The notes below the pieces were generated by a model. That model was not told the DNA's origin and did not search any database. It saw only the letters and a program-made list of their open reading frames with translations. The position numbers and the translations under genes are program-made. A stretch of DNA of 62,030 bases from an uncultured Flavobacteriales bacterium (GTDB lineage: Bacteria; Bacteroidota; Bacteroidia; Flavobacteriales_G; Salibacteraceae): NCBI GenBank assembly GCA_913062955.1, contig CAJXZP010000018.1, positions 1 through 62,030 of the forward strand, given 5' to 3'. Positions 1-62,030 of this stretch are shown one piece after another (within the stretch, counting starts at the first letter, position 1; each line of letters opens with the position of its first letter).

Positions 1-1005
1 TTTAAACACCGGTTGCATATGCAATGGTTTCCACAGCGGTCTGGATTCAATATTCTCGGCATCCAAAGTAAGTCTAATGCGTTCTCTCGTTACGCCATTC
101 GTCTTATTTGGATCTACTGTAAAGGCCGTTAACCATCGGTTAGAAAAATGTCCTTGCGGTTCCTTTAGAAATTCGATTCCTGGTAAATGCCCTAAGTGCT
201 TCAAATAAAAATCATAATTAGCTCTTCGCTGTTTTACCCGTAAATCAAGTACTTTCATTTGTCCGACCCCAATAGCCGCACAAATATTAGAAATCCTATA
301 ATTGTATCCTATATGAGAATGTTGATAATGAGGTGCGTTATCTTTTGCTTGGGTAGCCAAAAACTTGGCTTGAGAAACCGTATGCCAATCATTGCTCAAT
401 AAAGCACCACCACCACTAGTCGTAATAATCTTATTTCCATTAAAGCTTAAAATCCCCATCCGGCCAAAAGAGCCACATTTTTTACCTAAGTAGGTAGATC
501 CAGCCGCTTCTGCGGCATCTTCAATAATAGGAATGTCGAATTCCATAGAAATCTCTTCCAGCTCCGTCATTTTTGCAGGCATTCCATATAAATGCACCAC
601 AATAATAGCTTTGGGTTTTTTCCCTTCCCCAATTTTCTTTTCAATGAGCTCCCGAACTAACACCGGGTCAATATTCCAAGTATCCAGTTCCGAATCCACA
701 AAAATAGGTTTTGCACCTAAATACGTAATCGGATTCGCAGAGGCTGCAAAAGTCATCGATTGGCAAATTACCTCGTCACCTCGTTGCACACCCAAATTAA
801 CCAAAGCTAAATGTAAAGCCGCTGTACCAGAGGACAATGCTGCCGCTCCGTTTACCATGAAATACCCTTGTAGAGCCGCTTCAAACTCATGAATAGCAGG
901 ACCTGCAGGAGCTACCCAGTTTTCGGCAAAGGCATCTTGGATATTTGAAAGTTCCTCATCACCCATGTGAGGAGAGGATAGCCAGATTTTTGGGGTACTA
1001 CTCAT
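1..1005 (-). CDS. DegT/DnrJ/EryC1 sugar aminotransferase, PglE-like (3' end beyond window)
   Basis: PLP-dependent aminotransferase expected to aminate C4 of a UDP-4-keto-6-deoxy-HexNAc. The N-terminus reads IWLSSPHMGDEEL, close to the SPPHMGGNEL opening of Campylobacter PglE, which makes the bacillosamine precursor. SFNGNKIITTSGGG holds the likely PLP lysine (K192). The window shows 335 residues and the frame is still open at base 1, so the C-terminus is missing. It starts at ATG 1005, downstream of a strong terminator, so it probably has its own promoter and is the first gene of a unit continuing leftwards. The PglC- and PglA-like genes nearby fit a bacillosamine-type first sugar. Family call is sure; the exact substrate is inferred. 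Confidence 0.85.
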   Translation of the reverse strand, partial: MSSTPKIWLSSPHMGDEELSNIQDAFAENWVAPAGPAIHEFEAALQGYFMVNGAAALSSGTAALHLALVNLGVQRGDEVICQSMTFAASANPITYLGAKPIFVDSELDTWNIDPVLVRELIEKKIGEGKKPKAIIVVHLYGMPAKMTELEEISMEFDIPIIEDAAEAAGSTYLGKKCGSFGRMGILSFNGNKIITTSGGGALLSNDWHTVSQAKFLATQAKDNAPHYQHSHIGYNYRISNICAAIGVGQMKVLDLRVKQRRANYDFYLKHLGHLPGIEFLKEPQGHFSNRWLTAFTVDPNKTNGVTRERIRLTLDAENIESRPLWKPLHMQPVFK

Positions 1006-1087
1006 ATACTGTTTATTCGGTTTCTAGTACAAGAATAGAAATTAATAGGGGATTATCGGTTTTTAACGGTAAACTATTTTAAAACAA

Positions 1088-1113
1088 AAAAGCAACACCT
1101 AGGTGTTGCTTTT
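1088..1113 (-). terminator. Intrinsic terminator after the long polysaccharide operon
   Basis: A perfect 26-base inverted repeat has arms AAAAGCAACACCT and AGGTGTTGCTTTT. On the minus strand it is followed by more T residues. It lies 30 bases past the stop of the ATP-grasp gene and before the start of the PglE-like gene, so it closes the transcription unit that arrives from the right. Confidence 0.85.
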
Positions 1114-1142
1114 AAAATCCATTACCTCTTTTTAGGTAAACA

Positions 1143-2201
1143 TTATTTCAGTAAATCTTTTTCGTTCATAATAATGGGTAACCCATCTACATCTCTTATA
1201 AAAATTAGATCTTCCTCAAACTCATGTAATTTAAATGTAGTATCAAAAGATTCATCATTATCCAACAATCGTACCATATCCTCTGCAAAATTAGCTCCAC
1301 CTTGGGCAAAACAGCCATTAAATGCAACCATTCGAACGTTAATTTCCGTCACTTTTGGAGCTCCATGAATATTTTCCTTTAAATCTACCGTAAAGAAACC
1401 ATGTTTTTCCACGTTAGTTTTGTCCATTACCTCTTCAATAGCCTTACGAGACACTTCATATACTGATTTATCGTTTAACAATCTACCAAATGAAGTATTT
1501 CCTGTTATTCCGGAAGGAGCCACCTTAGCCATGATATAATTCACGCGTTCTCCAACTGCAGCACGAACCAACTTACCTTTGTAATACAATAGTTTACACG
1601 CCAAGTTACGCCCCGGTAAAAATTGACTCGCTAAAAACTCGGCTACACCTGGGATAATCAACATCCAGTTTTTCAATGACAACTCACTATCTACTTTCAA
1701 ACTACCTAAACCACTGGAGCCAGATGTACTGCGAATCCAAAATGGGTAATGTAATTTATCTTCAATTGCCTTAAAGTCAATATTCTCAGGATCCACTCTG
1801 ACAGAAGCGGGTACCACTCCAAATGGCTCCAAATACTCGGTCATCGTTGCTTTATCCACCAAAGCCTTTACCAAAGCATGATCCGGTAATATAACCTTGC
1901 AAGGCAATTCATGTGTTTTAGCACGTTTACTCCATTCCAACACCTCCAACTCGGGTTGCACAATAGCCAGATCAATAGCGTGTTTCTCTATAATTTTGGT
2001 TATTTCATCCCAATAATTATCTTCAGAACATCTTGGTATTAGGTAACTATGTTCAAATAAATCCTTTTGATACAATCCATAGGCTAACGGATTAATATCC
2101 GTACCAATAAAAGTATAATCTGAGTAATTACTTAGTTCCTTTAATGTACGCACAATACTTCTAGGTGTTGGGCCACCTACTCCGGTTATTAAAATATTCA
2201 T
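1143..2201 (-). CDS. ATP-grasp ligase (CarB-like), polysaccharide locus
   Basis: Protein of 352 residues with an N-terminal pre-ATP-grasp Rossmann-like domain (MNILITGVGGPTPRS), then an ATP-grasp fold. WIRSTSGSSGLGS around residues 155-168 looks like the flexible nucleotide loop, and VTEINVRMV near residue 290 carries the metal-binding Glu/Asn. Such enzymes join a carboxylate to an amine or thiol through an acyl-phosphate. It starts 8 bases after the CapK-like gene and is the last gene before the terminator. With the deacetylase-like and adenylating neighbours it may attach an acyl or amino-acid group to a sugar amine; that role is inference. Confidence 0.75.
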   Translation of the reverse strand: MNILITGVGGPTPRSIVRTLKELSNYSDYTFIGTDINPLAYGLYQKDLFEHSYLIPRCSEDNYWDEITKIIEKHAIDLAIVQPELEVLEWSKRAKTHELPCKVILPDHALVKALVDKATMTEYLEPFGVVPASVRVDPENIDFKAIEDKLHYPFWIRSTSGSSGLGSLKVDSELSLKNWMLIIPGVAEFLASQFLPGRNLACKLLYYKGKLVRAAVGERVNYIMAKVAPSGITGNTSFGRLLNDKSVYEVSRKAIEEVMDKTNVEKHGFFTVDLKENIHGAPKVTEINVRMVAFNGCFAQGGANFAEDMVRLLDNDESFDTTFKLHEFEEDLIFIRDVDGLPIIMNEKDLLK

Positions 2202-2209
2202 ATCAACAA

Positions 2210-3496
2210 TTAATTCATTAAATTCACGACCTTCCTTCTTTTCCCAGATGCTAATACCGGAATTTCATTTACATATTCAATACTAATAAGCGCATCTTTA
2301 CCCAAATAAACTTTAAATTCATCAATAAGGGCTTCCTCTCTTTCAAAATTCGTCTCAACAGAGAGTTTAAAGCCATATTCTTTTAGTCCCTTTTGAAAAA
2401 ATTGGTATTGAAGCAATTCAGCGTAATTCCACGTCCCGTTAGTAATAACAAAAGATGAAATTAGATCTCCTTTAGTATTATATATAGCATCCATTCTTCT
2501 ACCTCCTACATCCAATAAATACTCCTTAATACTCCCTTCCTCTTCTAAAGTTATCTTAGACCCCATATCCCCAGTATCGTATCTAATGATAGGCATTCCT
2601 TTATTAAAAAAATCGGTAATTACAATTCGTCCAATAATTCCATCCGCTATGGGAGTATCTTCATTAAGGTCCAGAATTTCTACATAATAACTTGCCGAAT
2701 TGATTAAATACCTGTCTGACTCCATTGATGTTTGCTGGGCAATAATCCCATTTTCAACATTTGAGTAACGTGCATACACGGGACAATTAAAAGTTGCTTG
2801 AATGTTTTTCCTACCTTCGATACCTATTCCTTCCGACATGGTAATAATCGAATCTAATCGAACATCAACATGTAAATTGTGTCTTTTTACACAAGCCGAG
2901 ATACTCTCTAGTGCGGAAGAATATCCTAAAAAATTTAGGTTTGATTCTTTATTCATCTCTCCTATCAATTTTTTTATTCTCAAGTCGGACAGGTTGAGTA
3001 CATCCACGGGTAAAATATTCTGCACTCTTTTCAGCCACCAGGACTTTTCATTGATATTATTCCAAATTTTAAAATAGGCCAATTTATTCCCAAGGAATAG
3101 CCCTCCCATTTCACCAAAAACAATGGTATCCGCAGTATTTCTATGAACTTTTTCTTTGGATTGATATACCTTGAAAGGAAGACCTGTAGACCCACTGGTT
3201 ACCACTTCTTTTAGTTGACCTATCACATATTCCTTAGAAATAAATTCACTCAAATTATTCCGTAGGTCTAATTTACTTAAAACTGGTAATTTCAGAAATA
3301 CAATGGGTAAATTTTCATAAAACGAAACATTACGTTTTGTATATCGCAATATTTTATTTAGTCGCTCTTCTTGAAAAGCTGTAAATCCATTAAGGTCAAA
3401 AGAGTTTCTACTTATAGCCCTAATATCCGCTAGATTTTTAGATACGGGACTCCCTTTTAGAAAGTCTACTAATTTAAATATATACCTCCTGAACAT
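2210..3496 (-). CDS. CapK/PaaK-like adenylate-forming enzyme
   Basis: Member of the phenylacetate-CoA-ligase-like (CapK) branch of adenylate-forming enzymes. VTSGSTGLPFKVYQS is the P-loop-like motif and RYDTGDMG the conserved adenylate-binding Asp motif; the C-terminal subdomain ends in KRRKVV. I place the start at ATG 3496 (428 residues, MFRRYIFKL), 4 bases after the sugar-transferase stop. An upstream start at 3559 would overlap that gene by about 60 bases and adds no domain. In capsule loci this family is thought to activate or transfer acyl groups. The substrate is unknown; the ATP-grasp gene next door suggests a joint acylation step. Confidence 0.75.
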   Translation of the reverse strand: MFRRYIFKLVDFLKGSPVSKNLADIRAISRNSFDLNGFTAFQEERLNKILRYTKRNVSFYENLPIVFLKLPVLSKLDLRNNLSEFISKEYVIGQLKEVVTSGSTGLPFKVYQSKEKVHRNTADTIVFGEMGGLFLGNKLAYFKIWNNINEKSWWLKRVQNILPVDVLNLSDLRIKKLIGEMNKESNLNFLGYSSALESISACVKRHNLHVDVRLDSIITMSEGIGIEGRKNIQATFNCPVYARYSNVENGIIAQQTSMESDRYLINSASYYVEILDLNEDTPIADGIIGRIVITDFFNKGMPIIRYDTGDMGSKITLEEEGSIKEYLLDVGGRRMDAIYNTKGDLISSFVITNGTWNYAELLQYQFFQKGLKEYGFKLSVETNFEREEALIDEFKVYLGKDALISIEYVNEIPVLASGKRRKVVNLMN

Positions 3497-3500
3497 AGTA

Positions 3501-4106
3501 CTAGTTCTTTCCGTTAAATGGTTGCATCGGACGATGCTCCGACTGATTAACACCTTCACTAATTAGCACTTTTTTTACCGTTAGGAACAGTATTTTAATA
3601 TCTAATAGTAAGGATAAATCATCTACGTAATTGACATCCAATTTAAACTTATCCGTCCACGAAATACTATTCCGTCCATTCACTTGAGCCCAACCTGTGA
3701 TGCCTGGACGAACATCATGACGCCTATGTTGTTCGTTACTATATAATTCCACATATTTAAAAAGTAAGGGTCTTGGGCCGATCAAACTCATATCCCCTTT
3801 TATAACATTAATTAATTGAGGCAATTCATCCATAGAGGTTTTACGAATGATTTTCCCTAACATAGTCAATCTCTTACTATCAGGTAAAAGAACCCCCTTT
3901 TCATCTTTTTTATCGCTCATGGTTTTAAACTTTAAAATATAAAAACCCTTAAGTTTTTTTCCGGGTCTATACTGAAGAAACACAGGAGAACCCAAGTTCT
4001 GGATGATCAATAAAACTATCAACACTAACATTACTGGAGAAAAAATAATAAGTGCGAACAAACTAAAAGCTATATCTAACACCCTCTTTGTTACAATTCT
4101 ATACAT
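3501..4106 (-). CDS. Initiating sugar-phosphate transferase, PglC-like (short bacterial sugar transferase)
   Basis: Monotopic phosphoglycosyltransferase of 201 residues, the size of PglC. It moves a sugar-1-phosphate from a UDP-sugar to undecaprenyl phosphate on the inner membrane and so starts the repeat unit. One hydrophobic N-terminal segment (residues 10-35) is followed by the family core: FKTM, the catalytic Asp-Glu pair in TSMDELPQLINVIKGDMS, LIGPRPL, and RPGITGWAQVNGR. It abuts the deacetylase-like gene (start 4106, neighbour stop 4107). With PglA- and PglE-like genes close by, a bacillosamine-type first sugar is the best guess. Confidence 0.9.
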   Translation of the reverse strand: MYRIVTKRVLDIAFSLFALIIFSPVMLVLIVLLIIQNLGSPVFLQYRPGKKLKGFYILKFKTMSDKKDEKGVLLPDSKRLTMLGKIIRKTSMDELPQLINVIKGDMSLIGPRPLLFKYVELYSNEQHRRHDVRPGITGWAQVNGRNSISWTDKFKLDVNYVDDLSLLLDIKILFLTVKKVLISEGVNQSEHRPMQPFNGKN

Positions 4107-5207
4107 TTAATCAAATAATTCTTTTGCTAATTCATCCATGGATTTAAACTCTACTTCTGGCCACTTCTTTGTTATTGCTGTTAATAACTCTTGTAGCACT
4201 TTTAAACCAGTAATTCTATTTTTGACGTCTATATGCCCACAAAAATTCACTCTATGAGAACTAATAATGGCAGGTTTACCAAGGATAAAGGCCATACTAA
4301 TTTGGTTCATGGTAAAACTCACCCAATCTCGGTTATCCAAAGTCGGTTCAAACACACAATTTCTATTTAAATATTTCAAGCCTACTTTTCCGACTTTTCC
4401 AGTGAAACAGAACTCTCTTTTGTACTTACCTTGTCCTTGATGTTCCAATCTAATAGCCGGAGTATCTAAAAACCGCACGCCACTATTTTTCAAAGCTCCA
4501 TTTAAAATATGATGATGAGGCGCTCCAGGTGCATTAAATATGGTTGCACAATATCCTAATTGTTTTTCAAATAAATCAAGACCTTCTGTCAAACCCAATG
4601 TTAATGTTTTATTTTCTGAAATCTCTTCAAAAGAATACGTTTCATTATAATGAATATTTTCATAATAATCAACGGGCAAAGCAGAATAACTCTGGTTTAA
4701 CAAACAAGTCATAAACAACGGATCTTTTTTATCCAACAACTCATTAAACAACCGTACATTTAAATGTTCACGACCATGATACTGGGGTACAAAAAACCCC
4801 TCATTAATCCCATCTTTCCATAGCCTAAAAGAATCATCATATTCTGACCCCAAGTCATTAAACGTATCTTTTACTGTTTTATAAATATACCTACCATCAT
4901 GGAGTGATTTGTCAAAATCAATGTTTGCCATATTAGCATAAGGAGTAAAAATAGCGGATTTATTTTTAGCATCTTTTACTTTATACAAAACCTCAAATAA
5001 CATTTGTAAATCCTCCGTGGTTTCTAGGCTATCATATTGATCAAATCGACTTCGATTAACGTCCAATCCACCAATTCTCATTTTTTCTCGTGATGCTTTG
5101 GAATGAATTCGAACATTTCCGTAATCATCCACAGCAAATGCCACCATTTTTTTTGATGATGTAGGTCCTGGGATATTTTTAAAAAACGCAAGAATTTCCT
5201 CTTTCAT
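4107..5207 (-). CDS. Polysaccharide deacetylase-like protein with HGREH motif (copy A)
   Basis: Protein of 366 residues, clearly a paralogue of the one at 12560-13744. Shared landmarks are an Asp-Asp pair (VDDYG at 26-30, compare ESDDWG), PQYHGREHLNV (HGREH at 144-148), SHRVNF at 317-322 and a KWPEVEF tail. The Asp pair, the His-rich central motif and a late His suggest a metal-dependent NodB-like barrel, but the classical TFDDG and HxxxH spacing is not evident. It lacks a signal peptide, so it probably acts on a cytoplasmic precursor. It lies between a GT4 and the PglC-like transferase with 2- and 0-base gaps. Deacetylation is a family-level inference. Confidence 0.6.
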   Translation of the reverse strand: MKEEILAFFKNIPGPTSSKKMVAFAVDDYGNVRIHSKASREKMRIGGLDVNRSRFDQYDSLETTEDLQMLFEVLYKVKDAKNKSAIFTPYANMANIDFDKSLHDGRYIYKTVKDTFNDLGSEYDDSFRLWKDGINEGFFVPQYHGREHLNVRLFNELLDKKDPLFMTCLLNQSYSALPVDYYENIHYNETYSFEEISENKTLTLGLTEGLDLFEKQLGYCATIFNAPGAPHHHILNGALKNSGVRFLDTPAIRLEHQGQGKYKREFCFTGKVGKVGLKYLNRNCVFEPTLDNRDWVSFTMNQISMAFILGKPAIISSHRVNFCGHIDVKNRITGLKVLQELLTAITKKWPEVEFKSMDELAKELFD

Positions 5208-5209
5208 AA

Positions 5210-6373
5210 CTATAATTCTGATATTAACCGATCATACTCTTTCTTAATAGCGAGTTGCACCTCTTTCCGTTCATAATTTCGGATAATTCGTTCACGAATT
5301 TTTTCAGAAGACATCAATCCTACATTAGACCTTATCATAAAACAAAATGCCTCTCGTATTGCACCGATACTCTTGGGCTCAATCACCCACCCATTTACCC
5401 CATTTTCAATAATTTCATTGCATCCATTTATATCGGTCACAATACAAGGTAATGCCATAGCTCCCGCTTCCATTACCGCATTGGGGAATCCTTCTCGGTA
5501 ACTTGGTAAAACAAAACAATCTGCCAATTTATAAAAAGGTCTAACATCATCAAATCGTCCAAGTAGTTTAATTTGAGGGTGAGATTCAATCACCGAAATA
5601 ATTTCCTTATTTAAAAGTCCATTTACTTTTTCAAAAACACCAATCAAAACCAATTCAGAATCTCTATTGGTTTTCTGGAAATCAACAAAAGAAGTAATCA
5701 TTTCCACGATTCCTTTTTCTCTCGCTATTCTACCCACAAACAAAAATACATACGCAGTAACCCCAATACCATAGTTTAAACGTAATTCTAATTTACTTGG
5801 TAAAAGTAAGGGGTCAAACCAAGTGGTATCCACGCCATTTGTAGATCCATTCAATAACACAGTGGACTTGTTTCGGGTGGTCATGTTTTTGGCCAAAATA
5901 TAATCATTTAAACCCTTGGAATTAGGATAAATATGAGTGGCCAATTTGTAAGTTAATTTTTCAAAAATAAGAACAAGGTAATATTTGGGACCACTTAACT
6001 CCATTAACGGCATTCCTGTTACCGTATGAATTCTAATTGGCACCCGTGAAAAATAGGCCGCCATCATCGATAATAATCCTGCTTTAGGAGTATGAGAATG
6101 TACCACTGTAGGTTTTTCCTTTCTAAACATTCTTATTAAACGACACAGTGCTAATACATCCTCTTTTGGGCGAATATTCCTTTCAATTTCAACCGCTCTC
6201 ACAGTTACTTGCTCCCTCTCTTTTAACGTATTAAAATGAAGGTTATCATTACCCGTAATTGCAATAATATTATAAAATCGATTTAAAAATGAAAGCTGCC
6301 CCTTTAACACAATATTCATGTAAATTGGAACGGTAGCCACTCTAATAATTTTTATTTTATTAGAACTGATCAT
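5210..6373 (-). CDS. Glycosyltransferase family 4, PglA-like
   Basis: GT-B glycosyltransferase of 387 residues. The N-terminal acceptor domain contains VVHSHTPKAGLLSMMAA and IRIHTVTGMP, typical of the PglA/WbpH-like group that adds HexNAc to an undecaprenyl-linked first sugar. The C-terminal donor domain has LFVGRIAREKGI, the EGFPNAVMEAGAMALP motif with the donor-binding Glu residues, and GVNGWVIEP. It starts at ATG 6373 and is followed 2 bases after its stop by the deacetylase-like gene. The linkage cannot be read from sequence, but second-sugar addition agrees with the neighbouring PglC-like enzyme. Confidence 0.85.
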   Translation of the reverse strand: MISSNKIKIIRVATVPIYMNIVLKGQLSFLNRFYNIIAITGNDNLHFNTLKEREQVTVRAVEIERNIRPKEDVLALCRLIRMFRKEKPTVVHSHTPKAGLLSMMAAYFSRVPIRIHTVTGMPLMELSGPKYYLVLIFEKLTYKLATHIYPNSKGLNDYILAKNMTTRNKSTVLLNGSTNGVDTTWFDPLLLPSKLELRLNYGIGVTAYVFLFVGRIAREKGIVEMITSFVDFQKTNRDSELVLIGVFEKVNGLLNKEIISVIESHPQIKLLGRFDDVRPFYKLADCFVLPSYREGFPNAVMEAGAMALPCIVTDINGCNEIIENGVNGWVIEPKSIGAIREAFCFMIRSNVGLMSSEKIRERIIRNYERKEVQLAIKKEYDRLISEL

Positions 6374-6475
6374 TATACGAGTTTAAAACAGTCAAAATTT
6401 TTATCATTTGCAATTAATTACCGTCATTATCAATATTTGTATTCAAATAATATATGATTACCAGCTAACGTGCCA

Positions 6476-7367
6476 TTAAGAACACGCTAAGGCAATTGAA
6501 AGCCTGTCAAATAGACGCTCCCCTAAGTATCTGCGGTTTAATTTGTAACAAAATTCATTTAAATATAGTTGTAGGTATTTTCCTTCTATTTTGTGATAAA
6601 CACCTAGAAAATTGCGTTTTGCATTACTTATCGCAATATGAACCCATTTTAAAGTAGAGTTGGTAGTCTCTTTAGTGGATTGTTCTGAGTAATGAGCCTC
6701 AACCAGATCTGAGATATCCACATAACTCTTGCTTTTATCAGTAAATACGATTAACATATCATTTATATTTTCTTCTAAATACTCGTTAATAGATTCGGCT
6801 TTTTGTGTTTCTAATACTTTCATCTTGAAATACCCTGTATAGCTCGTTTTCTCCCCAGTCTCAATATCTACTAACGGTATAGATTCCGCTAAAACTGCCA
6901 CGTTTTTCTGCTTCTGACTCCCTTTTCCTCTTTTTAGTTTAGTCCCTTTTTGGAGTGGCTATTGAAAAAAAACCTTCGTCCATTTCTATACTGTCTTTGA
7001 GGTTATACAGTGAATCTCGTAAACCCATAGCCGTTCTTATTTTATGCATTAATACCCAAATGGTATCGTACCTTGAATGGTCAAGTTGGCGTTGTAGTTC
7101 TGAAGCTGAAATCCCTTTCTTGGAGAAGCTCATGAATGCCATTGCAAGATACCATGTTCGAACTGGTAAATTCGAGGCTTGCAGTATTGTTCCGCTTCTC
7201 AGGGTAGTTCAAAAACCACATCCAGTACATTGCCATTGTTCCTTGTTTTTCAGCCAGTAATGTATCTTTGATTTACACTTTTCACCTTCTTTCTCTCGTA
7301 ATTCCTTGAAATTTTCCCGACAACTTTGTTCATCTGGATAAATCGATACAAATTTTAGTATATTCAT
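6476..7367 (-). pseudogene. IS1595-family transposase remnant (nonsense and frameshift)
   Basis: Three consecutive pieces make one IS1595-type transposase. The N-terminal part starts at ATG 7367 and has a damaged zinc ribbon (EKCKSKIHYW, WQCTGCGF). It is cut by an in-frame TGA at about 7208-7210, where an Arg is expected before TTLRSGT. The middle piece (7142-6939) has ISASELQRQL and the IEMDEGFF motif with the first catalytic Asp. A frameshift near 6935-6945 separates it from the last piece (6901-6476), which has SKSYVD, WVHIAISNAKRNFLGVYH and KYLQLYLNEFCYKLNRR. No clear terminal inverted repeats were found, so the element limits are open. It interrupts the spacing between two glycosyltransferase genes (GT4 and GT2). 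Confidence 0.88.
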
Positions 7368-7461
7368 GATTCCTAATTTCTCACAAACAAACCGTCACAG
7401 ACCATAATGGATTTACGGTGTGGTATCTTTACGGGGAATCATAAAATCATATCCTCTTCCG

Positions 7462-8457
7462 CTAAATTAATCCTTTATTATTCTTTTTAATATAAGCACC
7501 CAAAAACATGGAAAGTATATTTAAACCAAAAATCTTATAAATAACCAGAATCCATCGCCCTTTTTTAAACTTTGTATATTCCAATAGATAAATTATTTTT
7601 TTTATTCTTGGGGCTAATAATTCTTTGTGAGATGTGTCTCCCAGATTATATGTTAAGCCAATTGCTTGAGATAAAAGATACGATAAGTACGAGAATATTT
7701 CGTTTTTAATAGACTCATCAGCAAACTTTATCATAAGAACTTCAATGGTATTAATTAAATCTAAAACACCCTTTAACCCCACCAATGAGGTCGCAGAATT
7801 TGGACGTAAAACTCTGTATACATAAAACACTTCAGATAGACTGTCAAAGGACTTTAAATATGGGAAAATTGTGAGGAACCACTCAATATCCTCAGTATTC
7901 TTCTTACCCACCTTAAAAAAAATGGAATTTTCTATAATAATGTCCCTCTTAATACAAGCCAGATAAACACTTGTAATGAATGCTCCATTTTTCATGAAAT
8001 GTTCAAACATTTGCGAGTTTGATTTTTCATAAAATTCGAAGCCATTAAAATATGAATTGGGATATATTAATTTTCCACTATCATAAAGTTTCATTTTTTT
8101 AAAATAAATAATGTCAGAGTCCCGCTCATCTATTTTATTCATGAGACACTGCATCCAATCCGTACCATCCCAGAAATCATCACCATCAAGGAACATTAAA
8201 TATTTCCCAATAGCTTTTTGGATTCCCAAATTTCTAGCGGAAGACACACCATTGTTCTTTTGGGTATATACTTTAAACCTAGCATCCACTTTCTCAAATT
8301 TCCTGCAGATTTTTAAAGAAGAGTCCTGGGACCCGTCATCCACAAGAATAATTTCTATATGTTCACTTCTTTGAATTAAAATGCTTTTCAAACATTGATT
8401 CAGATAATTCTCTAGATTGTAAACAGGAACAACAATACTTATTAAAATATCACGCAT
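7462..8457 (-). CDS. Glycosyltransferase family 2
   Basis: GT-A fold enzyme of 331 residues. The nucleotide-binding start is ISIVVPVYNLENYLNQCL, IILVDDGSQDSS follows, and YLMFLDGDDFW carries the DxD-like metal site near residue 95. GVSSARNLGI is the usual GT2 helix. The C-terminus has a weakly hydrophobic, basic segment (KKGRWILVIYKIFGLNILS) that may bind the membrane. Its start overlaps the previous GT4 gene by 8 bases, so the two are probably translationally coupled. Donor and acceptor cannot be assigned. Confidence 0.85.
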   Translation of the reverse strand: MRDILISIVVPVYNLENYLNQCLKSILIQRSEHIEIILVDDGSQDSSLKICRKFEKVDARFKVYTQKNNGVSSARNLGIQKAIGKYLMFLDGDDFWDGTDWMQCLMNKIDERDSDIIYFKKMKLYDSGKLIYPNSYFNGFEFYEKSNSQMFEHFMKNGAFITSVYLACIKRDIIIENSIFFKVGKKNTEDIEWFLTIFPYLKSFDSLSEVFYVYRVLRPNSATSLVGLKGVLDLINTIEVLMIKFADESIKNEIFSYLSYLLSQAIGLTYNLGDTSHKELLAPRIKKIIYLLEYTKFKKGRWILVIYKIFGLNILSMFLGAYIKKNNKGLI

Positions 8458-9517
8458 TTAAAAAAATTAAATCAAATAATTTTGAAGTAATGAATTCTTC
8501 ACCATACTTCTTACTCTCAATTTTAGCAACATCACCAATCTTTTTTCTGTGATTTTCATTTTCAATTAACTGATCAATGGCCTGCGCTAATTTCTCAGTA
8601 TCGCCCTCATCAATTAAAACTCCACTCACTTGATTATCAATGATTTCTTTAGGTCCGGAGCTAAAATCAAATGATACACAAGGAGCTCCATAAGACATTG
8701 CTTCTATTAAAACATTAGGGAACCCTTCACTTCTTGAAGGAATAACAAAAATTCCTGCTTGTTTATAAAACTGAGAAACATTATTCTGTTTCCCTTTAAA
8801 AACAACACGATCCTTTAAGTTTAATTGATCAATTAATAAAGTTAAAGATTTATCTTCATTTGCATTACCTCCAACAATGAATAATGGCCAATTATTTTTC
8901 ACCTTACTTAAGGCTATAATTAATCGATCAAACCCCTTAAGAGGATCATTTAAACGACCAACTGCTAATATGAAATTTTGTCTTTCATATATTGGCTCCA
9001 ATACAGGCTTCTCTAAAATATTTGGAATCACCGCCAATCTAGAACTTCTGTAATATTTTTCTTGAAATTTTAAAGCTTCTTCTGTTTGTACCATGATACC
9101 CATGGGCGAATTAATCGCAAAAGCTACCTTATTAAAAAGGTTCAGTTTACCCCCCCATTTATAAAATGGACTAGATCTCTCCGATATAAAGAAAGGAATT
9201 GAAACACCAACAAGGGAGACAGCTACCAAGGCTCCATAAAACTTATTATAAACCAATATAGTATCTGGGTTAATTGACTTAATATTCTGCCTTAAGTATT
9301 TTATAGTACCTAATATATTTAACCTTGTAACTTCCGTTTTGGGTTCATACAGAGATATTTCTTTTTGCAATTTAAAGAAGTGTTTCTTTTTGAATATGGT
9401 AACTACAGAAACTTTACCAACCGAGTGGACTAAGGCATTAGCCATTTGACTAGATGCTTTTTCCATTCCCCCCAAACTTAAACAGGGACTAACAATAAGA
9501 ATGTGTTTATTTTTCAA
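8450..9517 (-). CDS. Glycosyltransferase family 4
   Basis: Retaining GT-B glycosyltransferase of 355 residues. It begins ILIVSPCLSLGGMEKASSQMA, the glycine-rich acceptor-domain loop of GT4 enzymes. The donor domain shows ILAVGRLNDPLKGFDRLI, VVFKGKQNNVSQFYK and SRSEGFPNVLIEAMSYG with the EX7E pattern. GPKEIIDNQVSGVLIDEGD closes the sugar-nucleotide pocket. It overlaps the GT-D gene upstream by 11 bases and the GT2 downstream by 8, so the three glycosyltransferases are a tight translational group. It resembles HexNAc transferases such as PglH/PglJ in layout, but the sugar is not assignable. Confidence 0.85.
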   Translation of the reverse strand: MKNKHILIVSPCLSLGGMEKASSQMANALVHSVGKVSVVTIFKKKHFFKLQKEISLYEPKTEVTRLNILGTIKYLRQNIKSINPDTILVYNKFYGALVAVSLVGVSIPFFISERSSPFYKWGGKLNLFNKVAFAINSPMGIMVQTEEALKFQEKYYRSSRLAVIPNILEKPVLEPIYERQNFILAVGRLNDPLKGFDRLIIALSKVKNNWPLFIVGGNANEDKSLTLLIDQLNLKDRVVFKGKQNNVSQFYKQAGIFVIPSRSEGFPNVLIEAMSYGAPCVSFDFSSGPKEIIDNQVSGVLIDEGDTEKLAQAIDQLIENENHRKKIGDVAKIESKKYGEEFITSKLFDLIFLNA

Positions 9518-10421
9518 TGTTAGAATAATTGGCTATTACTTGACTCAAATAATTCGAGTCTGTAGTATTATCTACAACCCTTCCTCCGGAAGCTTCTGAG
9601 GTATACTTCCCTGGGATTTTCATCTTTTTGGTAGCTCCTCTTAAGAACCATTCATATTCCACATCCACATTTCCAATGTCCACCGCTTGATAACCATTGC
9701 GAGCTAATTTAAAAGCCAATATTTTAGCGGTGGGTCCCATAGCTATAAGAAATAAAACATTTTTTGGTTGCTTAATTGCTTCCTGATATAGTAAATTAAC
9801 GTTCTCAAATGCATTATGAACAGGACCTAAAATTCTATTTACGGAGCGTGCATATTTAAACAAATCATTACCCATTCCTAATCTACTTTTTTCACCTTCA
9901 ATTAGAACGATATCTCTACCCTCCCAAATCTTCATTACCTTTTGAAAAAGCCTTCCCGAATCACTGGTGTCTTCATAATCCATATATAATCGAGTCATAC
10001 TTGCATTATAATATTTCTTTCCCGTAAGCAAATGTTTTTTTAGACGTGGGTAAATCCATGCGATTTGCGACCTCCAAGTAAGCTTAGCATCTTCCTTTAA
10101 GTTATTAAGGGAATAATAACCAATAGGTAAACCTACTAAAATTTGTGAGTTATCTGAACATAGAATTTCAATCATTCCTTCACGAAGTTCTCTACTCTGT
10201 GTCTGATAAGGTAAGCTCAATTTATCAATAATAAATAAGAATTCACTATCCCCAAACCGACAAATACTAACCTTGTCTTTTATAATTTTATCTAAAGTTT
10301 CATCAATGGATTTTACTTTGGGTAAAGGAAATAATTTTATAATTAATGGATATAGCCCACTTAAACTATATTTGGCAACTTTTCTTATCGGCCCAAAGGC
10401 TTTACCGTATCTAATATTCAT
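9507..10421 (-). CDS. GT-D fold glycosyltransferase (DUF1792/SP_1767-like)
   Basis: Protein of 304 residues of the GT-D glycosyltransferase family, first defined as DUF1792 in streptococcal adhesin glycosylation loci. SICRFGDSEFLFI near residue 53 is the signature that binds metal and UDP-sugar. ILVGLPIGYY, MTRLYMDYEDT, IVLIEGEKSRLGMGNDLF and FLIAMGPTAKILAFKLARNG follow, ending with AVDIGNVDVEYEW. In known members it adds glucose to an existing glycan. It lies 9 bases after the ATP-grasp gene and overlaps the next GT4, so it takes part in the same repeat-unit assembly. Confidence 0.85.
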   Translation of the reverse strand: MNIRYGKAFGPIRKVAKYSLSGLYPLIIKLFPLPKVKSIDETLDKIIKDKVSICRFGDSEFLFIIDKLSLPYQTQSRELREGMIEILCSDNSQILVGLPIGYYSLNNLKEDAKLTWRSQIAWIYPRLKKHLLTGKKYYNASMTRLYMDYEDTSDSGRLFQKVMKIWEGRDIVLIEGEKSRLGMGNDLFKYARSVNRILGPVHNAFENVNLLYQEAIKQPKNVLFLIAMGPTAKILAFKLARNGYQAVDIGNVDVEYEWFLRGATKKMKIPGKYTSEASGGRVVDNTTDSNYLSQVIANYSNIEK

Positions 10422-10430
10422 GAGAACAGC

Positions 10431-11453
10431 TTATTTTTTTAATATATATTTTGATACCAATTCATCAATAATCCAATGGGTAGAATTAAATTGCCCCTTA
10501 TGCCATTGTAAATTCTCATCCCAATAACCTGGACATTCTTTATACGATTTATGCGCAAAACCATAATTTATTTCTACAATTAACGGAGCTTTATTTTTAT
10601 CAAACACAAAATCAAACGCTACACATTGACCCTCCATTTTTTTTGTAACATCAAATGCTACTTTTATGCAGTCCAAATTTATTAAGCTATGATCATATTC
10701 AATAATCCCACTTCCAGATGCTCGAAAATCACCCTTATTCACCATTCTTTTTATAGCAAAAGCTTTGTTCCCAATTACAATTACCCGGGTATCATGATCA
10801 TTATCAGGTATAAATTCCTGAAAGTAAGCATATCCCTTTTCATTGCCTACCGTTTTTTCAAATTGCGTTGACATAAACAATCTCCGAATACTCTTCAGTA
10901 CCGCCACATAATCCTTATTGGATTTAAAAGATTTAAAGTTTCGTTGTAGATCTCCCCATTTATCATACGATTTAAACCCTTTATTAAATGCTTTTCTAAT
11001 AATATTCCGAGCCTCCTTTTTAGTTCGAATAAGCTTTACATTAGTAGAGCCAGCACCACCTCTTAACTTAAACACTTTAGGGAAGTCCACTTTTCCAACC
11101 CAATCCAAAGCCGTCAATTTATCATAAAAAACGTAATTCTTAGGTATGGGTGCATGAATAGCCTCTAATAAATACTTTTGCCCAACCTTATCGTCAAAGT
11201 GCCAAGCCGTATTAAAGTTTGGAAATACTATTTTACCACTCTGTTCCAGAGCAAAAAGAAGCCCTTTTGCAAACAAAACGTCCTTAGCATTGGTATGATG
11301 ATGGTGCCATAAGACAATGTCGCAATCTTCTACATCTTGAACAATGGTTGAACTATAACAATCTATTATTTTAAATGAAATATGTTGTTGTTCACAATAC
11401 GCAATCCAGTCGCTACTGAAATCAGATTTAGATGGATGGATGGCTATTTTCAT
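10431..11453 (-). CDS. ATP-grasp ligase (second copy type)
   Basis: Protein of 340 residues, not closely similar to the ATP-grasp at 1143-2201. FPKVFKLRGGAGSTNVKLI near residues 124-142 is the nucleotide-binding lysine plus glycine loop. RVIVIGNKAFAIKRMV and AFDFVFDKNKAPLIVEINYG, with the metal-binding Asp, Glu and Asn, complete the fold. These features are those of RimK/D-Ala-D-Ala-ligase-like enzymes, which form amide bonds with ATP. Its start overlaps the end of the CapA gene by 26 bases. Paired with CapA and a deacetylase-like protein, it may ligate an amino acid or other acid to a sugar amine; this is inference. Confidence 0.75.
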   Translation of the reverse strand: MKIAIHPSKSDFSSDWIAYCEQQHISFKIIDCYSSTIVQDVEDCDIVLWHHHHTNAKDVLFAKGLLFALEQSGKIVFPNFNTAWHFDDKVGQKYLLEAIHAPIPKNYVFYDKLTALDWVGKVDFPKVFKLRGGAGSTNVKLIRTKKEARNIIRKAFNKGFKSYDKWGDLQRNFKSFKSNKDYVAVLKSIRRLFMSTQFEKTVGNEKGYAYFQEFIPDNDHDTRVIVIGNKAFAIKRMVNKGDFRASGSGIIEYDHSLINLDCIKVAFDVTKKMEGQCVAFDFVFDKNKAPLIVEINYGFAHKSYKECPGYWDENLQWHKGQFNSTHWIIDELVSKYILKK

Positions 11454-12558
11454 TATCTAATAATTTAATAAGTATATCACGATGTGATTCACAACGAATC
11501 AAGTTTAATAACAATTGTTTTTTTCCATTTTTCCAAGGGCTCGGTAGCATTCCTTTTGAAAAGAGTCTATGTAACCATACATTACTATAAGGTTGAATAA
11601 AGTGGTTATATTGTTTCTTTTTGGAATCCATAAATGCATCAAACCGATTTCTCAACTCATCATCATCAGAAACGAGCCGATCCAATTCATCCGATCTACT
11701 TTCAAAGTAGTCTCTCACATTCTGAGGCAAGGTATCCGTAAACATTAATCCCTCAAAATTTTGTAAAAAAGGCCGAAATTCAATTTGAATAGGATTATTC
11801 TTTTCCAATTTCAAAACTGCAATAACCCCGAGAGACCAATCAATATTTTGCCCTGGCACATTAAACAAAAAGTTACCAAGGCCAAATGCAATGGGCTTAT
11901 CTTTATAGTATTCATACCCATTAAAACAATGGGTATGGTGCGCAATCACCGCATCAGCACCCGCATCAATAAAAAAACGTAAGGTCTCCTTAAACCGTAC
12001 ACTTGGATAAAGGTGAGTTTCATTACCTCCATGCACAATAACAATAATTTTATCCGTTCGTCCTTTTAATTCTAAAATCGTTTTCAAATTCGAAGGGAAA
12101 TCTATGGCATTTGCACCCACATCATCAATTTGTATAAATTCATTTTCCGCCACATTCACAACTCCAATTTGCATCCCTTTTATTTCAAATACCTTTGGAC
12201 GATTCATTTCAGACACCTTGGTAGCAGCACCAATATGCTGCACACTAGCCTTATCCAAATTCATCAAGGTTTCCTCCAATCCAACCGTCCCATGGTCTAA
12301 AATATGATTGTTGGCCAAGGTTAATAAATCAATTTTTAGTTTCTTAATAATTGGAATAACCGTTTTGGTCATTTTTAAATTTGGGCCAAACTTATTTGCC
12401 GGATTTCCTAAATTAATAATCGGTGCTTCCAAATTAATAATTTTAAAGTCTACTTCATCCAAAACTTTACGTAAACTCGAACAAACGGAATCATCAATTC
12501 TTTCAACTTCTCTTATTCCCACATAAAAATCCCCGCCAATGGCAATTTTACATCCCAT
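11428..12558 (-). CDS. CapA-family metallophosphatase-like protein
   Basis: Member of the CapA/PgsA family (PGA_cap domain), found with poly-gamma-glutamate capsules and in many O-antigen loci. Visible motifs are GDFYVG at 9-14, INLEAPI at 41-47, LANNHILDHG at 81-90, VHGGNE at 175-180, and AHHTHCFNGYEYYKDKPIAFGLGNFLF from 206, which match the calcineurin-like metal ligands. No signal peptide or membrane anchor is seen, unlike Bacillus CapA, so it probably acts in the cytoplasm. It lies 1 base after the second deacetylase-like gene and overlaps the ATP-grasp gene. The reaction is not established for this family. Confidence 0.85.
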   Translation of the reverse strand: MGCKIAIGGDFYVGIREVERIDDSVCSSLRKVLDEVDFKIINLEAPIINLGNPANKFGPNLKMTKTVIPIIKKLKIDLLTLANNHILDHGTVGLEETLMNLDKASVQHIGAATKVSEMNRPKVFEIKGMQIGVVNVAENEFIQIDDVGANAIDFPSNLKTILELKGRTDKIIVIVHGGNETHLYPSVRFKETLRFFIDAGADAVIAHHTHCFNGYEYYKDKPIAFGLGNFLFNVPGQNIDWSLGVIAVLKLEKNNPIQIEFRPFLQNFEGLMFTDTLPQNVRDYFESRSDELDRLVSDDDELRNRFDAFMDSKKKQYNHFIQPYSNVWLHRLFSKGMLPSPWKNGKKQLLLNLIRCESHRDILIKLLDNENSHPSI

Positions 12559-12559
12559 C

Positions 12560-13744
12560 TTACAAAATCTTTTTTAATAATTGTGCTGAAGTTACAAACT
12601 CCACTTCAGGCCATTTAATAGTTATCTGATTAAGGAGTTCATCTAACCCTTCCAAATTTTCATTCCTATTTTTTAAACTCATACTCCCCGAAAAGTTAAC
12701 TCTGTGTGTGCTAATGGTTACAGGAACTTTCCGTTTGAACGCACTATCTACCTGCTGTAAGCAGTTTTTCACCACCCGTTTTTTGTCAATGCCTTCAAAA
12801 GGTTCAAAGAACGCATTCCTAATCAAATATCGCTGCCCGAAAGAATTTATTTCTCCCAAATAATGCATCTTACTTTTACACTTATTTATATTTGCCAATT
12901 GATACTTTGGTTTAACTTGACTCTGGATCCCTTGAATACCTTTAACACCGCATTGGGCTAATGTTTCCAATAGTTCATCACCCCATACATAGTTAGGTGC
13001 AATAAACGTATCACTTTTATAACCAAATAACTTCTCAAACATAGAACTGGCTTCAATTATGGATTCCTTTCCAAATTTCAAGTCCTCTTCGTTATCATAA
13101 TCAAAGGCTGCAAGAATACTATTTTGAATAGATGGAATCAAATAGGTACCTAAACCAAAAACTTTATGGTCGAATGCTTTTAGTAAATGTTTATTCCCTC
13201 CTCGTAATAAACCTAACCACCTAGGAACATTTATATGCTCTCTTCCATGTAATTGAGGATAAAACAAACCTTTTTTAATACCTTGATGCCAAGCATCAAT
13301 TGCTCCACTATGTTGCAGAGAATTGTTTAAGGTCTCCGTAAACAACTCATAATGATATTCCTCAAAATTAGAATCTCGAATATTATCAAAATTAGGGTTT
13401 GTCATTATAGTATTTGCCGTAATTATTGGAGGTTTTCCGTTACCCCCTTTATGTTTATTTAAGACTTCAAATAAAGCACTAAAGTCATTATGGGTTAATA
13501 AACTATCGTAATTTTCAAATACTCTATTAGGTAACTTACCCCAATGAGATTCTAATTTCTTCTTTGTTTCAAAATTAGGCATTCTATTATTTCCCCAATC
13601 ATCAGACTCAATAACCACCAACTTTTCCGATAATTTTTTATCCTTCATTTTGAAATATTCACTTTTCAATTTTGAGATGGATTTTCCAATAATGTGCATA
13701 CTTTTATTCTTAATATATTTTTTTAAAAAAATAGGATAGCCCAT
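12560..13744 (-). CDS. Polysaccharide deacetylase-like protein with HGREH motif (copy B)
   Basis: Protein of 394 residues, a divergent paralogue of 4107-5207. It has ESDDWG at 46-51, PQLHGREHINV (HGREH at 166-170), a mid-protein FIAPNYVWGDELL, THRVNF at 346-351 and KWPEVEF near the end. The first 40 residues are basic and have no match in the paralogue, so a start at Met33 (MKDKKLSEKL, base 13648) is possible. ESDDWG proteins recur in Bacteroidetes capsule loci and are usually called polysaccharide (de)acetylases. It is the first gene of a three-gene module with CapA and an ATP-grasp, after a 279-base AT-rich spacer in which I see no gene or clear signal. Confidence 0.6.
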   Translation of the reverse strand: MGYPIFLKKYIKNKSMHIIGKSISKLKSEYFKMKDKKLSEKLVVIESDDWGNNRMPNFETKKKLESHWGKLPNRVFENYDSLLTHNDFSALFEVLNKHKGGNGKPPIITANTIMTNPNFDNIRDSNFEEYHYELFTETLNNSLQHSGAIDAWHQGIKKGLFYPQLHGREHINVPRWLGLLRGGNKHLLKAFDHKVFGLGTYLIPSIQNSILAAFDYDNEEDLKFGKESIIEASSMFEKLFGYKSDTFIAPNYVWGDELLETLAQCGVKGIQGIQSQVKPKYQLANINKCKSKMHYLGEINSFGQRYLIRNAFFEPFEGIDKKRVVKNCLQQVDSAFKRKVPVTISTHRVNFSGSMSLKNRNENLEGLDELLNQITIKWPEVEFVTSAQLLKKIL

Positions 13745-14023
13745 TTAAAAAACATTACCTATTTATAGATAGTTACATACTAACCATCCATTATTTCCAT
13801 TAGCTTAAAGAATATTGACTCACTGAAATTCAATCGACTAAACTTGTAACAGAATTCATCAATCTATTTATTTAAAATAGTTTAAATTCAGAAACACAAA
13901 TTTCATTTGTATTAGCGCTAAAAACATAAAGTTTTCACACTATTTAGTGGATTGTTTCTATCCAGAAAAAATCAGCCAAAAACAATACTCATATCACGTT
14001 CCAATTATTACTCACTAAACGAA

Positions 14024-15235
14024 CTAAGACATCGTAATTCTAACAAATTCAATAAAAAAATTGGAGACAAAAAAATAAATAGACATAATTTCATGAGTGG
14101 CAATCAAAGCCATAACACCATAACCTAAACTAACAGGCACTAGAATCTTTAGATAATTCAAGAATATCGTATTAAACCGGTTAGTAGAAAATATCAAAAA
14201 GAACAAAACAATTCCAAAAAAGCTACTGATATAAACATACCTCTCACCTTGCGAAAAATAAAGCATTTGATTAGATAAACCGAGTAACAAAATACATATG
14301 GAAAAAAACACCTTTAAAGTACTATTGGATAATAATTTCTTTCTATAAATAAACACAAGAAAAAGCCCAAAGGGTATTAAAATTCTTTTGGCAAAAAAAT
14401 CAAAAATCTCTAATGTCCGCAACTTCCAGTTATGCCCAGCATTTCGAATTTCATATCTTAGATCCATACGTTCTTTTGCATCTGAGGTTCCATAAGACTG
14501 ATATTTACTTTCGACCGCAGTTCCTTCAAGGATTGAATTATTCGATTGAACAAAAGGTAAAATACTATTAAATGGGACGAGAGAAAATAAAATAAAAAAT
14601 ATTATAGAAGGAATTATTTTATTCTTGAAAAGGAGAATAAACACAGGAATAATCAAAAAAACAATCAATCCAACATGGAAAAATGGAGCTATCCCTAATA
14701 AGTACAAATGTTTTTTATTTAAGGATTTAGTATAGTTAAAAAGATGATAGATAATAAAAATGAGTCCAGAAAAAAATGCGAAATTTCCAATGGTTCTAAT
14801 AGAATAAAATAAGATAACAGAAATAAAAAAAACATCGCCAAAAAGAGAATGTTTTTTAACATTAACATATTTGTGTATTTGATAAATTGTTTGTACTAAA
14901 AAATAACCGAAAAACCCAAAATAAATAGCGAAAATGAAATTATGGAAGCTCAGAATAGGACCAAAAAACACATTTCCCAACAAAACAAAAGACTTGCCCT
15001 CAACAAATCCAAAAACATAGCCAAAAGCCTCAGACAAAGACATATCTGACTCGAAGTAAAATCGTTCTTTATACCTATCCAAATCGCCAACAGGTAATGA
15101 GGTTAATCCCATGAAAGCAAAAAACATTACCAATAACCTTCTACCAAATGGGTATTCAAAATATTTAACTCCTGAAATCAAACCTGAAAATGGCCAAACT
15201 AAGAACAGAAGAAAAAGAGCATTTTTCTTATTCAT
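14024..15235 (-). CDS. wzy: O-antigen/capsule polymerase, EpsG/Wzy-like
   Basis: Integral membrane protein of 403 residues with about ten hydrophobic segments and a large non-membrane loop around residues 225-265 (NSILEGTAVESKYQS to NAGHNWK). The early motif GDLDRYKERFY resembles the DxxRY region of EpsG-family polymerases. Such proteins join undecaprenyl-linked repeat units in the periplasm. The locus has one flippase, Wza and Wzc and no other polymerase candidate, so position supports the call. It overlaps the upstream gene by 4 bases (ATGA). Confidence 0.75.
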   Translation of the reverse strand: MNKKNALFLLFLVWPFSGLISGVKYFEYPFGRRLLVMFFAFMGLTSLPVGDLDRYKERFYFESDMSLSEAFGYVFGFVEGKSFVLLGNVFFGPILSFHNFIFAIYFGFFGYFLVQTIYQIHKYVNVKKHSLFGDVFFISVILFYSIRTIGNFAFFSGLIFIIYHLFNYTKSLNKKHLYLLGIAPFFHVGLIVFLIIPVFILLFKNKIIPSIIFFILFSLVPFNSILPFVQSNNSILEGTAVESKYQSYGTSDAKERMDLRYEIRNAGHNWKLRTLEIFDFFAKRILIPFGLFLVFIYRKKLLSNSTLKVFFSICILLLGLSNQMLYFSQGERYVYISSFFGIVLFFLIFSTNRFNTIFLNYLKILVPVSLGYGVMALIATHEIMSIYFFVSNFFIEFVRITMS

Positions 15236-16323
15236 TCAGTCCTATGTTTTTCAATAATTTGCATCGGATCACTAACCAATTTTATGTGAGGCATAATGGC
15301 CATATCCGATTGATTTAAGGCTTTCGCATCTAATTTCTTGAAAATGGGATAAGTGAAATAATACTTACAAAATACATTATTTGTTATCAAAGCCGTAGAC
15401 CAACAACTTAAAACAATAGAGTTTCGTAAACTTAATAAATAAAACTCAGCAGGAACATTATTATTTATTATTTGAATATTTTTAAGGGAAGAATAACGAC
15501 TGGCACCATCCAACTTATTGATAGGGTGAAGCTTGATAAACAAAGTCCTTTTATATAGCTTCTCAAATGACCTAAGAAATTCTAATTCTGCATTTCTCAT
15601 TCTTTCTGTCCAAAGTGGTTGGCTAACATAAAACAAAATCCCATCCGAAGGAATATTCAAGTTAAAATCAAATGCGTTAACACAATAAGAAATGGAAGAG
15701 GCATCAAATTCAATTATTGCCTCTAATTTTGCTTTACTCTGGTTATGAATAGCATCAAAACACTCTGGATTTGTCAACCACAAGTTATCGATATACCACT
15801 GGTTTCCGTGCCTGTAATATTTAGAAATAAGAAACTTATTAGGTATGGCCTGTTCAAGAAACACTTTTTTATAGTCTTTGAAAGTGTCAATTATCATTGA
15901 AACAAACTCATGAGATTTTTGAAACTTAACGTAAACGGCATACCCATCTTGAACCAAATTAATGGTTGTATTCCTCTTACTTTTTAAATTAGAAGCTATT
16001 AGATTATTCCATATTTGGGTAGGTTGGTAATAAAAAAAATTATGAGTATCTTCTTTGATTAGCTGTTTAAATAATAATTTATTCATAGGTCCACTATGTA
16101 TTTCAAACCTAATATTATCATAAACCTCATTTAATCTTGAAACTTCAAACAATGATGAAAATCTATTTTCAAGTTTTGTGATCAAAATTTCATTATTCCA
16201 GTTTACATTATTAAACTTTTCATAAATAATTTTCAAAGCAAGTAACAGATGATATTCTGTATGAACTAAGAACAGATTCCGTTTTAAATTACCCGTATTT
16301 TTAGCTTTCATTAAATATTCCAA
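15232..16323 (-). CDS. Candidate nonulosonic acid transferase (GT52/GT38-like)
   Basis: Protein of 363 residues without membrane segments. Three spaced motifs fit bacterial sialyltransferases of the GT-B type: VQDG (D126, G127) as the D/E-D/E-G motif, FIKLHPINK (H266, P267) as the HP motif, and SCWSTAL at 306-312 as the Ser/Thr motif that contacts CMP. In GT52, GT38 and GT80 the first supplies the catalytic acid and the second binds CMP. The gene lies between the polymerase and the flippase, next to a full CMP-nonulosonate pathway, so it is the best candidate to add that sugar. Overall similarity is low. Two starts are possible (16323 or Met5 at 16311). Confidence 0.6.
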   Translation of the reverse strand: MEYLMKAKNTGNLKRNLFLVHTEYHLLLALKIIYEKFNNVNWNNEILITKLENRFSSLFEVSRLNEVYDNIRFEIHSGPMNKLLFKQLIKEDTHNFFYYQPTQIWNNLIASNLKSKRNTTINLVQDGYAVYVKFQKSHEFVSMIIDTFKDYKKVFLEQAIPNKFLISKYYRHGNQWYIDNLWLTNPECFDAIHNQSKAKLEAIIEFDASSISYCVNAFDFNLNIPSDGILFYVSQPLWTERMRNAELEFLRSFEKLYKRTLFIKLHPINKLDGASRYSSLKNIQIINNNVPAEFYLLSLRNSIVLSCWSTALITNNVFCKYYFTYPIFKKLDAKALNQSDMAIMPHIKLVSDPMQIIEKHRTE

Positions 16324-17726
16324 TTTTTTCTAAGAATTCCAATAACTTCAAATTTCAATAAAAAAGAAATCAGAAAATAAATTGCCAAAAAACAACCCGC
16401 AACTAACAAAATATCTATTCCAATTGAAAATCGATCAAAGAACCTACTCTGCAAAATATAAAAAACAATTCCTAAAATAAGATTTAAAATAAATATGGAA
16501 TAAGTATCATTCACTAATCTTTTTATTCCATACGAAAAATATTTACTTACATACCATGATGAAACAAGAGCGGAAACAACATTAACTCCGATCAAACAAT
16601 AAATTATTTGTGTAATTCCTAAATGCATTACGGACAAAATTAACGCTAAAAGAAGAATATTTTGTAAAACAGAAATCGTAAGTAATAACTTTCCTTTCCC
16701 CAACAACATAAATAAATTTTGGTTAAACCTTATAAGAGGAAAGAAAATAGATGCAATTAACAGTAATTGAAAATATGGAACTGAGGCGGACCACTTTTCC
16801 GTTAGTAGCCAAATAAATAATGGTTCTCCTATTACAAACGAAATAACCTGTATAGGTAACAACACATAAAAAACCATTTGTAATATATTTGAATGAACTT
16901 GGACTACAGCTTGATTGTTTCTTGACGCACTAATTAATGGATAGGCCACCCTATTTAATCCATTAAAAACGAATTGAGTAGGTAAACTCTCCATACTCTT
17001 TGCTCTGGAATAAAAACCTAAATCAGTAACAGAAAACACCTTACCAATTACAATATTTTGTACATTATTTGCCACACCTTGTAACAAACTAGTGATCATT
17101 AATTTTGAACCAAACCCAAAATGAAATCTCAGTTTCGCTTTATCCAAACCAAACAAAGGTTTCCAACGTACGAAATAAAATAATAGCAAAATAGACATTA
17201 CAGAAAAAGTCAATTCCTTCCACACCAAACTCCATATTCCGTATCCATTATAAGCCAAAAACAAAGCTAGAATGGAACTTATAACCATACTTGGAAATTG
17301 AACATAAAATTGTTCCTTAAACTTTAGTTTTCGATTTAACATGGTAGAAGGAATCATCGAAAAGGGGTTTAGAAGTAGAATTAAACCCATTATCCGAATT
17401 AGTTTAGATAATATTGTTTCATTATAAAAATTGGCAATTGTTGGAGCTGTAAAAAAAAGAACCCCATACAATACAATTGCAAATAGAATATTCAATGTGA
17501 AGACAGTTGAGTAATCCAATGGACTGATATCCTTAACTCTTATTAAACTCGCACTAAATCCTCCATTCGCAAGTGTTTTGGATACATTAATAAATACAGC
17601 AACCATCCCAATAAGGCCAAAAGCCTCGGGCATTAATAATCTAGCAAGAAAAATGGAAACTAAAAAACTAGTAATTTGTGTACTTGCCTGAATAACAAAC
17701 GACCATTTAAACGTTGAGCCTCCCAA
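16311..17726 (-). CDS. wzx: Repeat-unit flippase, WzxC-like (MOP superfamily)
   Basis: Protein of 471 residues with 12-14 hydrophobic segments. The opening FKWSFVIQASTQITSFLVSIFLARLL followed by EAFGLIGMV and GGFSASLIR is typical of the WzxC/TuaB lipopolysaccharide-exporter subgroup. It should flip the undecaprenyl-linked repeat unit to the periplasm for Wzy. It begins 1 base after the cytidylyltransferase stop and overlaps the transferase gene by 13 bases. The other flippase in this window (43636-45129) is only distantly similar. Confidence 0.88.
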   Translation of the reverse strand: MGGSTFKWSFVIQASTQITSFLVSIFLARLLMPEAFGLIGMVAVFINVSKTLANGGFSASLIRVKDISPLDYSTVFTLNILFAIVLYGVLFFTAPTIANFYNETILSKLIRIMGLILLLNPFSMIPSTMLNRKLKFKEQFYVQFPSMVISSILALFLAYNGYGIWSLVWKELTFSVMSILLLFYFVRWKPLFGLDKAKLRFHFGFGSKLMITSLLQGVANNVQNIVIGKVFSVTDLGFYSRAKSMESLPTQFVFNGLNRVAYPLISASRNNQAVVQVHSNILQMVFYVLLPIQVISFVIGEPLFIWLLTEKWSASVPYFQLLLIASIFFPLIRFNQNLFMLLGKGKLLLTISVLQNILLLALILSVMHLGITQIIYCLIGVNVVSALVSSWYVSKYFSYGIKRLVNDTYSIFILNLILGIVFYILQSRFFDRFSIGIDILLVAGCFLAIYFLISFLLKFEVIGILRKNWNI

Positions 17727-17727
17727 A

Positions 17728-18426
17728 CTAACCTTTCAAAAACTGACCTTCTCGTTCCAATAATAAGGAAGCTAATTCAAAATCAATAATATCATCAATA
17801 TCTACAGAACTCAATTTGTCCATTGGGTATTTTATTAACTTATTAAAATCATTGATTTGTTTAGACTCCAAACTTTTACTATTTATGATATAAATAGCAC
17901 CATTTAACTCCCAAACTTGTGGGCAATCTTGTCTTCTGGTAAATGCAGACTTCTTTGATTTCTCTAAAAACCCACTCTCATTTTCTTCAAACAAAACATA
18001 ATAAGGGTTTGCATCGGTTTTTTTTACAGAAACCACCATATCAATATCCTCAGAGTACATTTCTAAAGCAGACTTAATGTGAATAGAAGTTCTTAAAGGA
18101 GAAGTAACTTGTAATAATATCACGACATCTGGTTTACCAAAATTAATTGAATAATAATCTAGAGCGTGCATTAAAACATCCTGAGAACTTGACGTATCAG
18201 TGGCCAAGGCAACAGGTCTTAAAAAAGGTACAATTAACCCTGTTAACTCGGCTACAGTTTTTATTTCAATAGAATCAGTACTTACAATAATGTCAGAGTC
18301 ATCAAATACTTCACGTGCAGCTTCAATAGTATAATGAATTAGAGGTTTACCATGAAGTAATTTAATATTTTTCCCTGGTAACCCTTTAGACCCTCCTCTA
18401 GCGGGTATTACAACTAATTTTTTCAA
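17728..18426 (-). CDS. legF: CMP-nonulosonate synthetase (CMP-legionaminate-type cytidylyltransferase)
   Basis: Acylneuraminate cytidylyltransferase of 232 residues. VVIPARGGSKGLPGKNIKLL is the CTP-binding P-loop, IIVSTDS and LRPVALATDTSSSQDVLMHAL the substrate region, and LLQVTSPLRT the conserved core. It activates a nonulosonic acid with CTP for transfer. The next genes upstream encode PtmE-, LegG-, LegI- and LegC-like enzymes, so legionaminic-type acid is more likely than Neu5Ac. Start ATG 18426 overlaps the previous stop by 4 bases. Confidence 0.88.
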   Translation of the reverse strand: MKKLVVIPARGGSKGLPGKNIKLLHGKPLIHYTIEAAREVFDDSDIIVSTDSIEIKTVAELTGLIVPFLRPVALATDTSSSQDVLMHALDYYSINFGKPDVVILLQVTSPLRTSIHIKSALEMYSEDIDMVVSVKKTDANPYYVLFEENESGFLEKSKKSAFTRRQDCPQVWELNGAIYIINSKSLESKQINDFNKLIKYPMDKLSSVDIDDIIDFELASLLLEREGQFLKG

Positions 18427-19469
18427 AATTGTATATGCTTAATATCTTCTTGAGCCTGTTTAAAATCTTCATGCTTACCAATATCCAACCAATATTGACG
18501 CATTGGGAAAGAAATCAATTTCCCTCCCTCCTTTATTAACTGCTCCATCAAATCAGTCGCGTTAAAAAAAGTATTAGCAGGGATTTTATTTAACACCGCT
18601 CTTTTCACCAAATAAATACCTCCATTAGAATAATAGGTATAGGTAGGTTTTTCTTTAAATGAAATTACATGGTTATTACTTGTTTCCATTACAGCATAGG
18701 GAATATTTACATGGTAAGGAATAGTCACAACTGACATGTCTGCACCTTTGTCAATAAAATCTAAAAAGAAGTCTTCGTAATCCAAATTAGTCAAAATATC
18801 AGAATTTGTGATTAATACATAATCATGCTTAAAATCACTAATTTTACTCAGCGCACCTATTGTTCCCAATGGTTCGGTTTCCCACACATATTGCATATTT
18901 ATTCCTCTACTCGCTCCATCAGCAAAATGAGATTCTAATTGTTCTCCTAAAAAACGAACAGATAGCCAATAGTCATCTACACCAAATTTTCGTAATCGAT
19001 CAACATTATGATCAATAATAGCTTTACCTCCCACCTTTAACAATGGCTTAGGAGTGGTATTCGTTAATGGTTTTAATCGTGAACCTAATCCACCTGCCAT
19101 GATCACTGCATCAACAGGCAAATACGATTTTTGAAACCTAAAATTCAACACATTAATAACAACCTTATTGGAATCCAGTATTGGTATTATCCTAAAAAGA
19201 TTATCTCTTAATGCAATTATTTCATCAATACTATAATTCCCCTTAATAATATATTTTGGATTCTCCTTCATGAAAGCCACCACGGTATCAGTCATTGTTA
19301 AGTTCCGTAAAAACCCCCTCCTAACATCTCCATCTGTTAAACTACCAATTAATTGCCCCTCATTATTTACAGCAAATAAAATAGCATCAATGGCTAATTT
19401 ATCGAGTTTTTCCAAAGCCGCTTTTATTGGCGCATCAACCAATATTAAATACTCACTATAATGTCTCAT
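18423..19469 (-). CDS. ptmE: CBS-domain nucleotidyltransferase, PtmE-like (GDP-glucosamine forming)
   Basis: Protein of 348 residues with two N-terminal CBS motifs (roughly 1-115, including FAVNNEGQLIGSLTDGDVRRG) joined to a sugar-1-phosphate nucleotidyltransferase domain (VIMAGGLGSRLKPLTNTTPKPLL from about 122). This layout is that of Campylobacter PtmE, which makes GDP-GlcN to start the legionaminic acid route. The gene order with LegF, LegG and LegI supports the same role. It overlaps the LegG gene by 14 bases and LegF by 4. The CBS pair may sense nucleotides. GDP specificity is by analogy. Confidence 0.85.
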   Translation of the reverse strand: MRHYSEYLILVDAPIKAALEKLDKLAIDAILFAVNNEGQLIGSLTDGDVRRGFLRNLTMTDTVVAFMKENPKYIIKGNYSIDEIIALRDNLFRIIPILDSNKVVINVLNFRFQKSYLPVDAVIMAGGLGSRLKPLTNTTPKPLLKVGGKAIIDHNVDRLRKFGVDDYWLSVRFLGEQLESHFADGASRGINMQYVWETEPLGTIGALSKISDFKHDYVLITNSDILTNLDYEDFFLDFIDKGADMSVVTIPYHVNIPYAVMETSNNHVISFKEKPTYTYYSNGGIYLVKRAVLNKIPANTFFNATDLMEQLIKEGGKLISFPMRQYWLDIGKHEDFKQAQEDIKHIQF

Positions 19470-20583
19470 CTACAAGAATTTTTAATATTTTTTCTGCAGT
19501 ACCTTCTTGACTATATTTATTGCTACCAAGATACCTTCCATTTTCAACAGCTTGTTGAACACTCATCAATATATCACCTTCACTAAACTCACAATTAATC
19601 ACATTGTCACTTTGTAACCTTCCCTTTTGCCTATCTCCAACATTAAGTACATATTTACCAAATGTAGCCGCCTCCAGAATTCCACTTGACGTATTACCTA
19701 ATAGGAATTCGCAAGAGTTCATAGCCGAAAAATAATTTTCCTTTCCAAAACTTGTTACCACAGAAATATTTTCAGGATGATTAATCTTAAGCTGTTTAGC
19801 AACGTCTCTATACAAGCTTCCCATTGTATCAGCATTTGCTAATGTAATTACAATATGAAAATTCGCACAAATTTTGCTTAAAGTAAATAACAGGATTTTA
19901 CAAAAGCCCGTATTTTTCTCAAACCCAACAGTTTCAGGATGAAAAGTAGTTAAAATAAACTTCTTTTTCGGGATGTTAAATTTTTCACAAACACTAGTCC
20001 AATCTGGTAAACTATTTATCTCTAGACCATCCAAACTCAAAGCTCCCACGTTGTAAATTTTATCAGAGCAACCTATTAACTGAATTAATTTATCTTTAAA
20101 TATATCCGCAGCGACAAAATGAAGCTTTGATGCTAACGATATTTGGTGCCGATAAATATTATCAATTGCCCCAAGAGTAGTTTCACCTCCGTGTATATGC
20201 GCAAAATTGACAGTAAACGGAATACCAGATTGAACAGCTGCACTCATTTCAAAACGATCTCCAAGAGCTAGTACCCAATCATAACTATTCTCAGCCCAAT
20301 AACTTCCAAAGTTTTTAATTAACTCCCCATATCCAATAGTAATATTTTCAACAGAGTCACCATCAGGCATCCCTTCAATAATATCTATTCTCTTATATTT
20401 ATCATTACGAATAAATTCTAAAGTATTTCCGTGTTTATCTAGTAAATGCATCCCATATGCAATTATTACTAAGTCAAAACGATTATCATTATTTAATAAA
20501 CTCAACAAGGGTTGATAAATTCCATAGTCGGCTCTTGAACTTGTCAATACTCCAAGTCGCACCCTATTATTAAGAGAAATCAT
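19456..20583 (-). CDS. legG: Hydrolysing NDP-HexNAc 2-epimerase (NeuC/LegG-type)
   Basis: Protein of 375 residues with the NeuC opening RLGVLTSSRADYGIYQPLL, VLALGDRFEMSAA, FAHIHGGETTLGAIDN, FILTTFHPET and FLLGNTSSGILEAATFGKYVLNVGDRQKGR. The enzyme removes the nucleotide and inverts C2, giving a free 2,4-diamido-mannose-type sugar for condensation by the synthase. It sits between the NeuB-type synthase (14-base overlap) and the PtmE-like gene (14-base overlap). In a legionaminic route its substrate would be a GDP- or UDP-2,4-diamido-6-deoxyglucose. Confidence 0.88.
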   Translation of the reverse strand: MISLNNRVRLGVLTSSRADYGIYQPLLSLLNNDNRFDLVIIAYGMHLLDKHGNTLEFIRNDKYKRIDIIEGMPDGDSVENITIGYGELIKNFGSYWAENSYDWVLALGDRFEMSAAVQSGIPFTVNFAHIHGGETTLGAIDNIYRHQISLASKLHFVAADIFKDKLIQLIGCSDKIYNVGALSLDGLEINSLPDWTSVCEKFNIPKKKFILTTFHPETVGFEKNTGFCKILLFTLSKICANFHIVITLANADTMGSLYRDVAKQLKINHPENISVVTSFGKENYFSAMNSCEFLLGNTSSGILEAATFGKYVLNVGDRQKGRLQSDNVINCEFSEGDILMSVQQAVENGRYLGSNKYSQEGTAEKILKILVDETL

Positions 20584-21595
20584 TTAATGATATTTGAGTA
20601 AGTGCTAGTACATTTTTATTAAGTTTCTTTCCATAAAGAGAGTTAATTACCATTGGAGAAACTCCATTCCCTGGTCGCAATGCAACCAAAGATGCGGAGT
20701 TAATAATCTCTCCTTCTAATAAACCTTTAGAATAATGCAAACTTTTTCTTGCTATGCTCAAATTTTTCATCTCACTCTCTGAAACTTGTTTCTTTCCATT
20801 CCCGCTAATTGCCTTTTCTATATTACGAATAGCCTTGACCATTTCTTTAAGTTCATCAGGTTCTAATGAAGCCTTATGATCTGGACCAGGTAAACTCCTA
20901 TCTAAAGTAAAGTGTTTTTCGATAATCTTAGCTCCAAGGGCCACCGCAGCAACAGGAACTTCAATACCTAATGTATGATCTGAATAACCAATACCGACAT
21001 TATATTTAAACCCTATGGTATTCATTGCTTTCAGGTTAACATCTATCATAGGAGTTGGATACTCGGTATTACAATGTAATACGGAAATTTCCTTTAAACT
21101 TAACCCCTCAGATGTAAGTACTTCTAATGCATCTCCTATCTCAATTATGGTAGACATTCCTGTGGATAAAATAACCGGTTTCTTAAACCCTGCCAATTTT
21201 TTTAGATACGGATAATTGGTGATTTCTCCACTCGGTATCTTATACATTTCAAAACCTAGATTCTTTAAAAAATCTAATCCATCAATGTCAAAAGCAGTAG
21301 AAAAGAAAGAAATATCCTTGCTGTTACAATAATCTATCAAAGTCAAGTGGTCCTCGTAACTTAACTCCAGCTTTTTAAGCATCTGATATTGAGTATCCTC
21401 CTCACCAGACATATTTGCAATTTGATATTCTGCTTTTTTTGCTACACGACTAACCAATTTATCTGCCGTAAAAGACTGAAATTTAACAAAGTCAACTCCG
21501 GCATCACACGCAACATCAATTAACCTTTTCGCTGAATTCATGTCCCCGTTATGATTAACTCCCGCTTCAGCTATAATTATTACTTTATTCCTCAT
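20570..21595 (-). CDS. legI: Nonulosonic acid synthase (LegI/NeuB-type)
   Basis: NeuB-family synthase of 341 residues that condenses the free six-carbon sugar with phosphoenolpyruvate. VIIIAEAGVNHNGDMNSAKRLIDVA opens the TIM barrel. VKFQSFTADKLV, MYKIPSGEITNYPYLKKL, VILSTGMSTI and IGYSDHTLGIEVPVAAVALGA, with EKHFTLDRSLPGPDHKASLEP, are the PEP and metal regions. The C-terminal antifreeze-like (SAF) domain spans about 280-341 (ARKSLHYSKGLLEGEII). It is clearly different from the PseI-type paralogue at 50939-51976. It overlaps the formyltransferase gene by 4 bases. Confidence 0.9.
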   Translation of the reverse strand: MRNKVIIIAEAGVNHNGDMNSAKRLIDVACDAGVDFVKFQSFTADKLVSRVAKKAEYQIANMSGEEDTQYQMLKKLELSYEDHLTLIDYCNSKDISFFSTAFDIDGLDFLKNLGFEMYKIPSGEITNYPYLKKLAGFKKPVILSTGMSTIIEIGDALEVLTSEGLSLKEISVLHCNTEYPTPMIDVNLKAMNTIGFKYNVGIGYSDHTLGIEVPVAAVALGAKIIEKHFTLDRSLPGPDHKASLEPDELKEMVKAIRNIEKAISGNGKKQVSESEMKNLSIARKSLHYSKGLLEGEIINSASLVALRPGNGVSPMVINSLYGKKLNKNVLALTQISLNDFS

Positions 21596-22479
21596 CCTAA
21601 TTTATCCCCTACCTTTAAAGTTGTATCCACCTCTAGTAATTCAATAAATGAATCCTTAGTCTTAACTAAATAACCATTGACCGTTTTCTCAATAATTTGT
21701 CCAGCTGTATTCATATATGAAGGCGCCTGAGATATAAACCTAGCTTTGTTAATTTTCACTTCATGCCCATTTATATATGATCTCGCAATAGGTCCAGGTG
21801 TACAAATTGATCTAATAAAATTAAATATTTCTCTTGAACTTTGATTCCAATTAATAATTTCATCACCTACCCCTCTACCACCACAATAAAACCCAATAGG
21901 GTGAATGGTGTTTTGCTTTACCCTATCGTACTTTCCTATTTGAATATTTTTCACCGCATCGTACAATATTTTAGCACACTCTACAAAAGCCATTTTCAGT
22001 AAAGTTTCGTATGTATCTGAATCCGATATATTGAAGGTTCTTTGAAGAATAATATCACCTGTATCGATTCCTTCGTCAATGTAATGTACCGTAATACCAA
22101 ATTCCTTCTCATCATTTATCAATACCCAATTTAAGATATTTCTACCTCTGTAGAAAGGGAGTTTTCCAGCATGACAATTAATGGTTTTTAATTTAGGGAG
22201 ATTGATTATTTCATTTTTAAATATCTGGTTAAAACTCATAGAAATGAATAAATCACAATCATATTTTAATGCTTTTTGGTAGAATTCAACCGAATTAATT
22301 TTTATCGGACATAAATAATCAATGTCATATTTTTCTGAATATTTTTTTAGCGTTTCATCCTTTGTGTCTGTCCGTGGCACAATAAACTCTATTGATATTG
22401 TTGAATCTTTAATTAACAATTCAAACGCAGCATGGGACCATGGCCCATCAGCGAAATAACCTATTTTTAATTTATCCAT
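21592..22479 (-). CDS. Sugar N-formyltransferase (methionyl-tRNA formyltransferase fold)
   Basis: Protein of 295 residues. The catalytic triad of folate-dependent formyltransferases is visible: N101 and H103 in TINCHAGKLPFYRGRN, and D139 in DEGIDTGDIIL. The C-terminal part (from about 200) resembles an Fmt C-terminal barrel-like region (CTPGPIARSYINGHEVKI, then GDKLG at the end). It is too short and too different for tRNA formylation and belongs with WbkC/QdtF/FdtF-like sugar enzymes. It occupies the place where LegH acetyltransferase is expected, between the LegC aminotransferase and LegI. N-formylation of the 4-amino group of the precursor is the straightforward reading. Confidence 0.85.
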   Translation of the reverse strand: MDKLKIGYFADGPWSHAAFELLIKDSTISIEFIVPRTDTKDETLKKYSEKYDIDYLCPIKINSVEFYQKALKYDCDLFISMSFNQIFKNEIINLPKLKTINCHAGKLPFYRGRNILNWVLINDEKEFGITVHYIDEGIDTGDIILQRTFNISDSDTYETLLKMAFVECAKILYDAVKNIQIGKYDRVKQNTIHPIGFYCGGRGVGDEIINWNQSSREIFNFIRSICTPGPIARSYINGHEVKINKARFISQAPSYMNTAGQIIEKTVNGYLVKTKDSFIELLEVDTTLKVGDKLG

Positions 22480-22488
22480 TTACCCTCA

Positions 22489-23652
22489 TTAATTAATCAC
22501 CCCACTAGAAATATTCACGACCCGATCTGCTAGCCATTCTGAATTAGATAAATCGGCTTTCGGTGAGGTTTTAAACATCTCTAGCCTATTCATTAACTCC
22601 CAAATAGGTCGTGTCATTACACCTTGAGCATTGGTAAAGTCCAAGAACGCTTCACGTTCTACTCTATTTTTTAACAAAACCGCGTTTAACCAATAATTTG
22701 CTCTAGTATTTTCATTTTCAGTTACAAATTCAATATCACTACCTTCAAAAAAGGCTTTATATTTAGAAGCTAAGATACGCTTACGATTTAAGATATCTTC
22801 CAATTGTTCCATTTGGGCTACCCCAAGAGCAGCAGCTAAATTTGTAAGACGGTAATTATATCCTATTTCATCATGAATATAATTCCATTTATGGGGAACT
22901 TTAGCTGTGGTGGTAAGATGCTTAGCTCTTTTGGCAATTTCCTCATTATTAGTCAAAATCATTCCACCACCACCTGTAGTAATCGTTTTATTGCCGTTAA
23001 AACTAAGTGTACCTATTTCAGCAAAGGTACCCGTATGTTGTCCATTTCGATAACTTCCCAGACTTTCAGCAGCATCCTCAATAACTACAATATTGAACTC
23101 CCCACAAACCTGTATTATTTCTTCTATTCGAACCGGATGACCAAAAGTATGCATTGGAATACATGCCGTAACAAAATTCCCCGTTACATTATTCAAAGGT
23201 TGAATTTTATTGGTTTGACTATTTAATTTCTGAGTAGTGTTTTCTGTCAAGAACTGTTTTAATGACACTGGAGACATTCCCATAGTATCTTTATCTACAT
23301 CTACAAAAACGGGTGTTGCGTGACAATATGAAATTGCATTTGCGGTAGAAATAAATGTTAACGCTTGAGTAATCACTTCGTCTTTAGGTTTTACATTAGC
23401 TAAAATTAACGCCATGTGTAAAGCTGCAGTTCCATTTACCGCTGCAATAGCATACTTTGAACCCGTAAACTCAGCCATCATTTCTTCAAACTGATTTACA
23501 AATTTACCTACGCTAGAAACAAAGGTAGAGTCTATACACTCATTTAGATACTTCTTCTCATTCCCTCCAAATATTGGAGGATGTAATGGTATAAAATCTT
23601 CGGTATTATCGTAGATATCCCTAACAAATTTCACAAAACTCAGGTTGCTCAT
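22489..23652 (-). CDS. legC: LegC-type aminotransferase
   Basis: DegT-family PLP aminotransferase of 387 residues. The N-terminus IPLHPPIFGGNEKKYLNECIDS and TFVSSVGKFVNQFE is the LegC signature. SFNGNKTITTGGGGMILTNN contains the PLP lysine. It should aminate C4 of an NDP-4-keto-6-deoxy-GlcNAc. It immediately precedes the formyltransferase in transcription order and follows an SDR gene with no gap (start 23652, neighbour stop 23653), so dehydration, amination and formylation would be encoded in sequence. Confidence 0.88.
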   Translation of the reverse strand: MSNLSFVKFVRDIYDNTEDFIPLHPPIFGGNEKKYLNECIDSTFVSSVGKFVNQFEEMMAEFTGSKYAIAAVNGTAALHMALILANVKPKDEVITQALTFISTANAISYCHATPVFVDVDKDTMGMSPVSLKQFLTENTTQKLNSQTNKIQPLNNVTGNFVTACIPMHTFGHPVRIEEIIQVCGEFNIVVIEDAAESLGSYRNGQHTGTFAEIGTLSFNGNKTITTGGGGMILTNNEEIAKRAKHLTTTAKVPHKWNYIHDEIGYNYRLTNLAAALGVAQMEQLEDILNRKRILASKYKAFFEGSDIEFVTENENTRANYWLNAVLLKNRVEREAFLDFTNAQGVMTRPIWELMNRLEMFKTSPKADLSNSEWLADRVVNISSGVIN

Positions 23653-24627
23653 TTAAATATTTTTATATTTAGAATCATCCGGATTATTAAAAAAGCCTTC
23701 CTCAACAGATTGCTTAATTTGTTTAATACCATCTGGAACAGTCATTTGAATTTTAAAACCAAGAACTTTTTCAATTTTATCACAGTTTACTCGGTAATCC
23801 CGAGGGTCCTCATCTCTTTTAACGTATTTAATAACAGCATCAGGAATTACCTTCACAATCTCATTCACTAACATTTGCTTCGTATAGTTTTCATTAGTAG
23901 AACCAACATTAAATACATCCCAAGCCACTTTGCTTTCTTCTGCTTCTATTGCAAAAACTATTGAACGTGCTAAATCTAAAACGTGACAATATGGTCTCCA
24001 AAATTGCTCTCCAAAAATGACTAATTCTCTTTTAAGTGCAAGTTCTTTAGTAAATTCATTTACCGTTAAATCAAACCTTGGTCTTCTAGACAAACCATAT
24101 ACGGTAGAAAATCTCAATCTTACAGGTTTACACACATTTGTTCTAGGCTGTTCTACCAGGAACTGCTCGAATTGAACCTTTGTTTCCGCATATAAAGATA
24201 CGGGGCTTAGATCCCCCGTCTCGGTTAAAAATGCTTCAGGGTCTGCCATTTTCCCATACGTACTACATGTGGATGCAAAAACAAACCTCTTAACTCCCAT
24301 TTCTTCTGATAATCGGTAAGTATCGTAACTAGCTTCAAGATTAACAGCATTCGTTAAATCCTTATCAATGGCACATGCTGGATCACCAACAATACCTGCC
24401 AAATGTGCTACTGCATCCATTCCCTGAATAGCTCTTCTTTGAATCTCAACATCACGAATATCTCCTTTAATAAATTCAAAATTTGGGTTATTAAATAAAT
24501 CTACGATAGCCTCACCTCCGAAACTTAAATTATCCAATACTCGAACAAAATATCCCTTATCAAGAAGTAATTGAACTAATGTAGAGCCAATATATCCTGC
24601 TCCGCCTGTAACTAAAACCTTTTTCAT
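23653..24627 (-). CDS. NAD-dependent SDR epimerase/dehydratase, probable 4,6-dehydratase of the nonulosonate branch
   Basis: Extended SDR of 324 residues. KKVLVTGGAGYIGSTL is the NAD fold, LAGIVGDPACA follows, STCSTYGK carries the catalytic Ser/Thr region and YAETK the Tyr-Lys pair, then FSTVYGLSRRPRFDLTVN. It does not look like canonical LegB (which opens VTGADGFIGSHL), but it is the only dehydratase-type gene directly beside LegC. The 4,6-dehydratase role is therefore positional inference; a 4-epimerase is the alternative. It starts the tight nonulosonate block; the 78 bases upstream separate it from the fucose synthase remnant. Confidence 0.65.
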   Translation of the reverse strand: MKKVLVTGGAGYIGSTLVQLLLDKGYFVRVLDNLSFGGEAIVDLFNNPNFEFIKGDIRDVEIQRRAIQGMDAVAHLAGIVGDPACAIDKDLTNAVNLEASYDTYRLSEEMGVKRFVFASTCSTYGKMADPEAFLTETGDLSPVSLYAETKVQFEQFLVEQPRTNVCKPVRLRFSTVYGLSRRPRFDLTVNEFTKELALKRELVIFGEQFWRPYCHVLDLARSIVFAIEAEESKVAWDVFNVGSTNENYTKQMLVNEIVKVIPDAVIKYVKRDEDPRDYRVNCDKIEKVLGFKIQMTVPDGIKQIKQSVEEGFFNNPDDSKYKNI

Positions 24628-24705
24628 ATTTCTATTTAATTTAAATTTTCACTCTGCGCATTTTTTCATTTATAGCCTACCAAAGATGAATAACTTTGCA
24701 AAACC

Positions 24706-25380
24706 CTATACTTCTACTACCCTAGTATACCAACTATACATTTTTTGAATTCCTTCATCCAATTCAATTTTGTATTTCCAACCTAAAGCATTCAATTTAC
24801 TTGAGTCAGTCAACTTACGCATAGCTCCGTCTGGTTTACTACTATTAAAAAACAAACCTCCTTTAAATCCTATAGTTTTCTTAATTGTTTTCGCCAATTC
24901 CTCAATAGCAATCTCTTTACCGGTACCAATGTTAATATGAGTATTTACTATTTGATTCTTATTACGGGATAATTCCTGTTTTTTTTCAACAATATCTTTG
25001 AAATTTATATTCTCCATCAAATGAATACAAGCATCTGCCATATCCTCACTCCACAAAAATTCTCGCATGGGTTTACCCGTACCCCACACTTCAACTTCGC
25101 TCAGTGTTCCTTCCTCTTCGCTACGTATTATTCGAAGTCCATATTTTGAAAAAACATCCAATATTTCTTTTTCTGAACTAGAACCATTTACTCGTCCAAT
25201 AGGAAGTATATCCAAATCTTTTCTAATTGCTTCCCAATCGTTATTTTCTAACGCTTTACCCAAATGCATTTTCCTTAATAATGCAGGTAACACATGTGAT
25301 TTATCTAAATCAAAATTATCATTAGGTCCATACAAATTGGTGGGCTGTACCGCAATAAAATTTCATTCTAATTTTTCAGA
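24706..25380 (-). pseudogene. fcl: GDP-L-fucose synthase remnant (N-terminal third missing)
   Basis: The open frame covers the last two thirds of a GDP-4-keto-6-deoxymannose epimerase-reductase: PTNLYGPNDNFDLDKSHVLP, then WGTGKPMREFLWSEDMADAC, THINIGTGKEI and LGWKYKIELDEGI. The NAD-binding GxxGxxG and the YxxxK catalytic part are absent. Upstream of NFIAVQPTNLYG there is an in-frame TGA at 25363-25365 where a Trp codon would fit, and a TAG a few codons earlier. A TTG at 25335 could start a 209-residue protein, but it would lack the cofactor site. No gmd was found in the window. This is most likely a decaying leftover of a fucose branch. Confidence 0.8.
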
Positions 25381-25417
25381 TTCCTAGTCTATCCCATTTG
25401 AAAAAGCATCTACAGGA

Positions 25418-26398
25418 TTAATTTTTCAAATTTCTCCAATACCAATCAATGGCTTGTTCCAGTCCTGCTTTTAAACTATACTTAGGATCGTAACCTAAAG
25501 CCTTTTTTGCTTTATCAATAGAGGCTAAGGAATGCGGTATATCTCCTGCACGTAGCCCCCCGTATATCACCTTGACATTTGCAATATCTTTATCGTACGT
25601 GCTTAATAATCTTTTCAATTGAAACACTAATTCATTTAATGTAGCACGCATTCCAAATGCCGTATTATACACTTCATTAAGGGCATCTTCATTTTCAACA
25701 GCCAATGCGCGTAGATTCATTTCAATCACATTATCAATATATGTGAAATCACGCGAATATTCGCCATCTCCATTAATAACCGGACTTTCATGATTAATAA
25801 GTTGAGATACAAATTTTGGAATCACTGCCGCATAAGCCCCATTAGGATCTTGTCTACGTCCAAATACATTGAAGTATCGTAAACCTATAGTATCCAATCC
25901 ATAGGTTGTTTTGAAAACATCTGCGTATAATTCATTCACATATTTAGTTACTGCATAGGGTGATAAAGGTTTCCCAATATTATCTTCTACTTTAGGCAAA
26001 GCTTCGGAGTCCCCATAGGTGGATGAACTAGCCGCATAAACCATACGATTCACCCCTTCATCGCGTGCAGCAACTAACATATTTAAAAAACCTCCTACAT
26101 TCACATCATTCGTGGTAATAGGATCTTTTATAGATCGAGGCACACTCCCCAAAGCTGCTTGATGTAATACATAGTCACATCCTTTTACTGCTTTTTGGCA
26201 ATCTTCCAAATTACGAATATCCCCTTCCACTAAAGTGAAACGTATATCCGTTAAAAATGGCTCAATGTTATGTCGATGCCCTGTGGCGAAATTATCTAAA
26301 CAAACCACTTCATTATCTAATTCTAATAAAGCTTCACATAGATTGGTCCCGATGAAACCAGCACCTCCGGTAACGAGTATTTTTTTATTCTTTATCAC
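25418..26398 (-). CDS. wbpP: UDP-HexNAc C4-epimerase, WbpP/TviC-like
   Basis: SDR epimerase of 326 residues. [19 protein letters not shown] binds [18 protein letters not shown] is typical of the WbpP/TviC group, and [11 protein letters not shown] and [12 protein letters not shown] hold the Ser-Tyr-Lys triad. [21 protein letters not shown] follows. With the dehydrogenase at 26946-28211 it should interconvert UDP-GlcNAc(A) and UDP-GalNAc(A), as in Vi antigen synthesis. An IVP gene and two AT-rich repeat arrays lie between the two enzymes. Confidence 0.88.
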
Positions 26399-26406
26399 GT
26401 TGTTCT

Positions 26407-26551
26407 AATTATTAATTGTGAATGTTGAATATTGAATTATTAATTGTGAATGTTGAATGTTGAATGTTGAATGTTGAATTATTAATTGTGAATGTTGAAT
26501 ATTGAATTATTAATTGTGAATGTTGAATGTTGAATTATTAATTGTGAATTT
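26407..26551. repeat. Simple-repeat array, TTGAATGT/AATTATTAATTGTGAA type
   Basis: About 145 bases built from short words TTGAATGT, TTGAATAT and AATTATTAATTGTGAA, repeated with small changes. It sits directly past the stop of the IVP gene at 26555. Inverted copies of the same words lie on the other side of that gene (26908-26945). No coding potential and no CRISPR-like unique spacers. Confidence 0.85.
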
Positions 26552-26554
26552 GTT

Positions 26555-26902
26555 TTAGCCCCTTTGGGCAGACTTTACTATTGATGTTAGTAGCTTTATT
26601 AACTCTTCGGATTTACCTAACAATGTTTGAAATTCTGGGTCTAACATATCGGAATCATTTAATAACCTTAACCAGTAAAATGTTTCTCTTGCTTCTTTTG
26701 AAGAAATAGTCATTTTATGAATAAAGTCTTTTTTTGAAAATGCTGCTTGCGCCTCTTCAACATTGGCTCCTATTGATGTTCCCGAACGAACAATTTGTTT
26801 GGATAAAACATATTCTTTCTTACCAGTCAAGTTTTTATACAACTGTATAATATCTAAGCTAAATTGATACGATTTAACAACTATAATGTTTTCCTTACTC
26901 AT
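26555..26902 (-). CDS. Four-helix-bundle protein (23S rRNA-IVP/Avd-like family), copy 1
   Basis: Small all-helical protein of 115 residues of the 23S rRNA intervening-sequence protein family (PF05635), the fold shared with Avd of diversity-generating retroelements. Diagnostic stretches are VVKSYQFSLDIIQLYKNL, YVLSKQIVRSGTSIGANVEEAQAA and ETFYWLRLLNDSDML. The function is unknown; the family probably forms basic oligomers that bind nucleic acid. It lies between two sugar-nucleotide genes of the operon and is bordered on both sides by inverted simple-repeat arrays of one word family. Confidence 0.88.
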   Translation of the reverse strand: MSKENIIVVKSYQFSLDIIQLYKNLTGKKEYVLSKQIVRSGTSIGANVEEAQAAFSKKDFIHKMTISSKEARETFYWLRLLNDSDMLDPEFQTLLGKSEELIKLLTSIVKSAQRG

Positions 26903-26907
26903 TACCC

Positions 26908-26945
26908 CAATTCAACATTCACAATTCACAATTGAAAATTCAACA
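26908..26945. repeat. Inverted partner of the TTGAATGT-type array
   Basis: 38 bases of CAATTCAACATTCACAATTC-type sequence, the reverse complement of the words in 26407-26551. It fills the gap between the dehydrogenase stop and the IVP start. With the larger array it places the IVP gene between inverted repeats. Confidence 0.8.
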
Positions 26946-28211
26946 TTACAACCTCTTATTCACTATCTCACTCGGCAATATCCCTTTCACATCATATACC
27001 ATTCCCTGGATTTTTAATAAACTAGGAATATCTAAACTTAAAAACTCATTATGAGATACTGCTAAAATAATAGTATCGTATTTTCCTAATTGCTCCTTAC
27101 GTAACAAGTCAATCCCAAACTCTTGATTTACTTGTTTTGAATCTGCCCATGGGTCATAGAGATCCATATCCATATCATAAGTCAATAGCTCATTGTAAAT
27201 ATCAATGGCTTTGGTATTACGGATATCTGGACAATTCTCCTTAAATGTAATTCCAAGCATCAACACTTTGGCTTTTTTAACCCCTACATCGCCCTTCAAC
27301 ATCATTTTCACGATTTCGGTAGCAACGTACTGTCCCATACCATCGTTCAATCTTCTTCCTGCTAAAATTATCTCCGGATGATAACCTACTTCTTGTGCTT
27401 TTTGTGCCAAGTAATACGGGTCTACCCCAATACAGTGACCTCCCACTAATCCGGGTTTGAATGGTAAGAAATTCCATTTGGTACCGGCAGCTTCTAATAC
27501 TTGTGCGGTGTCAATTCCCATTAAATTGAAAATTTTAGCCAACTCATTTACAAAAGCAATATTGATATCCCGTTGTGAATTCTCGATCACTTTTGCTGCC
27601 TCAGCTACTTTTATACTTTGCGCTTTATGCGTACCCGCAACAATTATTTGCTTGTATAATTGATCGACCTCTTCCGCAATTTCAGGGGTAGAACCCGAAG
27701 TCACTTTCAAGATTTTAGTAACGGTATGTTCTTTATCTCCCGGGTTAATCCGTTCTGGTGAATAGCCCGCAAAGAAGCCCTCATTAAATTTCAATCCCGA
27801 AACACGTTCTAGTACCGGCACACAATCATCTTCTGTTACTCCTGGATACACCGTAGATTCATAAATAACGATATCTCCCTTTTTCAATACTTTACCTACC
27901 GTTTCAGATGCTTTAATAAGCGGAGTAAGCACAGGTCGGTTATTTTTATCTGTAGGGGTAGGAACAGTAACAATGTAAATGTTACAATCCGAAATATCTG
28001 CGGCATTAGAGCTCACAGAAAACGAATGATTTGCCAATACATCTTTCAAATAATCATCTGCCACCTCTAAGGTATGGTCATGGCCATTATTTAATTCAAT
28101 TACTCGAGGTACATTGATATCAAAACCAACGGTCTTGAATTTCTTACCAAATTCTACGGCTAAAGGTAGGCCTACGTAACCAAGACCTATGACTGCTATT
28201 TTTTTATTCAT
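26946..28211 (-). CDS. tviB: UDP-N-acetyl-hexosamine 6-dehydrogenase (TviB/WbpA/WbpO type)
   Basis: UDP-sugar dehydrogenase of 421 residues from ATG 28211 ([20 protein letters not shown]). It contains the NAD-binding [52 protein letters not shown], and the catalytic cysteine C260 in [15 protein letters not shown]. It oxidises UDP-GlcNAc or UDP-GalNAc to the uronic acid. A 17-residue upstream extension (to 28262) is only a translation of the GACTATGAC-like repeat and is rejected. The epimerase downstream makes UDP-GalNAcA supply likely. Confidence 0.9.
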
Positions 28212-28372
28212 GGTATACAAAATTACTTTGACGAAAACTATGACAATGACTTTAATAGCCAATGTAAGATAAATTCGTCCTTTTTATTTTAATTTAAGAT
28301 CAATCTGCTCCTTCTTTTCTGAATGGAATGCAGTTTAACTATAAGTTTTTCAATTTTTGAAGAAAAAGTATA

Positions 28373-28451
28373 GGACTATGACTATGACTATGACTATGAC
28401 TATGACAAAGACTAAAACGAAGACTATGACTATGACAAAGACTTAGACTTA
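28373..28451. repeat. GACTATGAC-type hexamer array
   Basis: About 79 bases of GACTAT/GACAAA/GACTTA hexamers on the plus strand, just past the stop of IVP copy 2. The same words appear inverted on the other side of that gene, and a short degenerate stretch lies at 28225-28262. Confidence 0.85.
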
Positions 28452-28459
28452 AGTAATCC

Positions 28460-28807
28460 TTATTTGATACTGTTAATCAACCCAGAAATTCGTTTCTGAA
28501 TGGATTGCAATTCACCTATTTCTTTATCTATATTTCCTATGATATACTTTCTATTACTCGCAATAATTATTTGAGTTTCCAACTCATAACATGAACCGAG
28601 CGCAATTTCTAAAAACCTAGCGAACTCTTTCGATGATTTGCGACCTGCACCCTCTGCAATATTGGAAGGTATCGAAATTGCACTTCTAACTAATTGCGAA
28701 GACAAACTAAATCGTTCTTCTTTTGGAAAGTTATTTACCCAATCATATACCGTATTCACATACGTCATACTGTCCATCCAAATATCGTAATTTCGAAAGT
28801 CGCGCAT
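28460..28807 (-). CDS. Four-helix-bundle protein (23S rRNA-IVP/Avd-like family), copy 2
   Basis: Protein of 115 residues, same family as 26555-26902 but of a different subgroup: MRDFRNYDIWMDSMTYVNTV, FSLSSQLVRSAISIPSNIAEGAGR, SSKEFARFLEIALGSCYELE and a helical C-terminus. It is closer to the broken copy at 30078-30422 (shared VPSNIAEG-like and RKS motifs). It lies between UpxY and the UDP-HexNAc dehydrogenase and is bordered by inverted GAC/GTC hexamer arrays. The cellular role is not known. Confidence 0.88.
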   Translation of the reverse strand: MRDFRNYDIWMDSMTYVNTVYDWVNNFPKEERFSLSSQLVRSAISIPSNIAEGAGRKSSKEFARFLEIALGSCYELETQIIIASNRKYIIGNIDKEIGELQSIQKRISGLINSIK

Positions 28808-28845
28808 TATTTCAGAAAATAATAACCAATATAAGTACGAGTAAA

Positions 28846-29010
28846 AGTCATCGTTATTGTCTAAGTTTTGGTCCGTGTCATTCTTTAAGTTAGTGTCAGA
28901 GTATCTTTCAATTTCAACTAAACTCTTAAATTTTCACCTTTAACTATTACTAACCAACAATTAAAAAAAGTCTTCGTCCTAGTCATCGTCAGAGTCCTAT
29001 AGTCAGTGTC
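28846..29010. repeat. GTC-type hexamer arrays, inverted relative to 28373-28451
   Basis: Two blocks (28846-28903 and 28967-29010) of words such as GTCATCGTC, GTCTAAG and AGTCAGTGTC, separated by about 60 AT-rich bases. They are reverse complements of the GAC words beyond IVP copy 2. They occupy the gap between the UpxY stop and the IVP start. Confidence 0.82.
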
Positions 29011-29013
29011 AAA

Positions 29014-29496
29014 TCAAATTCGTTTCACGTTCCCCTTATCTACGACAGCCACAATGGCCACTCCTAAAGTTCTCAGTTCCACGCGAGCGGTGTTACCCGA
29101 TATTTTAATGAATTGGGCTTCCTGATTTTCAAATGCACCGGAAATAATTTTAACGGATTCCCCTGCTTTGAGAGGCACCATCTCAAACGACTCATATCCT
29201 TCTAACAATTGACGCAAAGCCTCAATCTCATGATCGTATATTTTGGCGGGTTTCCCATTCCAAAATACACTGCGTACGACTTGCGGATCTTCTAAAATTT
29301 CTAAACGAGTCCGTTCATCCCCTTTAAAAAAAACATAGCCACTTAACAAGGGTGTTTCCACGATTTTCACCCGGTCACTCCATTTTTTACGTTCCTTTTT
29401 AATGGGACAAAAAACTTCATAATCACGAGATAATCGTTCGGTTACTTTTTTTTCCGTTCGTGGCTTAACGTATATGGCTTGCCAAAACACACTCAT
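29014..29496 (-). CDS. UpxY/NusG-like transcription antiterminator
   Basis: NusG-family protein of 160 residues. The NGN domain (about 1-105) starts with FWQAIYVKPRTEKKVTERL and includes VFCPIKKERKKWSDR and PLLSGYVFFK. The C-terminal KOW-like part runs from PLKAGESVKIISG to the end. Such specialised NusG paralogues (UpxY in Bacteroides, RfaH in enterics) travel with RNA polymerase and let it read long polysaccharide operons. It lies at the head of the biosynthetic part, after wza-wzc, and shares one base with the regulator upstream. It is expected to act on this operon. Confidence 0.88.
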   Translation of the reverse strand: MSVFWQAIYVKPRTEKKVTERLSRDYEVFCPIKKERKKWSDRVKIVETPLLSGYVFFKGDERTRLEILEDPQVVRSVFWNGKPAKIYDHEIEALRQLLEGYESFEMVPLKAGESVKIISGAFENQEAQFIKISGNTARVELRTLGVAIVAVVDKGNVKRI

Positions 29497-30029
29497 TAAT
29501 TCTGGGTCTCGTTTCGATTATATACTAAAAGCAACTCCTCCTGTGCAACCGTAATCGCACTTTCGGTCAGTGCTATTTGATAGCTCACATTTCGCTTCGC
29601 AAGTATTTTTGCCTTTTCACAAATCGTCTTTAAATACGACTCATTCACATCACCCACTACCCATATATTAATTTCAGTACTATCTAGTCCCTTGGCTAAT
29701 GCACCTGCCAGATACACTTTTTGTACTTCCCCTAATCTAGCGACCACTTGCTCCACCAAAGAATCAATCCCGACATGCTTTCGAACCAAAGATTGCATTT
29801 CCTTAAACATAGGATGCAACTCATTCGTTTTAAATATTTTTTTATTTCCATGAGCAGAAGAAGTCAATATACCGGCACCCTCCAATCGATTCAACTCCAC
29901 CCGGACCGCATTAGTACTCTCCTCAAACTCAGTCGCCAGCGCACGTAAATACCCCACCCGCTCCGGATTAAGGAAGAAGCGGAGAAGCAACTTAACACGT
30001 GTTTTAGAAGAAATGAGTGATTCTAACAA
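29496..30029 (-). CDS. Winged-helix regulator fused to a nucleotidyltransferase-like domain
   Basis: Protein of 177 residues. The N-terminal 75 residues form a winged helix (SKTRVKLLLRFFLNPERVGYLRALA, SSAHGNKKIFKTNE). Residues 95-165 resemble a minimal MNT-type nucleotidyltransferase domain (VYLAGALAKGLDSTEINIWVVGD), though the usual GSxAxG is GALAKG. The start is a TTG at 30029; no ATG is available upstream in frame. It overlaps UpxY by one base, so the two are coupled. A role in regulating the glycan operon is inferred from this pairing. The promoter at 30558-30588 with its inverted repeat may be its target. Confidence 0.75.
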   Translation of the reverse strand: MLESLISSKTRVKLLLRFFLNPERVGYLRALATEFEESTNAVRVELNRLEGAGILTSSAHGNKKIFKTNELHPMFKEMQSLVRKHVGIDSLVEQVVARLGEVQKVYLAGALAKGLDSTEINIWVVGDVNESYLKTICEKAKILAKRNVSYQIALTESAITVAQEELLLVYNRNETQN

Positions 30030-30076
30030 TTGGTTATTCGGTTATTTGGTGATGCGGTTATTCCGTTTTGTCTTGT
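30027..30076. repeat. GGTTATTCGG-type short repeats beside the broken IVP gene
   Basis: Degenerate words GGTTATTCGGTTATTTGG and GATGCGGTTATTCCG lie just past the stop of the IVP pseudogene. Related words in inverted orientation (GCGGTATAACTGGTTAAC, GCATAACCAC) lie at 30460-30484 on its other side. The pattern is weaker than for the other two IVP genes. Confidence 0.55.
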
Positions 30077-30077
30077 A

Positions 30078-30422
30078 CTACTTGTTTAGGGACTGTTTTA
30101 GTTTATAAATCATTTTTCGAATAATCGTAATGTCTTCATTAATAATCTGGTCCGATTTAAAAAATGATAATCGATCACAAAGAATTAATTGGGTTTCTAA
30201 TTCCGATAATGAACCTTGAGCAATATCCAAGAACCGCAAAAACTCAGCTGTACTTTTTCTACCTTTACCCTCGGCAATGTTAGATGGTACAGGAATAGCA
30301 CATCGCTTAATTTGACTACCTAGCGTATAAAGTTCTTCTTTGGGTAATTAACCTAAAACATCGTAGACCTTAACAACAAGGTCCATACTTCTTTTCCAAA
30401 CATCCAGATCTTTATGCGTCAT
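30078..30422 (-). pseudogene. Four-helix-bundle protein (23S rRNA-IVP/Avd-like), copy 3, with premature stop
   Basis: A 115-codon frame from ATG 30422 to TAG 30078 reads as a full IVP protein: KDLDVWKRSMDLVVKVYDVL, stop, LPKEELYTLGSQIKRCAIP, VPSNIAEGKGRKSTAEFLRF and IAQGSLSELETQLILCDRL. The only defect is a TAA at 30348-30350 (codon 25), where copy 2 has a residue in NNFPKEERFSL. All other codons are intact, so the lesion is recent or a shorter product is made from an internal start. It lies upstream of the winged-helix regulator and after the promoter at 30558-30588. Confidence 0.85.
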
Positions 30423-30550
30423 CTTTATCCTATTTCTATCCGACTAACTATTTAACGACCTAGCGGTATAACTGGTTAACAGCATAACCACTACAAAGAT
30501 TTTCCCACGGCTTCGCCCCGTCAGTCCCACAAAAGAGACCCACAATTTAA

Positions 30551-30588
30551 CGAGTAACAAATTTACTCGGTTCCAGTAATTTACCAAC
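30551..30588 (-). promoter_or_regulatory. Promoter with overlapping inverted repeat, for the regulator/UpxY unit
   Basis: On the minus strand GTTG (30585-30588), exactly 19 bases, then TAAATTTG (30558-30565) fits the Bacteroidetes -33/-7 pattern with one mismatch. The -7 box lies inside a perfect inverted repeat CGAGTAA-N5-TTACTCG (30551-30569), placed as a repressor operator would be. The next genes are the IVP pseudogene, the winged-helix regulator and UpxY. The start of transcription would be near 30551. Between this site and the first repeat (30589-30747) I see no gene. Confidence 0.65.
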
Positions 30589-30747
30589 ATTTTTACCAAA
30601 TAATCCCGGGAATTTTACATAATTATGTAATGAACTGAAAATCAACAAATAAAACACCTATTATGTTCATCAAGTATTTTCACCAATTACTCAAATGAAA
30701 GCTTCTACTTGGATGGGAGCTGAGTTTAATGGATTGGCTTTGGAAGG

Positions 30748-31079
30748 CGAAGAGCCAAAAGCGAACAGCCAATAGCGAAAAGCAAACAATTTCAAAAAAA
30801 ATATTCTTCAGAGTTAAAGTTCTTTCATGTTATTATAAAAAACTATTAACAGCCAAAAGCGAACAGCGAACAGCGAACAGCGAACAGCGAACAGCGAACA
30901 ATTTCAAAAAATATTCTTCAGAGTTAGCGTTCTTTCATGTAATTATTAACAGCTAACAATTTCAAAAAAAATATTCTTCATAGTTAGAGTTATTTCATGT
31001 TATTATAAAAAACTATTAACAGCGAACAACGAACAGCGAACAACGAACAGCGAACAGCGAACAGCTAACAGCGAACAAT
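30748..31079. repeat. AACAGCG hexamer arrays with three copies of a roughly 65-base unit
   Basis: Runs of AACAGCGAACAGCG-type hexamers alternate with three similar units that begin AACAATTTCAAAAAA and contain ATATTCTTCA-AGTT and TTTCATGT-ATTA (about 30785-30853, 30897-30953 and 30956-31023). The hexamer number differs between units. Short open frames here only translate the repeat. It lies between the wzc stop and the promoter at 30558-30588. Confidence 0.85.
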
Positions 31080-31083
31080 GAAT

Positions 31084-31137
31084 GAAGAAAAAAGTCTTTG
31101 TCTTCGTCATAGTCATAGTCTTAGTCATCGTCAGAGT
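31084..31137. repeat. GTC-type hexamer array after wzc
   Basis: Words GTCTTTGTCTTCGTCATAGTC and GTCATCGTCAGAG, the same family as 28846-29010, but with no IVP gene attached. A similar block occurs at 35993-36030 near rlmH. Confidence 0.8.
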
Positions 31138-31189
31138 TTAGAGCCATCCAAACACCATTCAATTACCCAATAACTTAACAGTCAAAAAC

Positions 31190-33637
31190 CTACACAATAC
31201 GTTTCCACCAAGGTTTCTTCTCCTCATCATCATCATAATACCCATAACCGTAGCCGTAATTGTAGCCGTAATTATAACCGTAATTATAGCCATAACCGTA
31301 GGTTGTTTTAACCACATCATTAAATACAATAGATATGTTTTTTACATTTTTGTTATTATATTGTTCATTAATAACACTTAACAAATCCTTATGCGTATAA
31401 TTTTGTCGCGTCAAATACAAAGTAGCATCGGCATATGCCATCAACTCTAGGGCATCCCCAACTAAGGCAATTGGCGGGGTATCTAAAACAATATAATCGT
31501 ACTGACTTTTCAACTGCTCGAATAACTCCGGTAGTTTTGGACTTAATAATAATTCACTCGGATTTGGGGGAACCGGCCCCGCAGTAATAAAGTCCAAATT
31601 ATCAATTTGCGTAGCGGATATTATTTGGTCCAACGAGGCTTGGCTAGATAAAAAATTACTTAAACCTACCTCATTGGTTAATTTAAAATCATTGAAAATT
31701 TTGGGTTTTCGCATATCCAAACCGATAATAATCGTTTTCGCCCCACTAATAGAAATAATGGACGCCAAATTAATGGCCGTAAAAGTCTTCCCCTCCCCTC
31801 CTATGGAGGAGGTGACTAATATGGTTTTGGCCTCCCCATTTAGTTGAACACTATGTTTGAATATAAAATTCAAATTGGTTCGAATAATACGAAAACTCTC
31901 CGCCACCGCAGATTTTAGTCCGTTCTCGATCACAATATTACTAGCACCCGAAGAATGACCTATGGTACCAATAATAGGAATACGGGTTACTTTCTCCAAC
32001 TCACTGCGAGACATAATCTTGGCATTTAAAAAATCACGAATCAAAACAAATGCAATGGGAATTAAGAAGCCTATCATTACCGATATCACATAGTTTAAGC
32101 GTTTTTTTGGTTTAATAGGCATCTCAAAATAATCTTCTGCGGGATCAATTACTCGAACATCCGGTAAATTTCCTGCCATAGATAATTCTGCCTCTGCGCG
32201 CTTTTCGATTAGGAATTCGTATTGGCGGCTACTTAATTCATATTTTCTTCGAATATTAATTAAGGACTGTTCTGTCCCCGGTAAAGTGGATAATTTGGAA
32301 CGCATTTTCCCAATTCTAGCATCCAAATCGATTAGACGAATTTCGGTAGCTCGAATAAGATTCGCTACATTTTCGCGTAAACTATTTCGAGTTAATTTAA
32401 TTTCATTTCGAACCTGTTCCAAGGCTGGATTCCCCGATTGCAACGAATAGGTCATTCTATTACGTTGCACACTTAACCCCACTAGATTACTCACCAACTC
32501 TAACAAAACAGGATCCTCCACCCCTACCACAGAAGGCGTCATTAAGGAACTAAAATCATCCCCTATTTGCAAATAATTTAATAAATAGGCATAATATTTT
32601 TTTTCTAAGTTTAAATCGGATTTTCGCTGCTCCATGGCTAAATACTGACCATACAAATCGTTCGCTTGCTCACTTAGATTCATAACCTGATGCTCCACCC
32701 GAAATCGTTGCAACTCCTGTTCTACGGCCATTAAGCTATCCGTAACCCCTTGCATTTGCATATCTACAAAACGGATGGTATTCTCCGCTAATTTATTTTT
32801 TTCGGACAATTCATACTCCTTCAATAAATTTACGGAAGTATTTAAATAATCCACAATTTTTTGCTTATTATTTCCAGTCAAAGAAATTCTTAATAAGGAC
32901 CCTCCGTCACTATCTTCTTTAACGGTTATAATTTTCGCAAATTTATCTACGATTGCCTTCGAAGAACCAAACTTGAAAAACCAATTATTATCTATATCAA
33001 ACTCACCTACAGTTGAATCTATTACCACTCTAAACTTACACAATTCATTTTCGATCCATTGATTGACTTGATATTCCCCAACAAATGAATTCACTCCCTG
33101 TACTTTCCTACTAACACCTGTCTCGTAATTAATTACCTTATAGTTATCTTGCTCCTCAACGCTTAAGGCAAAACTCTGTAAATCCCGAAAAAACAAAATT
33201 CGAATAGGTGTATTCAGTAACTGACTATGTGATTTATCAAACTCAATTTTAAAGGGGGATTTCCCATATTGGCTAAACATTTTTATTCGGCCCGTAGAAT
33301 AATAATCTACCTCCAGGTTCAAACGATTCACCACCTTGGCATTATGACTACGAGACTTTAAAATAGCAATATGACTTTGAATTAATTCACTGGCCCCTCC
33401 CCATTTAAACATTAAATTCACACTAGAATTAGCCAAAGGATTTTCACTTTCTTTGATATTAATTAATGTAGATAGCTTATAAATGTTTGAGGAGTACCGA
33501 TTGACTAACCAAGCCACAAAAAGGCATACAAATACAGAAACCACAAATAAACGCCAATGACTCAGCAACTTAAAAAAGATTTCCTTTAAATCAATCTCTT
33601 CCAACCCATTGGGGGTATTCTCCTTAGAATCGTTCAT
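31190..33637 (-). CDS. wzc: Wzc-type tyrosine autokinase / polysaccharide co-polymerase
   Basis: Protein of 815 residues. The N-terminal Wzz domain has a membrane segment (WRLFVVSVFVCLFVAWLV), then a long coiled-coil periplasmic part and a second membrane segment (YVISVMIGFLIPIAFVLI). The cytoplasmic BY-kinase follows: Walker A SSIGGEGKTFTAINLA, Walker A' GLDMRKP, and Walker B YIVLDTPP. The tail is extreme: 12 tyrosines in 22 residues (bases 31235-31300), encoded by 12-base repeats for Y-G-Y-N, then DDDEEKKPWWKRIV. The tyrosine cluster is the autophosphorylation site that controls polymer length. It starts 2 bases after the wza stop. Confidence 0.93.
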   Translation of the reverse strand: MNDSKENTPNGLEEIDLKEIFFKLLSHWRLFVVSVFVCLFVAWLVNRYSSNIYKLSTLINIKESENPLANSSVNLMFKWGGASELIQSHIAILKSRSHNAKVVNRLNLEVDYYSTGRIKMFSQYGKSPFKIEFDKSHSQLLNTPIRILFFRDLQSFALSVEEQDNYKVINYETGVSRKVQGVNSFVGEYQVNQWIENELCKFRVVIDSTVGEFDIDNNWFFKFGSSKAIVDKFAKIITVKEDSDGGSLLRISLTGNNKQKIVDYLNTSVNLLKEYELSEKNKLAENTIRFVDMQMQGVTDSLMAVEQELQRFRVEHQVMNLSEQANDLYGQYLAMEQRKSDLNLEKKYYAYLLNYLQIGDDFSSLMTPSVVGVEDPVLLELVSNLVGLSVQRNRMTYSLQSGNPALEQVRNEIKLTRNSLRENVANLIRATEIRLIDLDARIGKMRSKLSTLPGTEQSLINIRRKYELSSRQYEFLIEKRAEAELSMAGNLPDVRVIDPAEDYFEMPIKPKKRLNYVISVMIGFLIPIAFVLIRDFLNAKIMSRSELEKVTRIPIIGTIGHSSGASNIVIENGLKSAVAESFRIIRTNLNFIFKHSVQLNGEAKTILVTSSIGGEGKTFTAINLASIISISGAKTIIIGLDMRKPKIFNDFKLTNEVGLSNFLSSQASLDQIISATQIDNLDFITAGPVPPNPSELLLSPKLPELFEQLKSQYDYIVLDTPPIALVGDALELMAYADATLYLTRQNYTHKDLLSVINEQYNNKNVKNISIVFNDVVKTTYGYGYNYGYNYGYNYGYGYGYYDDDEEKKPWWKRIV

Positions 33638-33639
33638 AT

Positions 33640-34440
33640 CTATTTTAAATTACTAAAGGAAACTATTATTAATAATGTGGACGAAATAAGTGACATTATC
33701 AATACCGTAGATTGTGCGGCATTCGTACCCACACCCCAAGATTTAGCCTTTAAGGGTTCCACATAAATGACATCGTTGGGCTGAATAAAATAATACGGGG
33801 TATGAAAAAGATTTCGATCTAATAAGTTGAGCGTATGAATTCTTGTTCCTTCTGGATACTGTCTAATAATCTTTATATCCCCACGCGAAGCCACCATATT
33901 TAAATCGCCAGCCAAAGCCAAAGCTTCAAAAATAGTGGCTTGATTTTGGAGTATGGTATATTTACCAGGCCTGTTAAACTCCCCTAATGCCGAAAACCGT
34001 ATCCCACCTAATTTCACCACTAAATAATATTTGGAGAAGTATTTCAATACATGTTTATCAATTACGTCCTTGGCTTCTCGAAGCGTTTTATTTAGTACAT
34101 TCACCTCCCCAATAATGGGCAAATCAACATTCCCACTATCATCAATATTATAACCCGTGATGTAATACAAATCTCCTAAATTGGCCGTTTGCGCAGCAGC
34201 TGAACTTGCTGCTGCATTGGAATTAAACAATTTATTGACGTCTTCATCCAGTGAGACTATTTTCACATCAATAATATCATTTACCTGTAATTTATAATCC
34301 GTACGTTGATAATTAAATAAGGTATCCAGATTCGTAGATGCCGTTTGCGCATACACCATTTTCTTTTTATGAATACACGATGAAAACATCATGGTAAATC
34401 CGACAAAAACAAAAAGAAGTGTTGTTAGGTTTTTATACAT
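33640..34440 (-). CDS. wza: Outer-membrane polysaccharide export lipoprotein, Wza-like
   Basis: Protein of 266 residues with a lipoprotein signal (lipobox FSSC, C22). The Poly_export domain begins YKLQVNDIIDVKI, and SLBB-like parts follow (GNVDLPIIGEVNVLNKTLREA, GEFNRPGKYTILQNQATIFEAL). A C-terminal hydrophobic segment (STVLIMSLISSTLLIIVSF) is usual for the Bacteroidetes type. It forms the export channel with Wzc. It is the first gene of the minus-strand locus. A weak -7 box TATCCTTG (rc at 34460-34467) lies about 20 bases upstream, without a clear -33 box. Confidence 0.9.
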   Translation of the reverse strand: MYKNLTTLLFVFVGFTMMFSSCIHKKKMVYAQTASTNLDTLFNYQRTDYKLQVNDIIDVKIVSLDEDVNKLFNSNAAASSAAAQTANLGDLYYITGYNIDDSGNVDLPIIGEVNVLNKTLREAKDVIDKHVLKYFSKYYLVVKLGGIRFSALGEFNRPGKYTILQNQATIFEALALAGDLNMVASRGDIKIIRQYPEGTRIHTLNLLDRNLFHTPYYFIQPNDVIYVEPLKAKSWGVGTNAAQSTVLIMSLISSTLLIIVSFSNLK

Positions 34441-34547
34441 ACTTAATTTTAATAATCGTCAAGGATACGATTTATTTCATTTAAATAATAACACTTTTAG
34501 GGGTTTGTTTCCATGGTTTTCAACGGTATTATTCAAAAGTAATCCCC

Positions 34548-34555
34548 TATTTTTG
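34548..34555 (+). promoter_or_regulatory. -7 promoter box of galE
   Basis: TATTTTTG fits the Bacteroidetes TAnnTTTG consensus exactly and lies 16 bases before the ATG at 34572. No good TTTG was found at the -33 position. The leader would be only about 10 nt, which supports 34572 over the TTG at 34569 as start. Confidence 0.5.
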
Positions 34556-34571
34556 TTCTAAATACACTTTG

Positions 34572-35609
34572 ATGAAAAAAATTATTGTTACGGGAGGCGC
34601 AGGTTACATTGGAAGTCATACTATCATTGAATTAATCCAATCTGGTTTTGAGGTGGTCTCTTTTGATAACTTTAGTAATTCATCGGCTACAACCTATGAT
34701 AGAATAAAAAGCATTTCCGGGGTTGAAATTCCTTTTGAAGAAATCGACCTAACCAATAGAGCATTAACGAATACGATTTTCGAAAAGCATAAAGATGCCG
34801 TTGGAATTATTCATTTCGCAGCATTAAAATCTGTCCCTGATTCGGTGGCTCGACCCATAGAGTATTACCGTAACAACAACGATAGCTTACTAAATGTTTT
34901 AGAACAAGTAATTATTCATGGAATCAAATCTACCATTTTCTCATCCTCTTGTTCGGTGTATGGAAATTTGAGAGAAGACCAATTACCGGTTGTCGAAGAA
35001 ACCACTTGGAATGAAGCCGAGTGTTCGTATGCGAATTCGAAACAAATGGGGGAAGATATTCTGCGTAATGTAGCTAAAATAAGCCCTCAAAATCTCATTG
35101 CTCTACGCTACTTCAACCCAGTAGGAGCTCATATTAGTGGTTTAAATGGTGAAATGCCTTCTAAAGTGGTGAATAACTTGGCACCAATTATCACCCAAGC
35201 TGCAGCGGGCTTACGGGATAAAATAACGGTATTTGGCGATGATTACGCCACCAGAGATGGGTCCGCCATTCGCGATTACATTCATGTGACCGATATCGCC
35301 AAAGCGCATGTCAAGGCTATTGAATTAGGCCTTTCAAATAACATGAAGACCAATTTTGATGTGATTAACTTAGGTTCTGGAAATGGGGTTACTGTATTTG
35401 AAACCATTAACGCATTTGAGAAAAGCACCGGTCTAAAGGTTCCTTTTACAATAGGTCCACGAAGGGATGGAGATGTAGAAGCTATTTACAGCGATTGCAC
35501 CAAAGCAGAACGTGTATTGAATTGGAAATGTGAATTTGGCATTGATGAAATGATGGCATCTGCGTGGAAATGGCAACAATATCTTATTAAAAATAACATT
35601 ACTGGTTAA
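34572..35609 (+). CDS. galE: UDP-glucose 4-epimerase
   Basis: GalE of 345 residues from ATG 34572. KIIVTGGAGYIGSHTIIELI binds NAD, FDNFSNSS follows, AALKSVPDSVARPIEYY is the sugar region, SSSCSVYGN and YANSK give the Ser-Tyr-Lys triad, and RYFNPVGAHISGLNGEMP is the classic GalE stretch. It converts UDP-glucose and UDP-galactose (perhaps also the HexNAc forms) for glycan synthesis. It is divergent from wza with a 131-base shared promoter region and is monocistronic as far as seen. Confidence 0.93.
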   Translation: MKKIIVTGGAGYIGSHTIIELIQSGFEVVSFDNFSNSSATTYDRIKSISGVEIPFEEIDLTNRALTNTIFEKHKDAVGIIHFAALKSVPDSVARPIEYYRNNNDSLLNVLEQVIIHGIKSTIFSSSCSVYGNLREDQLPVVEETTWNEAECSYANSKQMGEDILRNVAKISPQNLIALRYFNPVGAHISGLNGEMPSKVVNNLAPIITQAAAGLRDKITVFGDDYATRDGSAIRDYIHVTDIAKAHVKAIELGLSNNMKTNFDVINLGSGNGVTVFETINAFEKSTGLKVPFTIGPRRDGDVEAIYSDCTKAERVLNWKCEFGIDEMMASAWKWQQYLIKNNITG

Positions 35610-36047
35610 AAATTACGAAGTAATTTTAAAAACCATTTCGATAGAAACTGGTTTATTGCATCGCAATTTTAAAAACCAAAGATCATTAAGCACCTGATTA
35701 CTATACTATTAAATAACTGGAATAACTAAACCATAATCAGCTTTCAAAACCTCAGGGAAACCTAATTCACTATTGATTGCGAGTACTAAGGAGATGAGTC
35801 CTACAATTTTAAATAGGACAATTTTATTTAAAATTACATGGTCAATCCCCCTGAACTTCCTACGTCAGTTCGCCCCCTCCGCCAAGGGGGAAAAATTGCA
35901 TCGCAATTTTAAAAACCATTTCGACAGAAACTGGTTTATTACGAGGTAATTTTAAAAACCATTAACAGCTAACCGTAAAAGAACAATTATAGTCTAAGTC
36001 AAGGTCATAGTCATCGTCTAAGTCAGAGTTAACCTAAAAACCCAAAC
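35610..36047. repeat. Gene-free spacer with direct and palindromic repeats
   Basis: A direct repeat AATTTTAAAAACCATTTCGA followed by an AGAAACTGGTTTATT segment occurs at about 35622 and 35905. Short palindromes TTGCATCGCAA and TTAC-GAA/GAG-GTAA separate TTTTAAAAACC words. GTCCTA-N10-TAGGAC at 35798-35819 could be a weak galE terminator. A CCCCCTGAACTTCCTACGTC and CGCCCCCTCCGCCAAGGGGG element lies at about 35849-35890, and GTC-type hexamers at 35993-36030 end at rlmH. No gene is seen. Confidence 0.75.
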
Positions 36048-36521
36048 CTAATTATGATGATAAGGCTCCCCTTTAATAATAGTGAATCCTCTATAGATTT
36101 GCTCCAAAATAAATACCCGAATTAACTGGTGCGGAAATGTTAGTTTGGAAAGGGCAATTTTACCATTGGCCCTTTGGTAAACCTCATCACTAAAGCCATA
36201 AGCGCCACCAATTACGAACACAAGATTCTTCAAGCCCGAATTCATTTTTTTACGGAAAAACGCACTAAATTCATTAGAAGTGAATTCTTTTCCCTTTTCA
36301 TCCAGAAGGATTAGTTCATCACCCGATTGTAACTTACTTAAAATGGATTGTCCTTCAATTTTCTTTAATTCCTCCGCAGTGACTTTCCCCCTATTTTTAT
36401 AATCTGGAATTTCCACCCAATCTAACTTGATGTAGTGTTTCAATCGTTTCTGATATTCATCCATTAAGGAAATGATAGATTTATCATTGGACTTCCCGAC
36501 TACAATCACCGTAATTTTCAT
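36048..36521 (-). CDS. rlmH: 23S rRNA (pseudouridine1915-N3)-methyltransferase
   Basis: SPOUT-fold methyltransferase of 157 residues, the normal RlmH length. MKITVIVVGKSND opens the protein, LLDEKGKEFTSNEFSAFF follows, and the knotted SAM site is FVIGGAYGFSDEVYQRA. KIALSKLTFPHQLIRVFILEQIYRGFTIIKGEPYHH is the near-invariant C-terminus. It methylates pseudouridine 1915 in helix 69 of 23S rRNA. It is an isolated housekeeping gene on the minus strand. Confidence 0.95.
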   Translation of the reverse strand: MKITVIVVGKSNDKSIISLMDEYQKRLKHYIKLDWVEIPDYKNRGKVTAEELKKIEGQSILSKLQSGDELILLDEKGKEFTSNEFSAFFRKKMNSGLKNLVFVIGGAYGFSDEVYQRANGKIALSKLTFPHQLIRVFILEQIYRGFTIIKGEPYHHN

Positions 36522-36831
36522 GGCTCGAAAGTATACTCTAATTATTAATTGGACGCTAAGATGAACTCGAACAATACCCAGTTCACCTCTAGGTAATTAC
36601 TATTCGTTCAAATCATATTTCAGTGATGAGCCAAATAAATAGCCATCTTGTAGATGAAAAAAAACTAGAATTAACAAGATCGCTCTTCGTTTTATCTCTA
36701 AAAATCTAACGATGTTTACGGCTTCTGAAGAATTAAAATTCATGGAACTCCGGATTTTTTTAAAATGCAACATGGCATAGTTTTAGTATAGTACTAATTC
36801 CAAATAATATCGATATTCTTGTACAATCTAT
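36522..36831. other. Intergenic region between rlmH and the DUF4783 gene
   Basis: About 310 bases separating divergent genes. I see no open frame of note and no clear repeat. Promoters for both sides should lie here; only the plus-strand -7 box at its right end is recognisable. Confidence 0.5.
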
Positions 36832-36839
36832 TAACTTTG
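36832..36839 (+). promoter_or_regulatory. -7 promoter box of the DUF4783-nadC-yihY operon
   Basis: TAACTTTG is a perfect TAnnTTTG box. Transcription would start near 36846, so the ATG at 36845 would not be fully transcribed. The ATG at 36857 is then the better start. No clear -33 box is seen. Confidence 0.5.
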
Positions 36840-36856
36840 GCTAAATGTATTTTTCT

Positions 36857-37243
36857 ATGCAGAAATTAAAACATATCCTAGTTCTTTTTGGCATTTGGCT
36901 TTTGGTCTCTGCCTTCACAGGACTAAACCCAGATATTTCTGCGGCATTTAAAAGTGGAAACGCCTTTAAAGTCTCCGCATTCTTTCCGGATAAAGTGGAT
37001 ATTACCATCTTAGAAACGAGTGATTTAATGAGTAAATTGGAAGCTGAAAAGTTGGTTTATGACTTCTTTCACGCTCATCCACCCATAGATTTTGAGATCT
37101 TACATGAAGTGGAGTCTAAATCGGGGCCCGAATTCACCATTGGTAAACTTACCACCCGTAACGGAACCTTTCGAGTTTCTATTTACGTGAACAAAACAGA
37201 AAAATCTGAGTACATTCAGCAAATCATCATTGACGCTGAATAA
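36857..37243 (+). CDS. DUF4783 protein, secreted
   Basis: Small Bacteroidetes protein of 128 residues (132 if ATG 36845 is used). A signal peptide MQKLKHILVLFGIWLLVSAF is followed by a compact alpha/beta domain: DISAAFKSGNAFKVSAFFPD, LEAEKLVYDFFHAHPPIDFEI and FTIGKLTTRNGTFRVSIYV. The domain resembles the NTF2-like DUF4783 family, found near nadC and other housekeeping genes in Bacteroidetes. Its function is unknown. The nadC gene starts 12 bases after its stop, so they share an operon. Confidence 0.85.
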   Translation: MQKLKHILVLFGIWLLVSAFTGLNPDISAAFKSGNAFKVSAFFPDKVDITILETSDLMSKLEAEKLVYDFFHAHPPIDFEILHEVESKSGPEFTIGKLTTRNGTFRVSIYVNKTEKSEYIQQIIIDAE

Positions 37244-37255
37244 ATAATTTCTTTC

Positions 37256-38089
37256 ATGACGGATATTGAATTTTTACAAGCCGCTCTTATAGAGGATGTA
37301 GCTGATGGCGATCATTCTTCTCTTTCCACCATTCCACCCGAAGCCCAAGGAAAAGCCCATTTACTCGTGAAAGAAAATGGTATTCTATCTGGCTTAAAGG
37401 TGGCCAAAAAAGTTTTTCAAATCGTAGATCCCTCTATTTCATTAGAGGTATTTATCCAGGATGGGGACACCATTAAAATTGGAGATATTGTTTTTATTGC
37501 GTCTGGAAATTCTCAAAACTTACTGAAAGCCGAACGTTTAATGTTAAACATGATGCAGCGAATGAGTGGTATTGCTACCCTTACGTCTGAATATGTTGAC
37601 CAAACGAAGGGAATGAAAGCTAAAGTATTGGACACCCGAAAAACGACTCCTAATTTAAGAGCTTTTGAAAAACAAGCGGTACTGGATGGCGGAGGTCATA
37701 ATCATCGCTTTGGATTGTATGATATGATCATGATTAAAGACAATCATGTGGATTTTGCAGGAGGCATTAAAAAAGCACTTCAAAAAGCGACCCAATACGT
37801 ACAAGATAAAAAACCTGGACTGAAAATTGAAATCGAAACCCGTGATTTAAAAGAAGTTCAGCAAGTACTGGACTCTCAACTCGGAGATCGAATAATGCTA
37901 GACAACTTTAATTACGAGGATACGCGTACGGCAGTTAAAATGATTGGTTCCGCTTATGAAACGGAATCTTCCGGAGGAATTACCCTAGAGACAATTTCGG
38001 AATATGCTAAATGTGGAGTAGATTTCATTTCGGTAGGCGCAATTACTCATTCCGTAAAAGGTCTTGACTTGAGCTTCAAAGCCATTTAA
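37256..38089 (+). CDS. nadC: Nicotinate-nucleotide pyrophosphorylase (carboxylating)
   Basis: Quinolinate phosphoribosyltransferase of 277 residues. The N-terminal domain opens ALIEDVADGDHSSL, the linker AERLMLNMMQRMSGIAT follows, and the barrel has LDTRKTTPNLRAFEKQAVLDGGGHNHRFGL, MIKDNH, and IMLDNF with FISVGAITHS at the end. It makes NaMN from quinolinate and PRPP in NAD synthesis. Middle gene of a three-gene plus-strand operon. Confidence 0.95.
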   Translation: MTDIEFLQAALIEDVADGDHSSLSTIPPEAQGKAHLLVKENGILSGLKVAKKVFQIVDPSISLEVFIQDGDTIKIGDIVFIASGNSQNLLKAERLMLNMMQRMSGIATLTSEYVDQTKGMKAKVLDTRKTTPNLRAFEKQAVLDGGGHNHRFGLYDMIMIKDNHVDFAGGIKKALQKATQYVQDKKPGLKIEIETRDLKEVQQVLDSQLGDRIMLDNFNYEDTRTAVKMIGSAYETESSGGITLETISEYAKCGVDFISVGAITHSVKGLDLSFKAI

Positions 38090-38099
38090 TTCAAGGGCT

Positions 38100-39041
38100 A
38101 TGAATCAAAAAGCACAAGAGTACTTATTAAACAAGGTATGGTATAGAAAGTCCTCGTACTTTCTGAAACATGTTCGTATTCCATTTTTTGGAGGACTGCC
38201 AGCATACAAACTTGGCAAGTTCTTTTTTCAAGGATTAATAGAAGGGTTTCTTACCACCAGAGCTGCGGCAATTGCGTACAACTTGTTCTTGGCTATTTTC
38301 CCATCTATCATATTCATTTTCAGTTTAATTCCATACATCCCTATGGAAGGTTTTCAAGAACAATTGCAATCGGAGCTTTTATTTGCGGCTCCCGCAATGA
38401 TGGATACTTTTATTGAAGAAACGTTATTTGATATTATTGAAAACAAGCATTCCAGTCTCCTATCTTTAGGATTCTTATTAGCGATGTATTTCGCTACAAG
38501 TGGGGTTAACTCCATGCTTACGGCATTTAGTATGTCTTACCATTCTGAAGGCGAAAAAAAACGCTCCTTTTTATCGCAACAAATGGCTGCTATTGTATTA
38601 ACATTGGTACTAACTACCTTCTTATTCATTTCCATAATTCTCACCATTTTCGGGGCTAATATTATTCATTATGTTTTCGGCCTCTTACTAAACCTTAATG
38701 CCAACGAAATATTTTGGATTAATGTAGCACGGTGGTTAATCATTATTGCATTTATTTACTTTTCGGTAGCGTACATCTATTTTTATGGTCCCAAACAGAA
38801 AATTAAATTCTTTTCTCCAGGAGCCACTTTGGCCACCTTATTAATGATATTAGTCTCTCTTGGCTTTGCCACCTACATTGAAAATTTTGGCTCGTATAAC
38901 AAACTGTACGGGTCTATAGGGACCATCATGGGAATTATGCTTATGATCTATTTGAACAGTTTCGCCTTACTGATTGGTTACGAACTCAATGCCGCAATAG
39001 AACATGGGAGTACCCATGTTAAACTTGATGAATACGAATAA
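38100..39041 (+). CDS. yihY: YihY/BrkB-family inner membrane protein
   Basis: Protein of 313 residues with six hydrophobic segments from about residue 50. The family signature FLTTRAAAIAYNLFLAIFPSIIFIFSLIPYIP is followed by a loop with FIEETLFDII, then ATSGVNSMLTAFSMSYH and FSPGATLATLLMILVSLGFATYI. NKLYGSIGTIMGIMLMIYLNSFALLIGYELNA is the usual end. The old name ribonuclease BN is wrong for this family; its function is unknown. It follows nadC by 10 bases. Confidence 0.9.
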   Translation: MNQKAQEYLLNKVWYRKSSYFLKHVRIPFFGGLPAYKLGKFFFQGLIEGFLTTRAAAIAYNLFLAIFPSIIFIFSLIPYIPMEGFQEQLQSELLFAAPAMMDTFIEETLFDIIENKHSSLLSLGFLLAMYFATSGVNSMLTAFSMSYHSEGEKKRSFLSQQMAAIVLTLVLTTFLFISIILTIFGANIIHYVFGLLLNLNANEIFWINVARWLIIIAFIYFSVAYIYFYGPKQKIKFFSPGATLATLLMILVSLGFATYIENFGSYNKLYGSIGTIMGIMLMIYLNSFALLIGYELNAAIEHGSTHVKLDEYE

Positions 39042-39070
39042 TTCAATTATTTGATTATTTGATTCTTCAA

Positions 39071-42000
39071 TTATTTAATTACGGTGAGATGGCCTTTAAT
39101 TGGAGGGGTATTTTCATCCAATTCTATGACATAAAAATAAACCCCTTCATTCACAAAATAGGCATCCCATGTATTTCTATACGGCTTAAAAAAGGCCACT
39201 TCCACTCCCCATCGGTTATAAATACGTACGGAATTATTTGGATATTTCTGAATATTTGGAATCACTAAATAATCATTCACACCATCTCCATTTGGAGTAA
39301 TTACATTAATTGGAACAATATCATCTGTAATTAAATAAACGATTTTGATAGTATCCGTACACCCCAAATCGGAAGTTAATGCATGGGTAATATTCAATTC
39401 TGTACCAATATAAAAGCTTATGGATGAATCCATGAAACTTCCAAATATGGAATCACTAATATTCCAATAATAGGACTCCACAACGGCATTATTTAACTCG
39501 GAATCATCGCCAAAGAAAACAGGTACATATGCCTGTGATTGATTGGGGGGATTCATACGAATACCGGCCTTGGGCAAGGGGTAGCCCGGAATAAAATGTT
39601 CGTTTTCGGCTAAACACCCAAAGATATCCGATACTCCCAAATACACCCATCCCGTTTGGGTAAAAAGAGAATCCGTAGAATCTCCCGTACCCCAAAGTAT
39701 GGATTCGCTTGAATTAACCAATGTATATACCCACATAGAATCTTCTTCACAAACAAGACTATCGTATAGAATATGTGCCTGGGGGGCGGAACTGGAAACT
39801 CGGAAATTCCGATCCGAACCTTCGCAACCATTACTATCCACTACCACTACACTATACACTCCCGAACGGGCTTTTATTGTGGCAGCTGTAGCTCCATTTG
39901 CCCATAAATAACTATCAAAGATACCTGCCGATAGCAACGTGGAGTCCTCAAAACAGTAGTGTGAATTCCCTGTGATCGAAACTTGAGGTGACGGTTTCTG
40001 GATGACCATTATACTATCGGAAGTCACACAAAAATTGGTATCCTCTACAGTAATCGAATACATTCCTGGCTGGGTATATAAAATGAACGGAGTATTTTCA
40101 CCTGTACTCCAATAGTATAAACGAAAATCTAGATCTACTTGCAAATACCCCCCTACGGAATCACACATGAGGGTATCGCCCATAATTTTAACCGAATCGG
40201 GCGAAGCTAAAGTTACCGTAACGGTATCGGTAGTGGCAGAACAAGAATCTAAATGCACGACACACCAATAATCACCTGGAGAATTCACGATTGTTGAAAA
40301 TCCAATTGCCCCTGTGCTCCATTGATACAAATCAAAACCAGACTCAACGGTTAATCGGGTAGCCTGGCCTGGACATAAATCCGTAATTCCGTGGACATCT
40401 ACCCCGTTTATTAATTCGTTCACCGGAAAGGAATCTTCGCCAGAACAACCGTTTTTCCATACGGTAACATATTTCATCCCGATTCCTGTATAAATAGTAT
40501 CTGACCGATCACCCGTATTCCAAATAATTGAATCCCAAGGACCACCCACTGCTATTAAACGAGAAGAATCCACCGCATCGCAATGAAACAAATGCCCTCG
40601 TATTTCCACTATAGGATCAGGCAAACTTTGATACTGAAACGTGGTAGAATCTACACATGTAGCACTTGTTATGGTTACCGAATGAATTCCAGGCACAACA
40701 TATATCACGGAGTTATTGGTAGATTCATCATCCCACAAATAACTATCGTAATTCCCAATCACCGTCCAATGAGCAGGGGTATCTCCACAAACCAACGCGT
40801 CCCCCATCACCGATACGGGTGGAAATACCTTATTCCCAATAGAAATCGTATCGGTAACCTCGCAATACAAAGCACCGAATGAATACAACGAAGCTCTCAC
40901 CCAATACACCCCAGAAGGAACACGAATAGAATTACTCGTATCACCCGTACTCCATACCAGTTCATCGTACTCATCTAGAACACTTAAGGTAACCGAATCC
41001 CCATTACACGAATTTAGGTTTGAAGTATTGATTTGGACGTACACATCCTCCTCTATAAAAAAATCAGTGGTATTTACACATCCCTTATCGGTAACGGTTA
41101 ATTGATACAAACCACCTTGACTCACAAATATTTGAGCGGATGTATCCCCTGAACTCCATAAATACGCCTCAAAATTTTGATTTTCGATTAGAGAAACAGT
41201 AACCGGTAAACATATAAATTGGGGCCCAAGTATGATGGGTTCCGGTAGATAACCTTCGACTAAAATGTCCTGAACGGCTTCACAATTATTGGCCGAAACG
41301 GTGATGGTATAAAAACCTGGACTTATTGAAATAGCTGGATCTATGGATAAATTACTCCATAAGTAGGTTTCATAAATAGCAGGAACCGATAATTGTGTAG
41401 TATCATAGGAACAAATAAAAGTATCCCCACTAATTTGTAAGGATTGCGGTAAACTGTCTACTTGTATGGTGATATCGTAGTTTAAAACCATATTTGGACT
41501 CCCATTATCAAATACCCTAAAACTTAGAGTGTGGTACCCCATATTGGTCAAACTCCCTACGACTTGAAAAGTAGCCGTAGCCATTTGCCCCGTAGTGGTT
41601 TCAATTAAGCTAAACCCGGGAAAACTTGGACTCGTTACGATTACATACGTACTTTGATTCATTTCAGGCGCCAAAAAACGGTACGTATCCAAAAGCGTAT
41701 CTCCGATGCAAACACCAATAGTATCGCTAATCTTGCGTCCCATTAAACCCGGTACCAAATTGGTGGTTTGACAGGGATTCAAAAAGGTATGTTGGCCATT
41801 TAATAACGCGATCCCGTTTAAGGTATCCACCTTTGGAAAGAAAGAAGTATCCGATTTATTATAACTACCTGCCAAAACATACTTTCTATTGTCTCCCGCA
41901 TTCATACCTACCAAAGCAGGTGCGCCACCGAACCCGTTGATCCCCCCCGAGCCATCACCCGCGGTCCATTCCATGTTTTGATAAAAGAACCCTACGGTAT

Positions 42001-42571
42001 ATCCAAAAGGAAGTAGTTCCGAAGTACCATCTGTGATAATCAATTGAAACGTGTTTCCTTTATTGGAGGCTTGATTAAAATACCCCACATCCTCCCAGTT
42101 TACGATCAGTGCATTGGGTAATAATTTATAATAAACGCCACCTCTTGCACGTGTATCTACATCACTCCAAAAAGGAGCAATCACTTTATTATTTGGAAAT
42201 GGAAATCCATAGGGTGTTCCGGAGGTGAAAATATTATCGAAAGAAATATTTCCGTTGCTATTAATAAAAACGTTCGATTTTGCCTCTCCATAAAAACAAA
42301 AAGTAAATGGAAGGTGAATGGAATCCGAACTTCCATCATCACTTGGGGGAATGGCTAAATTAAAGGAGGCATCTTTAGGGCGGTAACCCGTACTTTTAAA
42401 ATTTGTAGTCGCAGAGGATTGAACTTTATAATTCCTCTGATTGTTAATTAATCCTATGGTTTTTAAACTATCATACTGCGACTCCGAAATAAACGTTTGG
42501 GCAACCGAGGGATACCAAAACCCTAAGGTAAGTATACAAACAACACATATTTTTATGAATTTGAATATCAA
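39071..42571 (-). CDS. Large secreted repeat protein with T9SS type B (gliding) C-terminal domain
   Basis: Protein of 1166 residues. A signal peptide (FKFIKICVVCILTLGFWYP) precedes a nidogen-like region at about 80-260 (VFINSNGNISFDNIFTSG, VIAPFWSDVDTR). At least nine Ig-like repeats of about 70 residues follow, each with a C...yLWSsGdts...G.Y.vtV pattern. The last 85 residues are a type B sorting domain (VITPNGDGVNDYLVIPNI, VRIYNRWGVEV, WDAYFVNEGVYFYVIE). It should be secreted by T9SS and attached to the surface, probably as an adhesin. The start codon is TTG 42571; no ATG fits the signal peptide. It is a single gene with its own promoter. Confidence 0.88.
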   Translation of the reverse strand: MIFKFIKICVVCILTLGFWYPSVAQTFISESQYDSLKTIGLINNQRNYKVQSSATTNFKSTGYRPKDASFNLAIPPSDDGSSDSIHLPFTFCFYGEAKSNVFINSNGNISFDNIFTSGTPYGFPFPNNKVIAPFWSDVDTRARGGVYYKLLPNALIVNWEDVGYFNQASNKGNTFQLIITDGTSELLPFGYTVGFFYQNMEWTAGDGSGGINGFGGAPALVGMNAGDNRKYVLAGSYNKSDTSFFPKVDTLNGIALLNGQHTFLNPCQTTNLVPGLMGRKISDTIGVCIGDTLLDTYRFLAPEMNQSTYVIVTSPSFPGFSLIETTTGQMATATFQVVGSLTNMGYHTLSFRVFDNGSPNMVLNYDITIQVDSLPQSLQISGDTFICSYDTTQLSVPAIYETYLWSNLSIDPAISISPGFYTITVSANNCEAVQDILVEGYLPEPIILGPQFICLPVTVSLIENQNFEAYLWSSGDTSAQIFVSQGGLYQLTVTDKGCVNTTDFFIEEDVYVQINTSNLNSCNGDSVTLSVLDEYDELVWSTGDTSNSIRVPSGVYWVRASLYSFGALYCEVTDTISIGNKVFPPVSVMGDALVCGDTPAHWTVIGNYDSYLWDDESTNNSVIYVVPGIHSVTITSATCVDSTTFQYQSLPDPIVEIRGHLFHCDAVDSSRLIAVGGPWDSIIWNTGDRSDTIYTGIGMKYVTVWKNGCSGEDSFPVNELINGVDVHGITDLCPGQATRLTVESGFDLYQWSTGAIGFSTIVNSPGDYWCVVHLDSCSATTDTVTVTLASPDSVKIMGDTLMCDSVGGYLQVDLDFRLYYWSTGENTPFILYTQPGMYSITVEDTNFCVTSDSIMVIQKPSPQVSITGNSHYCFEDSTLLSAGIFDSYLWANGATAATIKARSGVYSVVVVDSNGCEGSDRNFRVSSSAPQAHILYDSLVCEEDSMWVYTLVNSSESILWGTGDSTDSLFTQTGWVYLGVSDIFGCLAENEHFIPGYPLPKAGIRMNPPNQSQAYVPVFFGDDSELNNAVVESYYWNISDSIFGSFMDSSISFYIGTELNITHALTSDLGCTDTIKIVYLITDDIVPINVITPNGDGVNDYLVIPNIQKYPNNSVRIYNRWGVEVAFFKPYRNTWDAYFVNEGVYFYVIELDENTPPIKGHLTVIK

Positions 42572-42595
42572 CGGTTCGTGTATAAAATTAGCCTA

Positions 42596-42626
42596 CAAAT
42601 TTAGCCATTTATTCATGGCCTTCACA
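42596..42626 (-). promoter_or_regulatory. Promoter of the T9SS type B protein gene
   Basis: On the minus strand TGTG (42623-42626), 19 bases, then TAAATTTG (42596-42603), a perfect -7 box with a one-mismatch -33 box. The predicted transcript begins about 17 bases before the TTG start codon. Confidence 0.6.
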
Positions 42627-42697
42627 CATATTCCGACTCAAATAACTCAATTAATTACGGTAAAAATCCCTATTTTGCGCAATAATAGATCGCACAA

Positions 42698-43633
42698 ATG
42701 AGTCACAAAAATTCAGCCAATTCGGCAAAATTATCCATTGTAGTTTGCACGTATAATAGAGCCCGATATATTTTAAAAAATCTAGAAAGTTTTTTGAATC
42801 AAACCGCTGATGTAAGTGACTTTGAGGTGGTTATTATCAATAACAATAGTCCGGATAATACGGACGAGATTTGTACCGAGTTCATTGCGAGTCATCCCGA
42901 AATAAACTGGACCTATAAAATTGAAACGAACCAAGGCCATACCTATGCTCGTAATCGCGGAATCGCAGAATCCAAAGGAGCGTATATTGCCTTTATTGAT
43001 GACGATGCATTTGTTCGTCCAGAGTATTGCGAAAATATCATTCAATTTTATGACCAACACCCAACGGTGGATGTAATTGGAGGTAAAATCATTCCTGTTT
43101 ATGAATCTGGAGCCGAACCTAAATGGATGACTCCCTATTTACTCACGCTAGTGGCTGCGCAAGATTACGGTGATGAAACCAAGGAATTTCATCCTAGGAA
43201 ATTCCCTATTGGTGCAAATATGGTGTACCGAAAATCTGTTTTTGATACTATTGGCATTTTCAATGTTGACCTTGGCCGAAGAGGGGATGGATTAGAAGGG
43301 GGCGATGAAAAGGATGTCATTTATAGAATACGTGAGATTAATGGAAAGATCTACTATGTTGCCAATGTAATTGTAGACCACATCATTGGAGAAAACAGAG
43401 AACAAATGGACTATATCAAGGGAATGGGTGTGGGTGTAGGAACCAGCGAACGTACCCGAATAAAAGAGGATGGTCAACTTGGTGTTTTTAAAAAAATATT
43501 GGAAGAAGGGTTTAAATGGGGAGCTACGGTTGTTCTCTACTTTTATTACCTACTCACCCTAAAACCGATTAAAGGTTGGACTTTAGTAAAGTTTAGATAC
43601 TGGGTATTGACCGGGTTAATGAAAAGTAACTAA
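42698..43633 (+). CDS. Glycosyltransferase family 2
   Basis: GT-A enzyme of 311 residues. LSIVVCTYNRARYILKNLESFLNQT binds the nucleotide, VVIINNNSPDNTDEI follows, and AFIDDDAFVRPEY has the DxD motif. GADMVYRK-like IGANMVYRKSVFD and GDEKDVIYRI complete the catalytic part. A C-terminal amphipathic or membrane segment (ATVVLYFYYLLTL) suggests membrane contact. It is divergent from the T9SS gene, and the flippase follows 2 bases later, so it belongs to the second glycan cluster. Confidence 0.87.
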   Translation: MSHKNSANSAKLSIVVCTYNRARYILKNLESFLNQTADVSDFEVVIINNNSPDNTDEICTEFIASHPEINWTYKIETNQGHTYARNRGIAESKGAYIAFIDDDAFVRPEYCENIIQFYDQHPTVDVIGGKIIPVYESGAEPKWMTPYLLTLVAAQDYGDETKEFHPRKFPIGANMVYRKSVFDTIGIFNVDLGRRGDGLEGGDEKDVIYRIREINGKIYYVANVIVDHIIGENREQMDYIKGMGVGVGTSERTRIKEDGQLGVFKKILEEGFKWGATVVLYFYYLLTLKPIKGWTLVKFRYWVLTGLMKSN

Positions 43634-43635
43634 AA

Positions 43636-45129
43636 ATGGGGATTATTTTAAGACAAACAATTAAGTCTACGGTATATTCGTATTTAGGGGTAGGTGTTGG
43701 TTTCGTGACCATTGTAATTTTAATGACCAAATACTTCAGTTTGGAAGAAATAGGAGTCAGAGTACAAATCCTAAACTACTCTATTACCATTAGTTCTTTT
43801 CTTGCGTTTGGTATTCCTCAATCCATCATTCGAATGTTTCCATATTTTTACAATCAGGAAAACAAAAATCATGGTATCCTATCGCTCATTGGCATTCCAA
43901 CACTCATTAGTTGCTTTATTGTAATTGTGGGGTTTTACTTTTTAAGTGACCTATTTTTACACACCGATTATGAAAACTCTCCCCTATTCGAAAAACATTC
44001 CCTATTAATTGTTCCTGCCACCATTGCATCTTTAATATATATGATTGTTGACAGTTATGCCACTGCCGTAAAAGAAACGACTATCGGGGTCTTTACTAAA
44101 GATTTAGCATTACGCCTCTTTATTCTAGCCAATTTAACGGGATTCATTCTATTCGAATTCATTAATTATGATTTTTTCATTGTTGCATTTGCATACTTAC
44201 AATTTATCCCCCCCCTACTTATCATCCTATTTTTAAGTAGAAAAGGGCTATTCCCAATTATTTCAAAAATTTCATTCCCTTCCGCTGATATTAGATCCGA
44301 ATTAATCTCCGTTAGTTTATACGGATGGGTAAACGTACTTTCTGGAATTGCCATCATAACGGTAGATACCATCATGTTATCCAAATATTATAATTCTGCG
44401 ATCATCGGGGTCTATTCCATCGTTTTTTATATTGCGAGTTTCATGCTTATTCCCTTACGAAGTTTAGGGAAAATTACCAATACAATTATAGCCGAACATT
44501 TTAAGAAACAAAACTTTGAAGAAATTAAATCCATTTATAAAAAAAGTGCGCTAAATCCGTTTATTATAGGGTTATTCCTGTTTATCAACTTAATCTTAGC
44601 CGTTCCATTTATATTTAACATTCTGTTGAATGGAAAATTTAACGATGGAATTTGGGTACTGGCATTTTTGGGTTTTTCTAATGTAATTAGAATGACAACT
44701 GGTTTTAAATTCACCGTAATATCCAATTCAAAGTATTACCGATGGACCACGCTTTTTTTGATTCTATTCATCCTCTTATTAATCCTTACTAATTGGACCT
44801 TGATCCCAAAATTTGGCATGAGAGGTGCCGCTATTGCATCCCTAATAGCCAGCTCCCTTTATCATCTATCCGGGATGATATTTGTAAAATATAAATTCGG
44901 TTTTTGGGCCACCAACATGAGTTTTGTAAAGATAGGAGTTGTACCAATATCACTAGGTTTAGCGCTATTCTTCATTCCCAATTTTGATTATCCCAATGTG
45001 GTTTCTATCCTAAAATCTGGAATATTTTCTATTTTATTTATCACCTACATTATCCAAACCAATTCATCTCCCCAATTTTCAGAAATATTTTCAACTGCAG
45101 TAAATAAATTCAAAAAAAATTACTCTTGA
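43636..45129 (+). CDS. Oligosaccharide flippase, Wzx-like (second copy)
   Basis: Polytopic membrane protein of 497 residues with about 14 hydrophobic segments. TIKSTVYSYLGVGVGFVTIVILMTKYF starts it, FGIPQSIIRMFPYF follows, and VSLYGWVNVLSGIAIITVDTIMLSKYY is a typical MOP-superfamily segment. It should move a lipid-linked glycan across the inner membrane. It pairs with the GT2 before it. Its end overlaps the convergent gene at 45120 by 10 bases. It is not a close paralogue of the WzxC-like protein at 16311. Confidence 0.85.
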   Translation: MGIILRQTIKSTVYSYLGVGVGFVTIVILMTKYFSLEEIGVRVQILNYSITISSFLAFGIPQSIIRMFPYFYNQENKNHGILSLIGIPTLISCFIVIVGFYFLSDLFLHTDYENSPLFEKHSLLIVPATIASLIYMIVDSYATAVKETTIGVFTKDLALRLFILANLTGFILFEFINYDFFIVAFAYLQFIPPLLIILFLSRKGLFPIISKISFPSADIRSELISVSLYGWVNVLSGIAIITVDTIMLSKYYNSAIIGVYSIVFYIASFMLIPLRSLGKITNTIIAEHFKKQNFEEIKSIYKKSALNPFIIGLFLFINLILAVPFIFNILLNGKFNDGIWVLAFLGFSNVIRMTTGFKFTVISNSKYYRWTTLFLILFILLLILTNWTLIPKFGMRGAAIASLIASSLYHLSGMIFVKYKFGFWATNMSFVKIGVVPISLGLALFFIPNFDYPNVVSILKSGIFSILFITYIIQTNSSPQFSEIFSTAVNKFKKNYS

Positions 45130-46034
45130 TCTGAAAACTTATACAAATCAAGCATAGGGTATAATGCCGATTTATCATTTCCAATCAACAATTCAACCCC
45201 CTTTGGTTGAATTGCATCTCGAAGGAATTCCACAAAAATGCTAATGGGCAAACAACCATAAGCGGCCGTTACACTTTTTAATAAGGTTCTATGGGTTGAT
45301 TTTACATCTCGTTGCATTCTACGCTCTCTAGCCACATGAACTTGGTAATAGTCTTTGGCCAATTTACTGACTTTGTCATGAGAAAAATAATACTCTGAAC
45401 TATTCAAATCTACTCCCAGGAGCACAATTTTTTTATAGCCCATAATATAACCCATGGTTATGGTATACGATAAACTACCTGCATAGTGAAAGACCTCACT
45501 TAGATCGGTATGTTGAATTGAAGCCCATTTATCAATCATTTTCTTTAACACCCTTTCATTGGTGGTATTAGGCATGAATGGCGCGTTAAACCATAAATTA
45601 TCTTGGTTAATCCCTTTATGACTAAAAGACTTATTTCGCATTTTCAAATGCTGATATTGAACAAAAACAGGTGTATTTTCATATTCCTTTCGTCTTTCGG
45701 AAAGAGCTCCGGTGTAAGAATCAAACAATTGCTCGTTCGCCATGGGTTCAATACCATAATAGGTAGGCACAAAATCGTGAAAAAGCCACGCATTAAACCC
45801 AAAAGTGTCATGCTTTTTTATTTCCGCCCAATCACTTGGAGTTAAATCCATAACAGATAAGGCAGACCCCAAGATAAAAAGGGTGTCTGATTTTTTATGC
45901 TTTTTCAAATCAAATTCAATAGCTGAATTTAATCCTTTATTCAAAATTTCCTTCCGTAAACGGTAGGTTTTAAAACGATCATACCAAACACTATACTTGC
46001 TATTGTACACCTTGTTTTTTATCCAATTCTTCAT
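45120..46034 (-). CDS. GT42/DUF115-like protein, candidate pseudaminic acid transferase
   Basis: Protein of 304 residues. Two regions recall the GT42 sialyltransferase and DUF115 (Maf) fold: DTLFILGSALSVMDLTPSDW near residues 49-69 in place of the usual GnGpSL loop, and AGSLSYTITMGYIMGYKKIVLLGVDL near 185-210, as in GYKEIYLxGiD. KHDTFGFNAWLFHDFVPTYY lies between. GT42 enzymes use CMP-nonulosonates. The gene lies at the end of the Pse cluster, so it is a good candidate for transfer of that sugar. Direct similarity is low; a sugar-modifying role of another kind is possible. Confidence 0.5.
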   Translation of the reverse strand: MKNWIKNKVYNSKYSVWYDRFKTYRLRKEILNKGLNSAIEFDLKKHKKSDTLFILGSALSVMDLTPSDWAEIKKHDTFGFNAWLFHDFVPTYYGIEPMANEQLFDSYTGALSERRKEYENTPVFVQYQHLKMRNKSFSHKGINQDNLWFNAPFMPNTTNERVLKKMIDKWASIQHTDLSEVFHYAGSLSYTITMGYIMGYKKIVLLGVDLNSSEYYFSHDKVSKLAKDYYQVHVARERRMQRDVKSTHRTLLKSVTAAYGCLPISIFVEFLRDAIQPKGVELLIGNDKSALYPMLDLYKFSDQE

Positions 46035-46079
46035 GTCCAGATCAATGATTACCGGTTATTATTACGAACAGCAATGGTA

Positions 46080-47315
46080 TTAATCAATTAATACAATGGC
46101 ATGAATTTCAGAAATTTTTGGCGGTAATTGTAAAAATCGAGAGGCTTTAGTTTGCGCATCAAAAACAATTATTCCAGCATCAATAGAAACGTTTAAGGAC
46201 ACACCGATATTTTTTGAATAATTACGGTTCCTACTTTGACCAATAAAATAATACACCCCATCATGTGCAATACCTCTGGTAAATGCGGGGAATTTGCCTA
46301 TTACACCGGCATTATTAGTTCTAAGCTCACCTGGGAGCGAGTTTAAAACGTGTAAGCTACCTTGAATAAAACAAATATTGTGAGGCATCCACAAATCTTG
46401 GATTACGGGGCCAATACGTTCTTTGGAAACTAAATCAAACTCCAATACCGCCCCATCAAACACATCTAACTTCCAATTACCGGAAAGTGAAAACATGGAC
46501 ATATAAATACTATCACCTACAATACAGCAATCATTAATATGGTGATGCGCCTTACCGGTTTGCTCTTGCTTACGGGAGACCACAATTTTATCAATTACGT
46601 TAAAGTCATTATCCAATACTAATACTCCATCCAAATAACTACCGACCACCGTAAATCGATTATGTTTTTGAGAATAATCAATTCCATGCGCACGCATTCC
46701 TTTTGGCAATTCCTTAGACCGAATAATAGTATACTCTCTATCTATTTCAAATATTCCAATTTCTTCATCTACTGAAATAAAATTATTTCCGAATGGAATA
46801 AGACCATAGCAAATTCCACTAAACACTTTTTTATGCTTCCATGTATCACCAGAAACCTGCAGTTCATAGATACCGCCACCATATTCTGGTGAATCGGATG
46901 TGGCAGCCCCACAGGTGAACCACATCTTTTTATCAATGGTTTCTAACTCATTAATAATTCGTAAGTCGTTTAATATAGGACTCACAAAAAAATCAACCTT
47001 CGCAGTAAACCCCATTTGCTCTAACTGCAACGACACTTCGGCAAAAGAAGTCGTAGTAATTATTACGAAGGGTTTAGCTTCCTCAAAAGATTGGAGAAAA
47101 TTAGGCGCAAATATTTCAATTCCATGTTGGGACTCTCCCCACATATTGGATGCATTATCTACAATACCTTTGATTCTACCATTCGCTATTATACGGGATG
47201 TTTTCTCTGCAATATTTCCACCGCCAAATAATACAATGGGACGTTTCTTACTTTCTCGATTAATTTCTTGAACCGTTGAAAAAGGTATGTTTCTTTTATT
47301 TTCTTTATTACTCAT
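46080..47315 (-). CDS. Rossmann-like domain fused to a DUF4915-like beta-propeller
   Basis: Protein of 411 residues of unknown function. Residues 25-120 look like a nucleotide-binding sugar-modifying fold (PIVLFGGGNIAEKTSRII, GIVDNASNMWGES). From about 135 on, WFTCGAATSDSPEYGGGIYEL and repeated beta-rich blades (GICYGLIPFGNNFISVDEE, HHHINDCCIVGDSIYMSMF, MPHNICFIQGSLHVLNS) fit a six- or seven-bladed propeller such as DUF4915. No signal peptide, so cytoplasmic. It starts 2 bases after the amidotransferase stop, so it may assist amidination or transfer of the nonulosonate. Confidence 0.6.
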   Translation of the reverse strand: MSNKENKRNIPFSTVQEINRESKKRPIVLFGGGNIAEKTSRIIANGRIKGIVDNASNMWGESQHGIEIFAPNFLQSFEEAKPFVIITTTSFAEVSLQLEQMGFTAKVDFFVSPILNDLRIINELETIDKKMWFTCGAATSDSPEYGGGIYELQVSGDTWKHKKVFSGICYGLIPFGNNFISVDEEIGIFEIDREYTIIRSKELPKGMRAHGIDYSQKHNRFTVVGSYLDGVLVLDNDFNVIDKIVVSRKQEQTGKAHHHINDCCIVGDSIYMSMFSLSGNWKLDVFDGAVLEFDLVSKERIGPVIQDLWMPHNICFIQGSLHVLNSLPGELRTNNAGVIGKFPAFTRGIAHDGVYYFIGQSRNRNYSKNIGVSLNVSIDAGIIVFDAQTKASRFLQLPPKISEIHAIVLID

Positions 47316-47317
47316 TC

Positions 47318-48544
47318 CTATTGGTTCAGTTTAGATTGTCTTTCGTTAAAATCCAAAATTTGGTCTTCATTTAGATGAACCTTTCCATAACTGGATGCTT
47401 GTCCAAAAAGGTTGTTTTTCCACCACATTCCATCCTGAATTTTCCATACTCTCGGATCTCTAAAAGTATCGGCAATTTGATCAAACTTTTCTTCCGTCCA
47501 ACCGGTATATTCCAACCACCTTTTTAAATCACTTGATTTTATAGGATCCATTTTTTCAACGATTTTCATCCCTTCCTCACGAGATAATAAACCGGAACGT
47601 ATATCCTTACTGACATGATCAGAAGCTCTTCCATATCCAAACTTGACAAATTTCATATAGTCATGGATACCGTTTTCATGCATATCATCTAAATTAGACA
47701 TGGTACGATATGTTCTGTCAAAAGGTTCTTCTGCTTCTTTAAATCCATATTTTTCTACCATCAATGGTCCATGCTTATTTGCATCCCACTTAAAAAAGTT
47801 AGATATATATATTCCACGTATTCCAATCTCTTCGATTTCTTCATCACTAGGATACATCCATGGAATCATATCCTTTTTCTCTAATTTCTCCCCATACTTA
47901 GGAGCCGCTTCCACAAAATCATTCCATTCAAACCCACGCATACAATGTTCATGACGATATCTATATGTAAACTCTACCAGATCATTATAGGAGTGCATTC
48001 CACCAATATCCATAAATCCATGTTCACCCCAAATCATTAATGGGACTTTATTTTGAACAGCGGCACGAATAGGGTAGGTAAAAATTCCTGCATGTCCATG
48101 CCAATTCATATCCCCCATCATTTCTTGCCCCATGCGATTTAATGTTTTTAGGGTCTTTATTTGAGGCGTAAAAAAAATATGATCACAATCAAATGCTTCA
48201 CGCATATTTAGAAGATTGTCCATACCTGTTTTAGTATAGTTATTTCCATGATAGGTTACCAATAATGGATTCATACCATATTCTTTCATAATATGAATTT
48301 GGTAATAACTATCCTTACCTCCACTTACCGGAATGATACAGTCATAGTTTGATCCATCTTCCACTCGATACTCTTCAATCAATCGCTCGAACATTTTCCG
48401 TCTCCGATCCCAGTCAATATCACCAACTTGGTTGGAAGTGGCACATCCTGAACACATACCTTCTTCATTAAATTCCAATGGAATTGCTGAACTTGATGGG
48501 TACACGCAATTTGAACAATACTTAATACTTGGTACTTCAATCAT
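47318..48544 (-). CDS. pseA: N-acetyl-sugar amidotransferase (WbuX/WbpG/PseA type)
   Basis: Protein of 408 residues. Zinc-like cysteine pairs at the start (YCSNCVYP, EGMCSGC) are followed by an ATP PP-loop in CIIPVSGGKDSYYQIHIMK and by MIWGEHGFMDIGG. The enzyme adenylates an N-acetyl group and, with ammonia from HisH/HisF partners, makes an acetamidino group. This is known for PseA in Campylobacter and WbpG in Pseudomonas. The HisF-like gene precedes it by 10 bases. With the Pse genes beside it, a Pse-acetamidino product is the best inference. Confidence 0.88.
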   Translation of the reverse strand: MIEVPSIKYCSNCVYPSSSAIPLEFNEEGMCSGCATSNQVGDIDWDRRRKMFERLIEEYRVEDGSNYDCIIPVSGGKDSYYQIHIMKEYGMNPLLVTYHGNNYTKTGMDNLLNMREAFDCDHIFFTPQIKTLKTLNRMGQEMMGDMNWHGHAGIFTYPIRAAVQNKVPLMIWGEHGFMDIGGMHSYNDLVEFTYRYRHEHCMRGFEWNDFVEAAPKYGEKLEKKDMIPWMYPSDEEIEEIGIRGIYISNFFKWDANKHGPLMVEKYGFKEAEEPFDRTYRTMSNLDDMHENGIHDYMKFVKFGYGRASDHVSKDIRSGLLSREEGMKIVEKMDPIKSSDLKRWLEYTGWTEEKFDQIADTFRDPRVWKIQDGMWWKNNLFGQASSYGKVHLNEDQILDFNERQSKLNQ

Positions 48545-48554
48545 TATTAAAATT

Positions 48555-49340
48555 CTATCTAACGTTAATTTTATTCTTTTTTAAAAGCTTTTTGGCTCTT
48601 GGGTAGCTAGCTTCTGTAAAATGAAAAATATTTCCTGCTGCAATAGCGGAAACATTTGTTTCTTCTGCTAAATCCACAAAATCATAAAAGTCGCCCGCTC
48701 CACCACATGCAATTACAGGTAATTTGGTAGATTGTACCGCCTTTTTAATATTTTCCACATCATAGCCATTGGCCTTGCCATCCCTATCTATGGAATTTAA
48801 AAATATCTCTCCTGCACCTAATTGCTCACATTCCTTAATCCAGTCAAATATTGTTATTCCCGTGCTTTTCGTGCCATTTTCAATAAACACTATTGGGTCT
48901 TTATCTACCACTTTATAATCAATGGAAATAATGATACACTGCGATCCATATTTTTTGGATGCTTCCTTGATTAAACTACGATTAAGAAATGCACCGGTGT
49001 TCAAAGTGACTTTATCGGCTCCATTTTTTATTCGGGTATCTATTTCTTCCAATGTTCGAATCTTCCCACCAAAAGCCAAAGGCATAAAACACACTTTTGA
49101 TATTCTTTTAATGACCTCATCAATAGAATTATACGAATCTACTTTTAAATCATCTCTCCTTAAATCGTATGAATCATCTCTACTTATATCAATGTAAATT
49201 AACTCATCTACATTCCATTGATTATAGCGTTCTGCTTCATTAATTATGTTCCCAATGATTTTATGATTCACAAAATCTTCACTTCGAACAATCAATCCAT
49301 TTTTGATATACAATACTGGAATAAGTCGTGTCTTAACCAT
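48555..49340 (-). CDS. HisF-like cyclase subunit (WbuZ-type) for sugar amidination
   Basis: TIM-barrel protein of 261 residues of the HisF family: RLIPVLYIKNGLIVRSEDF, ELIYIDISRDDSY, PLAFGGKIRTLEEI, GADKVTLNTGA, IIISIDYK, GAGEIFLNSIDRDGKANGYD and VIACGGAGDFYDF. The ordinary his operon is absent, and it is flanked by HisH and the amidotransferase. It therefore forms the ammonia channel for the latter rather than making histidine. Its ATG overlaps the HisH stop by one base (TAATG). Confidence 0.87.
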   Translation of the reverse strand: MVKTRLIPVLYIKNGLIVRSEDFVNHKIIGNIINEAERYNQWNVDELIYIDISRDDSYDLRRDDLKVDSYNSIDEVIKRISKVCFMPLAFGGKIRTLEEIDTRIKNGADKVTLNTGAFLNRSLIKEASKKYGSQCIIISIDYKVVDKDPIVFIENGTKSTGITIFDWIKECEQLGAGEIFLNSIDRDGKANGYDVENIKKAVQSTKLPVIACGGAGDFYDFVDLAEETNVSAIAAGNIFHFTEASYPRAKKLLKKNKINVR

Positions 49341-49951
49341 TATAATTTAGCGAATTCTTTAAAAATAGATAATCCTGCTTTCTGACTTTTCTCAGGATGA
49401 AATTGCGTGGCAAATATATTATCTTTCTGAAGTGTGGAGTGAAATGAAATTTCATAATCTGTTAAAGTGGAAACCTCCTCTATAGTATTCAACATACAAT
49501 AAAACCGATGTACAAAATAAAATGACTCCCCATCGTCCAACTGATTCAAAATGGGTGAAGAACTATTCTTAGAAATCGAATTCCACCCTACATGCTGGAT
49601 GGGAGAATCCTTAATGACATCATTAAAATCATAAACGGTTCCTTGGACTAAACCCAATCCATCATGTTTTCCATGCTCCATGGATGAATCTAATAACAAT
49701 TGCATTCCCAGACAAATCCCCAAAAAAGGTTTTTTTGCACTTTGCGTAAAATCCAAAATTGCTTCATCATAATGATTTTGTTTTAAATTTTCCATAGCCC
49801 TACCGAATGCTCCAACGCCTGGTAAAATGGCTTTGTCAAAATTTTTCAAATCATCTGGATCATCTACTATTTGAGATAAAATACCGAGATAATCAAAGGC
49901 ATTTTTCACGGATGCCAAGTTCCCCATCCCATAATCAATTATTCCAATCAT
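49340..49951 (-). CDS. HisH-like glutaminase subunit (WbuY-type)
   Basis: Class I glutamine amidotransferase of 203 residues: IGIIDYGMGNLASVKNAF, KAILPGVGAFGRAMENL, PFLGICLGMQLLLDSS with the catalytic Cys near 80, and FATQFHPEKSQKAGLSIFKEF with the His-Glu pair. It releases ammonia from glutamine and passes it to the HisF-like partner. Located in the Pse cluster, it supplies the amidotransferase. Confidence 0.88.
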   Translation of the reverse strand: MIGIIDYGMGNLASVKNAFDYLGILSQIVDDPDDLKNFDKAILPGVGAFGRAMENLKQNHYDEAILDFTQSAKKPFLGICLGMQLLLDSSMEHGKHDGLGLVQGTVYDFNDVIKDSPIQHVGWNSISKNSSSPILNQLDDGESFYFVHRFYCMLNTIEEVSTLTDYEISFHSTLQKDNIFATQFHPEKSQKAGLSIFKEFAKL

Positions 49952-49981
49952 AATTTAAACATTCAAAAATGTGGGTACTGC

Positions 49982-50890
49982 TTATTCCTTTTCGCCAATA
50001 AATATGGCGTCTCGTTTATTCAGTAAAATAAACTCATTTATTTTTGAAAATGCTAATCCCGCCTGCGGAGAATATAATACATCCTTATAGTCCACTAGTG
50101 GTTTATACGTATATGGACAAACCATCTTCACTTCTGATTCCTGGACTTTATTCACCTTTTCAAGAATCCAACACGTTGTTAAATTGTTTTCATTTTCCTG
50201 AATATCGGTCACAAAACAATCGATAACATTTACCGAATCGTTTTTGGAAATTTCATCCGAAATGTTCCGAACGTAATCATTTAGAACCATTCTGTCCTTC
50301 ATTGCTGTATGTGCCGTAGAAAAATCTGGCTCAAATAAAAGGATGTATTTCGAGGAACTATTAATCACATTATTTAAAATTTTTGCTCCCTGTTCATTTC
50401 CATTTGGCTCGATAGAGTGAAGAGTAATGGACAAATCAAAACTATTATCCGCAAAAATCACTTCAGATGCATCACCCTTTAATAACTGAAAAGATTGAAT
50501 CCCCTTTAATTTGGACATATTATCAAAGGCATATCTTAAACGCGAAAAGGACAATTCCAAGCCATAAAAATTTTTGATTTCCCCTTCATATCCAATCCAG
50601 TTTTTAGCCTCACCAACTCCAAATACCCCCACATTTTCAACCCCTTCTAGCGTTAAATATTTATCGATTATTTTATGAATTTGTTTATTTCTTTGTAAAC
50701 TTTTTTCATTGAAGTTTCGAGTATATTCTCCAGCCTGGAGTTCATATGCAATTTCAATACTATCCGATTTGGAAGCACCTCGGTCAATTAGAGTCTTAAC
50801 CATGTTTTCACCTTTTCTAAAGGCTTCCTTTGCTATTTGATAAAACCCAACCTTGTCTTCCATGCTATTCATTCCATTCACTTTTTTCAT
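49982..50890 (-). CDS. SAM-dependent methyltransferase, possible PtmH-like acetamidino N-methyltransferase
   Basis: Protein of 302 residues. A helical N-terminus is followed by a class I methyltransferase-like core: VGVFGVGEAKNWIGY in place of the glycine-rich loop, FYGLELSFSRLRYA, LLKGDASEVIFADNSFDLSITLHSIEP and ILLFEPDFS. The C-terminus (VCPYTYKPLVDYKDVLYSP) is reminiscent of a Trm112-like segment. It lies beside the amidination genes. Campylobacter coli has a PtmH step that N-methylates an acetamidino-nonulosonate, and a similar role here is plausible but unproven. Confidence 0.65.
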   Translation of the reverse strand: MKKVNGMNSMEDKVGFYQIAKEAFRKGENMVKTLIDRGASKSDSIEIAYELQAGEYTRNFNEKSLQRNKQIHKIIDKYLTLEGVENVGVFGVGEAKNWIGYEGEIKNFYGLELSFSRLRYAFDNMSKLKGIQSFQLLKGDASEVIFADNSFDLSITLHSIEPNGNEQGAKILNNVINSSSKYILLFEPDFSTAHTAMKDRMVLNDYVRNISDEISKNDSVNVIDCFVTDIQENENNLTTCWILEKVNKVQESEVKMVCPYTYKPLVDYKDVLYSPQAGLAFSKINEFILLNKRDAIFIGEKE

Positions 50891-50938
50891 AATATATCTC
50901 TCCGTTGATCTAAACCTTCTTTATTTACACCCAATACT

Positions 50939-51976
50939 TTACTTGATTAAACCCCAGGAAAATCGTTCTCCCTTTTCCACGTTGACACTGAATCTTTTTC
51001 CGATTACATTTTTAAGTTCCTTTGGGTGAAGCCCAAAGCCAGGACGAATTGATTTAACATTCTCTTCTGTTACTAAATCTCCTGATATAACATTAGATAT
51101 AACGTACAAAGATCGAGAAAACTCACGACTTTTCAATGCCTTTTCAGAAAGGGTAAAATCTACCTTACCTAATGACTTTTCCGTGTTACGTACGGAATCC
51201 ACCATCTGTTTAAACTCCTTTTCATCCAATGAAAAAGAAGCATCCGGCCCTCCAATAGATTTATCCAAAATAATATGTTTCTCGATCACCACAGCACCTA
51301 AAGCTGTAGCTACCATGGGTACCAATTCCCCTTTGGTATGATCAGACAAGCCTGCTAGAACATCAAATCGTTTCGCCAACTCAGGAATCATTCGAAGATT
51401 TGCATCTTCAATTTTAGCGGGGTATTGAGAGGATGTTTTTAATAAAATCACTTCCTTATTACCGACAGATTTACACGCTTCTAATGCCATCTTAATATCT
51501 TGATCATCCGCAATACCGGTAGAAATAATAATTGGTTTACCCTTAGATGCCGTATATTGAATTAATGGAATATCCGTAATTTCAAAGGACGCAATTTTAT
51601 AAGCCGGAACATTTAATTCTTCTAAAAAATCTACAGCGGTTTTATCAAAAGGAGATGAAAAACAAATTAGCCCTTCTTTCTTTGCTAGTTCCATTAATTC
51701 TTTGTGCCATTCCCAGGGGGTAAAGGCTTCCTTATATAAATTATATAAAGTTTTACCATCCCAAATTGTTCCTTGATTTAAGACAAAATCTGGCTTATCT
51801 GAATCCAAAGTAATGGTATCTGCGGTATAGGTTTGAAGCTTTACAGCATCCGCCCCACACCTTTTAGCTGCCCGTATCGTTTCTTTTGCAACTTCAATAT
51901 CCTGATTATGGTTTGCCGATAATTCTGCGATAATAAAGGTTCTTCCTTTTCCTATTTCAAAATCTGCTATTTTCAA
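50939..51976 (-). CDS. pseI: Pseudaminic acid synthase
   Basis: NeuB-family enzyme of 345 residues of the PseI type: FIIAELSANHNQDIEVAKETI, VKLQTYTADTITL and IWDGKTLYNLYKEAFTPWEW, which is the PseI hallmark, then YKIASFEITDIPLI, GLSDHTKGELVPMVATALGA and EKHIILDKSIGGPDASFSL. The SAF domain is at about 285-345. It condenses 2,4-diacetamido-2,4,6-trideoxy-L-altrose with PEP. It overlaps the PseG-PseH gene by 4 bases. Confidence 0.92.
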   Translation of the reverse strand: MKIADFEIGKGRTFIIAELSANHNQDIEVAKETIRAAKRCGADAVKLQTYTADTITLDSDKPDFVLNQGTIWDGKTLYNLYKEAFTPWEWHKELMELAKKEGLICFSSPFDKTAVDFLEELNVPAYKIASFEITDIPLIQYTASKGKPIIISTGIADDQDIKMALEACKSVGNKEVILLKTSSQYPAKIEDANLRMIPELAKRFDVLAGLSDHTKGELVPMVATALGAVVIEKHIILDKSIGGPDASFSLDEKEFKQMVDSVRNTEKSLGKVDFTLSEKALKSREFSRSLYVISNVISGDLVTEENVKSIRPGFGLHPKELKNVIGKRFSVNVEKGERFSWGLIK

Positions 51977-53430
51977 TTTATTTCTATTTTATATACAAAA
52001 CTATTCACTCCCTGAACTATTTCATTTCTAAAAAATGAAAATCCAGCTCTCTCAAATGATTTTACAGAAGAAGTATTTTCCTGCTTAATATAGGCATAAA
52101 TAGGCATCTGAAAACTCTCAGAATACGTAGATATTGCTTTTTTCAAGACCAATGACCCCAACCTTTTCCCTCTATATTTTTCCACAATAGAAACACCTAT
52201 CACAGCGTTTTGGTCTTCGAAAGAAAACCGAACTTGTGCCATCGAAGTTCCATTATATTCTACAATATAAAAGGCACGGTGACTCGAGTTTATCTGATCT
52301 GCAAACCATATTTCATGTTGCTCGAAACTAATTTCATTTGAATGGTATGAATTTACTCTACTAAGTGGATCATTTGCTAAGTCAAAAATAAAACGCACAT
52401 CTTCTCGTGTAACTTCCCGTACAGATAAAGCCTCATTCCTAAATAAATTCAATATATTATTGGATGGAATCCCTTCAAATAAAGAAGCAAGACCCTCTGA
52501 ATTTAAGAATTTATAATTATTGAGCCCCCTCACTATTTCTTTCAAATTTGCAAAATCAAACAAATTATAATCTCCAATTCCATGTACACAACTTATACCC
52601 TTTAACCCCTCGTAAATGTTTTTTTGATTTTCAACAAAATACCCCAATATCATCGGAGTATTCAAAGCGGCTAACTCTAAACTTCCCGTACTTGAAGGGA
52701 CAATAGCTAAATCAACCGATTTCATCAAATTAAACACTTGCTTTTCGTTCAAAAATGAATGAACTAACAGTTTCGGGCTCCCCTCTTTTTCAAGGGACGA
52801 AAAATCTTGGGGTGAGCCTCCTAATAAATGAATTTCCTTTAACTCCTTTAATTTCAATAATTGTTCTACACTTTTGAAACTGAACCCTCCCGGGTTAGAT
52901 CCTCCAAAGGAGACTAGAATGCTCTGAATTGCACTAATTTTCTTTCTTGATTTGCTATCAAATTCTAAAAATGACTGACGTAGCAAAGAAAAACCCAACC
53001 CTAAAGCGAGCTTGGTATGCATACTAGTCTGATAATGCGATTTCATGATTCCCGGACAATGATTAATGACCACATCCGCCACCTGAATACCATTCATTAA
53101 ATCATCTATATAAAACAACTTATTACCAGAACTTCTAATTTGCTCTTGATAAGACTTACTAAACGGATAGCCATCAAGAACTACAAAACAGGGATTATTA
53201 AAATTATTCTTTAACCACTTTGGCTCTTTCTCTATATCCACAGATTCTGGTAAGATACTCATGCGAAATCCAGCATTCAGAATTGGATCATAATTGGAGC
53301 TAGATTTAACCACAAAAATAATTTCAAATTCATCTTTGAGCATTCCCGCTAATGCGATACACCTGAAAACATGACCCATCCCCATAACAGAATCACCATC
53401 CACTCGTATTAAAACTCGATTATTTTTCAT
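51973..53430 (-). CDS. pseG: PseG-PseH fusion: UDP-sugar hydrolase plus GNAT N-acetyltransferase
   Basis: Protein of 485 residues joining two steps. Residues 1-330 are PseG (GT-B-like UDP-sugar hydrolase): IRVDGDSVMGMGHVFRCIALA, VLDGYPFSKSYQEQI, INHCPG, LVSFGGSNPGG and VPSSTGSLELAALNTPMI. Residues 335-485 are a GNAT domain of PseH type: SVREVTREDVRFIFDLAND, IGVSIVEKYRGKRLG with the acetyl-CoA loop, and NTSSVKSFERAGF. PseH acetylates the 4-amino sugar made by PseC and PseG then removes UDP, so the fusion links consecutive reactions. No separate pseH is present. It overlaps pseF by 11 bases. Confidence 0.9.
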   Translation of the reverse strand: MKNNRVLIRVDGDSVMGMGHVFRCIALAGMLKDEFEIIFVVKSSSNYDPILNAGFRMSILPESVDIEKEPKWLKNNFNNPCFVVLDGYPFSKSYQEQIRSSGNKLFYIDDLMNGIQVADVVINHCPGIMKSHYQTSMHTKLALGLGFSLLRQSFLEFDSKSRKKISAIQSILVSFGGSNPGGFSFKSVEQLLKLKELKEIHLLGGSPQDFSSLEKEGSPKLLVHSFLNEKQVFNLMKSVDLAIVPSSTGSLELAALNTPMILGYFVENQKNIYEGLKGISCVHGIGDYNLFDFANLKEIVRGLNNYKFLNSEGLASLFEGIPSNNILNLFRNEALSVREVTREDVRFIFDLANDPLSRVNSYHSNEISFEQHEIWFADQINSSHRAFYIVEYNGTSMAQVRFSFEDQNAVIGVSIVEKYRGKRLGSLVLKKAISTYSESFQMPIYAYIKQENTSSVKSFERAGFSFFRNEIVQGVNSFVYKIEIN

Positions 53431-54121
53431 TCAGAATCCTATATTTCAACTCTGCATTCTTCCAATCGGCTGGGGTATCAATATCCTGAACTTCTAATTG
53501 TGTTAATTCAATCATTCCTGTATTAGTCGTCATTAAAGACTTTAACTCGACTAAACACTCTTTTTTTATCCAGTAAAACTGACCACAATCATGGTAATGT
53601 TTTTCTAGGTCTTGCGAACGCGTTCTTAAATATTTTGACTGAGCCATTTTAATAATCCCCTCTTCATTTCTCACCAAACTACGTTGAATCGGATAAGAAA
53701 ATTCAACAACGGGATACAACGAGTCATAATTATTTTCAATAAATTGGGTATACGATTTCTTAATGGTCTTGGCAGTTAAAAAGGGTGCGGTTGGAAGAAT
53801 ACAGCAAATATTTTCAATCTCCACACCTGTCTTCGCATAATTTTCAACCACCTCAATTAGTACATCCGAAAGAGTAGCGAAATCATCTGCGTTTGTTTCC
53901 GACCGTATAAACGGAGCTGTTGCTCCATGTGTTGTGGCAACCTTTGCAATTCCCCCATCATCTGTAGACACCATAATTTCATCGAAAATTTCGGAATTTA
54001 TCGCAGCTTCAATGGAATATGCTAGTATTGGTTTGCCCACAAAGTTTTTTATATTTTTTCTAGGTATTCGTTTACTTCCGCCTCGGGCAGGGATGATGGC
54101 TATGTTTTTTATTAATTTCAT
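53420..54121 (-). CDS. pseF: CMP-pseudaminic acid cytidylyltransferase
   Basis: Protein of 233 residues: IAIIPARGGSKRIPRKNIKNF is the CTP loop, MVSTDDGGIAKVATTHGA and APFIRSETNADDFATLSDVL follow, with CCILPTAPFLT and HDCGQFYWIKKE, typical of PseF. It activates pseudaminic acid with CTP. It abuts pseC with no gap (start 54121, neighbour stop 54122). It is distinct from the LegF-type enzyme at 17728. Confidence 0.92.
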   Translation of the reverse strand: MKLIKNIAIIPARGGSKRIPRKNIKNFVGKPILAYSIEAAINSEIFDEIMVSTDDGGIAKVATTHGATAPFIRSETNADDFATLSDVLIEVVENYAKTGVEIENICCILPTAPFLTAKTIKKSYTQFIENNYDSLYPVVEFSYPIQRSLVRNEEGIIKMAQSKYLRTRSQDLEKHYHDCGQFYWIKKECLVELKSLMTTNTGMIELTQLEVQDIDTPADWKNAELKYRILNEK

Positions 54122-55279
54122 TTAATGCCCCACAAATTGAATGACCAGATCGATAATATATTCCTGTTCCTGATCGGTTAAAGTTGGAAACATAGGCAAA
54201 CTCAAAGCTTGGGAATAATAATCTTCAGCAACCGGAAAATCACCTTTTTTCCAACCCATTTTTTTATAATACGGATTTAAATGAACAGGTATGTAATGAA
54301 CTTGAGCGAATACATTATTCTTTCTTAAGAAATCGTAAAGCCCTTTTCTATTGGTTACTTGAATTACATACAAGTGGTACGCATGAAAAACATCCGCTGA
54401 TACAAACGGGGTTTTTACACCCGCTACATTTTCAAAACCTTGCGTATAATTATCAGCTATTTGATTCCGTTTATTTACACCCTGATCTGCTCTTTTTAAT
54501 TGAGAAACACCCAAGGCACAGTTAATATCCGACAATCGGTAATTATATCCCAAACCTTGCATTTCGTAATACCACCCTCCGTGATTTTCTTCTAGTAGAT
54601 CCGGATTTTTAGTTATTCCATGAGAGCTCAACATCTTCAAACTCTCGTACATTTCCTTATTATTAGTGGTCACCATCCCTCCTTCACCCGTAGCAATATG
54701 TTTTACTGGGTGAAATGAAAAAATCTGCATATCCGAAAATACTCCGTTACCACAACGTTGTTTAACGGCATTAGAATCCACAAAATATCCACCAGGTGCA
54801 TGACAGGCATCTTCTAAAATCCATAATCCATACGTATCGCAGATTTGACGCAACTTCTCAACATTAACTGGATAACCTGCAAAATCTACTGGAATAATTC
54901 CGCTGTAAGTACCCTTCGGAACAGACTTTAGTTTCGCTTCCAGTTTTAGTAAGTCCAGCGTATAAGTTTCGGCATCAATATCTACAAAATCAACCTCCGC
55001 CCCACAGTACAGCACAGAGTTAGAACTGGCCGCAAAGGTGATTGGAGTAGTAATCACCTTGTCTCCAGGCTTTACATTTAAAACCAAATTAGCCAAATGC
55101 AAGGCATCCGTTCCATTGGTTACCGCAACGGCATATTTTGCTCCTACGTACTCTGCAAATTTCTCCTCAAATTCAGCCACCATTGGACCTTGAGTCAAGA
55201 AATCAGATTGAAGAGTATCCACAACCATGTCGATATCTTCTTGCGTTATATTTTGTCTTCCGTAATTTATTGATTTCAT
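54122..55279 (-). CDS. pseC: UDP-4-amino-4,6-dideoxy-N-acetyl-beta-L-altrosamine transaminase
   Basis: DegT-family aminotransferase of 385 residues from ATG 55279; an alternative TTG two codons upstream is unlikely. KSINYGRQNITQEDIDMVV and LQSDFLTQGPMVAEFE are PseC-like. AVTNGTDALHLA, EDACHAPGGYFVDS and FSFHPVKHIATGEGGMV, with the PLP lysine, follow. It aminates the 4-keto product of PseB. It starts 8 bases after pseB. Confidence 0.92.
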   Translation of the reverse strand: MKSINYGRQNITQEDIDMVVDTLQSDFLTQGPMVAEFEEKFAEYVGAKYAVAVTNGTDALHLANLVLNVKPGDKVITTPITFAASSNSVLYCGAEVDFVDIDAETYTLDLLKLEAKLKSVPKGTYSGIIPVDFAGYPVNVEKLRQICDTYGLWILEDACHAPGGYFVDSNAVKQRCGNGVFSDMQIFSFHPVKHIATGEGGMVTTNNKEMYESLKMLSSHGITKNPDLLEENHGGWYYEMQGLGYNYRLSDINCALGVSQLKRADQGVNKRNQIADNYTQGFENVAGVKTPFVSADVFHAYHLYVIQVTNRKGLYDFLRKNNVFAQVHYIPVHLNPYYKKMGWKKGDFPVAEDYYSQALSLPMFPTLTDQEQEYIIDLVIQFVGH

Positions 55280-55287
55280 GATCAAAA

Positions 55288-56289
55288 TTAGTTCACATAT
55301 TTTTCAATCAATTCCCGCATGCTTTCCACCGTTTCCCATTCCGTATTTTCACCCGAATTATAATAAAATCCTTCCGGTACTTTAACAGCCTTTTTTTCAG
55401 CGATAAATTTATCTAATCTGAATGCAGGAGTAGAAGGTAATATCACATAATACGTTCCTAAATCATAGGTATAAAAGGAATCAGAAGACGTAATCATTTC
55501 TTCATGTAGTTTTTCACCTGGACGTATTCCAACTTCAATCATCTCACACTCCGGACCAATAGCTTCTGCCACATCCAAAATCCTATAGGAAGGAATCTTG
55601 GGAACAAATATCTCGCCACCCCAAGCATTTCCCATAGCATGAAAAACCATATCACACCCCTCTTTTAGGGATATATTAAAACGTGTCATTCCCTTATCTG
55701 TAATTGGCAAAATGCCCTCTTTCCTCTTTTTCTGAAAAAATGGAATCACCGAGCCATTTGAGCCCATCACATTCCCATAACGAACCACCGATATTTTAAT
55801 GTCACGACTACCTTTAATGTTATTAGCAGCCACAAAAAGTTTATCGGCAGCAAGCTTTGTAGCACCATAAAGGTTAATCGGTGCCGCTGCTTTATCGGTT
55901 GACAAGGCAACAATATTTGTAACCCCGGTAGAAAAAGCCGCATCAATAACGTTCTGAGAACCTAGAATATTGGTTTTGACCGCTTCCATAGGATTATACT
56001 CGGCAATTGGGACGTGCTTCATCGCTGCTGCGTGAATAACGTAATCTATCCCCTCCATAGCGGTAATCAAACGTTCCTTATCGCGTATATCACCAATAAA
56101 GTAACGAATAGACCTGTATTTCTCCGGGGGATATTCTTGAGCCATTTCAAATTGTTTTTGCTCGTCTCGAGAATAAATCACCAACCTTCTTACCTCTGGC
56201 CAAGATTCGTAAATTCTTTTTGTTAATTCTTTCCCTAAGGATCCTGTACCTCCTGTTATCAGTACCGATTTACCGCTTAAATCTAACAT
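55288..56289 (-). CDS. pseB: UDP-N-acetylglucosamine 4,6-dehydratase (inverting)
   Basis: Protein of 333 residues. KSVLITGGTGSLGKELTKRI binds NADP, VIYSRDEQKQFEMAQEYP and RYFIGDIRDKERL are typical of PseB, and HAAAMKHVPIAEYNPMEAVKTNI with ALSTDKAAAPINLYGATKLAADKLF hold the catalytic Asp-Lys and Tyr-Lys residues. It dehydrates and C5-inverts UDP-GlcNAc, the first step to pseudaminic acid. It is the first gene of the minus-strand Pse operon behind a good promoter. Confidence 0.93.
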   Translation of the reverse strand: MLDLSGKSVLITGGTGSLGKELTKRIYESWPEVRRLVIYSRDEQKQFEMAQEYPPEKYRSIRYFIGDIRDKERLITAMEGIDYVIHAAAMKHVPIAEYNPMEAVKTNILGSQNVIDAAFSTGVTNIVALSTDKAAAPINLYGATKLAADKLFVAANNIKGSRDIKISVVRYGNVMGSNGSVIPFFQKKRKEGILPITDKGMTRFNISLKEGCDMVFHAMGNAWGGEIFVPKIPSYRILDVAEAIGPECEMIEVGIRPGEKLHEEMITSSDSFYTYDLGTYYVILPSTPAFRLDKFIAEKKAVKVPEGFYYNSGENTEWETVESMRELIEKYVN

Positions 56290-56312
56290 ATTTCTGCAAA
56301 AATAATTTGCAG

Positions 56313-56343
56313 CGAATATAAAGATTAGACAATTTCAATCAAA
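56313..56343 (-). promoter_or_regulatory. Promoter of the pseudaminic acid operon
   Basis: On the minus strand TTTG (56340-56343), exactly 19 bases, then TATATTCG (56313-56320), one mismatch from TAnnTTTG. The leader would be about 17 nt to the pseB ATG. Confidence 0.65.
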
Positions 56344-56936
56344 CTAAATACGACTATTTATTTCTAATATTACCTCTGATAAACTACCTATCGCTTAACT
56401 ACTTTGATGATCCTCACTTCCTTTTAAGAACAAATTTTCACAAAATGGATTCCAAATAAAATGACGTAAAAGTATTTTTTCTAAAAAAAAAATGGCGGTG
56501 AATTCTGCCCAATAAAGTTCGCTTCCATTACCGGGAAAATCGAGAGTTCATTTCTATTCAATTCCTCTTGCAAATATTAACCTCATCATTAATAAGGTTT
56601 GGAGATTTATATATACTGGTAAATGAAATTCCTAAACGACCTAATTTTCATTCATACCCGAAATAAAACTTTCACTTGATTCCCTTACCATTGAAGTGTA
56701 TGAATTATCACTATCCACGCACGCCCCCTAATAACTAACAGTTCACATCAACCCTTTACATATTACGATTTATCGATAGTATTAATATTCAACTAAATCG
56801 TAATAATACGACCATAACCAATAGCGGTAATTCTAATGGGAAATACGATCCTGAAATGACATACATCACCCAATGTGGCGTAGAGCGTTCTCCTGTGAAA
56901 CACCTAACATTGAAAGCAATGAAGATAAACGATTTT
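56344..56936. other. Gene-free stretch upstream of the pse operon
   Basis: About 593 bases between the pseB promoter and the yfhO stop. I find no convincing gene, RNA or repeat. A short frame at 56789-56980 runs into yfhO in another frame and has no family features. Confidence 0.5.
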
Positions 56937-59477
56937 CTACTGTTCCTTTTTGAAAAAACCTCGAAAGGCGAAATAAACACTTCCCAGAATCAGTAAAATC
57001 ACTAACGAAGAACCTGCGAAAGCAATTTTTTCTCCCGTATAATAAGAACTTGGAGCAAATACAAATTCAATCTCATGTGATCCAGCCGGCACTCTGATGG
57101 TTCTTAGTAAATAATTAGCACGACCAATGGGTACCTCTACCCCATCAATTTTAGCCGTCCAACCCACCGGATACCAAACTTCAGACAATACAGCGACTTG
57201 ATCCGTAGTAGAATTGGAACGGTAAACCATTCTATCTAAATCGTATTTTTCCAAATGGATCGATCCAATACCATTACCCACTTTACCAACAATTTCCTTT
57301 TGATCCACCCGGATAATTGCGGTAGCGTTTAATTCGGTCTGGCCCAAAGCTAACATTTCTTCATTTGCCGATTCAACGTATTTAATATTACTTACAAACC
57401 AAGCACCACCAAAGGCTTCAGGATTTTGAACGGGTGGCGAATCTGGTGAATAAATAATATATTTAGTATTTAACATATTTAAAATCGGAATACTTTTAAA
57501 TACAGGTAAGATATCATTTACCGTTTTAGCGCCTCGTAAAGCACCTCCAATTTTTTGGATTTCAGCAGAAATATAGTATTCTATTAATTCCTGGTAGCTT
57601 TTCATTTTAGCACCATTATATCCTCCAATAGAATGATGAAAATATGAAGTCCCGGTTTCATTAAAGGTACTTACTGAAATATTTAGAACTCGTTTATCGG
57701 GAGAGCTATCTGACAAAATAATTTTATCCGCAGCCGAAATGGTGAATGGCTCCGTTACTCTTCTTTTACTTTCAAAGCCCTTATCGACATCCATGTAACG
57801 GGTATTTACACCCCACATATCCACTAATACCAACAATACAATTACCATGGTAACGGTTCCTTTAGCTAACTTTCCTTTAATACTAGCCCAAAGTAAAATG
57901 GCAGCGACCAAAATGAAACCAAAGGAGCGCATAGCATCCGCTTTAAATAACGAAACTCTAGCTAATTCAATGTTATCCATCAAGTCATTGATTTGCCCAG
58001 CTGGCCAACCATTACTTTTCAATGAATTCAAATAATTATCGTATTCTCCCGCTTTAAAAAACTCGAAAAAACTGGTGGGCGAAATCCAAAACAATAAAGA
58101 AACACCCCCGGTTAAAGCAAAAGCAATCCAAAGTGCTTTATCATTTTTCCACGTTAAAGTTTTCCCAAATAATACGAGATTCTCATTTAAGAACTCCTTA
58201 TTCGATAACAGCTTTCTTAATCCCAAAGCAGCCAATAAAGGGATGGCAAATAAACTCACAATTTCAATTGAAACAACAGCTCTAAACTTATTGTACATTG
58301 GAAAATAGTCAATAAAAAAATTCGTTAATCCAGGAAAGTTCTTTCCCCAAGACAACATGGTGGTTACGACTGTGGCAATAACTAAAGCCCATTTCAACGT
58401 TCCATCCACCAGCAATAAACCAATCACAAACAAGAAAACGATAATTGCGCCTGCATACATCGGCCCTCCAACAAATGGTTGATCTCCCCAATAGGCATCT
58501 ACCCCTTCCAACTGCTTTTTATACTTTTTATCTACGTTTTTCAACGCCACTTTATGCTCAGAAAGCCTACTTGAACCAGGCCCTTTAGCATGTGGAATAA
58601 GTAATGACCACGTTTCAGAAATACCGCCACTCCAATTGGTAATGTAAGATCGATCTAAACCAGATGTTTTATCCTTCGTTTGGTCTAAAGTCAGCTCCGA
58701 TTTACCACGAGTACTACTTGCTGTATACTCTTGAGTGGTTAACAATTGTCCTGCTGAAGGGAGCGTCCCCAGAATTATGGCCCCAGCAAATAAGGATGCT
58801 GAAATCAAATAACCTTTCATGTCTTTCTTTCGAATATCCTCCACAAATTCCAACACAAAAAATATGACTAAGAAGAACACAAAAAAGTAATAGGTCATTT
58901 GAGGGTGATTGGACACCATTTCAAACGACATAAATAATGCCGAAACCGCGAGCCCTAGGACATATTTCTTTTGACGAATTAATATGGCACCGGCCAATAT
59001 TCCTGGCAAATATCCCAATGCCATCACTTTAGCGAAATGACCCGCTCCTAACACTACAAAATTATAAGATGTAAAAGCGTAGCCAACAGAACCCAAAACG
59101 CCTATTGGGATTTCCACTTTCAACACGCACATTAAAATGAAAAAAGAAATTAAACTCCATACAATATATAATGCAGGGCGTTCTAACCCTAGTGTGGTAA
59201 GAGGTCGAATATACTTTGCAACTAAATTATTAGGATACCGAATACTAACGTAATAAGCGGGCATTCCTCCAAACATCGAGTTAGACCATAAAGGGACTAC
59301 ACTTGTTTCATCTATAAAATCATTAATCTCTTTGGCGCCTCCCTTCCATTGTTTCTGATCATGGGTGGCTAATTGTTTGCCTTGCATTTGAGGGTAGAAA
59401 TACCCCAAGCTAATAGTTACAAAAAATATTAAAACACCTAGATAGGGTAAGATTTTTTTATAATTGAGTTTGTCCAT
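56937..59477 (-). CDS. YfhO-family membrane protein
   Basis: Protein of 846 residues from ATG 59477 (MDKLNYKKILPYLG); a 30-residue upstream extension is rejected because it has no family features and runs into the membrane-spanning start. About 12 membrane segments lie in the first 550 residues. The first periplasmic loop (NFIDETSVVPLWSNSMFGG) resembles GT-C fold enzymes, and a soluble C-terminal part (GVEVPIGRANYLLRTIRVPAG, EIEFVFAPSSYYTGEKI) precedes a last membrane helix. YfhO in Firmicutes is linked to glycosylation of teichoic acids; in Bacteroidetes the role is unknown. It is a single gene between two gaps. Confidence 0.85.
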   Translation of the reverse strand: MDKLNYKKILPYLGVLIFFVTISLGYFYPQMQGKQLATHDQKQWKGGAKEINDFIDETSVVPLWSNSMFGGMPAYYVSIRYPNNLVAKYIRPLTTLGLERPALYIVWSLISFFILMCVLKVEIPIGVLGSVGYAFTSYNFVVLGAGHFAKVMALGYLPGILAGAILIRQKKYVLGLAVSALFMSFEMVSNHPQMTYYFFVFFLVIFFVLEFVEDIRKKDMKGYLISASLFAGAIILGTLPSAGQLLTTQEYTASSTRGKSELTLDQTKDKTSGLDRSYITNWSGGISETWSLLIPHAKGPGSSRLSEHKVALKNVDKKYKKQLEGVDAYWGDQPFVGGPMYAGAIIVFLFVIGLLLVDGTLKWALVIATVVTTMLSWGKNFPGLTNFFIDYFPMYNKFRAVVSIEIVSLFAIPLLAALGLRKLLSNKEFLNENLVLFGKTLTWKNDKALWIAFALTGGVSLLFWISPTSFFEFFKAGEYDNYLNSLKSNGWPAGQINDLMDNIELARVSLFKADAMRSFGFILVAAILLWASIKGKLAKGTVTMVIVLLVLVDMWGVNTRYMDVDKGFESKRRVTEPFTISAADKIILSDSSPDKRVLNISVSTFNETGTSYFHHSIGGYNGAKMKSYQELIEYYISAEIQKIGGALRGAKTVNDILPVFKSIPILNMLNTKYIIYSPDSPPVQNPEAFGGAWFVSNIKYVESANEEMLALGQTELNATAIIRVDQKEIVGKVGNGIGSIHLEKYDLDRMVYRSNSTTDQVAVLSEVWYPVGWTAKIDGVEVPIGRANYLLRTIRVPAGSHEIEFVFAPSSYYTGEKIAFAGSSLVILLILGSVYFAFRGFFKKEQ

Positions 59478-59597
59478 TTTACCAAAATTTGTAAAATGCA
59501 AAATACAATTTAGTCGGAAATGGCAAATAAAAACAGCTACAAAATAGCATGAAAATTGAATTCCCAATATTCATGAAATAATCTCTAATACAAAAAC

Positions 59598-59637
59598 GTA
59601 ATAATCTCCTTTACCTTTCCTCAAAGGAGATTATTAC
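59598..59637 (-). terminator. Intrinsic terminator after the T9SS type A protein gene
   Basis: Perfect 15-base inverted repeat GTAATAATCTCCTTT / AAAGGAGATTATTAC with a 10-base loop. On the minus strand it is followed by GTTTTTG. It begins 15 bases after the stop at 59652. Confidence 0.8.
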
Positions 59638-59651
59638 ATCCCAAAATTTAT

Positions 59652-62030
59652 TTATTTTACGATCACCTTTTCTACTCTTTGGTCCCCTTGAGATGCTAAA
59701 CGAATTAAATAGACACCCGGTTGATAATGGGTACAATCCACTAGGAAGATCTTCTTTTTTGTGGAGGAGTTTGCAATCACCTTTCCAGTAATATCCATAA
59801 TGGTGATATTTAATTCCTCCATCACATTATTTTCAACCGTTAAGATAGTAGCTACTGGATTAGGATAAATTCGGACACCCCTCAATGACAACTTGGATAC
59901 CCCCACATTGGTCACCCCCACACATGGTGATGATTTTAAACAGGATCCATTGGTTATTTCAACCGCATACTTACCGTTTACACTTGGTGTAAAAACAGAG
60001 TCTTGTGCCCCTAATATTGGAATGTTACCGTTATTACAATCCATCCATTGATATTGGTAATTGGAATTAGATACCGCATGTAGCTCAGCCCCTAATTGAG
60101 AAATGGAAGTATCCGTTTCCGTTACCTGAAGATTTATAGAAATAATACTATCACAACCTACACCATTGCTTATAATCGCTTGGTATTGTCCTGAAGTGGT
60201 ATATAAAGCACCATCAGGTGCCGTATACCTTCCACAAGAGCTTTCCGTTACATTGCTGAAACTAGCATTTAGCAGGGTTAAATCTAATACAATTATTGAA
60301 TCACATCCCAGTACATTGATTACGGTATCCTTATATATCCCACTAGACCAATAAGTATTTCCATTCGATATCCAGGTGTAATTTTCGCATGCTATCTCTA
60401 TTTGTATAACACTTTGAGAATTATTAATGGTTAAATTAATGGTCATCAAACTATCACACCCTATTGAATTAGGGATCGTATCCATGTAGGTTCCCGAAGA
60501 ATTCCATATGGCATCCCCACTTGGCGAAACGAAAGAGTCGCACGCAACTACATATATTAGTGCATTACTTGTTGGAAGGATAGTCAAATCCAATTGCATT
60601 AAGGAATCACATCCATTTTGATTACTAAATAAACTTGAATAATTGCCGCTCAAATTGTAGACCGTACTCGTTACCGACCAATAGTATGAATCGCAACTGC
60701 TTTGAGTCAAAACAGTCGTATCCCCTGAATTAATGGTCAAGTTTAAAGTATTAACAGAATCACATCCCATTACATTGATTACTGTATCGTGATATACACC
60801 ACTCGTCCAATAGGTCATTCCATTCGATATCCAGGTGTAATTTTCGCACGCTATCACTGTATGAATCACACTTTGAGAATTATTAATGGTTAAATTAATG
60901 GTCATCAAACTATCACATCCTATTGAATTAGGGATCGTATCTAAATAAGATCCTGAACTAGTCCACGTATTTAAACCACTGGGCGAAATGTAACTATTAC
61001 ATGTATTAATTATTAGTACTGAACTGGATGGTTGGGTAATGATCAGATTCAATTCCACCACAGAGTCACACCCTAAAGCACTCGGTAACACCTCGGTAAT
61101 AATCCCGCTATTTAAATACGTTAATCCATTGACACTCCAGGTGTAGGAAATACAAGAAGAAATATTCAATGAGGTGAATGAACTTACTCCGACCACTAAA
61201 TCAATAGTGATAATGCTATCACACCCTAGCGAATTTGGTAGGGTATCTTGATACACGCCAGAATTCGTCCAAATATAATTTCCACTAGGAGATGTATAGC
61301 TATTACACGCAATAGGAGAAATGGCTGAAAACGAAGTATTCACGGATAGGTTAATGGTCAGAATACTATCACAACCGGAGCTATTTGGGATGGTATCCAT
61401 ATACACCCCTGACGCGATCCAATATTTACCGGAAGGGGAGGTGTAGGGATTACACATTACTGCGTTAATGGTGGCAGTAGTATTACCACCAACGATTAAG
61501 TTAATCTCTAATACACTATCACATCCTATACTAGTTTGTAGGGTGTCGTAATACACACCAGATGAATACCAGGTATGACTCCCACTCGGAGAAATATACG
61601 AACCACATGATGAAACGGAAAGGTTAGAGGTTGCAATCAGACCTGAAACTATAACCGTATCAGAAACGGTATCGCAATAGTTAGTAACGGTAACACTATA
61701 GGTTCCGTTCTGACTAATCGTTAAGGTTTGATTTGATGTACCATCACTCCATAGGTAATTAGCCCCACTATTACCGGCATCAATCAGGTGATTTGTGAGG
61801 TTACAAATTGCGGTGTCATTCCCTAAATCAACATGCAAAGTATTGGGTATGCTAATGGAAACGGAGTCAACGGTTGAAATACAACTATTAGAAAACGACA
61901 CATTAATGTTTCCACTGTTACTCGTGGCGTACGTTGATGCCGTACTTCCATTATTCCAGCTATAGGTTCCTGTAGGAATTGTAGCATTAAAATTGAAATT
62001 TGTAGGCGAACAAATAACGGTATCTTCCCC
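59652..62030 (-). CDS. T9SS type A secreted protein with ten tandem repeats (N-terminus beyond window)
   Basis: 792 residues are visible and the frame is open at the right edge; no start is needed inside the window. An Ig-like part (VDLGNDTAICNLTNHLIDAG) precedes ten repeats of about 65-80 residues, each of the form C..Y.SPSG..W..SG.Y.DT..N..GCDS...INL. The C-terminus is a type A sorting domain (VRIYPNPVATILTVEN, MDITGKVIANSS, GVYLIRLASQGDQRVEKVIVK). It should be exported by T9SS and retained on the surface or released. Two repeat pairs are nearly identical, which suggests recent duplication. A terminator follows. Confidence 0.88.
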   Translation of the reverse strand, partial: GEDTVICSPTNFNFNATIPTGTYSWNNGSTASTYATSNSGNINVSFSNSCISTVDSVSISIPNTLHVDLGNDTAICNLTNHLIDAGNSGANYLWSDGTSNQTLTISQNGTYSVTVTNYCDTVSDTVIVSGLIATSNLSVSSCGSYISPSGSHTWYSSGVYYDTLQTSIGCDSVLEINLIVGGNTTATINAVMCNPYTSPSGKYWIASGVYMDTIPNSSGCDSILTINLSVNTSFSAISPIACNSYTSPSGNYIWTNSGVYQDTLPNSLGCDSIITIDLVVGVSSFTSLNISSCISYTWSVNGLTYLNSGIITEVLPSALGCDSVVELNLIITQPSSSVLIINTCNSYISPSGLNTWTSSGSYLDTIPNSIGCDSLMTINLTINNSQSVIHTVIACENYTWISNGMTYWTSGVYHDTVINVMGCDSVNTLNLTINSGDTTVLTQSSCDSYYWSVTSTVYNLSGNYSSLFSNQNGCDSLMQLDLTILPTSNALIYVVACDSFVSPSGDAIWNSSGTYMDTIPNSIGCDSLMTINLTINNSQSVIQIEIACENYTWISNGNTYWSSGIYKDTVINVLGCDSIIVLDLTLLNASFSNVTESSCGRYTAPDGALYTTSGQYQAIISNGVGCDSIISINLQVTETDTSISQLGAELHAVSNSNYQYQWMDCNNGNIPILGAQDSVFTPSVNGKYAVEITNGSCLKSSPCVGVTNVGVSKLSLRGVRIYPNPVATILTVENNVMEELNITIMDITGKVIANSSTKKKIFLVDCTHYQPGVYLIRLASQGDQRVEKVIVK

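Follow-up and report, generated by a model that had tools for sequence, protein, structure and literature searches.

Paired HGREH proteins with a predicted CE4/NodB deacetylase fold and their class-specific amide-forming partners in a Flavobacteriales polysaccharide locus

The window, by which the whole analyzed stretch of 62,030 nucleotides is meant, contained two gene modules, and all of its genes given coordinates below were encoded on the minus strand. Module A comprised the genes of a clade-I HGREH protein, a predicted CE4/NodB-fold N-deacetylase recognized by its similarity to its counterpart in module B (HG-I, 4107..5207), a PglC-type initiating sugar-phosphate transferase (Bac_transf, 3501..4106, PF02397, 206 bits), a PaaK/CapK-like adenylate-forming enzyme (2210..3496), a PylC/carbamoyl-phosphate-synthase-like ATP-grasp ligase (GRASP_A, 1143..2201) and a LegC-family DegT aminotransferase (1..1005, PF01041, 294.9 bits; TIGR04181, 362 bits, partial), which was truncated at the contig end and could be an amine source for this module. 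Module B consisted of a class-II HGREH protein, likewise a predicted N-deacetylase (HG-II, 12560..13744), a CapA/PGA_cap metallophosphatase-like protein (11428..12558) and a RimK/LysX-type ATP-grasp ligase (GRASP_B, 10431..11453). Six of these genes had been placed by an earlier sequence-only reading, and their coordinates and strand were confirmed; the initiating transferase and the aminotransferase were absent from that reading. An apparently broken transposase-like remnant lay between the modules at ~6470-7370.

A probable Wzy-type polymerase (14024..15235) was located directly upstream of HG-II. It had no Pfam match and was assigned by its position, which corresponded to that of an EpsG-like gene preceding HGREH in many relatives. 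The same locus encoded a UDP-sugar dehydrogenase (26946..28262, PF03721/PF00984/PF03720), a possible source of uronic acid, and the window also carried nonulosonic-acid genes and a formyltransferase gene.

HG-I and HG-II are paralogues, as had been claimed from the sequence, and shared 32% identity over 360 aa (E 3e-47). No Pfam or NCBIfam family covered either copy in a profile search, and PF01522 (Polysacc_deac_1) gave no match to them at E up to 1. The hhalign probability against a PF01522 protein was 2%, and when the HGREH profile was run against PDB sequences, designed repeat proteins were the only matches and were judged spurious. The AlphaFold2 model of HG-II (pLDDT 88) nevertheless adopted the distorted beta/alpha barrel of CE4/NodB enzymes, with 3qbu as a match (Z 19.7, rmsd 3.0, 236 aligned residues), and with further matches to the NDST1 deacetylase 8ccy (Z 18.7), the allantoinase PuuE 3cl6 (Z 18.2) and ArnD 8t0j (Z 16.6), a bacterial amino-sugar enzyme with the CE4 fold. 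Viral fold matches were weak and merely repeated the deacetylase fold.

The residues of the active site were conserved as well. The DD of motif 1 and the HxxxH of motif 2, which form the catalytic base and the D-H-H metal site (D48, D49, H166 and H170), were present in 168/168 relatives, and the late catalytic histidine of motif 5 (H347) was found in every one of these sequences that covered it. The sequence-only reading had named a structure without a metal site and a lack of co-occurrence beyond chance as outcomes against it, and neither was encountered. The fold, these motifs and the late histidine were shared with CE4 deacetylases and ArnD, whereas the HGREH proteins differed from them by the missing sequence family match and by motif 3, where RxPxY was replaced at positions 249-252 by APNY, ANCY, PPNG etc. 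Since the arginine was missing from this motif, the proteins were placed in the CE4/NodB fold superfamily, outside the classical CE4 family. Nearly all HGREH proteins were devoid of a membrane-like segment. The idea that one of the two copies is a dead enzyme was rejected, as every motif residue was kept in both classes.

It is conceivable, although quite improbable, that the HGREH proteins use this fold and metal site on another bond or substrate, for instance on N-formyl, the target of ArnD, or on an acyl group that the neighboring enzymes have attached. The remoteness from Polysacc_deac_1, the proximity of ArnD and PuuE in fold, and the invariant R309, N310 and R348, which are not classical CE4 residues, would fit such a role, as would the formyltransferase in the window and another one adjoining the deacetylase of locus L194. 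However, the top fold matches were mainly deacetylases, and no regular association of formyltransferases with HGREH was found.

The two ATP-grasp enzymes had been assigned to different branches, and this was upheld: they showed no mutual similarity in a sequence comparison. GRASP_A matched PylC-like N-domain (PF21360) and carbamoyl-phosphate-synthase-like (PRK12767-type) models, and its homologue (384 bits) was found within an HG-I/PaaK/Bac_transf run of genome G250 (L043:1764-2870). GRASP_B scored above the PF08443 (RimK) cut-off and below that of NCBIfam TIGR00768 (65.9 bits, cut-off 143.4), and its relatives were ~50% identical. The nearest structural relatives of its model (pLDDT 88.5) were LysX (3vpd, Z 25.1), RimK (Z 24.8) and ArgX, in which the amine of an amino acid is joined to a carboxylate acceptor. 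The PaaK-like protein had no Pfam match and gave weak matches to PaaK/DVU_1553-type AMP-ligase models, below the NCBIfam cut-offs.

The assignment of the CapA protein was clear (PF09587, 177.8 bits, cut-off 27), and its nearest PDB sequence match was the lasso-peptide epimerase MslH (8gq9, PMC10406935), with which it appeared to share the CapA-type calcineurin fold and two His/Asp dyads. The catalytic dyads D10/H210 and H85/D88 were conserved in 35 CapA relatives. Among the calcium ligands and dyads of MslH, 7 of 8 residues were kept, some of which are shared by related phosphoesterases. However, the calcium ligand H261 was replaced by glycine (G178) in the CapA relatives, and the protein scored far below the cut-off of the MslH-type model NF038314 (60.3 bits vs 700). 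By analogy with MslH, the CapA protein may invert an attached amino acid.

The distribution of the HGREH family was surveyed in 395 sampled genomes. It was present in 23, with at least two copies in 19 of them; the plasmid and phage records searched contained no HGREH match. Carriers overall ranged from Bacteroides and Prevotella to a few bins from outside the Bacteroidota, for which reason the idea of a connection to type IX secretion was set aside; culturable ones from the environment include Fodinibius salsisoli and Flavobacterium paronense. A RimK-type ligase occurred in 17/23 genomes with HGREH and in 6/372 without it (p 3e-20), an association far beyond chance; a survey of co-occurrence of the three families had been proposed as a check of the sequence-only reading. 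The linkage was retained when counted by genus with the own genus left out (8/12 with HGREH vs 5/158 without, p 4e-8). At the level of loci, the RimK-type ligase was found in 29/56 HGREH loci vs 0/20 control loci, and any amide-forming enzyme in 48/56 vs 6/20. Only part of the six sampled genomes with the ligase and without HGREH was examined, and in one (G065) a substitute was seen, the gene after the ligase encoding a PF01522 deacetylase.

The HGREH copies fell into two classes, defined as clade I, the type of module A, and class II, the remaining copies, the type of module B. HG-I was placed inside clade I with a support of 100, and its motifs were the same as those of HG-II. One copy of each class was present in 58/64 two-copy loci, compared to a shuffle mean of 29.9 and a maximum of 41. 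The pairing is ancient in Bacteroidota and related phyla. Each class had its own partners. RimK-type ligase (34/96 vs 1/32), CapA (28/96 vs 2/32) and AsnB (21/96 vs 0/32) genes were found near class II rather than clade I. Conversely, Bac_transf within 3 genes downstream (12/32 vs 0/96) and PaaK within 3 genes (4/32 vs 0/96) were confined to clade I, whose partners also included other ATP-grasp genes. Two parallel modules, as read from the window, were supported. CapA and DUF362 were mutually exclusive, both being present in 0/45 loci with HGREH and the RimK-type ligase (p 1e-4).

These patterns bear on the notion that HGREH pairs and amide enzymes are uncoupled and simply hitch-hike in a single type of O-antigen or capsule locus that is spread by horizontal transfer. 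The gene order of HGREH loci was kept over long distances, which would allow joint inheritance, and CapA, PaaK and AsnB were also present in loci lacking HGREH. Against this stand the absence of the RimK-type ligase from all control loci, the dependence of the partners on the HGREH class and the mutual exclusion of CapA and DUF362, which together make such hitch-hiking highly improbable.

The best reading, unproved and given a probability of about 0.5, is that deacetylation by the paired HGREH proteins is followed by re-acylation by the neighboring ATP-dependent enzymes. We infer the following course, from the substrate and the deacetylation itself to the order of the steps, the use of the freed amine and the epimerase role of CapA. 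HG-I and HG-II would be cytoplasmic metal-dependent N-deacetylases, each targeting a different amino-sugar position during repeat-unit assembly on UDP or undecaprenyl carriers, and the product would be a surface polysaccharide made by Wzx/Wzy. HG-I and module A would be tied to the initiating sugar through the transferase, the aminotransferase, the PaaK-like activator and the ATP-grasp enzyme. HG-II and module B would act on a later sugar with the RimK-type ligase and, optionally, CapA, AsnB, DUF362 or further ATP-grasp genes. Deacetylation would free an amine, to which the adjoining enzyme would add another acid or amino acid; the acetyl group would thus be swapped for a variable acyl group, and an attached amino acid could then be inverted by CapA.

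The sequence-only reading had proposed the same N-deacetylation and ATP-driven amide formation. The fold, the metal-site motifs and the co-occurrence agreed with it, whereas the use of the freed amine by the ligases is putative. The carboxylate acceptors of LysX, RimK and ArgX could argue against such a use, the amine of module A could arise without any deacetylation via the DegT aminotransferase, and many loci combined two HGREH genes with one ligase. The six sampled genomes with the RimK-type ligase and no HGREH also count against re-acylation. A rule of one ligase per HGREH was rejected, since HGREH copy number did not rise with ligase number across loci (Spearman -0.30).

The LysX, RimK and ArgX folds suit a different arrangement, which we regard as somewhat unlikely: the HGREH proteins would leave a free amine in a zwitterionic polysaccharide, while ATP-grasp and AsnB enzymes separately amidate uronic or nonulosonic carboxylates of the same repeat unit. 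In Campylobacter jejuni, the TupA-like ATP-grasp enzyme Cj1438C forms a capsule amide on the carboxylate of glucuronic acid (PMC11800379); an HGREH protein does not appear to be reported there. Known TupA and AsnB enzymes of such type amidate uronic acids. An AT-HAD-TupA run, with the components of the serinol-amide cassette known from C. jejuni, adjoined HG-II in several relatives (L090, L093, L099 and L126). The UDP-sugar dehydrogenase and nonulosonic-acid genes of the window also point to carboxylates, and the residue that MslH modifies carries a free carboxylate. However, within the short flanks available, UDP-sugar dehydrogenase was no commoner in HGREH loci with the RimK-type ligase (1/23) than in those without (3/24) or in controls (7/20), and the tight linkage of deacetylase and ligase would be left unexplained.

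Re-acylation also has a bolder form, which we consider rather unlikely. The amines opened by two sister deacetylases would be extended by interchangeable ATP-grasp ligases, up to five consecutively, into an amino-acid or short-peptide branch whose residues are tailored by CapA or DUF362 (e.g., L to D), so that peptides would be synthesized non-ribosomally on the capsule or O-antigen.

The system is real, conserved and uncharacterised, and the ATP-driven enzymes beside the HGREH proteins are likely to add different acids or amino acids. HGREH, for which no Pfam or NCBIfam model exists, forms an ancient pair across Bacteroidota and related phyla, each member having swappable amide-forming partners. 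If the re-acylation reading is true, the presence of unusual acyl or amino-acid groups in amide linkage, and possibly of D-amino acids, on the surface glycans of bacteria could be predicted from these genes. Such groups, often overlooked by sugar analysis, determine charge, antigenicity and the sensitivity to phages or proteases.

The idea itself has precedents, and the earlier statement that no such pathway is described held only in part. For the Wbp/Vim system of Porphyromonas gingivalis and Tannerella forsythia (VimE, VimA, WbpS), CE4 removal of an N-acetyl group followed by the addition of Ser or Gly onto the amine was proposed, and an AsnB-like amidotransferase takes part (PMC7468200). 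This is the same deacetylate-then-aminoacylate logic, but the transferase VimA is FemAB/GNAT-like rather than ATP-grasp, and there is a single deacetylase instead of an HGREH pair. No VimA-type transferase was seen among the gene families recorded beside HGREH. A further difference, seen at the level of family profiles, was that the HGREH proteins did not match Polysacc_deac_1. The HGREH family and its two-part layout appear to be undescribed. The O-antigen R-group genes of Flavobacterium psychrophilum (PMC6519341), among them PglC, PglD and ketoacyl-ACP-synthase genes, similarly place a variable acyl group on an initiating bacillosamine-type sugar; a deacetylase is not mentioned there, and the acylated amine is the 4-amine of Qui2NAc4N.

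The window carries a Wzx/Wzy-type capsule or O-antigen locus, to judge by its look, with two copies of the deacetylase-like HGREH family. The six genes which a sequence-only reading had assigned to two parallel modules were all found at their proposed positions, every one on the minus strand, and the locus is described here in the direction of transcription. The Wza-type export protein (33640-34440) and Wzc-type kinase (31190-33637) were followed by a NusG-like protein at the locus head (29014-29496), as in the antitermination-controlled capsule loci of Bacteroides, a UDP-sugar dehydrogenase (26946-28262) and sugar epimerases. The legionaminic-acid-like LegC/NeuB/NeuC/cytidylyltransferase set with a formyltransferase (17728-24627) suggests that an N-formyl nonulosonic acid may occur in the same polymer. 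A flippase-like protein, a polysialyltransferase-like protein and a probable polymerase came next, the flippase and polymerase being called by eye and position. Module B consisted of HGREH (12560-13744), CapA (11428-12558) and a RimK-type ATP-grasp ligase (10431-11453), each encoded on the minus strand. It was separated from module A by glycosyltransferases, a transposase-like remnant that appears to be broken (6470-7370) and one more glycosyltransferase. In module A, HGREH (4107-5207), the PglC-type initiating transferase Bac_transf (3501-4106), a PaaK-like adenylate-forming enzyme (2210-3496), the PylC-like ATP-grasp GRASP_A (1143-2201) and an aminotransferase truncated by the contig end (1-1005) were likewise encoded on the minus strand. 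The remnant was interrupted by frame changes and stops and probably derives from a transposase, of the IS1595/ISXO2 type by eye. Elsewhere in the window, a Polysacc_synt_2 protein, a DegT aminotransferase and an LpxB-like + GNAT protein (51973-56289) formed a probable second nonulosonic, pseudaminic-type set.

The two HGREH proteins were paralogues (32% identity over 360 aa), and for neither did any family of Pfam or NCBIfam score above its cut-off. The predicted structure of the module-B protein (mean pLDDT 88) matched CE4/NodB-fold enzymes, including the deacetylases HP0310 of H. pylori (Z 19.7) and human NDST1 (Z 18.7), and ArnD (Z 16.6). Among 168 relatives, a DD pair (48, 49), H166 and H170 were invariant, as were H347, R309, N310 and R348 wherever covered; CE4 motif 3 (RxPxY) lacked its Arg. 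Based on the CE4-type fold and motifs, the missing Arg and the absence of a database family, HGREH was placed in the CE4/NodB superfamily but not in its standard family. The two proteins look like competent enzymes, and their location is likely cytoplasmic, because a membrane-like segment was absent from nearly all members (n = 167).

HGREH was present in 23 genomes of an even sample of 395, with 2-4 copies in 19 of the 23. In a tree of 168 sequences from 80 named loci and the sampled loci, 62 sequences including the module-A copy formed clade I (support 100); class II was the remainder, a class by exclusion, with the module-B copy on a deep branch. Clade I never occurred twice in one locus, and 58 of 64 two-copy loci combined one clade-I member with one from outside, against a mean of 29.9 and a maximum of 41 under label shuffles, which ignored relatedness among loci. 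In 24 cases a clade-I gene lay directly upstream of another HGREH gene, in place of the usual partner genes given next.

The partners were class-specific. Within the next three genes downstream, RimK-type ligase (34/96 vs 1/32), CapA (28/96 vs 2/32) and AsnB (21/96 vs 0/32) accompanied class II rather than clade I, whereas Bac_transf (12/32 vs 0/96), PaaK (4/32 vs 0/96) and PglD (5/32 vs 0/96) accompanied clade I. Module A was repeated in one sampled genome, G250 (clade-I HGREH, PaaK, Bac_transf, a GRASP_A homologue, DegT), and a similar set was found in another, G364 (clade-I HGREH, PaaK, ATP-grasp, Bac_transf, PglD, DegT). With these counts and gene sets, the proposed two-module arrangement proved real and widespread.

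Further, the RimK-type ligase was found in 17/23 HGREH genomes vs 6/372 others (p 3e-20) and, at genus level with the own genome excluded, in 8/12 with HGREH vs 5/158 without (p 4e-8). Compared with 20 loci of HGREH-free genomes, picked for having an initiating transferase of the same type, 56 HGREH loci were richer in the ligase (29/56 vs 0/20), in CapA (21/56 vs 1/20) and in at least one of four amide-forming families (48/56 vs 6/20), the controls being anchored on a different gene and the profiles trained on HGREH loci. AsnB, ATPgrasp_ST, TupA and PaaK singly showed no significant enrichment in the same comparison. In the HGREH-free genome G065 (L194:7689-9720), the genes after CapA and a RimK-type ligase coded for a deacetylase of the PF01522 family and for a formyltransferase, the deacetylase apparently taking the place of HGREH in this single case.

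It was proposed that HGREH would remove an acetyl group and that another acid or amino acid would then be attached at the expense of ATP. Such an acetyl exchange is the likeliest mechanism (probability about 0.5). The main rival, rather unlikely, concerns the acceptor: the amine exposed by deacetylation would stay free, and the ligases would act on carboxylates. The predicted fold of the module-B ligase was nearest to LysX, RimK and ArgX (Z 24-25), whose acceptor is a carboxylate; the D-Ala-D-Ala ligases, which activate an amino acid, were next (Z ~20). A single conserved substrate is suggested for the module-B ligase, since its identity across relatives was about 50%. The nearest sequence to CapA among solved structures was the MslH epimerase, with both His/Asp dyads kept and one calcium ligand lost, so CapA may invert the attached residue from L to D.

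An earlier proposal for the linking sugar of Wbp/Vim follows the same deacetylate-then-aminoacylate logic, with VimE as the deacetylase and VimA as the transferase (PMC7468200), and ATP-grasp amide formation is known in the C. jejuni capsule (PMC11800379). Novelty seems to lie in the HGREH family, in its pairing, which looks obligate, and in the two sets of partners specific to each class; no paper on them was found in a literature search that covered few subscription papers.

Among 45 loci with HGREH and a RimK-type ligase, 26 carried CapA, 9 a DUF362 protein and none both (p 1e-4). A DUF362 protein lay near the ligase, in the expected place of CapA, in L067, L068, L088, L092, L098, L111 and L115. 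Runs of ATP-grasp genes were found in some loci, mostly from the one family to which the Fodinibius genomes belong: five consecutive genes beside HGREH in G364 (L286:8684-14375), and four and two genes flanking one HGREH gene in a further genome, G266 (L041:3974-11942). These two runs could build a peptide branch. In four loci (L090, 11083-13817; L093; L099; L126), genes for an aminotransferase, a HAD phosphatase and an ATP-grasp of the TupA type came directly after class-II HGREH, the same parts as in the C. jejuni serinol-amide cassette, where the aminotransferase and phosphatase also have roles. The ligase role of TupA in that cassette is described in PMC11800379.
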